DNA from: Gigantopelta aegis
Lineage: Eukaryota; Mollusca; Gastropoda; Neomphalida; Peltospiridae
Assembly: GCF_016097555.1 (NCBI RefSeq)
Contig: NC_054701.1
Coordinates: 7,325,469 to 7,389,468 of the forward strand
Length of the DNA stretch: 64,000 nt
Reading direction: 5' to 3'
The position numbers were made by a program, and so were the translations under genes. Below, in pieces: positions 1-64,000 of the stretch. A model generated the notes under the pieces. It was given only the letters and a program-made list of their open reading frames with translations, was not told the DNA's origin and did no database searches. Position 1 is the first letter of the stretch; every line of letters begins with the position of its first letter.

Positions 1-119
1 CACTAATATTTTATGCAGAAAAATATATTTGATATGTAATTACAGTCATCAAAAAGTCTATTAGTCGATGGTCGATAACATCTTAAAAATGGCAATAAAC
101 TCAGGAATGTCCATTTAAA
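1..119 (+). mobile_element. MITE R1, right end only
   Basis: The stretch ends in a copy of the R1 terminal repeat (AACTCAGGAATGTCC) and matches the right part of the element at 6167-6503, including the CAGTCATCAAAAAGTCT region. The left part lies outside the window. Confidence 0.6.
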
Positions 120-283
120 GTTTTTCCTTTTGCATTTGGGTTTGGTTTTTGGGGGTTTTTTTTTTATCACATGCACACCTCACTACAACGTCTGTCCCAC
201 ACCACTTAGAATTTCTATTTTGGTTGCGATCTCATTTTGATCAATTTATCTAAAAAGTTGGTATAACATTTCACTGACGGTAC

Positions 284-822
284 AGACCAATCTGATTAAA
301 ATTAGCTCTACTAGTAGATCTAACAGCATTGCGTGGACTCCCATGTCCAGGTGACATTTCATGTATAAATAACAATTTAAATATCGACCAATTACACTTC
401 GCCTGTTATAGCGTTATTCGGGAGCATACAAATTCTAAAAATATCGGGCGAGACCATTTATGCAATAGGCAAACTTGTTGGTCTATTTCAAGATTGAAAA
501 AACAGGGGGAAAAAGTGCAGTAATAAACTCTGGATTGTATACTAGTATGGCTATACCATCACGTTTTTTTTTCGTCTTAAAACGAATTTTATATAAAATG
601 TTATATTGCAATTAGTTTCCGGCATACTTCGTAATTCACCCGAATCATTTCGTATACCCTCGGCATAATACCGAATGTTTTCAAATCACTGGCATGATTT
701 TGCAAGTAAGGTTTTGATTGGTCGAATGAAAGGTCCACTGGACATGAGCTCCAACGGGCTGCTGTTAGATCCACAGGTAATAGTGGAGCTAATTTTAGTT
801 AGATTGAGTACAGACTAAGTTG
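284..822. mobile_element. MITE with long terminal inverted repeats (about 540 bp)
   Basis: The left end (from TACAGACCAATCTGATTAA, through TAGATCTAACAGCA, to CATGTCCAGGTGAC) is repeated in inverse at 715-822, which contains GTCCACTGGACATG, TGCTGTTAGATCCAC and GTGGAGCTAATTTTAG. The arms are roughly 90 bp and imperfect. No protein is encoded. It is a non-autonomous DNA element of unknown superfamily; target duplication not resolved. Confidence 0.6.
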
Positions 823-984
823 TGACAAATGCGGATCTAGTATACGAATTTATTATTGTGAGTTACCTCTCCATTGCTGAACTCCAGCGGTGATTTCGCC
901 GAAAGAATCGTGGCTACAGTTGATTGCAGTGATTTACAATCAATTTTACGGTTTGCCCAAAACTAAAATAAAAACCACCACCAA

Positions 985-1012
985 CAACAACCCCCCCCCC
1001 CCACCCCCCGCA
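985..1012. repeat. Poly-C / CA-rich simple repeat
   Basis: A run of CAACAACAACC followed by about 14 C, one A and six C. The flanking 823-1075 holds nothing else that I recognise. Confidence 0.8.
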
Positions 1013-1075
1013 AGAAACAAAACAAACCCACAAACACCTACACCAATAAAAAGTTTGTTTTATTTAACTATTGGA

Positions 1076-1384
1076 CGTCAAACATATGGTCATTGTGAAT
1101 GTTTTTTTAAGAGGAAACCCGCTGTCGCCACATAGGCTACTCTTTTACGACCGGCAGCAAAGGATCTTTTATTTGCGCTTCCCACAGGCAGGATAGCACA
1201 AACCATGGCCTTTGTTGAACCAGTTACGAATCACTGGACGGTGCAAGTGGTTTACACCAACCCATTGAGCACTCATTCAGGGTTTGGAGTCGATATCTGG
1301 ATTAAAAATCCCATGCCTCGACTGGGATCCGAACCCAGTACCTACCAGCCTGTAGACCGATGACCTAACCACAACGCCGGTCCC
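1076..1384 (-). mobile_element. tRNA-derived SINE, mosaic type (SINE-C)
   Basis: Read on the minus strand it begins with a tRNA-like head: GTGGTTAGGTCATCGG as box A and GGGTTCGGATCCCAG as box B, with CTACAGGCTGGTAGGTAC between them. The central block that follows is shared with SINE-A (TGTGCTATCCTGCCTGTGGG, AAAAGATCCTTTGCTGCC, GTGGCGACAGCGGGTTTCC). The head resembles that of SINE-B, so this is a head of one family on the body of another. The 3' tail is truncated near 1076. Confidence 0.75.
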
Positions 1385-1585
1385 ACACCAATAAATAATA
1401 ACAATAATAATGTATGCAAGACCACAACACCTCAGCTAAACTAGTAGTACTAGTACTAATGAAATAAATAAACAGTTTATTAAAATGGCTGTTGTGTATA
1501 ATTATACATTCTAGATCCGTTCGACATAAATGAGTTAATACCACTAAAAAAACCCCACAAAAAAATAAACTCGCCGACATCGTCA

Positions 1586-2737
1586 TCATATTCTTAATTT
1601 GACATTTATGTTCTGATTAACATTTGTAATATTGGTATGTACTGCCTTGATTTCCCTGGCGACCACAGTGTTCCATAAATAGTACATTGTATCACGTTTG
1701 TCAACAAGAAAGAAAGCATAGTTATAGTATTTGTGTGACGTCACATGTTTCCTAAAATCAGAAGGGTGAAGACTGTACGCAATGTTGTACGGTTTGTGCG
1801 TGATGTTCAGTTTCTCAATGAGCACACCTGTAATGTACTGTTCGTCCATCCAGAAGAACGGAGTCCGGTAAGACATCATATACAACCCGTCCGTTATATC
1901 ACGACTCATCAGAAAAGCCGTACCCGAACAAAATGGCGGAAAGAAGTTTTGTGGAAAATCCTTTTTAGACAGATATAATTCAGAAAGTTTGTTGCGTTCC
2001 ACTGCATCGTTTAGCCAAACGTTACACAGAATTAGTCCTGTCCTTCCGTAGCGTACTTTTACAGTTGACTGGATGTATCGCATAAACACGTAAAAATTAA
2101 CAAATATATCATCGTTTGTTTTTAAAACATACACAGCTTGTCTACAGAACGTGGACACCCACTTCAATCCAGCGATCGCCTTGTAGGTCAAGTTATGATA
2201 ACTGTCGACGAAATCCTCCTGGACTACGTCGCCATGGATAACAGACTCATTCCTCACTGACGTCATCACTCCTGCGTTTGCGACTTGTCCCATGATAAAA
2301 ACTACCTCAACCCTTTTGTTCAGATAATACTTCATTTTGCCCCATGTCTGTCTAATTGCGTCTCGTTTCTCGAAATGGTCCGGTGCACTGTGAACGTATG
2401 TTATGATGAATATATCCTTTTTGTGGCAGAAAGTCTCGGGATTCAAAAGATAGCGAAACGGATGAGGATTTACAACCGGACCTTCTATGTGTAGATCTGT
2501 TTGTCTCGTTGTCTTCCCGACCGATCGTCTAGAAGAAGCAGACCTTTCAGCTGTGAGGTCGTCTAATGTTATGTTTCTCTTTCCACAAAGTAGCACAACT
2601 ATTCCGGTGGATGCGAGCAATAACGCCATCACTGCTATATATTTATACACTGTACCGATTCTTCGTAAAGGCATCCTAGGTACAGAAAACAGACTAGCAT
2701 TTCTGCTCACTTTTGCTGACATTGAATATACCGCCAT
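1586..2737 (-). CDS. Beta-1,3-galactosyltransferase-like protein (glycosyltransferase family 31), complete
   Basis: A 383-residue type II Golgi enzyme expected to move a sugar (galactose or GlcNAc, not decidable here) from a UDP-sugar in beta-1,3 linkage onto a glycan. Seen: a short cytoplasmic N-terminus, one membrane anchor at about residues 31-52, a stem, then the GT31 catalytic domain from about residue 108. Family motifs are RDAIRQTWG (125-133), EDFVDSYHNLTYK (174-186), the metal-binding DxD region as KTNDDIFVN (206-214), FCSGTAFLMSRD (269-280) and MDEQYITGV (297-305). There are several N-glycosylation sites (NIT, NES, NLT). The length is normal for the family and the frame is uninterrupted, so it looks functional. 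On the minus strand TTTATTTTCAG lies 6 nt before the ATG, a good splice acceptor; the CDS is therefore one exon behind an unseen 5' UTR exon. The exact acceptor sugar and paralogue are not determined. Confidence 0.9.
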   Translation of the reverse strand: MAVYSMSAKVSRNASLFSVPRMPLRRIGTVYKYIAVMALLLASTGIVVLLCGKRNITLDDLTAERSASSRRSVGKTTRQTDLHIEGPVVNPHPFRYLLNPETFCHKKDIFIITYVHSAPDHFEKRDAIRQTWGKMKYYLNKRVEVVFIMGQVANAGVMTSVRNESVIHGDVVQEDFVDSYHNLTYKAIAGLKWVSTFCRQAVYVLKTNDDIFVNFYVFMRYIQSTVKVRYGRTGLILCNVWLNDAVERNKLSELYLSKKDFPQNFFPPFCSGTAFLMSRDITDGLYMMSYRTPFFWMDEQYITGVLIEKLNITHKPYNIAYSLHPSDFRKHVTSHKYYNYAFFLVDKRDTMYYLWNTVVAREIKAVHTNITNVNQNINVKLRI

Positions 2738-2754
2738 GATAATCTGAAAATAAA
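2738..2754 (-). promoter_or_regulatory. Splice acceptor just upstream of the galactosyltransferase ATG
   Basis: Minus-strand sequence shows a T-rich tract ending TTTTCAG followed by ATTATCATGG. This is a strong 3' splice site placed so that the whole coding sequence sits in the last exon. It implies a 5' UTR intron that contains the inverted-repeat element at about 2797-3204. Inferred from sequence only. Confidence 0.55.
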
Positions 2755-2796
2755 GTAATAAAATATTGATATAATGCGATAATGACGGAAGGTTTT

Positions 2797-3204
2797 TGAG
2801 ATCTAGTAGCTCGAGTCACCTCCAGCCCTCCCCTTATATGTAGGGGAAGGCTAGAGGAAACTATCTAATGCTTTGACAATCGTCGACAACCAAATTTTTT
2901 TCCCAAAATTCTCATGGCACAGTGCTTTCGTTTGATTATTCTCGAGTCCACCATGACATTAAATTTACATGCTGTTAACTAGTACCAACGTTACACGAAG
3001 AAACCTGCGCTGTACTTTCTTGTGTAATAATCAAACTAAAGTTCTGTGGCATCAGATTTAGGAAAAAATGTGTACTTTAGACAGTAGCTTGCGACCATTT
3101 GGTTGTCGACGATTGCCAAAGCATTACATAGAGTTTCCTCTAGCCTTCCCCTACATATCGATATCAATAAGGGAAGGGCTGGAGGTGACTGAGCTAGGTA
3201 CCTA
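2797..3204. mobile_element. Fold-back element with about 100-bp inverted arms
   Basis: The left arm (about 2797-2898: GAGTCACCTCCAGCCCTCCC, GGGGAAGGCTAGAGGAAACT, ACAATCGTCGACAACCAAAT) reappears in inverse at about 3098-3204. The right arm carries a small extra segment (CGATATCAAT). About 200 bp of single-copy spacer separates the arms. It probably lies in the 5' UTR intron of the galactosyltransferase gene. Confidence 0.7.
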
Positions 3205-3249
3205 GAGGACGAGGAAATTAGCATTCCTACCACGTCACCGATTGTGGGC

Positions 3250-3395
3250 GTAATCTAGCTTAGTCGATGCAGCGCTCGTCCATTCCAATTACATGGGTCG
3301 TAGGATGAAAACCCGCATGGCGATCGTAGGTTTTAAAGACCGTAGTATGTGCTGTCCTGTCTGTGGGGAAAAGGTTAATTGCCGCTAATTGGTGT
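3250..3395 (+). mobile_element. Old SINE-A fragment
   Basis: A decayed tRNA-like head (TAGCTTAGTCGATGCAGCGC) is followed by GTAGTATGTGCTGTCCTGTC, a clear match to the SINE-A central block. The LINE copy at 3405 begins directly after it. Confidence 0.4.
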
Positions 3396-3404
3396 TTTTT
3401 TTAA

Positions 3405-5273
3405 AGTCGACGATTTTCAGATTTGCTACAGGTCGTCCAGTATGAGTATCATTGAACGTCAGTTGCAGCTTTGTTTGAATAAACTTCAACAATGGGCAAC
3501 TGACAATGGATTTCGATTCTCAAAGTCAAAAACAGTCTGTATGCATATCTGCCAGAAAAGAGGTCACCATTTAGATCCACAGCTGTTTCTGGACAAAACT
3601 CCGGTTCCAGTTGTGGAGGAGACCAAATTTCTGGGGGTTATTTTTGACAGGAGGCTATCTTTTGTTCCTCATTTACAGTATGTAAAAAAGAAGGGCTTAA
3701 AGGCCCTCAATATCTTAAAGGTTATTGGTAAGACTGAATGGGGAGCAGATCGAAAGGTTATGCTCCGACTTTATAGATCTTTAGTTCGGTCTAAACTTGA
3801 TTATGGGTGCATTGTGTATGGGTCAGCACGTAAGTCTTACTTGCAAATGCTAGATCCTATACACAACCAGGGACTTAGGCTTTGTCTTGGTGCTTTCAAA
3901 ACATCTCCTGTGGAGAGCTTGTACGTCGATGCACACGAACCTAGTTTGGGTGCTAGACGTGCAAAGCTTTCTCTGCAGTATGCTACAAAGATTAAATCAA
4001 TGCCAAAACATCCTGCACACAATGCGGTGTTTGATAATAAATATATGAAGTTATTTGATGCGAAACCGAATGCGATTCGAACATTTGGTCTTCGCATTAA
4101 GCAGTTTTTATCAGTTTCCAACATTGATTTAACAGACATTTTGGAAACGCCTTCATATTTTATTTTGCCACCTTGGTGTATCAAACCACCAAAAATTGTA
4201 TTCGATCTTGTGCATCTAAAAAAAGATCGCACAGATGCAGTTATTTATAAACAACATTTCATGGAAATCCAAGAAAGGTACTGTGATTACATTCCTGTTT
4301 ACACAGACGGATCACGGGATGGGAATTCGGTGGCTTGTGCTACAGTGTTTCCATCAGACACAATAATTTCCATGAGATTGCCCGATTCAGCATCAATCTT
4401 TACTGCTGAAATTTGGGCAATCATTAAAGCCCTGGAACAGATTAAGGATTCATATGCATCCAAGTATATTATTTTTACAGACTCACTTTCGTGTCTTCAA
4501 GCTCTACAGTACATGAAATTGGAGCACCCCTTAGTTGGGATGGTGATACGAAAGTGTGTCTTTTTATCAATTGCCAATAAAGATGTTATACTGTGTTGGG
4601 TACCCAGCCATGTTGGCATTAGGGGTAACGAAAAGGCAGATGTTGCTGCCAAGTCTGCTTTGAACTTGCCCCGTGTCCATGTTGGTGTCCCCTACAGTGA
4701 TTTTAAATTTCATATTAACCAATATATCTTTTCGACTTGGCAAGATGATTGGGACGATGCGGTTGCGAATAAGCTTCATTCTGTCAAGGCAGTCCTAGGA
4801 GAGTGGCAGTCATCCTACAGGCGATGCAGGAAGGATGAAGTAGTCTTATGCCGTGCCCGCATCGGCCATACATATTTGACGCATTCATTTATTTTAAAGA
4901 AGGACCCTCCTCCTCAGTGTGAACACTGTCAGTGTACACTGACTGTGGGGCACATTTTGGTGGAGTGTGATCATCTCAAGCCGACAAGAAATGATATATT
5001 TGGCAACAGAAATGTTTTGGAATCGTTTACATTCCATCCAATGTTAATTGTAAAGTTTTTAAAACACTTTGACTTCTATACAAAAATTTAAGATATACTT
5101 AACTTGATTTTATATATTGTATTATACTTTCCCGCCACAGCTCCTTACACTGTGGTTTTACATGAGTCTATATAAATATGTTCATATACTTACCATTTGT
5201 GACACCCAATAGCCGATATGTATTTTTGTGCTGGGGTGTCGTTAAACAAACATTCAATCAATCAATCAATCAT
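3405..5273 (+). mobile_element. I-like LINE copy A, 5' truncated, reverse transcriptase end plus RNase H
   Basis: A non-LTR retrotransposon copy beginning inside the reverse transcriptase at the catalytic VDDFQICYRS motif. One long open frame (to 5091, about 560 residues) covers the RT thumb (KFLGVIFDRRLSF, LVRSKLDYGCIVYGSA), an RNase H domain with all four acidic residues in context (VYTDGSRDGN, FTAEIWAIIKALE, FTDSLSCLQAL, WVPSHVGIRGNEKAD) and a C-terminal zinc knuckle (CEHCQCTLTVGHILVEC). RNase H plus this knuckle points to the I superfamily. The 3' UTR ends in the stem-loop tail at 5201-5240 and a (CAAT)n tail to 5273. Because its RT frame is still open, this is the youngest of the three copies. 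The first residues of the frame (from 3379) are flanking sequence. Confidence 0.9.
5201..5246 (+). promoter_or_regulatory. LINE 3' stem-loop tail, copy A
   Basis: GACACCC (5201-5207) can pair with GGGTGTC (5234-5240), followed by GTTAAAC and CAAT repeats. The same structure closes the other LINE copies and two SINE tail types. It is probably the recognition signal for the element's reverse transcriptase (inference). Confidence 0.65.
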
Positions 5274-5289
5274 TGACAGTTTCCACTGA

Positions 5290-5400
5290 ATACTATATGC
5301 CACAATTATCAAATGTTTACCATCCAATAGCCGATGATTGAATGGTTTAATTGACCTATCTAATACAGGCGATTCAGTTAAACAAAAGCTTCACACTGTG
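5290..5400 (+). mobile_element. SINE tail (type I) remnant
   Basis: CCATCCAATAGCCGATGATT followed at some distance by CAGTTAAACAAAAGCTT matches the SINE-A type I tail, altered by an internal insertion. Confidence 0.4.
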
Positions 5401-5440
5401 CAGTCGTACGTAACTTCATCCTTAGTAAAAATGTCGGAAT

Positions 5441-5745
5441 AAATCTTAGCCGAGTCGGTAAAGCCTCCGCCTGAAGTGCTTGGATCGTGGGATCTAACCT
5501 CCTCAACGGACAAATTGAGATTTTTCTGTGCAAAAAAGTTTCCTCACGACTGAAATATCAAAGCCCGTGGTATGTGTTGTCCTATCTTCTGCAAAGTTCA
5601 TATAAAGGATCTCTCGCTAATAGAAAAATGTAGCGAGTTTCCTCTAAAGACCACGTATCAGAATGATCAGATGTTTGACATCCAATGGTCGATAATTGGT
5701 TAAGCAATGTGCTCTGTTTGGTAAGGAAAACAAACTTTGAATTAT
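5441..5745 (+). mobile_element. SINE-A copy with type I tail, old
   Basis: A decayed tRNA-like head (TAGCCGAGTCGGTAAAGCC), a central block (CCCGTGGTATGTGTTGTCCT, ATAAAGGATCTCTCGCTAAT, GTTTCCTCTAAAGACCACG) and a type I tail (GACATCCAATGGTCGAT, AAGCAATGTGCTC, AAAACAAACTTTG). Roughly 20-25 percent diverged from the younger copies by eye. Confidence 0.55.
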
Positions 5746-6166
5746 TTCAGTTTTCGGAATAATATACAACATGTACATGCGTATATTTCCATTTCCACTT
5801 TTAGAATCTGTCACAAACAATTAATATAAGAAAATAACATCCTTACCAGCTCATCTGTACACGTTATAGAGCATGTAGTACAACGCACGTGTCACCAGCT
5901 GGTCATTTCGATTTGCGTTTGAATGGAGTGTTCACGCATTTTAACTATATTTAGGTCGATATCTTCCGCGAACAGAGATTTATATACCGTATGTCCTCTA
6001 ATAAGCACCTAGTCTGCAAGTTTTTTTGAAAGAAATAAACACTGTGAACTGTCCAGTTATGGAATCTATTAAACGAACTGCATTTACTTCCAGCCTCATA
6101 CACTAGTATTATACAAAGGACAGTGTTTATTACTGTAAACAGTAACTGTTGTGTAATGTAATCGGT
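5746..6166. other. No gene recognised
   Basis: AT-rich sequence without coding signal. I see no repeat family in it that recurs elsewhere in the window. Confidence 0.5.
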
Positions 6167-6503
6167 TAAAAGGACATTCCCGAGTTTGCTGCATTGTAAG
6201 ATATTTTCGACGAATAAAATATTTCTACGATTAAACTTACATATTAAATATATTTTCTTGTTTAGAATATCAGTGTCTGTATATTCAATGTGGTTCCGGT
6301 CGTCTTAATATTTGTAAGAAGCCCAAACTGCATTTTGTCTTAAAATAGTTTTTAGGAAGTAAAATGAAATTTAACCTAATACCTATATTAGAACGATCAG
6401 AAACACGTTTAATATACAGCCATTAATATTTACAGTCGTGAAAAAGTCTCTGTTAGTGAATAGCATGTTAAAAAGTGTAGCAAACTCAGGAATGTCCCTT
6501 TAA
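6167..6503. mobile_element. MITE R1, intact copy
   Basis: Terminal inverted repeats TTAAAAGGACATTCCCGAG at the left and CTCAGGAATGTCCCTTTAA at the right, with TTAA at both ends as a likely target duplication (piggyBac-like or similar; not proven). The interior carries TATTTTCTTGTTTAGAATAT. Other copies lie at 1-119, about 32795-33150 and 38744-39499. Confidence 0.7.
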
Positions 6504-6580
6504 GTGGAGGCACAGCCTAGAAAACAGTCAGTGTTTTCTTTAAAACCTTTTGTCAGCGCTCGCACCTCACGTTTGCTAAT

Positions 6581-6697
6581 ATAAACCCAAACCATGCAAA
6601 AGATGTCAGGAGAAGGATATTGTATGCTGAATGTATAAGCTATACATTCAGCATACAATATCCTTCTCCTGACATCTTTTGCATGGTTTGGGTTTAT
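6581..6697. repeat. Perfect 57-bp palindrome with a 3-nt loop
   Basis: The left arm 6581-6637 and right arm 6641-6697 are exact reverse complements, separated only by AGC. The right arm is the minus-strand coding continuation of the broken gene at 6641-7235. The palindrome therefore ends that gene with an inverted copy of its own last 57 bp. Confidence 0.95.
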
Positions 6698-7235
6698 TCC
6701 TGCTTTCTTAAGTACGTGATCAGTTTTACTTCTTGGTGTCAGTTTTTGGGCTTTTGATTTTTGTTGAGATCTGGAAAGTCTCTTCCTTGCATTGTTGAGG
6801 TTTCGAGTAATGTTTTCTATTTTATCCTCAAGTATCTGTATTCTTCTGTAAGCTCTTGCTAATGCTCGGGACTCTTTTCTTTCCAGAATTACTGAAAGAC
6901 ATCTTTATTTGTAACACAGATGGCGTGTTGCCATCTTCTTTTGTACTGCTAACCCCATTGGGATCTTCACTTAAAGCTATATGCCTTGATGGATCTGGTT
7001 CATTAGTCTTTTGCTCTATATGTTCACGATAATTTTAACCCAGCTTCTTCAATTGTTCTCTGTATTTTCTGACGGCCTTTTTTATTCTTTTCTCTATCTT
7101 GTCTGGACTCGTATGTGATGCAGGAATATAATAGCCCATTACTCTATCGTTCTTTTCTTTCAACCATTTATCACCAAACCTTTCCAAATGTCTTTTTCTG
7201 TATTCTTTCATGCGCTGGGACTTCATTTTAGCCAT
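6641..7235 (-). pseudogene. Broken gene for a basic, coiled-coil protein of a multicopy invertebrate family
   Basis: The minus strand opens with 66 residues (7235 to 7035): a very basic start (MKSQRMKEYRKRHLERFG), then YYIPAS and KIEKRIKKAVRKYREQLKK. A stop follows, then more coding-like sequence in a shifted frame (about 6915 to 6641), including LERKESRALARAYRRIQILE, a coiled coil, LTPRSKTDHVLKKAG and HAKDVRRRILYAE. This layout (basic N-terminus, YxxP motif, coiled coil, P-R-S-K motif) resembles a repeated, possibly transposon-borne family I know from other invertebrates, whose function I cannot name. The gene stops at the palindrome loop (6640) and the rest is missing. At least one stop and one frame change separate the parts, unless an unseen intron does. 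Confidence 0.55.
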
Positions 7236-8176
7236 ACTGCAAAAACATGAGAAATTCAGTTAACGTGCATGTTTCGTTCAAAGTTTATCACATTTGTTAT
7301 TGAATATGTGCGTTTTATTTAGCTGCAAATAATGTTTTAAACATTTATAGGCTTACATTTTCTTATGACATTTTACACTTATGTGACAACAATTTATCAC
7401 TTACGGGACAAAGAAAATCATTTACGGGACACATCTTATCATCGTTGTAAGTACATTTTAATAAATAATAATTCAAGTGGCAAATGCAATAAATAACTAG
7501 TATCTGACATTAATAAACATCCTAACAGTTTAAAATTAATTTACCTGCCGTCATCCAGTCTCAATATGCAGTCGATTGCTGTCGACTTGTTTTCAAGTGT
7601 TCAAAATGAACCTCTGTGCAAAGTTGTCTTCCACACTGATATACTATCGGTGTGATAAAAAAAAAAATGGAATGATATATTTGTGGAACATAAACCGATC
7701 TTAGGATTTAAAAAATAAATTGTTTGACTCGTAAATGATGTTCTGTAACTGGTGAGCAATGCCTTGACTGTAAATACCACGTTTGAGTTATGGACCTTAC
7801 CAAAACCTTTTGCTGATTTTTTTATTTTTAATAAAAGGTATGATATATAGTTTCAGGAAATTTATATACTAGTCAAATAGACACGCTATTGAGATACTTA
7901 TGACTGATTAAGTAAGTGACGACCTGAAAATTACGGAAGCAATGTTCTAATTTCCACGTATATAGCAAAAGTTTGCTTAATTGTATTAAATGTTTAAGTG
8001 TTTCGCATTATGCATATGGTGTTACCTGTATTATTGAATTAACATTAATAGTTATTGTGTATTTGTAACCATGTTACTTCCTGAAACAATGCCAGGCTCG
8101 TAAATAACGTGATTTCCGGGACACAAGTTCAGTAACCAGTAGAGGGTTTATTTTATTGACCTTTCCTAGAACATAT
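7236..8176. other. No gene recognised
   Basis: AT-rich sequence. The motif TTACGGGACA(CA) occurs around 7400-7435 and related words recur near 8100-8125 (AACGTGATTTCCGGGACAC), but I cannot define an element. Confidence 0.5.
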
Positions 8177-8455
8177 ATTTTAAATCAATATTGATTGTCA
8201 TAAATGTGGTGACGTTTTAGTGATGCTCCAGCATGTGATATTTTAATATTTTAAATCAATATTGATTGTCATAAATGTGGTGACGTTTTAGTGATACTCC
8301 AGCATGCGATATTTTAATATTTTAAATCAATATTGATTGTCATAAATGTGGTGACGTTTTAGTGATGCTCCAGCATGCGATATTTTAATATTTTAAATCA
8401 ATATTCATTGTCTTAAATGTGGTGACGCTTTAGTGAAGCTCCAGCATGCGATAAA
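8177..8455. repeat. 71-bp tandem repeat, four copies
   Basis: Unit landmarks TAAATCAATATTGATTGTC, GTGGTGACGTTTTAGTGA and CTCCAGCATG recur at 8181, 8252, 8323 and 8394, an exact 71-bp period. The last copy is the most diverged. Confidence 0.95.
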
Positions 8456-8752
8456 ACAAATATGCTCCTTTTTTGTGGTAACCATATTTTACGAGGACAT
8501 GCACGTTTGATGATACTGCGTTTTGTTGGTGCTCATTTATGAAATACTGTGTATTTGAAACCATGCAATCTATATGTCATTTATATTTTCCAGAAGCACT
8601 CTTAATAAGAATTTCCAGTATCAACTATACATTTTAAAATTATACGTTCTGAAACACTGAAGACACGACTTGTCCTACTGTACAGAGAATAACCCTATTA
8701 CAAGAATGCTGAAATGAAGTGGACGAATATTTATGGGGTGCTTTACGTAGGC

Positions 8753-8982
8753 CTATAGTCTGTCTCACAAGGAACGCCCTTTTTCATACTGTGTAATTTA
8801 CTACAATTTATTTATTTCTGAGTCGATTGATTTGTAAATTGCACGCAATAGTTTTGTGGATTTTTTTTGGGTTAGGGCCTATTTTGAAAAGACTTACTTT
8901 TCATCTTACGTTGAACCAAACTAACATTAGGCCTACAATTTTTTTTTTTTTATAAAATGATAAGACGGACTATATAGCCTCA
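8753..8982 (-). mobile_element. MITE R4
   Basis: Ends CTATAGTCTGTCTCA at the left and GACGGACTATATAG at the right. The inner block TTACTACAATTTATTTATTT is shared with copies at 39736-39922 and 51873-51955. Confidence 0.6.
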
Positions 8983-9084
8983 CCGCAATGTGTAGGGCCC
9001 ATGACACCCAACTATTATTTATTTATGTTTAATGTGCCCTAAATTACGTAATTATATACAAAAAAAGCAATATTATTTTAAAAT

Positions 9085-9259
9085 TAAAAACACTAACTTT
9101 TCTGCCATTCCATCCCAAATATTCAGTCTTTCTTTTGTTGGTTACGGTTGACAAAAAAGAAGAAAATAATACAGTATGATTACTCAGAACTTCGTCTGTT
9201 GATATTTCTAATTCAGATTGACTAAAGTTTGTTTTTCTCACTCGTTTAGCTCCTGACAT
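9085..9259 (-). pseudogene. Myb/SANT-like DNA-binding domain remnant, Harbinger-type
   Basis: The first about 50 residues (KRVRKTNFSQSELEISTDEV, then NHTVLFSSFLSTVTNKRKTE) match the trihelix/Myb-SANT-like domain found in the accessory protein of PIF/Harbinger transposons and in host genes derived from it. The following WDGMAEK is read only after a one-base frame change. No downstream coding region or transposase lies nearby, so this is a fragment, either of a Harbinger element or of a domesticated copy. Confidence 0.55.
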
Positions 9260-9369
9260 ATTGCCTCACTCTTGACGTTGACAGACGATAATAATAATAT
9301 TAGTTGTATATTATTGGGAGATTACTCTTCCTTCAGAGGGTCTAACTGAAGAACAGCACGTCCACTCAC

Positions 9370-11850
9370 AATGCTTCTTCCACCAACCAGAACTACGTCT
9401 AGGAAAGGATCGACTGGAGTAGAATGGATGTGGGGAACAGATCAGCAGAATGCTTTCGATCAGCTAAAGCATACTTTGACGTCACCTCCCATATTGGCAT
9501 ATGCAAATACTCTTCCATTTGAGCTGCATACAGATGCCAGTATTGATGGACTTGGGGCAGTGCTGTACCAAGAACAGGATGAAACAAAGAGGGTGATAGC
9601 TTATGCCAGCCGTGGTCTTTCCAAGACTGAGCGTAATTATCATGCTCATAAACTGAGTTTTTAGCTCTAAAGTGGGCAGTATCTGAAAAGTTCAGTGATT
9701 ATTTGTATGGTCACAAGTTTGTTGTGTATACAGATAACAACTCTCTCACGTATGTTCTAACAACCGCTGAGTTGGATGCTACGGGACATAGGTGGTTGGC
9801 ATCTTTGGCATCCTATGATTTTAACATTCTTTACAGATCAGGAAAGTGTAATGCTGATGCCGAAGCTCTATCTCGTCTTCCAGAAAACAGAACTGATCAA
9901 CAACGACCAACTATTACTGCAGAGTCATTAAGGCGATTTCAGCAGCATGCCAGGTTCCAAATTATGTGGAAAATCTGTGTATGTCAGCTGATGTCATCGA
10001 TGATAATGATGATTGTGCTTCAATTAGTAACATGACGTCCAGGGATTGGAGACATCATCAAACCAATGATACAGTGATTGAACCATTCCTGAAAAATCTG
10101 TGTCACGGTAAAAGGCCATCCATTGATGCTCTTCCTCGTTGTTCAGAGGCCGTGTCTTCGTACAGGGAATTCGACCATTTAAAACTGCAACGAGGAGTGT
10201 AACAGTGAATGGGGAGCAAAAGATGCAGCTGGTACTTCCTGTAAAGTTTCGTGCCACAGCCGATAGAGGTATTCATAACGATGATGGACACATGCGTCGA
10301 GATAGGACACTTTCTCTTTTAAAGGACAGATTCTACTGGCGTGCCATGAACAAAAGTGTTGATGAGTGGATCAAAGCCTGCGGCAGATGTCTTCGTCGTA
10401 AGGGACAAACCAATATCGCTGTACCATTAATCAACATAACTACATGGCAACCTCTTGAGTTAGGGTGTCTTGATTTTTTAACTCTAGAAACATATACTGG
10501 TTATAACAGATAATTTTACCCGTTATGCTCAGGCCATACCTATGAGGAACCAAATTGATAGGATACCTGCAGAGGTATTATTTAACCATTTTATTGTTCA
10601 TTATGGATTTCCTCAGCGTTTGCATTCTGACCAGGGTGCACATTTTGAAAGTAAACTTTTGAAGGCATTATGTCCTATTTCAGGCATACAGAAGTCCAAG
10701 ACTAAACTATATCACCCAATGGGTAATGGTATGACTGAGCAATTTAACAGGACGCTGTTAAACATGCTTGGTACCCTGGATCCTGTTGAGAAGGTTGACT
10801 AGAAGAGTCACGTAGCTCCGTTGGTTCATGCTTACAATTGTACTAGGCATGAGTCTACGGGCTATTCTCCATTTTCGTTTATGTTTGGCAGGAATCCACG
10901 ACTATCAGTGGATGTTGCTCTTGGTTTGGAACCAAAACAGGACAAGCAAAGCCTGCGTGACTATGCTTCAGCTTTTCGTCAGAGGTTACCGGATTCCTAC
11001 AACTTGGCTTCCAAGGCAACTGAAGACGGTAGGAAACGCCAGAAGAACTGTGACGTCAAAGTGCGAGGGTCCATTCTACAGACGGGCGACAATTTTGGTT
11101 CGAACCTTGACATTTGAGGGGAAACACAAGATTGCCGATGGACGAGAAGAAGATTCTTTCGCCATTTTGACCAGCCAAATAAGGATGTATCAGTGTTTGT
11201 GGTACAGAAGGGGAATGGGCAGGGAAGAAATAGAACACTGCACAGGAATCTTCTGTTGCCCATTGACTTGTATGACCAGGATATGCCACAACCACCAAGA
11301 CCAAGACCAAGACTAAGCCACCTTCCTCCAAAGAGAATACTTTCGCATGAGTTGCGCGACGATTCATATTCTGGACTCTGTTGTGTTGGTCAGAGATGCG
11401 GTGATCCCAGAACTTACAGATGCCAGCACCCCACACGCTGCTGACACGGATTCTGTAGGTGTCATGGATCCAGTCAGTGCTTCTACACCAGGACGCTCAA
11501 CTGAGGCGTCTGTTGAAGTAGCTGAAACAGGCCATGAAGGATCAGCTATGGAAGAGGTGGCAGGTGAGTTGGATTTCGATTCTTCGCCGAAGTCTCAAGA
11601 CAATATTGGTATTCCAGTGCCTATTCCACAGAGGTCTACACGAGTCAGACATCCTCCTAGGTAGATGAATCGAGGGATTACGCCATGACCCGTGCTATTG
11701 GTTGTGACTGGAAGGAACGTCTCAGTATTCTTACTGACATGGCTTCTAGGAAGTTGTTTGATCATATGCTGGCCGATGCAGTGAATGCTGTGATCCAGAT
11801 CTTCACAAGTTCCTTTAAGCCATAATGTAGATGTCGGAACGCCATTTGTT
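9370..11850 (+). mobile_element. Ty3/Gypsy LTR retrotransposon fossil (pol 3' half)
   Basis: A fossil fragment of a Ty3/Gypsy element. Parts visible in order: the RT connection and RNase H (about 9.4-9.9 kb), the integrase zinc-binding region (about 10.2-10.4 kb), the integrase core (about 10.4-10.9 kb) and the integrase C-terminal region with a trailing segment (to about 11.7 kb). Gag, protease and most of the reverse transcriptase are absent and no pair of LTRs is evident. The coding region is broken in several places (more than five by eye), so it is an old, inactive copy. Confidence 0.85.
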
Positions 11851-11892
11851 AACTGGGGGAGCTAACTGGGAAAGGGTTAGTTTCCGACTATC

Positions 11893-11966
11893 TTCAAAGC
11901 CCTGGAACAGATTAAGGATTCATGTGCATCCAAATATATTAGTTTTACAGAGTCACTTTCGTGTCT
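11893..11966 (+). mobile_element. Short LINE scrap (RNase H region)
   Basis: About 74 bp (AAAGCCCTGGAACAGATTAA to TCACTTTCGTGTCT) is nearly identical to the RNase H part of LINE copies A and B. It is truncated at both sides and lies at the right end of the Gypsy fossil. The next 220 bp (11967-12186) hold nothing I recognise except a TGTAACGGG that could be an LTR edge. Confidence 0.75.
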
Positions 11967-12186
11967 CTGTAACGGGAAGTAAGTATTTGTAATTAGTTTA
12001 TTTCAATATTTACTGTATGCATTTTATTTCAGTTTTCTAGGTTACGATGTTCTGTTGAGAATATCGTATTTCGTTTGGACAACGCCCTAGCTTGTTATTA
12101 GCCAATAGCCAATGATAAGGTTTTATTTTAAAACGTGATGTTTCATGTAACGTCTTTCCAACATTCACATACACACACAACATCAT

Positions 12187-13916
12187 CATAAGATTTTTTT
12201 GACCTCGAGAAATCTTATGATACCACGTGGAAGTATGGGATTTTGAAAGACCTCTATGGCATGGACCTAAGAGGCCATATGCCTGACCTTATCTCAAATG
12301 TCTTACAGAATAGGTTTTTCAAGGTACGAGTGGGATCTACGATTCCCACTCCCAAGAGATGGGTGTGCCACAAGGTAGCATCCTGTCAGTAACTTTATTT
12401 TCAGTGAACATTAACAGTGTTTAAAACCTGGCGTTGAAAGCTCGTTATATGTCGACGATTTTCAGATTTGCTACAGGTCGTCCAGTATGAGTATCAATGA
12501 ACGTTAGGTGCAGCTTTGTTGAATAAACTTCAACAATGGGCAAGTGACAATGGATTTCGATTCTCAATCAAAAACCGTCTGTATGCATATCTGCCAGAAA
12601 AGAGGTCACCGTTTAGATCCTCTGCTGTTTCTGGACAAAAGTCCGGTTCCAGTTGTGGAGGAGTCCAAATTTCTGGGGTTATTTTCGACAGGAGGCTATC
12701 TTTAGTTCCTCATTTACAGTATGTGAAAAAGAAGGGCTTAAAGGCCCTCAATATCTTAAAGGTTATTGGCAAGATTGAATGGGGAGCAGATAGAAAGGTT
12801 ATAGATTTTTAGTTCGGTCTAAGCTTGATTATGGGTGCATTGTGTATGGGTCACCACATAAGTCTTACTTGAAAATGCTAGATCCTACACACAAACAGGC
12901 ACTTAGGCTTTGTCTTGGTGCTTTCAAAACATCTCCTGTGGAGAGCTTGTACGTCGATGTATACGAATCTAGTTTGGGTGCTAGACGTGCAAAGATTTCT
13001 CCGCAGTATGCTTCAAAGATTAAATCAATGCCAAAACATCCTGCACACAATGCGGTGTTTGATGATAGATATATGAAATTATTTGATGCGAATGCGATTC
13101 GAACATTTGGTCTTTGCATTAAGCAGTTTTTATCAGTTTCCAACATTGATTTAACAGACATTTTGGAGACACCTTCATATTTTATTTTGCCACCTTGGTG
13201 TATCAAACCACCAAACATTGTATTTCATCTGGTGCATCTAAAAAAAGATCGCACAGATGCAGTTATTTATAAACAACATTTCTTGGAAATCCAAGAGCGG
13301 TACTGTGATTACATTCCTGTTTACACAGACGGATCACGGGATGGGAATTCTGTGGCTTGTGCTACAGTGTTTCCATCAGGCGCAATAATTTCCATGAGAT
13401 TGCCCGATTCAGCATCAATCTTTACTGCTGAAATTTGGGCAATCATTAAAGCCCTGGAACAGATTAAGGATTCATGTGCATCCAAGTATATTATTTTTAC
13501 AGACTCGCTTTCGTTTCTCCAAGCTCTACAATACATGAAATTTGAGCATCTCTTGTTGGGATGGTGATACGAAAGTGTGTCTTTTTATCAATTGCCAATA
13601 AAGATTTTGTTGGGTACCCAGCCATGTTGGCATTAATGGTAACTAAAAGGCAGATGTTGCTGCCAAGTCTGCTTTGAACTTGCCCCGTGTCCATGTTGGT
13701 GTCCCCAACAGTGATTTTAAATTTCATATTAACCAATATATCTTTTCGACTTGTCAAGACGATTGGGACAGTGCGGTTGCGAACAAGCTTCATTGTGTCA
13801 AGGCAGTCCTGGGAGAGTGGCAGGCATACTACAGGCGATGCAGGAAGGATGAAGTAGTCTTGTGCCGTACCCGCATCGGCCATACATATTTGACGCATTC
13901 ATTTAGTTTAACCCCT
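12187..13916 (+). mobile_element. I-like LINE copy B, truncated at both ends
   Basis: Begins in the reverse transcriptase (FFDLEKSYDTTWKYGIL), passes the VDDFQICYRS region at about 12450, the RNase H domain (VYTDGSRDGN at about 13318, TAEIWAIIKALE) and stops at HTYLTHSF, before the zinc knuckle and tail. It is very close to copy A by eye. Several frame breaks (near 12515, 12805, 13565 and 13600) leave no full ORF. The junction at 13916 with GC-richer sequence is abrupt. Confidence 0.85.
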
Positions 13917-14397
13917 GCGCGTGCTGTAACATTCTCTTTGAGAATGGCCAATACAGCACAACTCCCCTTTTCGGGCACCTTGTTGGCCGTAAGGTACATC
14001 CCGTAATGCTGGATGATGGGATCCTGGTGGTTGAGTTGGGGGCATATCTGCGGGTATGTTTTCTGGCAACACACCACTTTGGCCTGGAGTTCAGCCAGAT
14101 GAGTGGTAAGGGAGGCCCGAGCTGATCAATCGGCTGGTCACGCCAAGCTCTGGAGCAAACAAACATTTTTTATTATATTTGCCAAGAATAACCATTCCTT
14201 GAATAGCCATGTGTATTTGTTGCTCTTGGGGCGGTGGCTAGGGTCAATCAGGTGATTTCCTTTGTTTTTGTTATTGCCAGAGTATATTAACCATATATCC
14301 CTGGCATGATTGTCTGGTGGTTATCCGCAGCTTCATGTCCCCTTGTTGGACTTTGTGATGGGTGGGGGCATGGTTGATGAATTCATGACTCTACACT

Positions 14398-15760
14398 ATG
14401 GGTAAAAACAAATCTCAAACTTCAGATGTGACCCTGAAAAGGTACCACACCGAGGTTGCGGATTCCTCATCATCTGATGAGGAGTCCAGGACTAGTTTGA
14501 ACTTGAAAAAGTCAAAAGTTATTACTTCTGAATCCTGGCCGAGGTTCTTGGTCATCAGTTCGTCTGTTGATGGGGCCTTGAGCAAATTATCTCCATTTGC
14601 TATTCAGAAGGGGCTTGTCGGCTTGGCTGGCGAGCCAAAGTCTGTGAAAAAACTGAAAAGTAGTTCGTTACTGGTAGAAGGTATGACTGCGAGGCATTCA
14701 TCGTGTCTTCTTTTAAGTCAACTTCATTGTGTAATGTGCCAGTAAAGGTATCACCTCACGCCTCCCTCAATTCATCGAAGGGGGTAATCCGGTCAAGAGA
14801 TCTGGAAGGAGTCACTGAACATGAAATAACTGAAAATGTGTCATCGCAGGGAGTGACATCGGTGAAAAGGATTAATATTTGTCAGAACAATGAGTTTGTT
14901 CCAACGAATACTTTGATCTTAACTTTCAATACACCAGTCCTTCCTCAATCAAAGCCGGATATCTCAGTATATCTGTTGTGCCATATATACCGAATCCCTT
15001 ACGCTGTTTTAAGTGTCAGAAGTTTGGTCATGGTCAAACTGCATGTCGAAACAAGTTGACATGTGCTCGTTGTGGTCAGTTTGACCATGACAGCGAAACA
15101 TGTACTAATGATATTCTTTGTATCAACTGTAAGGGGAACCATTTCGCATATTCGAGAGAATGTGCCAGATGGAAATTCGAGAAAAGGGTACACCAGATTA
15201 AAGTTGACAAAAACTTGCCATTTCCTGAGGCTAGAAAACTTGTGGAAACAGAAACACATGTCGTAGCAGGTAAATCGTATGCTACGGCAGTCAAGGTTTC
15301 CACAAGAAGTATTTCAACTAATACTGACATCACTTGGAGATATGATGAGGCTAAATATCGAATGCTTTCTGATATTTAAAAAGCTGCTAAACAGGCTGAT
15401 AAGGCAGCCCAGAAACACAATGAAGTTTCGCAGAAGCAGCAGGAAGCTTCCCAAACACCTAAAACGTGTACAAAAGTTACACAAGTGTCACTGGATTCGC
15501 AGAATCCATCAGGTAGGTCGACTACTATGGTGCCAGGCCCTAGTGGTCCTCCTCCGTCAGGAAAAGGAAAGAAAGCCAGTAAGGAGTACTCTTCGGGACG
15601 TTTGAAAAAAATGGAAGTGTGTTCTGTCCCGATAAGTAATTCGTTTGATTCTTTGGCGATGGACGTGGGTGATGAGATGGATGATTTGCCTCAAAATCAC
15701 TCACGATCTAAGTCAAAGGAAAAAACAAAGATCAATCCCATACGTCCCCCTGGTGACTAA
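14398..15760 (+). pseudogene. LINE copy C ORF1 (gag-like, three CCHC knuckles), broken
   Basis: Starts at an ATG with MGKNKSQTSDVTLKRYHTE, then an RRM-like stretch (PRFLVISSSVDGALSKLSP). Three consecutive CCHC zinc knuckles lie at about 15006-15163 (CFKCQKFGHGQTAC, CARCGQFDHDSETC, CINCKGNHFAYSREC), which bind nucleic acid. A lysine/serine-rich C-terminus ends at 15760. Two frame changes between 14700 and 15000 and a stop at 15377-15379 interrupt it. Confidence 0.8.
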
Positions 15761-15765
15761 TTCAG

Positions 15766-18700
15766 TCATTCAGTGGAACTGCCGTCGGCTTAGGCCCAAT
15801 TTTGATGAATTAAGTATTTTAATTATAAAACATAATCCTCTTGCAGTGTGTCTTCAGGAAACTTTCTTGAAGGACACTGATGATATTACCATGAGAGGAT
15901 TTAACCTCTATCATAAGTTTCAAGAAACTGAAAATAGAGCATCTGTGGGTGTTTCCATTCTTGTTAATGAAAACATTCCTTGGAGTAAAGTAACATTAAA
16001 TACCAATTTACAAGCTGTGGCTGTCAAAGTGAAGGCTCAAAACTGTTACTCTGTACTCAGTTTACATGCCACCTCGTAATCATTTTAATTTTAATCCTAG
16101 GGATCTTCAAGGTCTTCTTGATCAGCTCCCTACTCCCTTTATTATTATGGGAGATTTTAATGGTCACCACACTTTGTGTGGATGCGAGGATATCAATATT
16201 AGAGGAAAACAATTAGAAGACTTAATTCTCAAAAATAACTTACTTTTATTCAATGATCAAAGTCATACATGTTTTCATTATGCAAGTGGTTCTTTCACTT
16301 CTATAGATTTAACTCTTTGTAGTCCTACACTTTTTCTTGATTTCTCCTGGAAAGTTGGTTCAGACCCTTGTGGTAGTGACCACTTTCTCATTATTTTGGA
16401 CAATGATGGACCTCCATCGCTTGAAAGGGTCCAGAGGTGCATCTGTGCAGCACTCGTCTGCAACAATTTGCCATTACTGATGCTGATGATCCCATGTCTT
16501 TGTTCACTTCCATCTTGAAGGACATTGCAGATGAAACTATTCCTAAGACTTCGGCAGTGCCAAAGCGTTTCAATAAACCATGGTTTAATGATATGTGCAA
16601 AGATGCATTCAAAGAGCGGTTCAAACGTGAACCTACAGCAGACAACCTGGATGCATTTCGTATTGCTAGGGCTAAGGCTCGCAGAGAGATTAGACAGAGT
16701 AAGAAATCATCTTGGAGAACTTTTGTCTCCAAGTTGAATTCACAAACTACAGTTAAATCTGTCTGGGATAGGATACGTAAAATCAAAGGTAAAGAATCCA
16801 GTATTAGAGTTCATCATTTGTTTGTCAATGACACGGATGTCACGTCTCATCGTGACATTGCCAATGCATTGGCAGACAACTTTTCTCATAACTCATCTTC
16901 TGCTTTCAGTACAGATGCTTTCACATCTGTCCGAACTAAAGCTGAAAAGCAGTCCCATTAATTTTTCATCTGAAAATGCTGAAGTGTACAACAGGCGTTT
17001 CTCTATGGATGCTTGAGTAGGGCCAGATGAAATTCATTATCAGTTATTAAAGCATTTACGTGAATCATCTTTGATGGGTCTTTTGAATATTTTTAATAAC
17101 ATCTGGATTTCTGGAGACTTTCCTTCTGATTGGAGGAAAGCAATTATCATTCCTATTCCCAAGCCTGGTAAGGATCCATCTAATCCTACTAGTTATCGCC
17201 CTATCGCTTTGACAAGTTGCATTTGTAAAACCATGGAACGCATGATCAATCGTATACTTGTCTGGTATCTTGAATCTCACAAATTTCTCACTAACGTGCA
17301 ATGTGGGTTCAGATCTAGACGTAGCACAGTTGATCATCTTGTTAAGATTTGAAACGTTTTGTAGGGAGGCTTTCATCCATAATCAGCACTTGGTTTCTGT
17401 GTTTTTTGATTTGGAGAAAGCTTACGATACCACGTGGAAGTATGGGATTTTAAACGATCTCCATGGCATGGGCCTAAGAGGTCGACTTCCTGTTTTTATA
17501 TCTCAATTTTTAAGAGATAAATCTCCGGGTGGGGTCGACTTTGTCCAACATTTATCCACAGGAGATGGGTGTACCTCAAGGTAGTATCCTGTCTGTAACT
17601 TTATTTTCTGTGAAAATTAACAGCATCACCTAGTGTTTAACACCTGGTGTGGATTGCTCCGTATATGTCGATGATTTTCAGATTTGCTATAGATCGTCCA
17701 ATATGAGTATCACTGAACGTAAGTTGCAGCTTTGTTTCAATAAACTTCATCAATGGGCAACTGACAATGGCTTTCGATTCTCAAACGCAAAAACGGTTTG
17801 TATGCATATCTGCCAGAAAAGAGGTCTCCACTTAGATCCACAGATGTTTTTGGACAAAAATCCGATTCCGGTTGTGGAGGAGAATTTCTGGGGGTTATAT
17901 TTGACAGGAAGCTATCTTTTCTGCCCCATCTTAAATATGTTAAAAAGAAGAGCTTGAAAGCTCTTAATATTTTAAACGTTATTGGTAATACAGAATGGGA
18001 GCGGACCGAAAGGTTATGCTCCGTCCGTATCGATCTCTTGTGAGGTCTAAACTAGATTACGGATGCATTGTGTATGGGTCGGCACCCAAGTCTTATTTGC
18101 ATATGCTAGAACCTATACACAAGCAGGGACTTAGGCTATATCTTGGTGCATTTAGAATATCTCCTGTAGAGAGCTTGTATGTTGATGCACACGAACCTTG
18201 TTTGGGTTCTAGACGTGCCAAGCTTTCTCTGCAGTATGCCACCACGATTTAATTCATTGCCAACACATCCTACACATGATGCAGTGTTTGACAACAAATA
18301 TATGAATTTTTTGATGCAAGGCCCAATGCTATTCGTACATTTGGTCTTCGCATTAAGCGTTCAGACACTTTGGAAACCCCTTCATATTTTGTTTTACCAC
18401 CATGGTGTATTACACCACCTAAAATTGTGTCTGATCTTTCGCATCTGAAGAAAGATCGTACAGATGCTTTTATTTATAAACAATTATTCATGGAAATTCA
18501 GGACAGGTACTGTGATTACATTCCTGTGTATACAGATGGATCGCGGGATGGGAATTCTGTGGCTTGTGCTACAGTTTTTCCATCAGACACAATACTTTCC
18601 ATGAGACTGCCTGACTCGGCATCGATCTTTAGTGCTGAAGTTTGGGCAGTCATTAAAGCCTTGGAAGAAATAAAGGATTCTAGTGCTTCCAAATTTATTA

Positions 18701-19316
18701 TTTTTACTGATTCACTTTCGTGTCTCCAAGCTTTGCGCAATATGAAGCTGGATCATCCTTTAATTGGGATGGTGATACGAAAGTGTGTCTTTTTATCGCT
18801 TGCCAATAAAGATATTGTATTTTGTTGGGTGCCCAGCCATGTTGGCATCAGGGGCAATGAAAAGGCAGATTCAGCTGCCAAGTCTGCTTTGGATTTGCCT
18901 CATCTCAGGGTTGGTGTACCTTATACTGATTTTAAACATAGCATCAACCAATTTATCTTTTCGACTTAGCAATATGATTGGGACGGTGCGGATGCGACAA
19001 GCTTCGTGCTATCAAGCCAGTCTTGGTAGAGTGGCAGTCTTCCTATAGGCAGTGTAGGAAGGATGAAATAGTATTGTGTCGTGGTCGCATCGGTCATACT
19101 TACTTGACTCAATCATTTATTTTGAATAAAGATCCTCCGCCTCAGTGTGTGCACTGTCAGTGTACTCTGGCGGTATTCCACGTTTTGGTGGAGTGTAGGT
19201 ATGTGAAAGAAACTGGAAAAGATATATTTGGACAACGAAATGTGATGGAATAATTTCGATTCCATCCAGAACTTACATTACACTTTTTACATGATACTGA
19301 CCTTTATTGTAAATGT
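15766..19316 (+). pseudogene. LINE copy C ORF2 (endonuclease, reverse transcriptase, RNase H), broken
   Basis: The reading begins with VIQWNCRRL directly after the ORF1 stop. Domain order is endonuclease (15.77-16.42 kb), linker with conserved FNKPWFND (16.57 kb), reverse transcriptase (17.07-18.05 kb), RNase H (18.52-18.90 kb) and zinc knuckle (19.15 kb). Frame changes occur near 16075, 16430, 16960, 17350, 17530, 17885, 17995 and 18250, and an in-frame stop at 18967-18969. Confidence 0.8.
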
Positions 19317-19434
19317 TAAAAGTATTTATTTGTGATATTTGTATTTTTGCACAGTTCTTTACATGTGATTTTATTTAACTCTTGAATTTTTATATTCATG
19401 TTGCTCATCACTCTGTTTGTATTTACCAAAGTTT

Positions 19435-19499
19435 GACACCCAATAGCCGATGTATTTTTCGTGCTGGGGTGTCATTAAACATTCATTCATTCATTCATT
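19435..19499 (+). promoter_or_regulatory. LINE 3' stem-loop tail, copy C
   Basis: GACACCC (19435-19441) pairs with GGGTGTC (19467-19473). The loop contains AATAGCCGATGTATTTTTC. ATTAAAC and (CATT)n follow. Confidence 0.7.
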
Positions 19500-19502
19500 T
19501 TT

Positions 19503-19592
19503 TAGTGAACAGTAGTTTCTCTTCGCACTTTCTTTGAAAAGAGGATTGTGTCAAGGAAGCATACTATCCCCCAAATTGTATGTATTATTTAT
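19503..19592 (+). mobile_element. Reverse transcriptase scrap of a different LINE
   Basis: One frame reads LKRGLCQGSILSPKLYVLF, a clear RT motif (GxxQGxxLSP) of a CR1/L2/RTE-like type, unlike the I-like LINE beside it. Only about 90 bp are recognisable. Confidence 0.55.
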
Positions 19593-20391
19593 TAAGGCCA
19601 GTCGTTTTTGATTAATCGGTTTACGGATCCGCCGAAGTTCATTAAAAAGTCCCGCTGGAAAAATAAAAATGCAAACCTACATTTTTTATTTTATTTTACC
19701 GCCGTTCTGACCAAAAAAAATAAGTAATTCAAGGGTATTTTTCCCAAAATTATACTTTGTTAAATTATTTATTCAGAAGTACGTTGCGTTTTGACTTTGC
19801 CGTGTACTGTGCGGGTGCACAGGTGCATGGCCACCATCTTGTTGTTGTTACTATTGATACTTGCGGAAAGCGGCTATATGTTGAAATCAGAATTTCAAGT
19901 AGCAGAATTGAACAGTTTATCGTAGTATGTCTGTATTAACTAATTCAACATCATAAATACATATCACATGTATAAATCAATAAGCATCTATTAGACCGGG
20001 AGCCCAGGGCATCGAGGTCAAACGAACGAGGTACTAATATCTGAGTAGTGGGACACATACGGAGTAACTTGACATTTACAGAAATGGATTTCTGCCGGGG
20101 CCCACCTGCTGCGTGTGAACCCTGGCTACCCTTAAATAGCCCCTGAAATGGGTCTAGCTCAAACATAGGAGGTACCAGTCAGAACCACTTCTAAACTGTG
20201 CACACTATCAACCTTACAATGAGGTCATATGTGACAGACACGCCAACTGCTGCAAAACGCCCCCAGACGCCCCAGAAAGGCCCCCACAATTTGGGCTAGC
20301 TCAAACATTGGGAGGTACCAAGTTTAAATGAACAAGTACACCCCACTGAGTGTGAAATGGCCCATGCCAGACAAATTGTCTGCTGCGTTGG
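19593..20391. other. No gene; degenerate repeats up to the assembly gap
   Basis: No coding signal. Two related segments (AGCTCAAACATAGGAGGTAC at about 20157 and AGCTCAAACATTGGGAGGTA at about 20300) show an internally repeated, GC-richer element running into the gap. Confidence 0.5.
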
Positions 20392-20591
20392 NNNNNNNNN
20401 NNNNNNNNNNNNNNNNNNNNNNNNNNNNNNNNNNNNNNNNNNNNNNNNNNNNNNNNNNNNNNNNNNNNNNNNNNNNNNNNNNNNNNNNNNNNNNNNNNNN
20501 NNNNNNNNNNNNNNNNNNNNNNNNNNNNNNNNNNNNNNNNNNNNNNNNNNNNNNNNNNNNNNNNNNNNNNNNNNNNNNNNNNNNNNNNNNN
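20392..20591. other. Assembly gap of 200 N
   Basis: Exactly 200 ambiguous bases, a conventional gap size. Its true length is unknown. Confidence 1.
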
Positions 20592-20757
20592 GGTGGGTTA
20601 GTCGGTTAGTGGTTAGTGAGAGAGGAGAGGGTGTAGTGGCCTTACACCTACCCATTGAGCCCTTAAGAACTAGCTCTGGGTTGAAGCCATTACTGGGCTG
20701 CGAACCCTGTACCTACCAGCCTGTAGTCTGATGGCTTAACCAGTGTGCCACCGAGTC
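20592..20757 (-). mobile_element. SINE-B, cut by the gap
   Basis: Minus-strand reading begins with a tRNA-like head (GTGGCACACTGGTTAAGCC, CTACAGGCTGGTAGGTACAG, GGGTTCGCAGCCC) followed by CTAGTTCTTAAGGGCTCAAT. The 3' part is lost in the gap. Confidence 0.75.
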
Positions 20758-21292
20758 CTGTGTTAAAGACAGGATGCAGTGAAATGTGTGGTCCCTGCTT
20801 TGTTTTACTTACTTGGTTCAAACAGCAACCAGAATTTATAGAGATTATTATACGAGCTTGTGTGTCGTACTGATTTTACGAAACGTGTGTCAGAATTCTT
20901 GTATTGCCCAGCAAGAGCGAGGGTGATACATAAATCCTGACACGAGTTTCGTCAAATCAGTACGACACTCATGCGAGTCTAATAATTTCTTTATTATCCA
21001 TGTTATTATTGTTAAATTTTATGAATAACAAGGACCGTTTCAAAATATTTCAACCACAACTATACTGACGTCCAAAAGAAAGTATTTCAATTCGTTTATA
21101 TGAATTATGGAAATGAAATGGTGGTTAAAAATGTCGCCCAAGTACAACCAAATCCAATTACCTAAAGCCGGTGAAAGTGTTTATTTTCATAAAAACCATA
21201 CATATTGCTATAACGAAATGCACGTGCTAAACTGGTATAAAAATCTCTTGAAACTGCACGTTAGTAACACAGTACCCGAAAGCACACAAGAA

Positions 21293-22764
21293 ATGCCTCG
21301 TTTGTCAGCAGTACAGAGAGAGAGAGCCATTGGTATGGCCCAGCCGAGAGCCATGCATGACCACATTGCAAGAACATTCGCTTGTACCCGTGCTATCATA
21401 ACCAGGTTGATGGAACGTTTTCGGCAGACAGGGCAGACAACTGACAGGGCTAGGAGTGGAAGACCGCGTGTGACCACGCCCATTCAAGACCGTTCAGTGT
21501 TCTCGCTGGGTGAAAATTAAAGGAGGGCAGCCGGTCGGCACCACACCCTTCAAAAAACCAAACAAAAAACCCAATAAACAAAAAACAACAAACAAAAAAA
21601 CGGGGAGAGGGGGGAGGGAGTAGTTTGGCTATCATATTGTTGTGTGTTGGTAGACTTTGAGAAAACACATACTCCTTATTTTGTTTTTATTGCTTACATA
21701 AAATATAACTTTTATTGTGTCTATCAAACATACAAATGGATACAGATATTGGACAAAATAGAGGCTGTTAAAAATACTGTTAAATTACGTTACGGTAACT
21801 GTCGTAAATGTTTCGTCAATTGCTTTTTCGTACACAACGCGGCTTGTTTCCTTTGATGTCCAGTGTGCAGACTGATCGTTGTTTTTTGTGTGGAAAAAAG
21901 TGCATTTGGAAATAGCGGAGATAGGTGCTGGAAAATAAAGGAGGGTGCTCAAAAATAAAGGGGGGGTGGGGAACGTGAAAGGAGGGCGGCAAAATGGAAT
22001 AGTGGGGCGGGGTGCCCCGCTTAAATGGAGCAGCAAGAACACTGCCGTAACTGCACATTCTCCATCTCCGAAATCGCTTCCTCCCTGTGACTACATCGGC
22101 ATCTACAGCATTAGGACCTCGTGTTAGTCGACAGATATGGGCCAGGAGGCATCACTGTTGGCAAGTGCGAGACTGGTGACAAGTTGTATTCAGTGATGAG
22201 AGCAGGTTTTGCCTGTTTAGAGCTGATGGTTCACAGCGTGTATACAGATGTCAAGGAGAACGTGTAGTGCAGAACTGTGTCCAGGAAGTTCAAGCGTTTG
22301 GAGGAGGTGGTGTCATGGTCTGGGGAGGAATCTGTGGGGACTTGAAAACGAGGCTTGTTATTATTCACGATAACCTTAATGCAATGAGGTATCAAAATGA
22401 AGTTTTGCGACTCGTTCTGTTGCCATTTATTCAACAGCAGCCACGCGGTATACTCTTCCAGCATGACAATGCTAGACCCCATACTGCAAGGATAACACAG
22501 GACTTCCTCAACAACATGAACAGTTATGTTTTGCCATGGCCTGCATGTTCTCCTGATGTGAACCCCATCGAACATTTTTGGGATCATCTTGACAGACAAA
22601 TCAGAAGATGACCAGTACCACCGGCCAACCGTCAGAACATGGAGAGAGCTTTAATTGACGAATGGCAACAGATTCTTGCTAACGTCATCCGGCGCTTGAA
22701 GTCATCAATGCGGCGATGTGTTATGGCATGCATTGATGCACAAGGTGGACATACTCGCTATTAA
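21293..22764 (+). pseudogene. Tc1 transposase (DD34E), interrupted
   Basis: The N-terminal helix-turn-helix region starts at 21293 (MPRLSAVQRERAIGMAQPRA, FACTRAIITRLMERF, the GRPR box as SGRPRVTTP). The coding sequence is then cut at 21494 by the hAT-like element and resumes after 22044. The catalytic core is intact in one frame: FSDESRF (first D), FQHDNARPHTAR (second D) and SPDVNPIEHFWDHL (E), with exactly 34 residues between D and E. A stop replaces a codon at 22609-22611, just after LDRQIRR, and the natural stop lies at 22762-22764. A frame change lies upstream of the core. Non-functional. Confidence 0.9.
21495..22044. mobile_element. hAT-like non-autonomous element inside the Tc1 transposase
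   Basis: Ends CAGTGTTCTCGCTG and, in inverse, CAGTGTTCTTGCTG (22031-22044), the CAGTG start typical of hAT elements. It is 550 bp with no transposase. The subterminal regions are purine-rich (AAAGGAGGGC on both sides). An 8-bp duplication is not clean; the flanks share CCGT. The Tc1 reading frame resumes after it. Confidence 0.75.
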
Positions 22765-23249
22765 TCCAATGTTTAGTGACTTTGCAGACACTTAACATAC
22801 TGTTATTGAAAAGCTGTTCTGACAGTGACTTTGTGAATCATCTCATTTTGACCCCATGTGTCTTTGTAGCACAGTTTCTTGAACATTTTATGCTTTTATT
22901 GAATGAAATTTTGTTCACAACATGCCAAAACACCACTCTCATGAATATATATCTTTTGAACATGCAACATGTTTTGGTTTTTCTTCAGTAGTCTCTCAGA
23001 GTCTTGGTATAGTTTCTTTTGGACGTCAGTATAGAAGGAGACGACGAACTGACGTCATATTTCAGATGCAAAGTCTGAACTAGGACTGGAGAAAAAACGT
23101 CAAAATTATATGATCACATTTGTTATTACACTTGTGCTTCGTATGATTATTATTAACTCAGTTATGACTATGTGGATAATAAAATACTTTATTTTATTGG
23201 TGGTGAACATATTTTTGTTTCATATTAAATTTGTCTGCAACATTATTAG

Positions 23250-23505
23250 TTGCCTACCGGTCCAACCGGAGGGGAATATAGGTTTTGTTTCTGTCTTTCC
23301 ATATATTTATTTGCAGTGCCTCAAGATATTCAACAGAAATTTCTGCTTTATTGTGTAGAGTTAACAGATTAAGTTTGACTTTCATGGGGATTGACCCATG
23401 TATGACTTAGTTATGGTCCTTTGATCTTAGGAGCTGTGAAAATGTGTTGAGGCCAGTCGCATGCATGTATTGCATTAGTGGTTCTTTCAGAATGCTTGTT
23501 TTTCA
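23250..23505 (+). mobile_element. Dispersed repeat R3
   Basis: CCTACCGGTCCAACCGGAGG opens it, with TATAGGTTTTGTTTCTGTC, TTTGACTTTCATGGG and TCAGAATGCTTGTTTT further in. The same order occurs at 49205-49450 and, inverted, at 58160-58755 and 61845-62275. The opening is palindromic around GGTCCAACC. Confidence 0.65.
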
Positions 23506-23559
23506 TTATTGTTACTTGGTAATTAAGACATCTTCTTTTCTTCTATGCTCTCTTTAAAG

Positions 23560-23759
23560 ACGGTTGGCGGAAAGTGAAAGGGAAGTTTGTTGCTATCAAC
23601 TCGTACAGCATGAGCTGTCGCTGTCAGATGACACCAGATGGCGTGTCTCCCGCGTCTCACCTCGGCGATGGATGCATTGATCTCGTCCTGGTGTCCAACT
23701 GTTCCCGCGTCGACTACATCCGACATCTATACCGCTGTACCGATAGGAACTCCGATCAG
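23560..23759 (+). CDS. CERK: CERK exon (W-x-x-V-x-G-K-F to NSDQ)
   Basis: Acceptor TTCTATGCTCTCTTTAAAG and donor CAG|GTACAT. Two bases finish a split codon, then 66 codons. It contains HLGDG, the conserved C-terminal strand motif of the kinase fold. A SINE-A begins only about 30 bp past the donor. Confidence 0.9.
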
Positions 23760-26700
23760 GTACATCGGTAGTGTGGAATCTTTACGATTGTAGCTCAGTG
23801 ATAATGCATGTGTCTCAGTTGCTGTGGATGTCCATACTTCTAGTAGACCTATTGACATTGGTTTTCCTCCCATACAATCATATATGTTTGTTTGTTTGCA
23901 GGCACTTAATTTTGGCACATCAATAAATAAATAATAAATCAATGTGCTCTAGTGGTGCTGTTAAAGAAAACAAACTTTTAATTTTAGCATTATTTCCACA
24001 GGGAAATAAAACTGAAATTTTATGATCTGATGAAAAATTAAACCTATCAGTTTGTGAATGTTAGGAAATACTAATTCATATATCAGTGTTATCTCCCCTT
24101 CCTTCAACGTCATTACTAAATATCTAGTAGACAAACACATCTACAGGTTTATCAAATTTCAATATGTTCTTCATATCAACAGTCATCCACTGCCATACAG
24201 AGTAATTTGCCTAATCTGTTCTACAGACCTGCAGAATTATACCATTACTAGAGATTACTGGTCTGAACAAACATGCCTTTGAGAAATTAATTTCAGTTTT
24301 AGCTTTATGAATGATTCATATATCAATTCATATATCATGAGATACATGTTACAGGTTAACAACAAATGATTACAAAAGAAATGAAGATTTAATTTATTTA
24401 CTTATTTAGTCACTTAGTCACTTAGTCACATATTTAGTGGGCCTTATTTCTCTAAATGTGGATTATAAATGGAAATTACGTTCATTTGGAATACCAAACC
24501 TCGTTATTGTATGATCCAAAACATTTTAATTGAACAACGATCGAGGAAATTCCATGACACGCTTCACAAATGAGGGCCGTCTATATACATGGCAAATAAT
24601 TAACTATATTATTTCATGACAAAATAATGGTGAATACGCTGAAATAAAATAATAAACAGTTGGCACATGAACTCACAATTTAAAAAAAATTATTATTATG
24701 ATTTAAAAAAAAAGAATTTGTGGGGGTTTTTTTTAACGAAGATACCATCGTTAGCGGAGGCTATATACACAGTCGTCGTAAATATAGCCCCGTCATATAT
24801 AAACACTATCTAGTTCACAATATTCTTTGAAAATGTAACAATTCCTATCCTAAGCCAGCTGTAATTACCCATGGGGTTATGGCATATTTTGCTTATTAAT
24901 GAATTTGACATGGTGGAGAATGAAGATATTTGTGATCCAGATGTTTAGATTTTTTTGCGTATGACTAACGATAAATTTACCTATGGAAGAAAGGAAGGAA
25001 ATGTTTTATTTAAGGACTCACACTCAACACATTTTATTTAGGGTTATATGGCGTTAGATATATGGTTAAGGACCGCACAGATATTGAGAGAGGAAACCCG
25101 CTGTTGCCACTTCATGGGCTACTCTTTTTGAATAGCAGCAAGGGATCTTTTATATGCACCATCCCACAGACAGGATAGTACATATCACGGCCTTTGTTAC
25201 ACCAGTTGTGGAGCACTGGCTGGAACGAGAAATAGCCTAATAGGTCCACTGACGGAATTTAGCTGTGGATGCCTAACTAGTCGGGATTGTCGACGTTTAA
25301 CATGCTTCTGTTACTAAAATAAATTAATGTATAATTTTATTATCATTCAGTACATGTTTTTATTAATTTTTATTAACTTATTTTTAATGGAATTTTTTTT
25401 CTATTTACTCTATGTTGCTGAGGACGGTCATGTGTTCTCGTTACACAAGCTTAGTAAATCGTTTTGACACTGGTTATTAAGGGGATGCCCATTACATGAC
25501 TCAAAAATAATACGTCATACCTCTGCTCTCCAAATAGCTGTTATTTTTCTCGAAATTATGGACCGTCGATATTATTCAATTATTTTTACAAAATATCAAT
25601 AATAAGTGGAATATGGTGGTTATGTAGATGGTTCAATAAAGTACTTTTAGGGTCACTAATTAGGTCAACCATCTGTGACTGAGTGCCTTTAAAGTAGACA
25701 ACAGTTAATAATTTAAAAATTAATGACATTTAATAATCTACAAAAGAATGTCTTAAACACCTGTTAGTTCATTTCCATGTTTATTATTCACACGGTTCAA
25801 CATAACCGGCAAGCACACGTGCAGTAACAAGTGTAATGATGTAATTTTAGGAAGCGACGTCATAACTTGACGTAGCTTCCCAAGTCCTAGCCCAGACTAT
25901 GCTTGTGAAATATGAAGTCATTTCTTCGTCTTCTTTTAGTTGTGGTTGAAACATTTTGAGACAGCCCTTGTTATTCATAAAAAATTACAATAATAATATG
26001 AATAATAAAGAAATTATTACACTTGTGTGTGTGTCGTACTGATATTACGAAACTCGTATCAGCATTCATGTATTTCTATTTCAGTTCAACTTTGACTTTA
26101 TTAAAGTGTTCCGTGTGAATGAGTTTAAGTTTGAGCCCCCGTCCTATTCTGACTGTGCGGAGGATGAGGATGAAGTAAACACGATAGAGATTTTGAACAA
26201 ATCCATGCAGCACAGTGTGTGGAACTGTGACGGCGAGATTGTCGAGTTTCCGAGTCTACATGTCAGGTCAGTTGTACAGTACTTCAAATTATTGTCTGAC
26301 TGTAAGTCACCAGTCTTAAAACAAAAGTGTTAAAAAAACCTCAACAGTATCAACTCCTCCCACCAAACACACCTTATTTTATAGTTCAAAAAAATGAAGT
26401 TTTATGATGTAATATTTGTTAGAGAAGGTCAGTGACTAGTTTTAGCATGATGGAAATATATTTTACATTAATCATATTTGTAATGTTAATTTCAATTACC
26501 TTTTCTGTGTCCTACATTTTTGATCTGTAATGATATTATGCCAGTGAAATCATCAGCATCAGTGCATATATTGGTTGAGGTGAAGTCTATATTTTAATAA
26601 TTAAATTTTCATTACATTCATTAAAATTGAAACGCCATCCCATTGGTCCAGCCATAGCAATGGAAGTTTGTTAATGTCTCGATGAACGTAAAAATACTGT

Positions 26701-27482
26701 TAGGGAACATCATATCTGATGACAACTCTTTATATTGCTACTTGCTCGGATTGCATGCTATTGTTTAAGAACCAAAATACAAATTCTACCAAAAATGAAA
26801 TGTTATAATTCTATCTCCCTGGACTCCAGTAAATTGTGAACATTTCTGGATGTTAGCATTCACTCCTATTTTCAGAGTGCACTGTCAGTTGATACCGCTG
26901 TTTGCCCGGGGTGTAGAAGAAGAGGAGAAGGTGTTAGTGACTCAGCTGTGTGCATAAATTGTTCTAAATATACTTCTAAAACAACTTCTTTCCGAGAGAA
27001 TCGTAACATTTTCCTTTGATTCATCTGTCCCTGGAGGGAACACTAAGGGAAGGATATATTAAATTGGCTGTGTGCTATGATTTTTTAGGAAATGAATTTT
27101 AAAAATCAGCTGTGTTTTTAAATTGTTCACAATTAATCTGCCTACCTGTTTCAGAGTACACCCTCAGTTTATTCACCCAGTGTGAGAGGAGTGAATAAAG
27201 AAAGGGAAGGATGTATTATATCAGCTGTGTTCTTAGATTGTTCTCAGAGCTTATCCACCTCTTGCAGAGTTCATTGTAACTCTCAGCTGATTCTCCTGTT
27301 AGACCAATGAGTGACAGAGGAATGGAATGATAGCTCAGCCATGTTTTTAGATTGTTCTCACTTAACTGATCACTCCCACCTCTTTCAGAGTGCACTGTCA
27401 GTTGATTGAGGTGTTTGCGCGAGGTATGGAAGAGGAAGGCAAGGATGGAGTGGGTGAGCCGTGTCCTCCCTGTTGTTCCTAG
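23560..27482 (+). CDS. CERK: Ceramide kinase, C-terminal exons (gene-level entry)
   Basis: Ceramide kinase phosphorylates ceramide to ceramide-1-phosphate at membranes. The window holds the C-terminal part after the diacylglycerol-kinase-type catalytic core. The exons read WRKVKGKFVAINSYSMSCRC, SPASHLGDGCIDLVLVSNCS, DYIRHLYRCTD, then FNFDFIKVFRVNEFKF, SVWNCDGEIVEFPSLHVR, then VHCQLI and LFARG. This order and the near-identical motifs (HLGDG, FVEVYRV-like, SxWNCDGE, VHCQL-LFARG) match vertebrate CERK to its end. All splice phases agree (phase 0, then phase 2). The kinase exons must lie upstream; none is visible between 19.6 and 23.5 kb, so the preceding intron holds at least the nested transposons. 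The final exon is present in four tandem versions (see the separate entries). Confidence 0.9.
23789..23975 (+). mobile_element. SINE-A copy with type I tail
   Basis: A tRNA-like head TTGTAGCTCAGTGATAATGC and the tail AATCAATGTGCTCTAGTGG, GTTAAAGAAAACAAAC. The central block is mostly missing. Confidence 0.55.
23976..24991. other. CERK intron, no gene
   Basis: AT-rich intron. Only short direct repeats (for example CACTTAGT repeated at 24411-24428). Confidence 0.5.
24992..25258 (-). mobile_element. SINE-A with type II tail
   Basis: Minus strand: GAGCACT/CCAGTGCTCC region, AAAAGATCCCTTGCTGC, GTGGCAACAGCGGGTTTCC, TCAATATCTGTGCGGTCC and the tail AAATAAAATGTGTTGAGTG followed by AAAACATTTCCTTCC. 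The tRNA head is missing. Confidence 0.8.
25259..25794. other. CERK intron, no gene
   Basis: No feature recognised. Confidence 0.5.
25795..26072 (-). mobile_element. MITE R2, truncated copy abutting a CERK splice acceptor
   Basis: Reverse complement shows TAATTTCTTTATTATTCAT, TTATGAATAACAAGGGC, TTTCAACCACAACTAAAAG and GTTATGACGTCGCTTCC in the same order as the copy at 38957-39336. It ends inside the hairpin at about 26072, twelve bases before exon 26085. Confidence 0.8.
26085..26266 (+). CDS. CERK: CERK exon (FNFDFIKVFRV to LHVR)
   Basis: Acceptor TTTCTATTTCAG and donor CAG|GTCAGT. 60 codons plus two bases. It contains an acidic insert (CAEDEDEVNT) and SVWNCDGE. The upstream edge lies about 12 bp from a truncated MITE (R2). 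Confidence 0.9.
26267..26875. other. CERK last intron
   Basis: AT-rich intron. Nothing else recognised. Confidence 0.5.
26876..26957 (+). CDS. CERK: CERK terminal exon, version 1
   Basis: Acceptor CCTATTTTCAG. One base completes Arg, then VHCQLIPLFARGVEEEEKVL and VTQLCA, stop TAA. It is in phase with the preceding donor and encodes a full, family-like C-terminus. Confidence 0.75.
27155..27184 (+). pseudogene. CERK: CERK terminal exon, decayed version 2
   Basis: Acceptor CCTGTTTCAG is kept and the exon reads VHPQFIHPV then stop in the right phase. The LFARG motif is lost. It could be spliced, but would give a shortened, non-conserved end. Confidence 0.6.
27268..27310 (+). pseudogene. CERK: CERK terminal exon, decayed version 3
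   Basis: Acceptor ACCTCTTGCAG is kept and the exon reads VHCNSQLILLLDQ then stop. A small insertion has shifted the frame relative to versions 1 and 4. Confidence 0.6.
27389..27482 (+). CDS. CERK: CERK terminal exon, version 4
   Basis: Acceptor CCCACCTCTTTCAG. One base completes Arg, then VHCQLIEVFARGMEEEGKDG and VGEPCPPCCS, stop TAG. It is equally in phase and ends in a cysteine-rich tail (PCPPCCS) that could be lipidated (speculative). The acceptor tract is the best of the four. Confidence 0.8.
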
Positions 27483-28675
27483 CAACGAGGAGATCAACTA
27501 GTCACAAGGGAACATTTCACAATCTCGTACCTCGTGACGCAGCGATTCCTGCACTGTAAGGGATACAGACGTCACACATATCTTCTAGATTACAGAGAGC
27601 TTCAGCTTGTGTTGGAGATTACCTGGGTCTTGTAACAATATGATGGTGTAAGTTGTTTGATTTGTGTTTAAGTTAATGACGACCAGGCTTTGAAGTAAGT
27701 TGAGAATGGTTATTTGGGTTACCAGGAGATCACCACCTGTCAGTAAAGTCGACAACAGTATTTCGTTCTACACAAAATTAAATTGAGTAAAAACACCATA
27801 GCCTGATTAATTGTGTGCTCTTTATAAATATAAGTCATACACATACAGAATATACAGTACAATGAGAACAGTGATATGAATGAAGAACAAAGGAATAATA
27901 ATGAGAATTGTAAATTTGATAAATGTGTTGTAACCTATAGGTTACCAGGCACTTATTTTATGGTAATCTATGGGTTATCACACAGTATGCTTATTTCAAT
28001 TCATGATAAACTGTTTTCATGTAGGAAAATATGCCATGAACTTAATACCTGGCAGAAATGAAAAACAATTGTTTTAATATTTGTCATGTAGAAATGTTTT
28101 ATGTGAAATATCCTGTATGAAGTTTTAATGTAGTCCCGAGTTTGATAATTGTGATCTTATACTATGTAGGTGCTACAAATGTGCATGTACATTTTGAAAA
28201 TTAAGTAATAGTTCAGTATTTAATATTTTACAAGCTTTTAGAGCAGTCTGGAGTCACTAATGTTGTTCATACTGAAATACACTGAATTTTCGCCTCTTTT
28301 GACATAATTATTTCACAATAATGTAAATGAAACTAGTCCAGAATATGTGTGACAAAGTTGCACATTTTTATTTTTTAACTCTGTTCACATCAAATATTCG
28401 TTTGGGTTTTTTTGGGGGGTTCTTTTTTGTTTTTAACCTGGTCTTCAGCCTTCTATTTAAATCAGCTAGGATACTCTTTAAATAATTGTTTATGCTTGTC
28501 AAAGGTTGTCTTATCAGATATTGCCAGGTGTTGAAATAACAGGCCTTCAGAGTTCATGGAAACAATCGTTTTTGGTAGTGTGTCAGTAGTGTGTTGGCAA
28601 AATCACCGTACCAAAATTTGGTTTCCCATGATTATTATATCGAGTACAACTATTCAACAAAAATAATAATATATA
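27483..28675 (+). other. Probable CERK 3' UTR, no gene
   Basis: No coding signal. The 3' end is not fixed. An AATAAA in GTGAATAAAGAGAAATC at 31921-31937 is one candidate poly(A) signal among several. Confidence 0.35.
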
Positions 28676-28843
28676 TAATAAATAGAGGATAATAAACGAG
28701 TTACCAGTTATTATCAAATTTATGTCCCTCGTGAAATAATTTTCACTTGTCACGAGCTTTAGTGAGTGACAAATGAAAATTATTTCACGAGGGACATAAA
28801 TTTGATAGTAACTGGTACCGAGTTTGTTATTCTATTTATTACC
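28676..28843. mobile_element. Hairpin MITE, about 75-bp arms
   Basis: Arms run from ATAATAAATAGAGGATAAT through AAATTTATGTCCCTCGTGAA and ATAATTTTCACTTGTCAC. The inverse runs from 28768 to 28843 with few mismatches. It is a close relative of 33405-33575. Confidence 0.85.
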
Positions 28844-30934
28844 TCAGCTATTTTTTCTCTAAAAGCCTTTATTTTTGACGCACATGCACAAAGGCCAACC
28901 TGTATAGGAACGATGTAAACCACTTTATGCACTGTTCTGAGAATTACTATAACGTTGTAATTTAATCACATTCATAGATAATTTTAAAAATGACAAGTTC
29001 TCTTTATTCTGCTTCCAAATCTATAATGAATTGCATTAAAATGACATTTTGTTATTAATTTAACACCAAAAACAGAGACCCGTAAATGCAAACTCTTTAA
29101 ACTACATGACATCATTTTGTGTGTTTGTCAAATCGTGATGACGTCATATTTAGTACTGACAAAGTAATTGGTTTGTAAGCATCAAATTGTCCAATAGTAT
29201 TGTTCGTTAGACCAATGCAGAATATTTCGCACTGAGAAAATATGGAAAATATTTTCCCTGTTATGAGTGACCGCTGGGGTAATAAAACAGTTTACGATGG
29301 ATTCCTATGATCACAAAGCATGAAATTTGAAATCCTATGGCCTGTAATAACCACCTTGTTCAACACTATATACTAGTACATGTTACTGTCTAGTTTAAAA
29401 TGGGCTGAGGGGTCATTAAATAACTAGTCCTTAATGGGTCATTTTCATTTTTGAAATGCTTGATTTTCACAATGTCAGAATCTCCGTCAAGGTCCTTCAG
29501 TCTACAGTTTAAAGTAGTTTGGATGCTTTTAAAGAATTTTTATGATATTCCAAGACTTGCTTTTTCTGGCAGCTTTTTTTTTTCTTCTTACTTTTTGATG
29601 TCCAGTATGCTGTAGTGTTTCAACTTTGAAAAAGAAAACAAAGAAAGAAAAAGAATAGGTATCGGTCAATGTTGTAAAATTAAAAGGGTCTTCATGATCC
29701 ATGTAAACAAATATGACATTGTTTACTACTTCAGTTTAGAAATGCAGATTAACATAGGCACATATGTGTACATGTACTTTCTTCAATTAAAAATATCAAT
29801 ATTATTATATTTTACTTCCTACTATTTCATAACTGAGCCTTTTCAAGTCCCTTCTAAAAGCTTTAATCAACCCCTACTTCCATCTGGTGTTTCTCTTGGT
29901 GGATTCACTTTGTCCATGTTTTCCAAACTTTTTCATTTGTGTGTTTGTAATTTTCTTAACCATGACATTCTTTTTCATGATTTTCTATCAAGAATGGGGT
30001 TTTTTTATCCATGATTTTTTTCTTCATGGTTTTTGTATCTAGAAATTAGAAACTATTTAAGTAATGATTAAATAAAAAGATGTATTTCACTTATTTGTTT
30101 AGGAAATCAGGAAAAATGTATTTTATCACAACCATTTTTTTTTAAATGTTCAGGTTTTTTCCATTCAGGTCCTGATCAGTTTGCATCAGATCACTGTTTT
30201 CTGTGGTGATAGATTTATAGTCAACTCTCCCAAAGTGTTTCTGTGTCTAAAGGCTATGCCACACAATAAGAGTGTCTCATGTGAAAATAGTCACCAAAAA
30301 TGGCCACAGGACAAGACATACATTATGATCCCATCAGTCGGAATGCAACTGGTTATTATCGGGGCTATTCTGGTATGAGGCATTTCTACTGGATATAAAT
30401 ATGAAGACCATATTTTACTTTAATCGGTGGATTTATCTTTTCAGTTCCCGGTTTAGTTGTCAGTTTTGTTGTTAGATCGAGTCGTAGGAATTTGAACTTC
30501 TACCTTTTAATGTTACAATAGGTTTCTGATAATAGATTTTCGATGTCCTTGTCTAAACTCTTGTTGTAACAGTTTATTGTAAATGTAGCTCAAGTCCATT
30601 TCTGGCTGTAACATACCTTTTTAGTTCTGCCTTTATTATATTACTTGTAAAGGCCAATGCCAAAAGGTAACCTACATGTATGGCACAGGCACAGACCAGC
30701 TAATGCTACAGCAACAAATTTGTGTGGCCTGGCCCTGTGTTTAAGATCAAATTCACGCTTTATGGAACAGATTTAAACCAGTCTTATTTTCATTTGACCT
30801 GTATTGCAAATGCTGATCCAAACACAGTAAGATGCAGGCTTGTGTGTGTTGTGAGGACTGGTAGACACAGCAACAGTGCCGTGAAGCCTCTTGGGTGGCC
30901 TGTGGCATTGCTAGTCACCTATGACTTCCTCTCT
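28844..30934. other. No gene recognised
   Basis: AT-rich sequence with T-rich tracts (29571-29585, 30001-30022). The open frames here have no family features. Confidence 0.5.
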
Positions 30935-31020
30935 CATCACATTGTTGCATTTACCATAGTTTGACACCCAATAGCCGGTGTATTTTTCGTGCTGGGGTGT
31001 CATTAAACATTCATTCATTC
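30935..31020 (+). mobile_element. LINE 3' end, heavily 5' truncated
   Basis: CATTTACCATAGTTTGACACC, the stem-loop (GACACCC with GGGTGTC) and (CATT)n match the end of LINE copy C. Fewer than 90 bp were inserted. Confidence 0.8.
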
Positions 31021-31417
31021 TATGACTGCCTCAGCCTTTTCGGTTTTAAGATTTAAGATTATGTAATCACTATGTCTGGACCGTTCCTACACAAGGCCAC
31101 TTTTGAAATAATAGAATTTATTAGATACTTGTGGCATGTTTTTTGGTGTACTGAAGTCTGGCGTCAGTTACAGTAACATTTAAAAGTGAAATGTCAGATT
31201 CCTGTGATTATTTTGAACTTTAACTTGTGCTACATAACCATGACCTATAGGGCACATGAATATTATACATATATATAGTTGTTTTAATGTTACCTATTAT
31301 AAAGTAGTCTTTTAGACAGGTGGCTGCTTAACACAGGTGAGTTTGTACAATGTTTACCTGTTTTGCGAGAATAGTATGGTGCTGGTTAAAGGTGACCACT
31401 ATTTTTGTGCCAGTACG

Positions 31418-31520
31418 TGGTGTCTATTTTATTATACAAGTTATTGTAGTAACGTACTTTTAAGGTCACTACTTGTTTATACTGGTACCTGGTGTCTATT
31501 TTATTATACAAGGTATTGTA
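31418..31520. repeat. Two-copy tandem repeat, about 75 bp
   Basis: TGGTGTCTATTTTATTATAC recurs at about 31419 and 31491 with related flanks (CAGTACG / TGGTACC). Confidence 0.7.
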
Positions 31521-31817
31521 ACTGTGATTGTTTTATCTGAATTTCATTCACATCATGTTGTAAATGTTCAGTTGTGAGACTAGACCGGTTTTCAATATGT
31601 CCTTAAAAGTCTGTACTTGAGTAATGTGAGCGTGTATGTGATGTCACTAATTAGGGTCCTTGCTTACAAAACTTTGCAGCCCAGGATGAAGACTAGCAAA
31701 GTCTGTTTTGCTGTGTGCTGTTTACATGGGTTATATACAGGCAAAACATAATACAGACCTTGATTTTAGACTGTCACATTTTACAGGCAAGGTATCTTGT
31801 GTGCAAGCAAGTGTTAT

Positions 31818-31876
31818 CTGATGATGATGATGTTGTTATTGATGATGATATTGTTATTGATGATGATGATGATTAG
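31818..31876. repeat. GAT / GTT-rich microsatellite
   Basis: Runs of GATGATGATG broken by TTGTTATT, repeated three times. Confidence 0.85.
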
Positions 31877-32794
31877 CAATCTGTGTTTGTATGTTGTATT
31901 AAATGTTGTCTTGGAAGGATGTGAATAAAGAGAAATCATCATCGGTAAAATAATGTAATTTCACAATCTGATTGAATTTGGATCCTACGTCCACTCTGCC
32001 TTGTAGGACCCCTAAGTAGATCTGATATTAGCCAGTGTCATGTCATATCAAGATGATCTTTGTGAGCAATCATTCTGAATGTTGTGCTCCTGGCAGGTTG
32101 ATGCAGTGTTTGACAAATGTCTGAAAACGTCACTAACCCTCACAAAAGCTTTGGCTAGTGCAATATGTATTACAGTTTGGTGATAATGTTAATAATTTCC
32201 ACTGTCCCATACCAAATATTCAGTAGCAAAGACCGAGGACTAGTGGATTTATCGAAACTGGAATTTTATTCCAGTGGGTGGTGGTCAAAAGAAATATCAC
32301 ATGGGGTCTTAATTCACTAAACTCACATTCTTGCAGTGGCGTGCAAAAAGACTTGCAATGATGATGTGATGCTTCTTAAGAACTTGTGTGAATTAGGTTG
32401 CTGGAAAAGAAAATTAATATTTGTTTAATGACACATCATAAACACTGGATCAACTAATGGACTTCTCCAAGACAGAATGGACAGTGGAATCTGACTTTTT
32501 ATTCAGATTGATATAAATAGGCAACATAAATAATAAACTGGTGCTTGAGGCCCAAAACAGTGTCTAGCACTCTTAGTTCTGTGATGTCATCACATTCCAT
32601 AGAAAACAATATGCAATTGTTATGCATTGTTTAATCTTTCTCCGTCTACCTGATATTGGAGTGCGAAACATCAAAACACCTGTTTCTTACACATAAGAAT
32701 TAAATATATTTGATCCTTTTATAACTAAAATTAATACTATAAACAAGACAATTTTAACTAAAGCTATTGTGCAATATATTTTTTAAGAAGATTA
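31877..32794. other. No gene recognised
   Basis: Nothing that I can support. Confidence 0.5.
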
Positions 32795-33150
32795 AAGGGA
32801 AACACTTTTAATGACTTATGTTATATATTCAATACATTTTCTTGTTTAGAATATTAGCATCGTTATATTCAGTATGTTTCTTATTGGTCTAATGTTTTTT
32901 GTAGCCCTAACTGGATTTACCTCTCGATAATTTTATACATACCGGTATGAAAAAAAATGATATAGTAAAAAAACAAAATGACGTTTGAACTACTACAAAC
33001 ACTGGGCTGATCGGAAATACGTAGAATATATATGGACACTGATATTCGAAATAAGAAAATGTCTTTACTATGTAATATTAGTTGTTAAAAAGGGTCCGTT
33101 AGTGAGGAATATGTTTAAGATGAAAGCCAACTCAAGACAGTCAGGTTAAC
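32795..33150 (+). mobile_element. MITE R1, diverged copy
   Basis: ACATTTTCTTGTTTAGAATA, TTCAGTATGTTTCTTATTGG and GTTAAAAAGGGTCCGTTAGT align in order with R1 at 6167-6503. The termini are decayed. Confidence 0.6.
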
Positions 33151-33404
33151 TGCGTTAGGAGTTCTTAAAATATCAATTCCAATGTGTTAAATTGTCTTTT
33201 GGTGTGAGTGTTAACCGTTTCATTAATTTACTGCAACGAGAATTACTCACGAAGACAACAGTTGGAATTACCATATGGTTAAAAATATCTTCGTACATAC
33301 CAAAGTGGGACGTAAAATTTTGATGTCATATGATGATGCCATCAATTGGCATACTACAACCTTACAGGAACGTCAACCAAGATGAGCTGAGTGATATAAA
33401 TTAT

Positions 33405-33575
33405 GGGTAATAAATAAGATATTAAACTCGCAAACCATTTCGTATCATGCTTATGTCTCTCGTAAAATAATTTTCATTGTTACTCGCTAAAGCTTGTGAC
33501 AGTTTTAAAGTTATTTCACTCAGGACATAAACACGATACGAAATGGAAGCTTGTTTAATATCCTATAAATATGTG
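33405..33575. mobile_element. Hairpin MITE related to 28676-28843
   Basis: AGATATTAAACTCGCAAACC, ATTTCGTATCATGCTTATGT and the inverse ACATAAACACGATACGAAAT, TTGTTTAATATCCT. The central CTCGCTAAAGCTTGTGAC matches the centre of the 28.7-kb element. Confidence 0.8.
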
Positions 33576-35149
33576 CCAACAGCAAATTATCTGCCCTTTA
33601 TACATTATGCACATTATTCATGCAGTAGCACTACCAGTGTATTTCTTCTTTTTTAAAAGTATATTTTAAACTATTTTAATTCACTACCGGTATTCTTTTC
33701 AGTTATATGGTTGTCAGTCAACAAAAATGGTAAATAAGAAGTAAATAAAGTAATAAACACCAAAATGTATTTGCATTTGTTTATGAAATTCTTTCCAGTA
33801 ATAATCAAGATGTGGTCTCCAAAACTTGAACAAAGTCACTATGTTTATTTATTTATTTTAAAAAGGTATTTATGTCTTGATGCTATACACGGGTATGTAT
33901 GATCTGTGGTGTCTTCGGAGGACGAGTGATCTTGAGCAAGTTGACTGGTACCATTGTCCTCTATCACATCACATTTTTCGAATGTTCGGCACAAAAACCA
34001 GTCTAACATGTGACCATGATTGCTCACCTTCCTGAACACAGGCCAGTCTACATTTTGTATAGCTAGTTTTGTTACTATTTTTCTTGGGGTTTTTTTCTAC
34101 TTTTACTTTGTGTATAAGCCAAAAACATTTACTGTATTTTGTTCAACAAAACTACATGTAAATCACTAATCAAATGGGAGTACAAAATGGCATCTACATG
34201 CAATCAAAGAACGAAACATAAACAGCTGATATTATTGTGTCAAATAAAATGGACAGTTGAATAAAGTATATAAATAATCTTTGCAGCTAGGCATTTACAC
34301 AAAAATAAATCTTACATTTAGATAATTTGTCCTAGCATGGTTTTTTGGCTTTGATTAAATGGAAAATACTTTGATTCAGACTTGACTTTGAGATGAAAGA
34401 AGAATGTAATTGTTCTATAGTACTATTTATTCAATGTATATATACATGTACATGTATTGGTGTTTAAATAACATAATCTAGTCTGTGATGTTCAATGCAT
34501 ATCAGCTTATATGTACATGTGTATTATATTCAAATTATTAAATATATTACGTGATAATACGGGTGTTTGTTGTTGTTGGGGGGAGGGGTTGAGGGGGTGT
34601 TAGAATTTAATTTTTAAACCTTTATATTTTATTGGGTTTATTATGATAAATAATGTGTTACTTTTCAGTCTGGGGTTGTGTTTTTTTGGCAAAATCTGGG
34701 GCCAGTATACATAAATGTACCTTGTAAGGATGTGGTCCAGAGCAAAAGAGGCAGAACAAAATATGTTTTTAGGCCAGATACTTTTGCGAACAAATAATAC
34801 TGGTAGGGATATAACAAAATTTAAGGTGAAATAATAATAATATTCTCAAATATATTTCAACAGATTAATCATTATTATTTAATTAAGAATAAAATAGAGC
34901 ACTTCTCAGATTTGATGGGGTGTCGCTATCTCCTAGAACACACAGAGATTTACAAAACTGTTTAGTTTACCATTGCTATAGTGCTGGTCAAGATCCAAAA
35001 TGATTCCCGATACTGAAACTTCCTGATAGGACGAGACATTATCTTTTTTATACAAGTATATATATTCCATGCCAAAATATTGTCAGACTACTTCAGAAAG
35101 GAAAGAATGCAACATCCGAGTACATTTTTAACTATTATGGCTATTTGAG
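33576..35149. other. No gene recognised
   Basis: AT-rich. A minus-strand frame at 33845-34039 has no family features and no clear splice context. Confidence 0.5.
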
Positions 35150-35395
35150 GTTAACATGGTTTGGACATTTGGCCAAGAAAGGAAAGCTGCTGCTGCTGTT
35201 GCACAAGCTACTCTTTACCAAGAAAGCAAGGAATGTTTTATTTGCACTTTCTCATTGGCAGGACTACATACTAGTCTTTGTGGTGTCAGCCTTGCAGCAC
35301 TGGTTGGAATGGGACAAAAAGATGGAGTGCATCAAAGATTGGTTTTTGCAACCAGTTGCATCGTAAGCAAGCATTATTTCACTGAGCTACATCCT
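35150..35395 (-). mobile_element. Old SINE-A
   Basis: Aligns loosely to the SINE-A minus strand: GCTACTCTTTACCAAGAAAG, TTTTATTTGCACTTTCTC, CAGCACTGGTTGGAATG and a decayed head CTGAGCTACATCC. Confidence 0.5.
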
Positions 35396-35436
35396 CCACC
35401 CCACCCCGAAAATATTTCATCAAAAAGCACAGCAAA

Positions 35437-35788
35437 ATAGTTTACTATTAGTGATACAGCAATGTTTTTATTTGTGAAATAACACATGGATATAAATAGT
35501 TTACTATTAGTGATGCAGCAATGTTTTTATTTGTGAAATAACACATGGATATAAATAGTTTACTATTAGTGTTAAGCAATGTTTTTATTTGTGAAATAAC
35601 ACATGGATATAAATAGTTTACTATTAGTGATGCAGCAATGTTTTTATTTGTGAAATAACACATGGATATAAATAGTTTACTATTAGTGTTACAGCAATGT
35701 TTTTATTTGTGAAATAACACATGGATATAAATAGTTTACTATTAGTGATGCAGCAATGTTTTTATTTGTGAAATAACACATGGATATG
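35437..35788. repeat. 59-bp tandem repeat, six copies
   Basis: ATAGTTTACTATTAGTG recurs at 35437, 35496, 35555, 35613, 35672 and 35731. Each copy contains AATGTTTTTATTTGTG and AACACATGGATATAA. The copies are almost identical, so the array is recent. Confidence 0.95.
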
Positions 35789-35849
35789 ACCCAACACTGT
35801 CTTTGGTTAGATCTTCAAGGCAGATTGGAAGTAAGATCTTACATCAAAG

Positions 35850-36026
35850 AAAGAAATCTTTTATATGCACCACCCACAGACAGAATAGCACATGCCACAG
35901 CCTTTGATGTACCAGTCGTGATGCACTGGTTGGAGCGAGAAATAGCCCAATGGGGCCCACCGACGGGGATCGATCCATCATCCCACACCGAGCGAGCACT
36001 ATACCACTGGGCTACATCCCACCCAT
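35850..36026 (-). mobile_element. SINE-A, head half
   Basis: Minus strand: TAGCCCAGTGGTATAGTGC (box A), GGATCGATCCCCGTCGG (box B), TGGGCTATTTCTCGCTCC. The tail is missing, and the element borders the 59-bp array. Confidence 0.8.
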
Positions 36027-37595
36027 AATCTTACACCAATTAGACTGAATTTCTAGATGTACATGTATTCTAAAAAAAGAGTACAGCTGCATTTTAACTT
36101 GTCTGAATTAATCCCAAATGCCTGGAGTGGGGGTGGTTGGAAGGGATAAATAAAACTAGAAACACATTGTCATAAATATTTTATTTTTGCATCATGTTTC
36201 ATTTGAATTAAAGGTTAATTAAACCTAAAGAACATTGCAAAAGGCACAGTGTTCTACGAGATGTATGTACAAGTGGAGCAGCAGTTTGCTAAACTACCCT
36301 AAAATACAGTGAGCTGTGTGTATATCCATTCACAGTGTATAACTGATAGAACTGTACATTTCGAAGAAAAACAAAAACATTTTCTAATGCCAATAAATAT
36401 CCTGATGGAAAGAAATAAAGGATCACACAGATAGTAACAAGAAATAATGACTGCATCAAAAATCAATTCATATTATCAGAAGTTGACTGGGAACATATAG
36501 GCATCACATGCAACACTACAGACATCCAATCCCACGTTACAACATGGTATCAAATACAGACATTATTACACTAGCTGTGAATTAAACTTGGTCTGCAATT
36601 TGATGGGTTCCGTTATTTCTTTCCATCAGTATATTCTTTCATATCATTTTATTCATAAATGTGACAAAACAGACGGACAGTAATAAAGCCCGAATATCAG
36701 CACTGAACAGACTGAACAGAAAAACGTCCGCTAGACTGGTTTATGTACTGCATGGTAAACCAAATGGCCACTTCAGGAACCAATCAAATAGTTCACGAAC
36801 GCCAGCAACAACTTTGGGTCTACATACTGCATTAACTTGTGTATAATGATGAAGTGATATTTGTGCTTTACGGCAAATAGCTGGTGTTACCTGACCAAAG
36901 ATGTAAAAAATCACTCATTTAATCCATAATTTCAAGGATGAATGTAGGGGCAGATAACCATGGTAACACTACTGTTATACTGAACTGCAACGAAACACAT
37001 TATAGAAAATATGTTAACAGAAACCTCCTTGGAAACACAAGGCAATTATACACACATACATTGTACTAGCATTAGTTAGTGGTGTAGTGCAAGAAGCAAT
37101 TGACCCATCAAGACTTGCCACACTATTTTAGTATTTTAAGGATGTGACCATTAAAGAGACTTATCAGTGCTGACATTCACTTCTTTAAATCTGTAAATCT
37201 GCTAAGTTGTCATCTCAGTTAAGCAGTCAGATGTCAAAATGTCATCTTATACAATCGCAAATCATTTATGTTTAAATTAACTTATAACGGAAATTTTGAA
37301 TGTCTCTTTTTATATTTCCTAACATGGTTGGCTGATGCAGGTGATACCATATTTCAAAAATAAGATTTGATTCACTTGGTATCAATCACTCGGGTCAACA
37401 CTAACAGCCTTGTGCAGCAGGGTTTTTAGCAGGTTTCTTCTTTAATTAGTGTCTATCTTGCACAGACACAAAATGCTTATTATTTTGTCAAATTATGGCC
37501 ACAGCCAAAATGAAGAACCTTGTACGAAAATGGGACAAAAGCAGGAGCTTTCTATCAACTTCAAAACTTTCCAACTCATCCTTCATATTTGACTT
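36027..37595. other. No gene recognised
   Basis: AT-rich sequence that may be GRIP 3' flanking or UTR sequence. No element defined. Confidence 0.45.
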
Positions 37596-37666
37596 CAATA
37601 CTAGAATAATGAATGAATGAATGAATGAATGTTTAACGACACCCCAGCACGGCAATACTAGAATAA
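37596..37666 (-). mobile_element. 43-bp LINE-tail insertion with a perfect 14-bp target duplication
   Basis: CAATACTAGAATAA occurs at 37596-37609 and 37653-37666. Between them the minus strand holds only GTGCTGGGGTGTCGTTAAAC preceded by CC and followed by (CATT)n. It is the most extreme 5' truncation of the LINE in the window and a clear product of target-primed reverse transcription. Confidence 0.9.
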
Positions 37667-37984
37667 GTACATTCACAAAAAAACACCAAAAAACCCACCT
37701 TTTCTATCTGTTGATGATCTATATAATACAAATGTATATTGTTTCCAAACATGTTTTGATGACAAGGTTTTCCTTTAAATGGAAATGATTAGCTTATGTG
37801 CATTATCATATGAATACCTGATATTCACTATAGGCCTACTCGGCTAATGATGCTAGAGAGAATTGTAAAATCAGACTTGATTGCTGAAAAGCAAAAAATT
37901 TACAAAAGGTAAGTAAATTATCACACTTATTTAAAATGTTCAGCCTCAAAGCCTTAACTAATATTAATACTGCTGGAATTTTAC

Positions 37985-38250
37985 AAGTTTGCTCTGTTTA
38001 ATGACACCACTAGAGCACATTGATTTATTAATCATTGGTTACTGAATGCGATATTTGGTAATTTTAACATAGTCTTAGAGATGAAACCAAGTATATTTTT
38101 CCATTAGTAGCAAGGGATCTTTTATATGCACCGTCCCACAGACAGGATAGCACATACCACGGCCTTTGATATGTCAGTCGTGGTGCACTGCCTAGAGCAA
38201 TAAATAGCCCAATGGGCCCACCGACGGGGATCAAGCCTAGACTGACTATG
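37985..38250 (-). mobile_element. SINE-A with type I tail
   Basis: Minus strand: GGATC(AA)GCCTAG region near CCCCGTCGGTGGGCCCATTG, GGCCGTGGTATGTGCTATCC, GATCCCTTGCTACTAATGG and the tail AATCAATGTGCTCTAGTGG, GTCATTAAACAGAGCAAAC. Confidence 0.85.
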
Positions 38251-38743
38251 CTTAACAGTTTTTATGCTGTTAATCAAAAATGGCTTGGAAAAAACGCACA
38301 ACTTTATACGCTACCAACTTTTTGAGCAAAAAAGCCACATCACTCTGTCCGTCAACCCTAATCTGATTCTTCACTGCAGCTTTCAACATATAACACATTT
38401 TAACACCATCTCAAGCCAAATCACATGAGCAACACCAAAGTCTACTCTCAGACATTGTAAACACTTAAATAAAGTTCTGTAGAAAACAAAATATATTTAC
38501 AATATACTAATATATCGCAGCATAGATAAATACATTGACTATTTAACAAATCTATTTTCATCACTAGTTCTGCACAGGTGTAATGTATTAGCACCAGAGA
38601 ATTTGTAGCACCAGAAAACGAACTACATCTGCCAAGTTATCATGAACAGACTAGAAAACGTAATTCTTTGAAAATGAACATCATTACATAACACTGGTAT
38701 AAGAACCAGGAGAAATAAATGTTGGAATATATGATTTGTTTAT
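38251..38743. other. No gene recognised
   Basis: Nothing that I can support. Confidence 0.5.
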
Positions 38744-39499
38744 TTAAAAGGTCTATCCTGAGTTCGCTGCTTTGTAAGAGGTTTCCGACTAATAAAATAT
38801 TTTAACAACTAAAATTACATATTAAAATTAAAATATATTTTCTTGTTTAGAATATATCAGTGTCTGTATATTCAATGTGTTTCTGATTATCCTAATACTT
38901 GTAAGTAACTTAAACTGGATTTGGTCTCCAAATAGTATTGTACATACGAAAAATATATAGAGATTATTAAACAAGTTTGTGTGTCGTACCAATTTCTGTA
39001 TAGCCTGAGTGAAAGTGAGGGTAATACATGAATCCTGACATGAGTTTTGTCAAATCAGTACACCTAACACGCGAGTGTAATAATTTCTTTATTATCCATA
39101 TTATTATTGTTGTTTTCTTTATGAATAACAAGATCCAACTCAAAATGTTTCAGCCACAACTAGAAGGAGACGACGAAATGGTGTCATATTTTAAATGCAC
39201 AGACTGAGCTAGGACTGGGAAAGCAATGTCATGTTATGACGTCGCTTCCCACAATTACGTCATTACACTTGTTATTACACGTGTGCTTCGTATGATTATT
39301 ATTAACTCAGTTATGTTGAACCATGTGGATAATAAATATTAGTTTTACCTAGTCCAAACACTATGATACTCAGAAACACATTTAGTAAACAGCCATTAAT
39401 ATTTTATGCAAAAAAAAAAAAATGTAACTAGTCGTTAAAGTTTGTCTGAAAGTCGACAACATCTTAATAATGACAGAAAACCAGGGACAGTCCCTTTAA
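38744..39499 (+). mobile_element. MITE R1 interrupted by MITE R2
   Basis: The left end TTAAAAGGTCTATCCTGAG and the right end AGGGACAGTCCCTTTAA are R1. The two parts (38744-38956, 39337-39499) follow the order of the copy at 6167-6503, separated by R2. Confidence 0.75.
38957..39336 (+). mobile_element. MITE R2, uninterrupted copy
   Basis: Begins TAGAGATTATTAAACAAGT and ends CATGTGGATAATAAA. The inner TTTCAGCCACAACTAGAAGG shows the empty Tc1 target of the copy at 20839-23183. Confidence 0.8.
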
Positions 39500-39549
39500 T
39501 GCTCCCACCAGACCTGGCTAAATATATTTATTTACAATGAGTGCTGGAT

Positions 39550-39706
39550 TAGAACTGTTCCAAAATTGATCACATGAAGGTCGGGGTAGGAGACACTGTT
39601 ATTTTTGTTTTATGCCTGGTGGGCCTTCCACATTTCCCCCTATGGTTATAATAAATGTTTATTTAAAAAAGCATGCTGTTCTCACATGATCAATTTTGGA
39701 ACAGCC
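39550..39706. mobile_element. Small inverted-repeat element
   Basis: CTGTTCCAAAATTGATCACA at the left and TGATCAATTTTGGAACAG at the right, about 155 bp in total. Confidence 0.65.
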
Positions 39707-39735
39707 TTTGACATTTTATACATTTAGCGGTTTTA

Positions 39736-39922
39736 ACTATAGTCCATCCCATCATTCTATACAAATATTTTTTGTAAATAATTTCAGTAAAGTAAAAGTG
39801 TTTTAAAAATAACAAAAACATACTATTTTTGTGTGCCATTTACCAATTGATTGGTTCAGAAATAAATAAATTGTAGTAAATTGCATAGTATGAAAAAAGG
39901 CGTCCCTGTGGAATGGACTATA
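39736..39922 (+). mobile_element. MITE R4
   Basis: Ends CTATAGTCCATCCCA and TGGAATGGACTATAG, with AAATAAATTGTAGTAAATT inside, as at 8753-8982. Confidence 0.65.
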
Positions 39923-40917
39923 GACCTGAATTCATACTAATTAAGGTCTAAAAACAAGTTGTGTTTTAAGGATCATGCCAAAAATTAGGTTAGGTTGGCT
40001 ACAGATCCATATGAACTGTTATGAATGTACTGGCCTACATATAAAAAAATTAGAAAAAGAAAAGCTTTGCCTTTTTTTCTAGGTAGGGCAAGGTTGTAAA
40101 AAAATGTCTCTTTTTAAACAATAACATTCAAATAATCTTCCTTCTTCATTCTACCAGAACCTGTCTATTAATGTCACTTAAATATATACAAATACTGGTC
40201 TTTGGAAGCAGGTGACTTGTCAGATTAATTTATATCAATTTGTAAAATTCAGATGGTTTTTATACAAGATGTCATTTAGACAAGTGGTTGATAAACACAG
40301 TTTAAATAAAAGACACATGGTTGTTATATTATACATGTATTGAACAACCAAAGAAAAAATAAATAATTTAATATATATATATCATTATAAATTTAATTTG
40401 AAAAATAAGATTGTCAAAACTGGTCTAAAATGTTCACAAGACTGATGACTTTAATACACACAAAGGTTACCACAATATACAGGCCTTCTTATGACATTAG
40501 TATTTTCATTATTACTACTACATGTATATAATCCCTTCCAAGACACACCGATGCTTTATGAAATTCATTCATATCATTGTTCTCATTGTACTGATGATGC
40601 AAGTATATAGTAACACACAATTTAACTCGTAACAAAATTTAGGTGGTGGTGTTTTTGTTTAATAAGATTATGTAGAGAACAAAGTATTGTTCTAGATTTT
40701 CTTGACATGGTAACCTGAATGACCAGTCTTGACTTATTTCAATGGCTGCCTTGGTAGAAGTATATGTTACCTGTCTGTGTTAAAACACACCATAAAGTAT
40801 CACTTACTGCTATTTAAGTATGTGTGGTGGCAACAGATTTATTCACTCACACTAGAGGCCAAATGTCTAAGTGATCAATAAAAATGTGTTGAGTTGTCTT
40901 TAAATAGTCACTTCCTT
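39923..40917. other. No gene recognised
   Basis: Nothing that I can support. Confidence 0.5.
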
Positions 40918-41213
40918 TAAATTTAATGACATACTCAACACATTTTAATTATGGTTATATGGCATTGGACATATAATAAAAGAAGAAACCTGATGCTGCC
41001 AGGCAATTGGCTACCCTTCCTGATCAATTAGCAGTAAGGTATCTTTTATATGCAGCATCCCACAGATATGATAGTACACACCATGGCCTTTATTATGCCA
41101 GTTGTGGAGCACTGGATGGAATGAGAAGTAGCCCAGTAGGCTCACCGAAGGAGATCGATGCTAAACTGATGGTGCATCAAGCAGCACTTTACCATATGGC
41201 TACATCCTGACCC
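40918..41213 (-). mobile_element. SINE-A with type II tail, diverged
   Basis: Minus strand: TAGCCATATGGTAAAGTGC (box A), GAGATCG-type box B region, ACCATGGTGTGTACTATC, AAAAGATACCTTACTGC and AATTAAAATGTGTTGAGTA. Confidence 0.75.
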
Positions 41214-41509
41214 CTTCCTTTAAAGACAGGGGGTTTTGATACAAGGTGCCCTTTATAGCAGGTCCTAAATAACCAATCTATCATATGAAAATGTATCTTT
41301 TTGAGCAAATATTTTCTCTTTCTGAATAAACATTCAGAATTCTTATCAGTGTCAACCTAACATTCTACACTAAACAAAATTAATTTAATCTCATATATAC
41401 CAAACTTATATATTTGAAAAAATAAAATATGTGCATGAAATTAGTCATCACATACTGCTTACTAAAAATATGATCTAACAGGGCCAAATTTACAAAACCT
41501 GTTTTTCTT

Positions 41510-41605
41510 AAAGGAAATGTTTTATTTAACGACATACTCAACACTGTTTTTCTTAAAGGAAATGTTTTATTTAACGACGTACTCAACACTGTTTTTCTTA
41601 AAGGC
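41510..41605 (-). repeat. Duplicated SINE-tail scrap
   Basis: AAAGGAAATGTTTTATTTAA followed by CGAC(A/G)TACTCAACACTG occurs twice with a 51-bp period. It is the terminal part of the type II tail. Confidence 0.6.
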
Positions 41606-43432
41606 AGGTGATTAAGATTTGTAAATGTATGTACATGTAGTTACATGTATGTAAGACAAGAACAGGCTTTGTAAAATCCACCCACAGTCAAACCTAAGCT
41701 CTGATGATCGACAACCACATAATTAAAATATAGCACCAAATACAAAAGGGAAGACTTTGAAAAACGATATTATTATATGCAATTTTACAGCCAACTAATA
41801 TTCACAACCTAAGTATTTACAGCCAAGAAATGTACACACATCTTTAAAATATACAAATGTACAAAATATTTTTTTAGCTCTTTTTTTTCACAATATAAAA
41901 AGCAAGGAAATGTACCGGTTACTAACTGGGGACTAAACTGACAAAGCTCTCTTAAGCTCTTTTAAGCTCACTTAAACATCACATCGTCCATGCAAGTCTT
42001 TCTGCATAGTTGTGGGAGTTTAATGCAGTGTTTAAAATAAGTAGTTGTCCGTTTGTCCTGACAAGTGAAAATCTGCTCGGAAAACGAAATGTACCTTGGT
42101 GGTTGTTCAGTGGACAAGCAAAAATGTTCAATCAAGTTTCATTTTGAGCATTGAAAAACATCGTCCTTGTACTTAAATAAAACAAACTATTTATTTGGCA
42201 AGTGAACATATTGTCGGACAAGTCGATTTCTAGATTTGTTTGTCTGGTGGACTAGTGAAAAATTCTGCTTATTTCTATCACTGGTTTAATGTATTAGGCC
42301 CAAGCTTCATCAGTAATATCTATTCTGCTCAACAAGTTGTCATGAGAGATGTGAAATTTTTTGTTAAAAAGGTTACCAAAAACAAATAACATTTTATATA
42401 AAATAAAGCAAGGCTTGAAATTAATTGGAAACAAGAGTCACAATACACAATATGCTTTCTGATAACTGGGTTCATAAGCAGCTTTGCTTTATACAGCTAT
42501 AGAATTTACATCAATATCGATGTTTTAGAATTGCTTCTCAATTTCTAGCTTTTGCTTCAAGACTTAGAGTATTATCACATGCCCCTATACCACTAAGGTG
42601 TCAGGCATTTTGCTTCAAGATTAAAGTTTGAAAACCAAAGATGCTCACCACCCGACAAAATGAAATTCGAGCTTGGTAATGCTTAAGATTTTTATTTGTT
42701 TCACTTTTTAAAAAATTAGACGGCTCTATCTGTAGGTGTCTGCTCATAACAACTTTGTCTCATGTGGATTGTTTTTCAAAGATTTATATTTTCTTTTACA
42801 ACAAGAAGCAATCTGCATATAGATATAGCTACTTCCAGGTAAATACAAATTGAGCACTGAATAGTATGTACAACAGATGTGTACTTGAAATAGTGGTTGC
42901 TATTTTTGTTTCTAAAACTATCCACAGAACAGAAATTACCAGCATTTAATGAACACAGTGGCAATAATTTAATGTGTATGAATAAATTACATGACTGACT
43001 ATTTTCACCAGTTGATTAGAAGGTAATGACTTACAAAGTTTTCAGTGATTCAACATTTGGCAGTAATGACTTAGATTTTTAGTGTCACTTGAAAAACACT
43101 GTAATGACTTATTAATATAATGTCTTAGTAATCTGACTGGCCACACAACAATGTCTTCAGACACTTTCATTGATGATCACATGGCAACATCTTACGCAAT
43201 TTTCACCAACGGAACACAATACTACATTGTAACTACATAATGTCTTATTTATTTTGTGAACTGATTGTGAATGACAATGTTTTACATACCTGTAATTCCT
43301 TAAAACAATTCCTAACAATTAAACATGTAGAAATAATGTTTAGTTTTCACTAGCGAAAAACATTATATGACGACTGTCCATGTCTTTGAAAGTATTCACC
43401 AATGTCATGAATGACTATGTAATTACTTGCTA
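41606..43432. other. Probable GRIP 3' UTR or flank, no gene
   Basis: AT-rich. From about 42960 decayed versions of the 70-74-bp GRIP-tail repeat seem to continue (GATGACTTACAAAGTTTTCA-like words). The transcript end is not identified. Confidence 0.4.
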
Positions 43433-43990
43433 GCCCATGTTTCACAGTTTTCACAGACAAGTCACTAGTCTATGTTATTTCTGATAAATCCATTTGACTA
43501 CTGACCTTTTCAAACAGTTTTCACAAACAGGTCACAGGTTTGTGTTATTTCTGAGCAATCCATTTTCGAGACCAATGTCCGTTTCAAACAGGTTTGTGTA
43601 TTTCTGATGGGTCTTCTATTGACTGTGGTCCATTGCAAACAGTTTTTACAGAGTGGTCACTAGCCTGTTATTTCTGATGGAACCATTTTTAAGACTATTG
43701 TCCATTTCAAACCGTTTTCACTGACAGGTCACTGGTTTGTTTTATTTCTGATGGAACCATTTTTAAGACTATTGTCCATTTCAAACCGTTTTCACTGACA
43801 GGTCACAGGTTTGTGTTATTTCTGAGCAATCCATTTTGAAGACTATTATCCATGTTAAGCAGTTTTCTCAGACTGACCACAGGTTTGTGTTATTTCTGAT
43901 GGGTCTATTTGACAATTGTCCATTTCAAACAGTTTTTACGGATTGGTCACTAGCCTGTGTTATCTGTGATGGGTCTATCTGACTGTGTTC
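43433..43990 (-). repeat. 70-74-bp minisatellite spanning the GRIP stop codon
   Basis: Unit starts (CCATTTCAAACAG and variants) at 43433, 43505, 43579, 43630, 43702, 43776, 43850 and 43920 give periods of 70-74 bp with one 51-bp unit. The unit at 43920 contains the stop codon and the last about 20 GRIP codons. Confidence 0.85.
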
Positions 43991-44137
43991 CGTGTCCATG
44001 AGACAAGACTCGCGAGTTGCCCGACTGGCTCGCAGCAGTGGGTTCCTACAGATGACCAGTCTCAGTTTATTTCCTGCCTCAGCGATGAGCGGAATCGTCA
44101 GACAGCAGTCGAAGTCTCGCGTCCTCACCTTGTTCAC
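43925..44137 (-). CDS. GRIP1: GRIP last exon: PDZ7 end and repeat-derived tail
   Basis: [36 protein letters not shown], then a lineage-specific tail ending [14 protein letters not shown], stop TGA. The last about 20 codons and the stop are one unit of the minisatellite that continues into the 3' UTR. Confidence 0.93.
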
Positions 44138-47100
44138 CTGAAACAGGGAGCAATCAATTTAATTTATAGTTTGTACAGATAATAAAAACATAGTAAAATT
44201 ATATTAAACCCACTGATCCCAATACATTTTCTGTTACACACGTCTTGTGAGCCACTAAAACACTAGAATTACCAGACACTTATAGTCGCCTCTGACAAAT
44301 GAAAACTTGCTTATCTGGAGAAAACTTGGACCATTGTCTCTTTAAAGTATAGATCAATCCCCGTCGGTGGGCCCATTGGGTTGTTTCTCGTTCCAGTCAG
44401 TGCACCACGACTGGTATATCAAAGGCCGTGGTATGTGCTACCCTGTTTATGTGATGGTGCATATAAAAGATCATTTGCTACTAATGGAAAAATGTAGCAG
44501 GTTTCCTCTCTAAGACTATATGTCAAAATTACCAAATGTCTGACATCCAACAGCCGATGATTAATAAATCAATGTGCTCCAGTGGTGTCATTAAACAAAA
44601 CAAACTTTATTAACCTAACCTCAAACACTGGCATATTCCCCTGGGAATCCTCCAATGAGTTCAAACCAAACCAGCGAAGGAGAAGGAGGAAGCTTTAGTC
44701 ATGTGACCGGACAGGAGGCAGAGAACTCACTGGAAGATTATAGCCATCCCATTGGCTGTTGGGATGTTTGGACTAGACTACTATCCTAGGGGAATATACC
44801 ATTGTTTGAGGTCAGATTAAGTACAAAAGAAAATGAATGGGTTATGCCATATTATTAAAAAAATAATAATTAATTCTCTATTAATATATTGGCAATGATA
44901 CAGATTATATACATATATGGTATAATAAAAGACACACACAATACCTGATATTTACAAACAGTAATTAACAATATGTAGTTGATTTTTTTTATGCCACAAT
45001 ATGATCAGGTAACTAATTTTATTTTGTATTTAGAGATTTGTCACAAAGGCTTTTTTTATTTGAAAAATATCAACCAATTTGAGGATTTAAAGAAATGAAA
45101 AGGATTTTTCTTTAACCACAGCTCAGCACATATGGAACTATAGGTCTTCATTGGTTACTTCAATACTTGTACTAAGAGTACAACAGAGGATATCTGCTGC
45201 AGCATCATGGACTATTCCTACCAAGATTTTTTTTTAATATGCACCTACACATATAAAGGAAACCATAGACCATGGTTTTGGTATATGAATCACGTGGAAA
45301 GGGATGAATGAACAAGAACCATTAGGTCATCGGGAGGAGTCAGCGAAGTGTTCATTGATTTCCAAGCGAGTTTCACGTACCTGTAAAATCCTATCATATG
45401 ACTTTAAACCTGCTCTGTGAGCGGGACTGTTCGGTCTGATAGCACTGATAAACACTCCCTTCTCATACATCCCGTCTGACAAACTGAAACCAAAATCTTC
45501 CACAGCCGAATGTTTCGTAACCACCACGCGATGCAGCTGGATCGGCGTTGGGGTGAAAATAGTCTGCATGTGCTCCTGTATGGTCTTGGAGTTTGCCAGG
45601 GAGTCTTTGGAGCATGACTTGCCATTCCGCGGTTGGTAGCTATCCATGGAGTCCTGTGACACATCATCTCGGTCCATTCTGTGAAACTTCCGTCTTCTCA
45701 CTCTGTCCGTATCGTCAGAGGTCCGGGATCGTCGGTCCAGACTGGCGGTGCTCCGTTCACGTAGAGTCAGGCCGATTTGGCGAAGCATTTCCGAACCAGA
45801 TCCTTTCTCGAAGTCTTTCAGAGTCTGCATCCACTCGTCGGCGTCGCCGTTGCTGCTGTAGCTGTCACTGCTGTGGGAGTCGTTGCCCCAGTCGTCTTCC
45901 GACAGCTGCATGTCGGCCATTCCTTCACCACTACCCTCCATGTCCAGGGCAGAATGACCCGACACTCGTCTTGTGGAATCTAAACATACAGAGATATGTG
46001 CTACTAAGGTAGATAGAGCAAGCATTTTTAATATAAACACAAATTTTGTTTTAAAACCAGAATTCAACACATTTTAAACTAGCTATTTTGTGTCCAATGT
46101 TAATGCTTGGAACAGAGAGAGTGACAGTGAGAGTCAGTGAAAAAGAGAGAGAGAGAGCGACTGTGACAGAGATCGAAACAGACAGAGAAAGTCACACACA
46201 AAATGGGGAATTAATTATTTTAAAAAACCCAACTCATTTTGAATTGCTCAGCTTTTCAAGATGTAAATCAAGCAAGAATCATAAATAAAAATCAGTGTAA
46301 CATTGAATGAGAGGAGATACAATATAGAAAAAGAAAATCCAACTCTTTGAGATCAAGCGCAAGACTTCCCCAAGCATATACACACATACTAGAATTACCC
46401 AGTTTCTTTGGTCTTCTTTGAGGAATAGCAACAACAAGGGCATGGCCATTTGGGTTACTGTTGCCAATATCCTGCCCAGAGCTATCCCATGATTCAAGTG
46501 CACTGTCAACACTCGGGATTGGTGTGGAACGTTTACTTGTGTCATCATCATACTGAAAAAACCCGAAAAAACAACAACTTGATATTAAGAAAAATGTGTG
46601 ATGTTCACAAACAGCCATTTATTAGCAGTCTGTAAAAAATGTTTTAAAAACAGATGTTTGATAAGCCTATATGAAGCAGTGTCTGTAAAAAATGTTTTAA
46701 AAACAGATGTTTGATAAGCCTATATGAAGCAGTGTCTGTAAAACATGTTTTAAAAACAGATGTTTGATAAGCCTATATGAAGCAGTGTCTGTAAAACATG
46801 TTTTAAAAACAGATGTTTGATAAGCCTATATGAAGCAGTGTCTGCAAAACATGTTTTAAAAACAGATGTTTGATAAGCCTATATGAAGCAGTGTCTGCAA
46901 AACATGTTTTAAAAACAGATCTGTAAAACATGTTTTAAAAACAGATGTTTGATAAGCCTATATGAAGCAGTGTCTGCAAAAAAGGATACAGGTGGTAAAA
47001 TTTATAAATTTTGATTTGGCTCTAAGATATATATTGGTGATTGGTATCTCAAACATTAATAACACGGGAGTTGCCTCTGCTTGTAAATGTGTCAACTGGT

Positions 47101-50100
47101 TTATGATCTTATTTTTAGAAATAGAAATTTAGTTAATCAATAATTTTATCACCCCAAAAAATATATAAACAGATGAAAATTAACATAAATACACTTTGTG
47201 TTTGATGTAATACATAAAAAAGCCAAAGTTAATATTTGTTTTGTTTAACGACACCTCTAGAGCATATCTATTTATTAATCATCGGCTATTGGATGTCATA
47301 CATTTGGTAATGTTTGACATATAGTCTTAGAGGAAACCTGCTACATTTTTCCATTAGTAGCAAGAGATCTTTTACATGCACCATCCCAGACAGGATAGCA
47401 CATATCATGGTCTTCAATATACAAGTCGTAGTGCAATGACTGGAATGAAAAATAGCCTAATGTACCCACCAGCAGGGATCGATCCCAGACTGACCGTGTA
47501 TCAGGAGAGTGCTTTACCACTGAGAGTTGAGTACTTACTGAATGAGCTAGCTTTTGCTTTGATGCTGAAAAGTGAAAACAAAACCTGATTAATCATTCAG
47601 AAATTTTATAGTTTAAACATTTAAAAAAGGCTAATCAAATTATTACAAATAATCTTGTTGTAACATGACATTTCTATACATAAAAATGAAGTATAATTTA
47701 CAAACAGCAACATATATGTAACTGATATACATGTAGCTCAATATCTACGTAATTATACAGAAGAACCACCTATATAAAAGGTTTTGATACACACTTTGAG
47801 TCAATGGTCTTGCAATCTTGAGCACGACAATGTCTCCAGCTGTTTGTAACATCCGAATGGCCTCTGAAAGTCGCTTGCCCCTCGTCATCTTGCCGTTAAT
47901 AGCAAGCAGATTGTCACCTACATGGATTGCTCCAGTTCTGAAAAAAACAACGAATACCAAAACCTTTATTTGGTTTAATGTCACCACTAGAGCACACCGA
48001 TTCCTTAATCATTGGCTACTGGATGTCAGACATTTGGTAATACTGACAGGTAAACTTGACAAAAAAAAAGAATTTTTTATTTTTGTTTAAAAACCTAAAC
48101 AATACAACAAGCACATGCCTGTGATGAGAAATTGCATATTTGTCCCTTGGATAGCCACAAGTTGAAGTTTGTATTGTTTAATGACACTACTAGATTGATT
48201 TTATTAATAATTAGCTATTGGATATCAAACGTTTGATAATTCTGAAATCTAGTTTTAGAGAGAAAACCCACTATATTTTTCCATTAGTAGCAAGGGATCG
48301 TTTATATGCACCATCCCACAGACAGGATAGCACATACCACGGCCTTTGATATACTGACAGGAAAGAGAAATAGCCCAATTTCAGACTGACAATGTATCAA
48401 GCGAGCACTTTACCACTGGGCAACACTCTACCACTGAATAGCCACAAGGAGGTGGATAGCGTAAGAAGTTGAAAGATAGGGGGAGCTGCCAGATCAGGAG
48501 GAAATAACATGGAATTCAAAGCAGAGAAAAGGGCACTGGGATTATTAAAAAAAAGAAGAAGAAAAAAAAAAAAGATAATGTATTTATGGTCATGAAGAGG
48601 TTTTCCTAAGTCTTCAAGGTCATGATAAAAAAACAAAAAAGTGTTTATTATCATTATCACAATGTTTAAAATAACAGGAAAGCTACTAACTTCTCTGCCA
48701 GTCCTCCCTCAATGAGAGCCGATATAACAATTGGATCAAGCGGGTCTTCTGTGCCAGTGATGGTTATTCCTAGTGGCCCACCAAACCGCTGAAGTTCCAC
48801 AGTGTAGGTGATAGACTCGTCATGGCCATCCTCTAGAAACAGGACAAAAACAAAAACATGAATCAGATATTCATATATTACTGAACATATTAAAATTACT
48901 TAACAAAACTAATATATCCAATGAAAAAGCATTGTTGTTAAATTTAGAATGCTACTGTGAAAGTTCAGTTCTGGGTACAATATATTCAGTGCACTAATGT
49001 GGTTTGCTTTACCTATGAAGATATATTTATTGAATGAATAGTATGACATCTGAACACATATAATAATTATGTAAATTAAAATATTTTTTGTTACCAAATT
49101 TAAAAACTATTTATTCTGGTGACTAAGTGTATGTGTTACGGTATACCGATTCCACCTGGTGTATGTTCTGCCACATTACATCCAAAGAAACAAATACTCG
49201 AGAATGTTTATTACGGCCCTACCAGTCCAGTTAGAGGGGACTATAGGTTCTGTCTCCATCTGTCTGTCTGTCTGTCCCACATATGGTTTTACAGACAGTT
49301 TTTATAAACCTCTAGATATTGAGCTGAAATTATGTGTATAGCTGTCATCATGTAGTCACAAATCACATTCAACTTTCATGAGAATTTGCCCATTTTTGAC
49401 AGAGTTATGGCTCTTGATTTAGTAGTACTCTCAGAATGCTTGTTTTAAGTCTAAAACTAAACATAACCCTGGTGTTTGAATCAAGTATTTCAGCAGCAAT
49501 GAAACTACATATTGCAACCAGAATATTTTATTCCTAGAACATATTACTGCTTACAGAAGGTTTTATCACTAACCGGTAAATACTGATCAAACTACTGTAA
49601 ACAAACAAAACGTTTGTTTTCTTTAACGACACCACCAGAGCACATTGATTCATTAATCATCAGCTACTGGATGTCAAATATTTGGTAATTTTGATATATA
49701 GTCTTAGAGAGGAAACCCGCTACATTTTTTCCATTAGTAGCAAGGGATCCTTTACATACACCATCCCACAGACAGGACAGAACATACCACAACCTTTGAT
49801 ATGCCAGTTGTAGTGCACCAGGGTTGAAAATTAACATGAAAACCATGGTCGCCAGTAGGGCCAGTTGAAGAAAAATCTTACTGGCCCTTCTCAAATTTAA
49901 CTAGCCCTCCAATTATCACATTGAAATTTAACGGCAAAGCCAAAATCAAAATCAGAATGATCTTTGTTGAATAATAACCATGTGCCCACCATATATAGTC
50001 TGTTTACTTCAAAAGGAAACCAATGAATTGGCATGTAACTTCATAATGAATAAAGTTAATATTCATATAAAAACATGTTCTTAAGTTTTAAACTAACACC

Positions 50101-53100
50101 AACTCAAATAACGTTTTGAAAAAAGAAATCCAGTATAAATAAAAATGTTTCTTTACAAATTACCATTAAATTATACAGATTAAATCTCATTTTTAATACA
50201 AGGGTGTAGACAAAATGCTAGAACAGCCAAGGTATGCAGCTTGACTTGCATTGTCTCTGAAGTAAACAATAATGCATAACTAAGAGAATAAAGGTAGAAC
50301 TGCGTGTGCTGTATTATATAAAACTAGTCTGGGATGGCAGTCCTCTTTGTAGCAATGCAAGAGGGATGAAATAAACTTTGTGGCAATGCAAGAGGGGGTA
50401 AACTCTCCAGTAAAGCAGTTCCTCGGGAGTGGCTGTCCTTCTACAGACGAAACATGCACATGTTTGCGTTTAATTTGGATATTGTAAATAATACATTAGT
50501 AGGCTACTAATAAAATAATTATTGAAAGAAAAATAAATCTGTAAAAAAACAAAAACACATTTTACCAAAATATACGATGTATAGAGGATATTTCATGTTT
50601 TTTTGTCAAATATGATTTATATCTCATAAAGTGAAGTTTGCAATCATATCTCACAAGTTGCGCTTGCATGACACGTGTGATATAATTGCACACTTCACGA
50701 GATGAGATATAAATCATATTTGACAAAAAACATAAAATTTTCTATGTAACTTTTGGCAATTTACCTTTATTTTTTAAAATGCCAGCAGCAAAATAGCTTT
50801 CTTACTGTGAAGATAACACTTTCTACAGTGACGATAACACATTTTAGAGTGAAATAGTGAAATTTTCACTCTAAAATGTGTTATCATCACTGAGTGACTG
50901 ATAACACTTTTATTTCACTGATATTTTAAGATATTTCACTAAATGTTATATAATAAACTTAGTTATCATATTATAAAGCATAAAAAACATACTTATTGTT
51001 TATTACTGTAATATGTAGACGGTTATGCAATCATGCAAGTCTTGGTGTATGTTCTTATTTCATGCAAATGGATTAACTTAAAACAATACCGACAATGACA
51101 ATCAATTAACTGACCTTTGGAATAAGCCCTGTTGTAATGGAAAATGACATTGTTATTGTTATATGTGTGCCTGTGCTCACGTTAGTGTGAGTTAAAACTA
51201 CAAAATAGATTTTGATTTTGTTCCAGTCCATTTCAATAAGCCAACGATTTCCAAATTTTAAAAATATATCCAGTGTCTTCAATAAGTTTCAAGCTCTATT
51301 TTTAGAAAGACCTGACCCAAAGCCACAGAAACCGAGTCTGGCGCTGTCAAAATATAGAGCATGCTCCATGTCTTCTACTGCCAGATCAGTAGTTTGCGTC
51401 AACACAGACGCGGTGTGTTTTGTCACATTCGATTCAGTTCCAGTGTCTTTCTTTTTCAACTGGTACCCTACTCGCCAGACCCTAACATCAATGGTTTCCC
51501 AACAGACTACCTTTGTAAAATTCTCAGTCTCCCATAGATAATAACGGTCACCACGGGCAACTGGGCGACTGCTAATTTTCAACTCTGGTACATTGGCTCT
51601 ACTGTACACAAGGGAAAGGTGAAAAACTACAGTATCACAAACCCGAGTACGGGTCTTCCCTGCGAAGCTTCAACTTGATGATCTCGTCGGACGACTCGAG
51701 CAGGTGGGTGGCATCCTCTATAGAACAGTTGTCCATCCGGATGTCATTCACTGCTAAAAGTTTATCACCGGGCTGAACTGAGCCACACCTAGAACAATAC
51801 AGACACACAGACACACTTGAACACAAACTATTATCTATAAACAAAAAAACCTATTGTTGTGGGCAATTTAAAAAACAATCGTCTCAGAAATAAATAACTT
51901 GTAGTAAATTCTATAGTATTAAAAAAGGCGTTCCCCGTGGGAAGAACTATAGTTATTAGGCAGTATAAAGTAACCTTTTTATTGCCAAATTTAACACTGC
52001 TTACAATTGTCAAATTTGGCTAATTGAATGTGTTTCTGATCATCCTGGTGTCAGCGGTATCTCTAAGTACATCTTATGAGAAAGAAAAAGGATAAACCTC
52101 GGAAACTGGAACCTTTGGTGTATCAATCATTGGGAAAAAAAATGCTACAAGTTCATTGAAAGTAATCGATTCTACACAATATCGGTCAAATATAAAGAAT
52201 ATGTATAAAAAATGTTTTATAATGACCTGTAAGCTACACTTCCTTTCCTAACTCCCGTTATAATCAAAGGATCTCCGTGTTTACGATGGGTAGAAGCTGA
52301 AAAAAACACAATAATTAGGACTGATACATTTCAATCTATCTAAACATGAGAAGAAACCAAGCTAATACTTTTAATTAGGATCTATTAGGGTCGAAAACAT
52401 TGTAATTAAGACACATGGTTTAAAACACTCTCGATAAAAAAATCAGCTATTATTTTATTAGCAGCAATGATCTTTTAAATGTATTTTTACCACAGATATA
52501 ACAGAGAGAACATAACTCTCTTTAATTCTACAAGTAATGAAGTATTGGTTTCAGTGGGCAAGAAGAAACATCCAACATTATTTGCATATCAATGATGCCA
52601 AAGATTTAACAATTATAATGATTTTTGACATTTTAGTATAGTATAAAACTTGTGACTCAAAACATCTTCATTTACAATCAAGTACAGACTCATTTTCTAT
52701 ATATAACCCAATTCTTTATCTACTCTACTCTTTAAATTTCATCATAGAAATGAAGTAAGAACACAATATTGGAAAAACAAAGTACAAATAATTTATTCCA
52801 TGTTCAATACTGTTTACCTTTGGCTTCCAAGCAATAAGCTTACCAATGATTGTCATGCCAAGACCTCCATTTTTCTTGGGTATTCTCACAACGTAGGTTC
52901 CAGAGCTTGGTGTTACTGATTCTGAAAACACATAACATTATTAAATAAATTACAAAAAACAAAAAAAACAACCACCAAACAAGAAACATATTTTTAAAAA
53001 TTAAATAAAGCTATATATCAAGAGAATTCAAATTATTCAGCCTGACCTCAAAAAATTAAAATGATTTAACATTCATTACTGAAAAACCCCAACAACAAAA

Positions 53101-56100
53101 AATATTAAATTTAGTAACATTGAGATATTTATAAAAAATTAAATACATTATTATGCGAATTACCATGGACAAAGATCGGGAAATTTCTGCAGGATTTTTA
53201 AAAGTAGGGACACTATTCTGATTTTTTGTCTATCAAAAGACAGGAGCAGTTTTCAGTTATCATTAAAATCTGTAAAGTTCTGCACAAAACACAGGATTTG
53301 TTTTTATTTATCTCTGTAAACATTAAAGATTGTGATTACCGGCCACATCGAACTCGATCTCCATCATACAGCGAGGGCGTGAGTCTCTCAGAAGCTGGTT
53401 AACTTCCTCCAGAGTTTTATCCTCCAGATCCACACCGTTGATTGTCAGAATACGGTCGCCTTCTTGTACCACACCACACCTAGCAAAACAATCACAAGAT
53501 TTTGAACAGCTGCAACATGTACAGTCAACATAATATATTAGTAGTAACAGAATTAAGACAGTAATAGTCTTAGGGGAGGACAAACTGGACTTTACTAATG
53601 CAAAATACAAACACAGCCAAAGTTTTAATAAAGTTGTGTGTTTTCTATATTATGGTCAGGTACCCATGATATGACATTTTATTTGATTTCAACTTATTTT
53701 CATGCTTATATCCAATTAAGGTTCAAGCACGCTGTCCTGGGCACACATCTTAGCTATCTGGGCTATCTGGGCTGTCTGTCCATTGAGCCCTTAAGAACTT
53801 GCTCTGGGTTGGAGCCGTTACTGGGCTGCAAACCCTGTACCTACCAGCCTGTAGTCCGATGGCTTAACCACAATGCCACAAAGGCCGGTCTTGATATGAC
53901 GAACAAATCTGCTGCTATGTTTTCTAATGCATTTATATTGTTAACAGTGAAGAAGACGACTCTTGTGTTGAGCTTAAAGGTGAGTTAATGAAATCTTGGT
54001 CAGTGACTTCGTCTAAAGGAAATCAACAATGTGACATGGGAAAAATAACAAGCATGGATAATCTACACCAAATGGCTGAATAAAACAATATAATCAAAAC
54101 TGCATCATTAAATAAAAATTATACAGAATTAAATGCCTCGGCTACCATAAACATTTTAGTGCGCTGTCATCAACATATATAGATGCAACTATAAACTAAG
54201 TTTTATTGATCTAGGACTTGTGAGTTTTGTGAGAATCTGTTATAAATACAAAACTTTATAGTTAAACTTTAACACAAAAGTTGCTGCCATTGGAAATGTA
54301 TTACCTATATCTCGCCTTTTCACTTCGAAAGGTGAGACAAAAACCGTCTTCTATCCAAATCACTCTCTCACCATGACAAACAAGACTACGGATTGAATTG
54401 AACTACAGCTAAATTGAACTACAGCTGAATTAAACTACAGCTGAATTAAACTACAGCTGGATTCAACTACAGCTGGATTCAACTACAGCTGAATTCAACT
54501 ACAGCTGGATTCAACTACAGCTGGATTCAACTACAGCTGAATTCAACTACAGCTGAATTCAACTACAGCTGGAACTGAATCTTACTTATCTGCTGGCCCC
54601 ATGGGTTCCACCATGGCGATGATAGGAGGCTCCGTAAGGGGGGTTGTGGAGAACACCCCCCCATCCAGTGTGATTCCCAGCCCCTTCTTGTCACAGAAAA
54701 GAATCACCTCGGTCGTCTCCGTGTGACACACCTGGTTGTTGGTCGTCAGGACAGAGGTCGTTGTCGAGGCAATCGACACTGTAATACAACACTTTACACA
54801 GTTAGAAGAGAGGTCATCGCCAAGGCAACTTTCAGTGTACTTAAAGAAATTAAAACAATTGGTCAACATATTAAACTCTCTGTGGTAACATGTAAATAAA
54901 TTTTAAAATAATAGCCAATCAAACCCTATTAATATTTTAAAGAATAACTTTAAAAATGATGAGCTGCATGGTTTAAATCTATTTTACTGTATACTTTGTA
55001 TTCCCAATAATGATAGTGCCACAAAGCGTCTTACAAAATACCAGTGGTAAAGCATTCGCTTGATGCGCAGTCGGTCTAGGATCGATTCCCATCGGTGGAC
55101 CCATTTGGCTATTTCTTGTTCCAGGCAGTGCTCCACAACTGGTATAACAAAGGCCATGGTATGTACTATTCTGTCTGTGGGATGGTGCATATAAAAGATG
55201 CCTTGCTGCTAGTCGAAAAGAGTAGCCCATGAAGTGGCGACAGCGGGTTTCCTCTCTCAATATCTGCATGGTCCTTAACCATATGTCTGACGCCACATAA
55301 CCGTAAATAAAATGTGTTGAGTGTGTCGTTAAATAAAACATTTCCTTCCTTCCTTCCTTCCTTACAAAATACCTATGTCAAACATTCCAAACTGTTTGAA
55401 AACTAAATTTTATTGTTTTCCATGTGAAATAATTTTTCTTCACTTTCAGTATGTCACTTCCCGATGTGAAAAATCTTACAAATTACAACACTATTCAAGA
55501 AGTTAACTCAATGGTACCTTTTCCTTTTAGCCAAAATGCAATTTAATATAGGATTTAAAAAAAACTAATATTTTTAACTGAAGCAGCCTTAACTGGAAAT
55601 GAAAACAAATATAATGATACTTGCTACAACTTGGCACAACATTTAGTCATCATCCACTTTTAACTTTACATGCTACAACTTGGCACAACATTTAGTCATC
55701 ATCCACTTTTAACTTTACTTTAATATAAAGTTAATCTTTAAAAGCAGTGACTCTATTTATTAGACAGATCACAAGTTAATCTTTAAAAGCAATGACTCTA
55801 GTTATTAGACAGATCACAAGTTAATCTTTAAAAGTAGTGACTCTATTTATTAGACAGATCACAAGTTAATCTTTAAAAGCAGTGACTCTATTTATTAGAC
55901 AGATCAAAAGTTAATCTTTAAAAGTAGTGACTCTATTTATTAGACAGATCACAAGTTAATCTTTAAAAGCAGTGACTCTAGTTATTAGACAGATCACAAG
56001 TTAATCTTTAAAAGCACCGACTCTAGTTATTAGACAGATCACAAGTTAATCTTTAAAAGCAGTGACTCTATTTATTAGACAGATCAAAAGTTAATCTTTA

Positions 56101-59100
56101 AAAGCACATTCTCTAGTTATTAGACAGATCACAAGTTAATCTTTAAAAGCAGTGACTCTATTTATTAGACAGATCAAAAGTTAATCTTTAAAAGCACCGA
56201 CTCTAGTTATTAGACAGATCACAAGTTAATCTTTAAAAGTAGTGACTCTAGTTATTAGACAGATCACAAGTTAATCTTTAAAAGCACCGACTCTAGTTAT
56301 TAGACAGATCACATTTTCATTTCATTTCAACTTATTTTTCGTGCTTATATCCAATTAAGGTTCAAGCACGCTGTCCTGGGCACACACCTCAGCTATCTGG
56401 GCTGTCTGTCCAGGACAGTGGGTTAGTTGTTAGTTGGTTAGTGGTTAGTGAGAGAGAAGAGGGTGTAGTGGCCTTACACCTACCCACTGAGCCCTTAAGA
56501 ACTCGCTCTGGGTTGGAGCCGGTACCGGGCTGCGAACCCTGTACCTACCAGCCTGTAGTCCGATGACTTAACCACTGCGCCACCGAGGCCGGTGACAGAT
56601 TACAAGTTAATCTTTAAAAGCACCGACTCTAGTTATTAGACAGATCACAAGTTAATCTTTAAAAGCAGTGACTCTAGTTATTAGACAGATCACAAGTTAA
56701 TCTTTAAAAGCAGTGACTCTAGTTATTAGACAGATCACAAGTTAATCTTTAAAAGCAATGACTCTAGTTATTAGACAGATCACAAGTTAATCTTTAAAAG
56801 TAGTGACTCTATTTATTAGACAGATCACAAGTTAATCTTTAAAAGCAGTGACTCTATTTATTAGACAGATCAAAAGTTAATCTTTAAAAGTAGTGACTCT
56901 ATTTATTAGACAGATCACAAGTTAATCTTTAAAAGCAGTGACTCTAGTTATTAGACAGATCACAAGTTAATCTTTAAAAGCACCGACTCTAGTTATTAGA
57001 CAGATCACAAGTTAATCTTTAAAAGCAGTGACTCTATTTATTAGACAGATCAAAAGTTAATCTTTAAAAGCACATTCTCTAGTTATTAGACAGATCACAA
57101 GTTAATCTTTAAAAGCAGTGACTCTATTTATTAGACAGATCAAAAGTTAATCTTTAAAAGCACCGACTCTAGTTATTAGACAGATCACAAGTTAATCTTT
57201 AAAAGTAGTGACTCTAGTTATTAGACAGATCACAAGTTAATCTTTAAAAGCACCGACTCTAGTTATTAGACAGATCACATTTTCATTTCATTTCAACTTA
57301 TTTTTCGTGCTTATATCCAATTAAGGTTCAAGCACGCTGTCCTGGGCACACACCTCAGCTATCTGGGCTGTCTGTCCAGGACAGTGGGTTAGTTGTTAGT
57401 TGGTTAGTGGTTAGTGAGAGAGAAGAGGGTGTAGTGGCCTTACACCTACCCACTGAGCCCTTAAGAACTCGCTCTGGGTTGGAGCCGGTACCGGGCTGCG
57501 AACCCTGTACCTACCAGCCTGTAGTCCGATGACTTAACCACTGCGCCACCGAGGCCGGTGACAGATTACAAGTTAATCTTTAAAAGCACCGACTCTAGTT
57601 ATTAGACAGATCACAAGTTAATCTTTAAAAGCAGTGACTCTAGTTATTAGACAGATCACAAGTTAATCTTTAAAAGCAGTGACTCTAGTTATTAGACAGA
57701 TCACAAGTTAATCTTTAAAAGCACCGACTCTAGTTATTAGACAGATCACAAGTTAATCTTTAAAAGCACCGACTCGTGTTATTAGACAGATCACAAGTTA
57801 ATCTTTAAAAGCAGTGACTCTAGTTATTAGACAGATCACAGACTACTCACTGCAAGAAGATATTTTTCTGTCCGAACGAGTCCAAGCTTTCTGAAGTTTA
57901 GCAACCCTGCGCCCTGGCAGAGTGCCAAATGTTGACGATGTTGACACAGTCATCGTGTTGCTGCTGCGGATTGGCAAAGTACCAAACCCATTGTGGATCG
58001 AGGACGAAATAGTTGGAGATGAAAGAGCAGGGACAAGCGCTGTGATAAGAAAGTAAGACGTAAAATTAGCTCGTATAAAATGTCTTATGTCTTGTTACAC
58101 TCTACATTTTTCTTTCTTTGGAATTTGTTTTTAATAATAATAATAATAATAATATAAATTAATTTAAAAACAAGCTTTCTGAGAGTACTGTTAAAACAAT
58201 ACATGTCCTCTATAAGGCCCAACAAATTTTCATAGTTTCTGAGTTGAAGGATCTAACGCTGTGAAAAATAGGTAAATCACCATAGCATTTTCCATAGAAA
58301 TTTGTCTAGACATGGTAGGCTAAATACTTTTGGGGCATTTTAACCATTTCAGGGCACATTTTTTTCATCAAAGACAAACATTTAATAAAAATAAAAATAA
58401 ATGTATTGAATATGCCTGCTTTAATAAATTAATTAATAATACTTTTGTTAGAGTTTTATAAAGGCAATTTTAGAACTAATTATTGAAAAAGACTTGTTTA
58501 ATCTCAGAGCAGCATGGTGCTGATTAAGGCAAGATGGTGCTAGACTATTGAGGCATGGTGCTGCATCATGCTAAAACAAACTAGGGAAAACATTAAACAT
58601 GAAAGTCAAATATATAACAGTATATGATAAAGCTATACACAAAATTTCAGCTTAGTATCTTGAGGCATTGCGAAAAAAACTATATGTGGAGAGACAGACA
58701 GACAGACAGAAGGACGGATACAAAACCTATAGTCCCCTCTGAATAGACTAGTAGGGGTTGATAATAAGAAATGAACCGTGAATCATCTTACAGGTGCATG
58801 GTCGTCCGAGTTTCTCGCGAGAAGCCTTGTACTCAAGATGCGTGACGGGGAGAATCTCCAACTTGATGTGATCCTCGGGCCCCGACTTGAGCAGCTGGCT
58901 TGCCTCTACCACAGACATGTGCTCCACACTGGCACCATCTATTGACAGAATGTGGTCTCCGACGTGAAGAGCGCCACTCCTGGGTAAAACATTAAAAATA
59001 TAACCTTTTTATTATAACTGTAGCATCTGATGACCTGTAAACTAAGCCAACCATGAAGAAATATTGCATTGATCAAACTGACTATGAAAAAAAATTCTGA

Positions 59101-62100
59101 AAATTGCAGATCTTAAAAAATGAGGGGTTATCAGGAGTTTTTCTTCAAAGAACGATAGGAGCAGTTTTCAGATACATTTGTATATGTAGTAGTAAAATCC
59201 AGAACATTTCACAAAACTCAAAAACCTGACTTTACTTTTTAAATATCTATTGGAAAAATGTAGGATCAAAAGGGAAGAAAATATGGCTCAAGCAAAATGT
59301 CCACAGAATTAAATGTTATGTAACAAAATGGAATGGAATAATAAAAAATAAAAAATAAAAATTAATTTGTGATGTTAAATTAATGATTGGTCTAGTTTTA
59401 GTTTTATTTAAAAGAAAAGTAATTAAAAATAAAATTACATTACAACTATTACTCAATGACTTCACGGTCAACAAAAAAGCGTAACACACAAATGCAAAAG
59501 TCAGCTTAGTTGCTATCCCTGGAAAACCTACAGGTGAACTCTATCAAGGCAATATAAAATCCCCCAATATCCCACCTGTCAGCGATACTCATGGGTCGTA
59601 TGACATCCACACACACACAGCTCCGGCCCTCGTGTGAGCTCTGAGAGAGGGCAATGCCCAGAGCAGATCCTGGTATCTTGTCAATCTCAATCAACAATGG
59701 ACCAGATGCATTCTGAACAGAGTCTGGAGAATAAATAATATAAAATTGAGTAATGAACCTTGAGAAAAAATATCAACATTTTAATTACTATGTCAAATTC
59801 CCCATGGTGAAATATAAACAAATGTGATCCATGTCATACAATAATGCAGACTTGTCAGTGTAGTCATTAACCTTCCGACTACTGCAGGCGATATATCTCG
59901 CCCGACGTCACGTCAGTCGACATACTGTATACTGCATACAGTGCATTTTCCAATTCATATTTCCCACCATTTTGCACACGGCACTCACCTGAAATGGAAA
60001 TTTAATAAAAGAAAAAAGATTTCTTTTCAAAATGGTGGCTTTTATTTTTATTTTTTCAATTGAAAATACCTTGAAAGTGGTTTTCGGCAAGTATTTTCAC
60101 TTGAAAACAATGGCGGCACGTCGCGGTCATTTTCAGGGATCGATAGCTGATTGTGACAGCTAATTTGATAATAAATTTGATCGTTTTACCGACAACGAAA
60201 ATCACCAAATATTGCAATATAAATTGTAGTTCGGTTTGGGTTTTTTAAATTCTGGTCAGAAAACCACTGTTATCGGGAATAATGGACATAAATACTGGAT
60301 AACTGGCCACAAATGCCCGTAAGTAAATGTAACTTCTTTTTTTTTGCCTAAATTTAATCACCATTAACTGATCTAAAAATCATAAAAATTATAAAAACCC
60401 ATGAAAATAATACTAGTTGATTCATATATAAACTTTATTTCATGTATTTATAAAACATTTAAGTGAATATGTCAGTAAAAAATATAAACTTGTACCCACT
60501 CAACGTGGTTTTTGTTAAAAATTAATCCAGTAGTCTAAAGGTTAAAACAACCAGACCAAAATAGAAATCCCTAGCATGCTGTCATAAAGTTTTATTTGGA
60601 TTGGATTAAAAGAAACATTCAATGTATTAAACACTGCAAATTAGAGAACAATTTGCCAGTGCCAGGTCTGGGGTGGTGGTGGTCACTAATGCTCTCCAGC
60701 CCCCCCCCCCCACCCCACCCACTTCCCACTGGTCCTGTCACTGAAAAAATATTTTATTATTTATTTTTCCTTTTCATAAATACTTAACCTGACCTCTCAC
60801 CTATGTGCATCATCCATCATTATCACAGACTAGTATGAACATCCAAAAAGTCAATATATATGACTATAATCTTCCACTGGGTCAAGAGTATCTGCCTCTG
60901 GTCACATGCTCATCTCTTCCTTCTCTCTCCTTTACAATTAGGGTCTTACCATCTGTGGGAATTTAGCAAATGCAGTTAGGAATGAGGTCAGGTTAATTAT
61001 GAATACTAAATAAAGAGTGTGTGAGGAACGTACCCATGACCGACACGTCGTACTCCACAGTGAACACAGTCTCACTCTCACACTGCTGCAGCAGCGACAT
61101 CGTCTCTGACAGACTGAGGTGGCAGACTTTGTAGTTGTTCACAGCCAGGATTCTGTCTCCTTCCTTTATCGAGCCTTCTCTGTAAGAAAACATTACTGGT
61201 AAAACAGACACTCAAATAAAACAATGGAAATGAATGGCTGGTTACAAATTTAATTAATTAGTGGCCATTAGTATTATTAATATTTTGTGCTACATGTCAA
61301 AAATATGGTAAATGAGTTAATCAAAGACTGGCAAAAGATAATCACATGTTAATTCATATATGTACATTACTCTCTTCAAGAGATCTTTTATATATGCCAA
61401 GAGTTACAAGTCAAGAATATGGTAATAGAGAATAGAGTAAGACAAAGACTGGCAGAAGATATCAACTTGTTAAATACCAGTAGTTGACACTCTTCGATTT
61501 AACAGCACGAGATCTTTTAGACATAAAGATAAAAATGATCTTCGGCAAAACTGAAAAACTGTGCAAGGGTATTGTCTAGCATCGCCTCAATGTGTTATAC
61601 AATAGCTGAGGAAACAAATTGAAAACTGAAAAACTGTGCAAGGGTATTGTCTAGCATCGCCTCAATGTGTTATACAATAGCTGAGGAAACAAATTGAAAA
61701 CTGAAAAACTGTGCAAGGGTATTGTCTAGCATCGCCTCAATGTGTTATACAATAGCTGAGGAAACAAATTGAAAATGTTTGCAACTATTCTTTACACAGA
61801 TAAAACGTTTTTCAAGCAGACAAGGTTTTACTTCCCAAATACTGACAGAGAATTCTGAGAGTCCTGCTGAAACCATACATGTCCAATACCGGGCTCAATT
61901 TTTTTTCGTTATCTCCTATGTTCAAGGGCCATAACTCTGTGAAAAATTAGTAAATTGCCATGAAAAGTTATTGATCTGTAATAGTACATGGTAAAACTAC
62001 ACACAAATTTCTTGTGGCATTGCGATAAAAAGACACAAAAAATACGTGTATGTGGGACAGACGGGCAGACAGACAGACGGGCAGACAGACAGGCAGACAG

Positions 62101-63006
62101 ACAGACGGGCAGACAGACAGATGGGCGGACAGACAGGCAGACAGACAGATGGGTGAACAGACAGACAAAGACAGATGGGCAGACATACAGACGGGCAGAC
62201 AGACAGGCAAAAAGACAGACAGAAGGATGGAGACAAGACTTTTAGTCCTCTCCACTTGGACAGGTTAGGGACTAATAACTTGAGTTCAATTCTGATGTAT
62301 TAGTGTATTAGTTCTACTACATCAGAGACCCATTATTTCCTCTATGCTTGTTAAAACCACACCTATCTGCGGCCCCGCCAGGCCTGATTGCTGTGACTGT
62401 GTGTGGGTGAGCTCTCATACGATCGACGTCCATCCCCCCTCGGATGATGAAACCAAACCCTGTACTGTCCTTGTCCAGCGACAGGTCGTGACACTTGCTC
62501 TGGACGGAGAACGACGTCTGGGCTGAAGGAAGAAATACACATATTACACAATATCCTCAACCTCGCAAATTTCAGGATATCAAATTTCTTTCACATTAAA
62601 AACAAAACATCGATTAAACATTATTAAAGTTCTATTCATTTTCCAACACCTTTACATTCAGTATGTTTAAACATTATAAGAATTGGCATTTTAATAATTT
62701 ATCTTAAGGAATAATCAAATGTTAACATACATGTAATGATGCTCCTTTCTACCTAGTAAGGATACTTATTCACATTAGCACTAACAGACAGCACTCAGAA
62801 AAAGTGTCATCCTGAGTATATTTTTAATATTTAAATTAAAACGACAGTCTTGAACTTTACCAGTCTCGGGGATTTCATATTCCACTTCTAGTATTATCCT
62901 CTCTCCAGCGTTTTTCAACAGGTTAATAATTTCATCATGTTTTAGACTGGCTGTCCTTATCCCGTTCACAGATAGAATGTAATCACCCACAGTCAGCGAG
63001 TCCGAT
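43925..63006 (-). CDS. GRIP1: GRIP: glutamate receptor-interacting protein, seven PDZ domains (gene-level entry, 5' end outside the window)
   Basis: A multi-PDZ scaffold that in vertebrates clusters AMPA receptors and ephrin/Eph ligands and links cargo to kinesin; molluscan partners are unknown. Sixteen exons (951 codons) with fully consistent phases encode PDZ1 (second half), PDZ2, PDZ3, a linker, PDZ4, PDZ5, PDZ6, a long linker and PDZ7. Carboxylate-binding loops seen are GFGF (PDZ2), ALGIAL (PDZ3), GLGITL (PDZ4), GLGMTI (PDZ5), PLGITI (PDZ6) and DFGFSL (PDZ7). GRIP hallmarks are [10 protein letters not shown] before PDZ4, [11 protein letters not shown] and [11 protein letters not shown] in the second linker, and [20 protein letters not shown] in PDZ7. 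Vertebrates have two paralogues (GRIP1, GRIP2); this is the invertebrate counterpart of both. The C-terminal tail is unique and repeat-derived. Confidence 0.95.
44348..44610 (+). mobile_element. SINE-A with type I tail
   Basis: GATCAATCCCCGTCGGTGG, GGCCGTGGTATGTGCTACCC, the tail GACATCCAACAGCCGATGAT and GTGGTGTCATTAAACAAAAC. The box A part is missing. In GRIP's last intron. Confidence 0.85.
44611..45380. other. GRIP last intron, remainder
   Basis: An imperfect inverted repeat CATATTCCCCTGGGAATCC (44631) and TCCTAGGGGAATATACCATTG (44784), with TTTGAGGT beyond it, marks a small element of about 190 bp (44615-44815). Otherwise AT-rich. Confidence 0.5.
45381..45979 (-). CDS. GRIP1: GRIP exon: acidic linker and PDZ7 first part
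   Basis: Longest exon (599 bp). [52 protein letters not shown], a Ser/Asp-rich stretch, [59 protein letters not shown]. In vertebrates this linker binds kinesin heavy chain (known for the family; not tested here). Donor GTACGT. Confidence 0.93.
46118..46195. repeat. GA-rich simple repeat
   Basis: AGAGAGAGTGACAGTGAGAG and similar purine-rich runs in a GRIP intron. Confidence 0.7.
46399..46552 (-). CDS. GRIP1: GRIP exon: linker after PDZ6
   Basis: [31 protein letters not shown]. The PSVDSAxxSWD motif is conserved in vertebrate GRIP. Donor GTAATT. Confidence 0.92.
46628..46980. repeat. 53-bp tandem repeat, about six to seven copies, GRIP intron
   Basis: CTGTAAAACATGTTTTAAAA followed by CAGATGTTTGATAAGCCTAT and ATGAAGCAGTGT. 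One copy is shortened (AAACAGATCTGTAAAAC at about 46912). Confidence 0.95.
47236..47525 (-). mobile_element. SINE-A with type I tail
   Basis: Minus strand: CTCAGTGGTAAAGCACTC (box A), GGGATCGATCCCTGCTGG (box B), TGTGCTATCCTGTCTGGG, the tail TGACATCCAATAGCCGATGA and GGTGTCGTTAAACAAAAC. Near-complete, in a GRIP intron. Confidence 0.85.
47793..47937 (-). CDS. GRIP1: GRIP exon: PDZ6 second half
   Basis: [48 protein letters not shown]. Donor GTGTAT, chosen for phase 0. Confidence 0.93.
47966..48046 (-). mobile_element. SINE type I tail fragment
   Basis: Minus strand: TGACATCCAGTAGCCAATGA, GGTGTGCTCTAGTGGTGAC, ATTAAACCAAATAAAGG. Only the tail inserted. Confidence 0.65.
48166..48425 (-). mobile_element. 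SINE-A with type I tail
   Basis: Minus strand: GCCCAGTGGTAAAGTGCTC, GCCGTGGTATGTGCTATCC, CCCTTGCTACTAATGG and tail GATATCCAATAGCTAATTA, GTGTCATTAAACAATAC. The box B region is deleted. Confidence 0.8.
48691..48832 (-). CDS. GRIP1: GRIP exon: PDZ6 first half
   Basis: [47 protein letters not shown]. Nearly identical in pattern to vertebrate GRIP. Donor GTTAGT. Confidence 0.95.
49205..49450 (+). mobile_element. Dispersed repeat R3
   Basis: CCTACCAGTCCAGTTAGAGG, CTATAGGTTCTGTCTCC, four TCTG units, TTCAACTTTCATGAG, CTCAGAATGCTTGTTTT. Confidence 0.7.
49609..49818 (-). mobile_element. SINE-A type I tail copy, head missing
   Basis: Minus strand: TGTAAAGGATCCCTTGCTAC, GTAGCGGGTTTCCTCTCT, TGACATCCAGTAGCTGATGA, GGTGTCGTTAAAGAAAAC. 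The head is replaced at 49818 by other sequence containing GGCCAGT/ACTGGCCC words. Confidence 0.75.
49819..50581. other. GRIP intron, no gene
   Basis: Unclassified. A GGGCCAGT ... ACTGGCCC pair at about 49858-49890 and a short direct repeat GTGGCAATGCAAGAGGG-like at 50350-50396. Confidence 0.45.
50582..50745. mobile_element. Hairpin MITE in GRIP intron
   Basis: TATAGAGGATATTTCATGT, GTCAAATATGATTTATATCT and TGAAGTTTGCAATCATAT. The inverse follows after TTGCGCTTGCATGACACG. Confidence 0.85.
50811..50913. mobile_element. Short hairpin element in GRIP intron
   Basis: GATAACACATTTTAGAGTGA is followed by its inverse TCACTCTAAAATGTGTTATC with a short loop. GATAACACTTT occurs at both outer ends. Confidence 0.75.
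51230..51610. other. GC-richer island open on both strands, origin unknown
   Basis: Within a GRIP intron about 380 bp has clearly higher GC than its surroundings, with a 109-codon plus-strand and a 106-codon minus-strand open frame. The minus-strand reading (for example [39 protein letters not shown]) looks protein-like, but I recognise no family. It could be a processed gene scrap or a transposon fragment. Confidence 0.3.
51643..51788 (-). CDS. GRIP1: GRIP exon: PDZ5 second half
   Basis: [48 protein letters not shown]. The donor GTTTGT was chosen because only it keeps the phase with the next exon (a GTACTC nearer the exon would not). Confidence 0.9.
51873..51955 (+). mobile_element. MITE R4 fragment
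   Basis: TCTCAGAAATAAATAACTTG, TAGTAAATTCTATAGTA, GGGAAGAACTATAGTT. One end only. Confidence 0.55.
52227..52296 (-). CDS. GRIP1: GRIP exon: PDZ5 middle
   Basis: [22 protein letters not shown]. At 70 bp it is the shortest exon. Its donor GTCATT is weak; phases on both sides fit. Confidence 0.88.
52844..52921 (-). CDS. GRIP1: GRIP exon: PDZ5 start
   Basis: [25 protein letters not shown]. Vertebrate GRIP has the matching VIPSSGTFHVKLPKK. Donor GTAAGC. Confidence 0.93.
53340..53479 (-). CDS. GRIP1: GRIP exon: PDZ4 second half
   Basis: [44 protein letters not shown]. The EIEFDVAES junction with the next exon is as in vertebrate GRIP. Donor GTAATC. Confidence 0.95.
53688..53889 (-). mobile_element. 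SINE-B
   Basis: Minus strand: TGGCATTGTGGTTAAGCC (box A), CTACAGGCTGGTAGGTACAG, GGGTTTGCAGCCC (box B), TCTTAAGGGCTCAATGGAC and the tail TTGGATATAAGCATGAAAAT. Confidence 0.85.
54394..54575. repeat. 16-bp CAGCTG minisatellite beside a GRIP donor
   Basis: About twelve units of CTACAGCTG(A/G)ATTCAA, beginning about ten bases inside the intron from exon 54586-54778. Early units have AATTGAA/AATTAAA. Confidence 0.92.
54586..54778 (-). CDS. GRIP1: GRIP exon: PDZ4 first half
   Basis: [60 protein letters not shown]. Donor GTAAGATTC. A CAGCTG-rich minisatellite starts about ten bases into the intron. Confidence 0.93.
55031..55373 (+). mobile_element. SINE-A with type II tail and target duplication
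   Basis: TTACAAAATACC at 55031-55042 recurs at 55362-55373. The insert has AGTGGTAAAGCATTCGC (box A), GGATCGATTCCCATCGG (box B), TGCATATAAAAGATGCC, GTGGCGACAGCGGGTTTCC, AACCGTAAATAAAATGTG, TCGTTAAATAAAACATTTCC and (CTTC)n. It is the freshest SINE in the window. Confidence 0.93.
55622..55725. repeat. 49-bp direct duplication
   Basis: TGCTACAACTTGGCACAACA and CATCATCCACTTTTAACTTT occur twice, 49 bp apart (55622, 55671). Confidence 0.9.
56311..56594 (-). mobile_element. SINE-B inside the satellite, first copy
   Basis: Minus strand: CACCGGCCTCGGTGGCGC, GCAGTGGTTAAGTCATCGG (box A), GGGTTCGCAGCCCGG (box B), CTTAAGGGCTCAGTGGG, CAGGACAGCGTGCTTGAACC, TAAGCACGAAAAATAAG. Confidence 0.92.
57277..57560 (-). 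mobile_element. SINE-B inside the satellite, second copy
   Basis: Appears identical to the copy at 56311-56594 over its whole length. Carried here by the 966-bp duplication rather than by a new insertion. Confidence 0.92.
57851..58039 (-). CDS. GRIP1: GRIP exon: linker between PDZ3 and PDZ4
   Basis: Serine/threonine-rich: [16 protein letters not shown] and [15 protein letters not shown], then [13 protein letters not shown]. The repeated GTLP recalls the GTLPRSLYS region of vertebrate GRIP. The donor GTGAGT is followed after only ten bases by the 45-bp satellite. Confidence 0.85.
58160..58755 (-). mobile_element. Dispersed repeat R3, inverted copy
   Basis: AAACAAGCTTTCTGAGAGTA, ACAGACAGACAGACAG, ACCTATAGTCCCCTCTGAAT. 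A lineage insertion with GGTGCTG words (58511-58563) lies within. Confidence 0.6.
58792..58979 (-). CDS. GRIP1: GRIP exon: PDZ3 second half
   Basis: [40 protein letters not shown] and LPVTHLEYK, close to vertebrate GRIP ([13 protein letters not shown]). Donor GTAAGA. Confidence 0.95.
58980..59575. other. GRIP intron, no gene
   Basis: AT-rich. GGAGCAGTTTTCAG (59160) recurs at 53227 in another GRIP intron, hinting at a shared, undefined repeat (TATCAGGAGTTTTTCTTCAA and neighbours). Confidence 0.4.
59576..59723 (-). CDS. GRIP1: GRIP exon: PDZ3 first half
   Basis: [45 protein letters not shown]. Acceptor TCTCCAG, donor GTGGGA. Confidence 0.95.
59724..61033. other. GRIP intron, no gene
   Basis: Contains a C-rich run (about 60699-60720, CCAGCCCCCCCCCCCCAC). 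No coding signal. Confidence 0.5.
61034..61179 (-). CDS. GRIP1: GRIP exon: PDZ2 second half
   Basis: [34 protein letters not shown] and [10 protein letters not shown], the YDVSVM end being shared with vertebrate GRIP. Acceptor CTTACAG, donor GTACGT. Confidence 0.95.
61546..61772. repeat. 75-bp tandem triplication, GRIP intron
   Basis: CTGAAAAACT occurs at 61551, 61626 and 61701. Units contain GGTATTGTCTAGCATCGCC and ACAATAGCTGAGGAAAC and appear identical. Confidence 0.95.
61845..62275 (-). mobile_element. Dispersed repeat R3 with a long CAGA array
   Basis: TTCTGAGAGTCCTGCTGAAA, CCATAACTCTGTGAAAAATT, then an expanded (CAGACAGACGGG)n at about 62056-62225 and CTTTTAGTCCTCTCCACTTG. Open frames on both strands here are products of the microsatellite. 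Confidence 0.75.
62363..62522 (-). CDS. GRIP1: GRIP exon: PDZ2 first half
   Basis: [45 protein letters not shown]. Carboxylate loop GFGF. Acceptor CCTTCAG, donor GTGTGG. Confidence 0.95.
62861..63006 (-). CDS. GRIP1: GRIP exon: PDZ1 second half
   Basis: [20 protein letters not shown], then [20 protein letters not shown] and YEIPET. Begins with the last base of a split Arg codon; donor GTAAAGTTC. The preceding exon is not in the window. Confidence 0.95.
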
Positions 63007-64000
63007 CTTTTAAAACAAAAATCAATTATATATTAATTGCCTTATCTACACCTCACAACAGTGATTGATTCGTTTTGTTTTCTATTTAATAACACTAACA
63101 AAACATTAATTTTGTAAGCTATGGTTTGTTTAAATTCTAGAACAATTCATAAACATTTCAACTACAAACTCATTTAATTATACGTGGAAAAACATAGTCA
63201 ACATTATGCAATGACATAAAAATGTAACAACTTGACAATAAATATAAAGCTGAAAATATTTGTTTAAATATTTTTTAAACAATGAAGTTAACGCACAAGT
63301 CCTGTGATTGATGATAAATGTGAGTGTGTTGGTTTAAAAAAATTAAGTTTCATCCGGGCAAAAAATGTAAGTAATTTTATTTCATCTAGTACCACTGTGT
63401 CAAGTAGCCTTGTGCTTGGAACATGAATGGAGTACCTGTAAAAAAACAAAGTACTCAAATTTTGTGCGAAACTAGGGGTGTAAAATTGTGAAAACATCTG
63501 ATTATACCAAAAATGAGTCATGAAAGGTACCATTTTCTGCAGTTAATACTTTGAGGTAGGGGTTGTAGTAGTGATATTTATGGGTCATAGTTTGGTTGAT
63601 ATATTGCATATAATTTTTTTAAACACAAACGTTAACTTGGTCGCCTATGGGATTTTATTTGGTATAATACAACCTAAATAGCTCAAAATAACAAGAGCCA
63701 TAACTCCAGTTACCTTACATGTAGGTAACAGCATAAGGCATACTGTAAATTCCAAACATAGACCACTTCTGTTGATTCAGCATTAATACATGTATTGTAA
63801 ATTGTAAACCCAGAAATGAAATGGAATAAAACCATGAGGATCATAACTCCAAAATGTACTGCAGATGTATGGATATCAAAATACAGTTTAACAAAATTTA
63901 ATAACTTTAATTCTGTAAGAAACAACAACAAAAAAGTTTGGAATGTGAAATAAAGTACTCAAGTACATACATGTGTATATATCACTAAACAAATTTTTTT
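63007..64000. other. GRIP intron to the window edge
   Basis: No exon for the first half of PDZ1 is visible. AT-rich sequence with several ACATGTA words. Confidence 0.55.

Follow-up and report, generated by a model that had tools for sequence, protein, structure and literature searches.

SINE/LINE pairs have been recorded for L2, CR1, RTE, L1 and others, including V-SINEs paired with CR1 or L2 (PMC3747384, in the portion cited). The systems closest to the locus described here are UnaL2/UnaSINE and ZfL2 (L2 clade), in which, as here, a 3′ hairpin is followed by short terminal repeats; there, the hairpin is recognised by the LINE protein (cited portions of PMC4176376 and PMC3747384). The UnaL2 stem also has a single bulged nucleotide, like the stem found here, and this nucleotide matters for UnaL2 retrotransposition (PMC4176376). 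For ZfL2, it has been argued that recognition by the ORF2 protein is general for the stem but specific for the loop (PMC4176376). The cited portions of PMC3747384, PMC5135761 and PMC4176376 draw their evidence on such hairpins mainly from L2, R1, R2 and L1 elements. In molluscs, Nimb and Ingi are named as the I-superfamily clades across the species studied, and for three of eight SINE families of bivalves a LINE donor has been identified (both from the cited part of PMC10294476).

We analyzed a stretch of 64,000 nucleotides from the gastropod Gigantopelta aegis, called the window below. It contains a LINE and two related SINE types, whose tails have a 3′ hairpin in common according to their predicted folds. 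We regard this shared hairpin, which joins a LINE resembling the I superfamily to two sister families of SINEs, as real, and it probably functions as a 3′ recognition hairpin.

The tail hairpin and its distribution in the window

A sequence-only reading of this DNA had quoted LINE tails at 5201–5240 and 19435–19473, a type I SINE tail at 44542–44589 and a type II SINE tail at 55289–55327, and all four lie where it placed them. As predicted by folding, the shared hairpin is richer than that reading had described. Folded one at a time, the LINE tail and the majority tails of types I and II are all predicted to adopt the same topology: helix P1 outermost, then a spacer, the inner helix P2, a single U bulged from the 3′ strand, and finally the short helix P3. 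In the LINE hairpin at 19435–19473 (+ strand; minimum free energy −18.7 kcal/mol), P1 pairs 19435–19441 with 19467–19473, P2 pairs 19444–19447 with 19463–19466, the bulged T is at 19462, and P3 pairs 19448–19450 with 19459–19461. The strands of P2 are TAGC/GCTG in the LINE and TAAC/GTTG in type II. Loops measure 8–9 nt in the LINE and 7 nt in type II, and the type I tail is predicted to form an additional, fourth helix (TGATT/AATCA) in its loop.

None of 5000 dinucleotide shuffles is as stable as the LINE hairpin, 38 of 5000 reach the energy of the type I majority tail and 135 of 5000 reach that of type II. The P1-P2-bulge-P3 topology, under a definition that was coded after the folds had been inspected, occurs in 12 (LINE), 5 (type I) and 10 (type II) of 5000 shuffles. 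Eleven of 12 tails from the window, all except that at 38007, were also folded singly. Five of the 11 folded no better than shuffles (z-scores of 0.04, −0.33, 1.02, −0.39 and 0.00); all five belong to old SINE copies, which is consistent with the decay expected of dead copies.

The LINE hairpin at 19435–19473 is followed by the terminus ATTAAAC and (ATTC)n (19474–19499, + strand, read from the sequence). GTTAAAYAAA had been proposed as a signal common to all families, which proved incorrect: LINE copies 19435 and 30963 read ATTAAACATTC instead. The invariant element is TTAAA, present in all 12 aligned tails. Terminal repeats are (ATTC)n in the LINE, (TTCC)n in type II and ACAAA-like in type I, and they vary inside the LINE too, where copy 5201 ends in (AATC)n. 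Matching terminal repeats are usual in LINE/SINE pairs of the stringent type but do not strictly define them. Since these short repeats are not identical between the LINE and the SINEs, and we take this feature as non-defining, we class the pair as a probable one of that type.

We built a covariance model from the three LINE tails only, using the LINE's own minimum-free-energy structure, and searched both strands of the 64 kb with filters off; the resulting E-values are rough by about fivefold. Ranked directly after the three LINE tails are the type I tails at 44542 (22.9 bits, E 0.002), 47244 (E 0.0029) and 49622 (E 0.015), and then the type II tail at 55289 (19.4 bits, E 0.016). The next match is background (E 0.3). 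The remaining five of the nine SINE tails that have both arms were not separated from background by this model: 40922 and 47974 have E 1, 48177 has E 1.3, and 25009 and 37997 are absent from its matches up to E 10 in the 64 kb. As a side observation, the top background match (14.4 bits) is a GAC/GTC stem adjoining ATTAAA in the LINE coding sequence (18605–18657), probably a chance occurrence.

A model of the same three LINE tails without base pairs again recovers the three type I copies (E 0.0008–0.018). Type II 55289 scores 4.4 bits in that model (E 3.4, for its 3′ part only), so that 15 of its 19.4 bits are gained from pairing. With nhmmer, a SINE query matches the three LINE tails (E 0.004 to 0.021) and a LINE query matches two SINE tails (E 0.024 and 0.025). 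The earlier claim of one hairpin common to the LINE and both SINE types is thus upheld: the SINE 3′ end is homologous to the LINE 3′ end, for type I by sequence (three copies) and for type II when structure is included (one copy), and a common 3′ stem-loop is predicted in all three.

Upstream of the hairpin, similarity is weak. Compared with type I, random 33-mers equal the LINE sequence at 19435 in 184 of 5000 cases, at 30963 in 1550 and at 5201 in 565; compared with type II, the corresponding counts are 3567, 488 and 41 of 5000. An iterated model trained on seven sequences (three LINE and four SINE tails) finds 12 tails with E-values no higher than 0.036, including the seven used for training. 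Every one of them lies at the end of a LINE or a SINE, and the model brought up no additional family in the 64 kb.

The LINE, the SINEs and their insertions

The LINE is present as three long stretches (3400–5240, 12445–13912 and about 14978–19473) and two short 3′ ends. The longest copy (about 14978–19473, + strand) encodes an endonuclease (16066–16518), pieces of a reverse transcriptase (17017–17954) and an RNase H (18370–18969) in broken frames. Around position 15000, two CX2CX4HX4C (CCHC-like) motifs were seen by eye; ORF 14978–15379 has no Pfam match. Copy a (3400–5240, + strand) retains the end of the reverse transcriptase, the RNase H and the 3′ UTR, and its hairpin at 5201–5240 was identified by sequence and fold. 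Copy b (12445–13912, + strand), known from a sequence match, lacks the 3′ end. The short ends are a hairpin at 30963–31001 (+ strand) from a strongly 5′-truncated copy, and an ultra-short insert at 37610–37652 (− strand) in which the hairpin is reduced to its 3′ arm, followed by the tail.

In Pfam searches, the LINE pieces matched Exo_endo_phos_2 (62.5 bits), RNase_H in three copies (50.4, 51 and 29.1 bits) and RVT_1, which exceeded its cut-off of 29.6 bits in one piece (32.7 bits) and fell below it in three (21.5, 12.4 and 24.1 bits). NCBIfam gave no match for three LINE pieces. A search against Rfam at the gathering threshold also gave no match. An AP-type endonuclease together with a reverse transcriptase and an RNase H is a feature of the I superfamily. 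The architecture read from the sequence fits that superfamily, in agreement with the earlier description of the partner's reverse transcriptase as I-like.

Type I SINE copies lie at 44346–44599 (+ strand; hairpin 44542–44589), 37994–38235, 47240–47484, 48174–48379 and 49618–49820 (all − strand), with a 3′ fragment at 47970–48058 (− strand). Of these, 47240–47484 and 49618–49820 were identified by sequence match and the LINE-only tail model, and 37994–38235 and 47970–48058 by sequence match and the iterated model. Another type I insert (23927–23968, + strand) starts within the hairpin. A further type I SINE on the + strand is apparently split into two pieces recognized by sequence match, a probable 5′ part at 3335–3367 and a 3′ part at 5279–5343, separated by LINE copy a. 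Type II copies lie at 55040–55345 (+ strand; hairpin 55289–55327, (TTCC)n tail) and, by sequence match and the iterated model, at 24997–25258 and 40920–41194 (both − strand). At 41499–41604 (− strand), only a type II 3′ arm and tail occur, now within a 45-bp tandem duplication whose unit consists of the 3′ arm, tail and flank. A second type II-like 3′ end is seen on the + strand near 40894 (within 40820–41010), tail to tail with the minus-strand copy that ends at 40920.

An alignment of the two SINE types extends across almost their entire length (a type I query matches 55080–55337 with E 6.4e-32), so the types have their tail in common by descent. The sequence-only reading had allowed for either convergence or inheritance; inheritance stands, and convergence of types I and II on the tail is ruled out by the near full-length alignment. 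Among four SINE copies, one has an exact A box-like match and three have exact B box-like matches. ARAGORN found no tRNA. The SINE body presumably resembles the V domain of V-SINEs.

Other features of the window include a 383-aa ORF with a Galactosyl_T domain (1586–2737, minus strand; 143.9 bits), an ORF with a PDZ domain close to the cluster of SINE copies (45327–46070, minus strand; 29.4 bits), and a 45-bp tandem repeat in long arrays (55728–57840).

Direct repeats of 11–14 bp flank some LINE, type I and type II copies and are probable target-site duplications. They are exact at the type II copy 55040–55345 (13 bp, CTTACAAAATACC, at 55030 and 55361) and at the LINE insert 37610–37652 (14 bp, TTATTCTAGTATTG, at 37653–37666 and 37596–37609). 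The repeats on either side of LINE 30963 (CTATGACTKCCTC) agree at 12 of 13 bases, those of type I 23927 (TTAATTTTRGCA) at 11 of 12, and type I 48174–48379 has an 11-bp repeat (CTTGTGGCTAT). When random 3′ flanks were used as a control, equally good matches arose in 1 of 200 for LINE 37642 (the insert 37610–37652), 2 of 200 for LINE 30963 and 4 of 200 for type I 23955 (the insert 23927–23968). At the type II locus 41499–41604, none of 200 random flanks was as good, but tandem duplication alone yields direct repeats. A convincing duplication was not found for LINE 5201 and 19435, for type I 44542, 47254, 49632, 38007 and 47984, or for type II 25019 and 40932.

The order of the pieces suggests that an older type I SINE (3335–3367 and 5279–5343) was interrupted by LINE copy a, in which case the LINE would have been active after that SINE had inserted. 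About 47 bases of the SINE are unaccounted for between its two parts, and a search for a target-site duplication around this LINE copy found none. We also considered a SINE-LINE chimera formed by template switching at 3335–3400, which is ruled out by the remaining SINE at 5279–5343, downstream of the LINE.

Pairing, recognition and rival explanations

The sequence-only reading had held that paired changes or G-U pairs maintain the stem, and it had suggested a covariation check. Covariation was not significant: the observed score was reached by 53 of 500 shuffles, and one pair is changed on both sides. The sample comprised 10 of the 12 tails, 9 of them different from one another, whose arms were entered manually and whose loops were left out; these tails derive from three source sequences and give little power. 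Pairing is seen in 93.3% of 90 cells, as against 62.5% or less in slid registers; shuffled arms pair at 91.5% on average, and 58 of 500 shuffles attain the observed value. The only double-sided change is one P2 pair, G-C to A-U in three of nine rows, all type II, and one such pair is also attained by 442 of 500 shuffles. This sole pair of columns altered on both sides belongs to the inner helix, which the earlier reading had not seen. In the five outer-stem pairs tested, the changes that preserve pairing affect one side and not both: type II has G-U in place of A-U, and type I has U-G in place of C-G.

Between the LINE and type II arms, 9 of 11 pairs are kept versus 7.6 expected under random change (P 0.19); simulated random change gave P 0.22 for the double change and 0.13 for both together. 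With covariation, pairing and simulation all at background level, compensatory evolution in the stem is suggested rather than proven. A structure-blind global alignment yields the P2 correspondence between the LINE and type II in its first co-optimal alignment under three settings, and MAFFT alone aligned the 3′ strand of P2 inconsistently across families. The third P3 pair is ambiguous in the global alignment and was therefore left out of the compensatory count. Also uncounted is a conjectural G-C pair at P1 position 4 of the type II ancestor (GCGTC), suggested in part by one truncated copy.

It is fairly likely that the hairpin and the TTAAA-containing end are the recognition signal of an I-superfamily LINE lineage, borrowed by a V-SINE-like ancestor and retained in types I and II. 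The LINE lineage would rely on this 3′ signal when copying itself by target-primed reverse transcription. The ancestor from which a V-SINE-like family with a tRNA head descends would have gained the LINE tail, and owing to this tail its RNA would be taken up by the LINE's ORF2 protein. The ancestor would then have split into types I and II, in which the helices and the bulged U were retained while loops and terminal repeats drifted. We infer the binding of the hairpin by ORF2, the direction of borrowing from LINE to SINE and the use of one LINE lineage by both SINE types.

This explanation is favored because the four SINE tails rank next after the LINE tails in 64 kb, with base pairs adding 15 bits for type II, and because separate minimum-free-energy folds give the same topology, which at most 12 of 5000 shuffles do. 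It also draws on directly supported features: the sequence shared by the LINE and type I together with the predicted fold, the common ancestry of the SINE types seen in their alignment, the LINE domains, and direct repeats at some copies, with probable target-site duplications in all three families. Finally, there is the analogy of UnaL2, where a single bulged nucleotide is needed for efficient retrotransposition (cited in PMC4176376). We count against it the background-level covariation, the five of nine SINE tails that are not separated, the differing loops and terminal repeats, the weak upstream similarity and the use of one window only.

The strongest competitor, possible but considerably less probable, is that each SINE type depends on a separate LINE, of a sister subfamily or of another clade such as CR1, that matches its loop and terminal repeat; the shared helices would then be an older inheritance. 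A separate LINE subfamily for each SINE is possible in that loops and terminal repeats differ among the LINE, type I and type II. Moreover, the loop of ZfL2 LINEs is read specifically (PMC4176376), and tails of bivalve V-type SINEs are reported to be homologous to CR1-clade LINEs (Matetovici 2016, via the cited part of PMC5135761). By contrast, the window's LINE tails are closer to the four SINE tails than any background sequence is, and no other LINE tail was noticed in the window, in which other clades were not systematically sought.

Another idea builds on recognition by one LINE lineage and concerns inserts that start inside the hairpin. There are three of these among about 16 tail-bearing inserts, one per family: LINE 37642 (37610–37652) begins at the 3′ strand of P3, type I 23955 (23927–23968) in the loop, and type II 41580 (41499–41604) at either P2 or the bulged U. 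Two of the three have the 3′ arm only. The total of about 16 consists of the 12 tails from the iterated model and of 37642, 23955, 41580 and 40894 (whose 5′ end was not located), with degenerate or tailless copies excluded. Conceivably, the ORF2 protein holds the hairpin during cDNA synthesis and the bound apex is a roadblock, with one I-superfamily enzyme tolerating three loops and reading the helices and the bulged U, unlike ZfL2. By a rough estimate, uniform truncation of a 250-base SINE would make about two of the 12 SINE inserts start in the hairpin, equal to the number observed; the LINE case is the less expected one. The SINE cases do not exceed what uniform truncation gives, which lowers the probability of the roadblock; we consider it unlikely, a lead rather than a finding. 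If it were general, the site bound by the protein could be read off genome sequence simply from where inserts are 5′-truncated.

It is quite improbable that the tails are related by sequence descent only and that the hairpin has no function. The covariation result and the 9 of 11 pairs kept versus 7.6 expected (P 0.19) would fit such a history; the type II tail, however, is recognized mainly via base pairs (19.4 versus 4.4 bits), and the double change in P2 and the low shuffle counts also speak for the hairpin. Chance or convergent hairpins next to a common RTTAAA word are hardly credible, for although the coding-sequence stem beside ATTAAA scores 14.4 bits (E 0.3), the four SINE tails reach 19–23 bits and sit precisely at the 3′ termini of retroposed elements, and the three type I tails among these are matched by the sequence-only model as well.

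Comparison with known systems

Among literature titles, none that dealt with an I-superfamily LINE as the partner of V-like SINEs in molluscs came up in a search whose reach excluded the likeliest sources, and a search by the letters of the tail returned no SINE or mollusc paper by title. Searches for relatives elsewhere gave no match with DNA patterns against viral contigs and genome contigs, with the LINE protein against viral contigs, with a SINE copy against plasmids or with a LINE stretch against phages.

The Gecko SINE of Aedes aegypti has its tail in common with I-clade LINEs, as is the case here, although in another host; the likeness concerns the sharing of the tail (PMC3747384, in the part cited). 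The plant L1/SINE2 hairpin (Ohshima) is a LINE/SINE stem with compensatory changes, but belongs to the L1 clade and to monocots (PMC3747384). Molluscan V-SINEs (RUDI, and Vhc of Matetovici 2016) may resemble the present SINEs in a putative tRNA-like head and a V-like body. They are also described as having a LINE-derived tail and predicted 3′ stem-loops (PMC5135761), as here. Their reported partner is CR1, whereas the tail described here matches a LINE with endonuclease, reverse transcriptase and RNase H; this comparison is by description, from the cited part of PMC5135761.

For a LINE lineage that bears RNase H, the locus supplies a specific candidate recognition signal that can be tested, namely two helices with a bulged U between them. 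In addition, the two SINE families with their different loops provide natural variants for the question of stem versus loop specificity. The present case, which is based on sequence, differs from UnaL2 and ZfL2 in that the LINE has an RNase H and is I-superfamily-like, that two helices flank the bulge, and that the terminal repeats of LINE and SINE differ. As far as we have seen, the pairing is ordinary in kind, a LINE/SINE pair of the stringent type, and new in its particulars.
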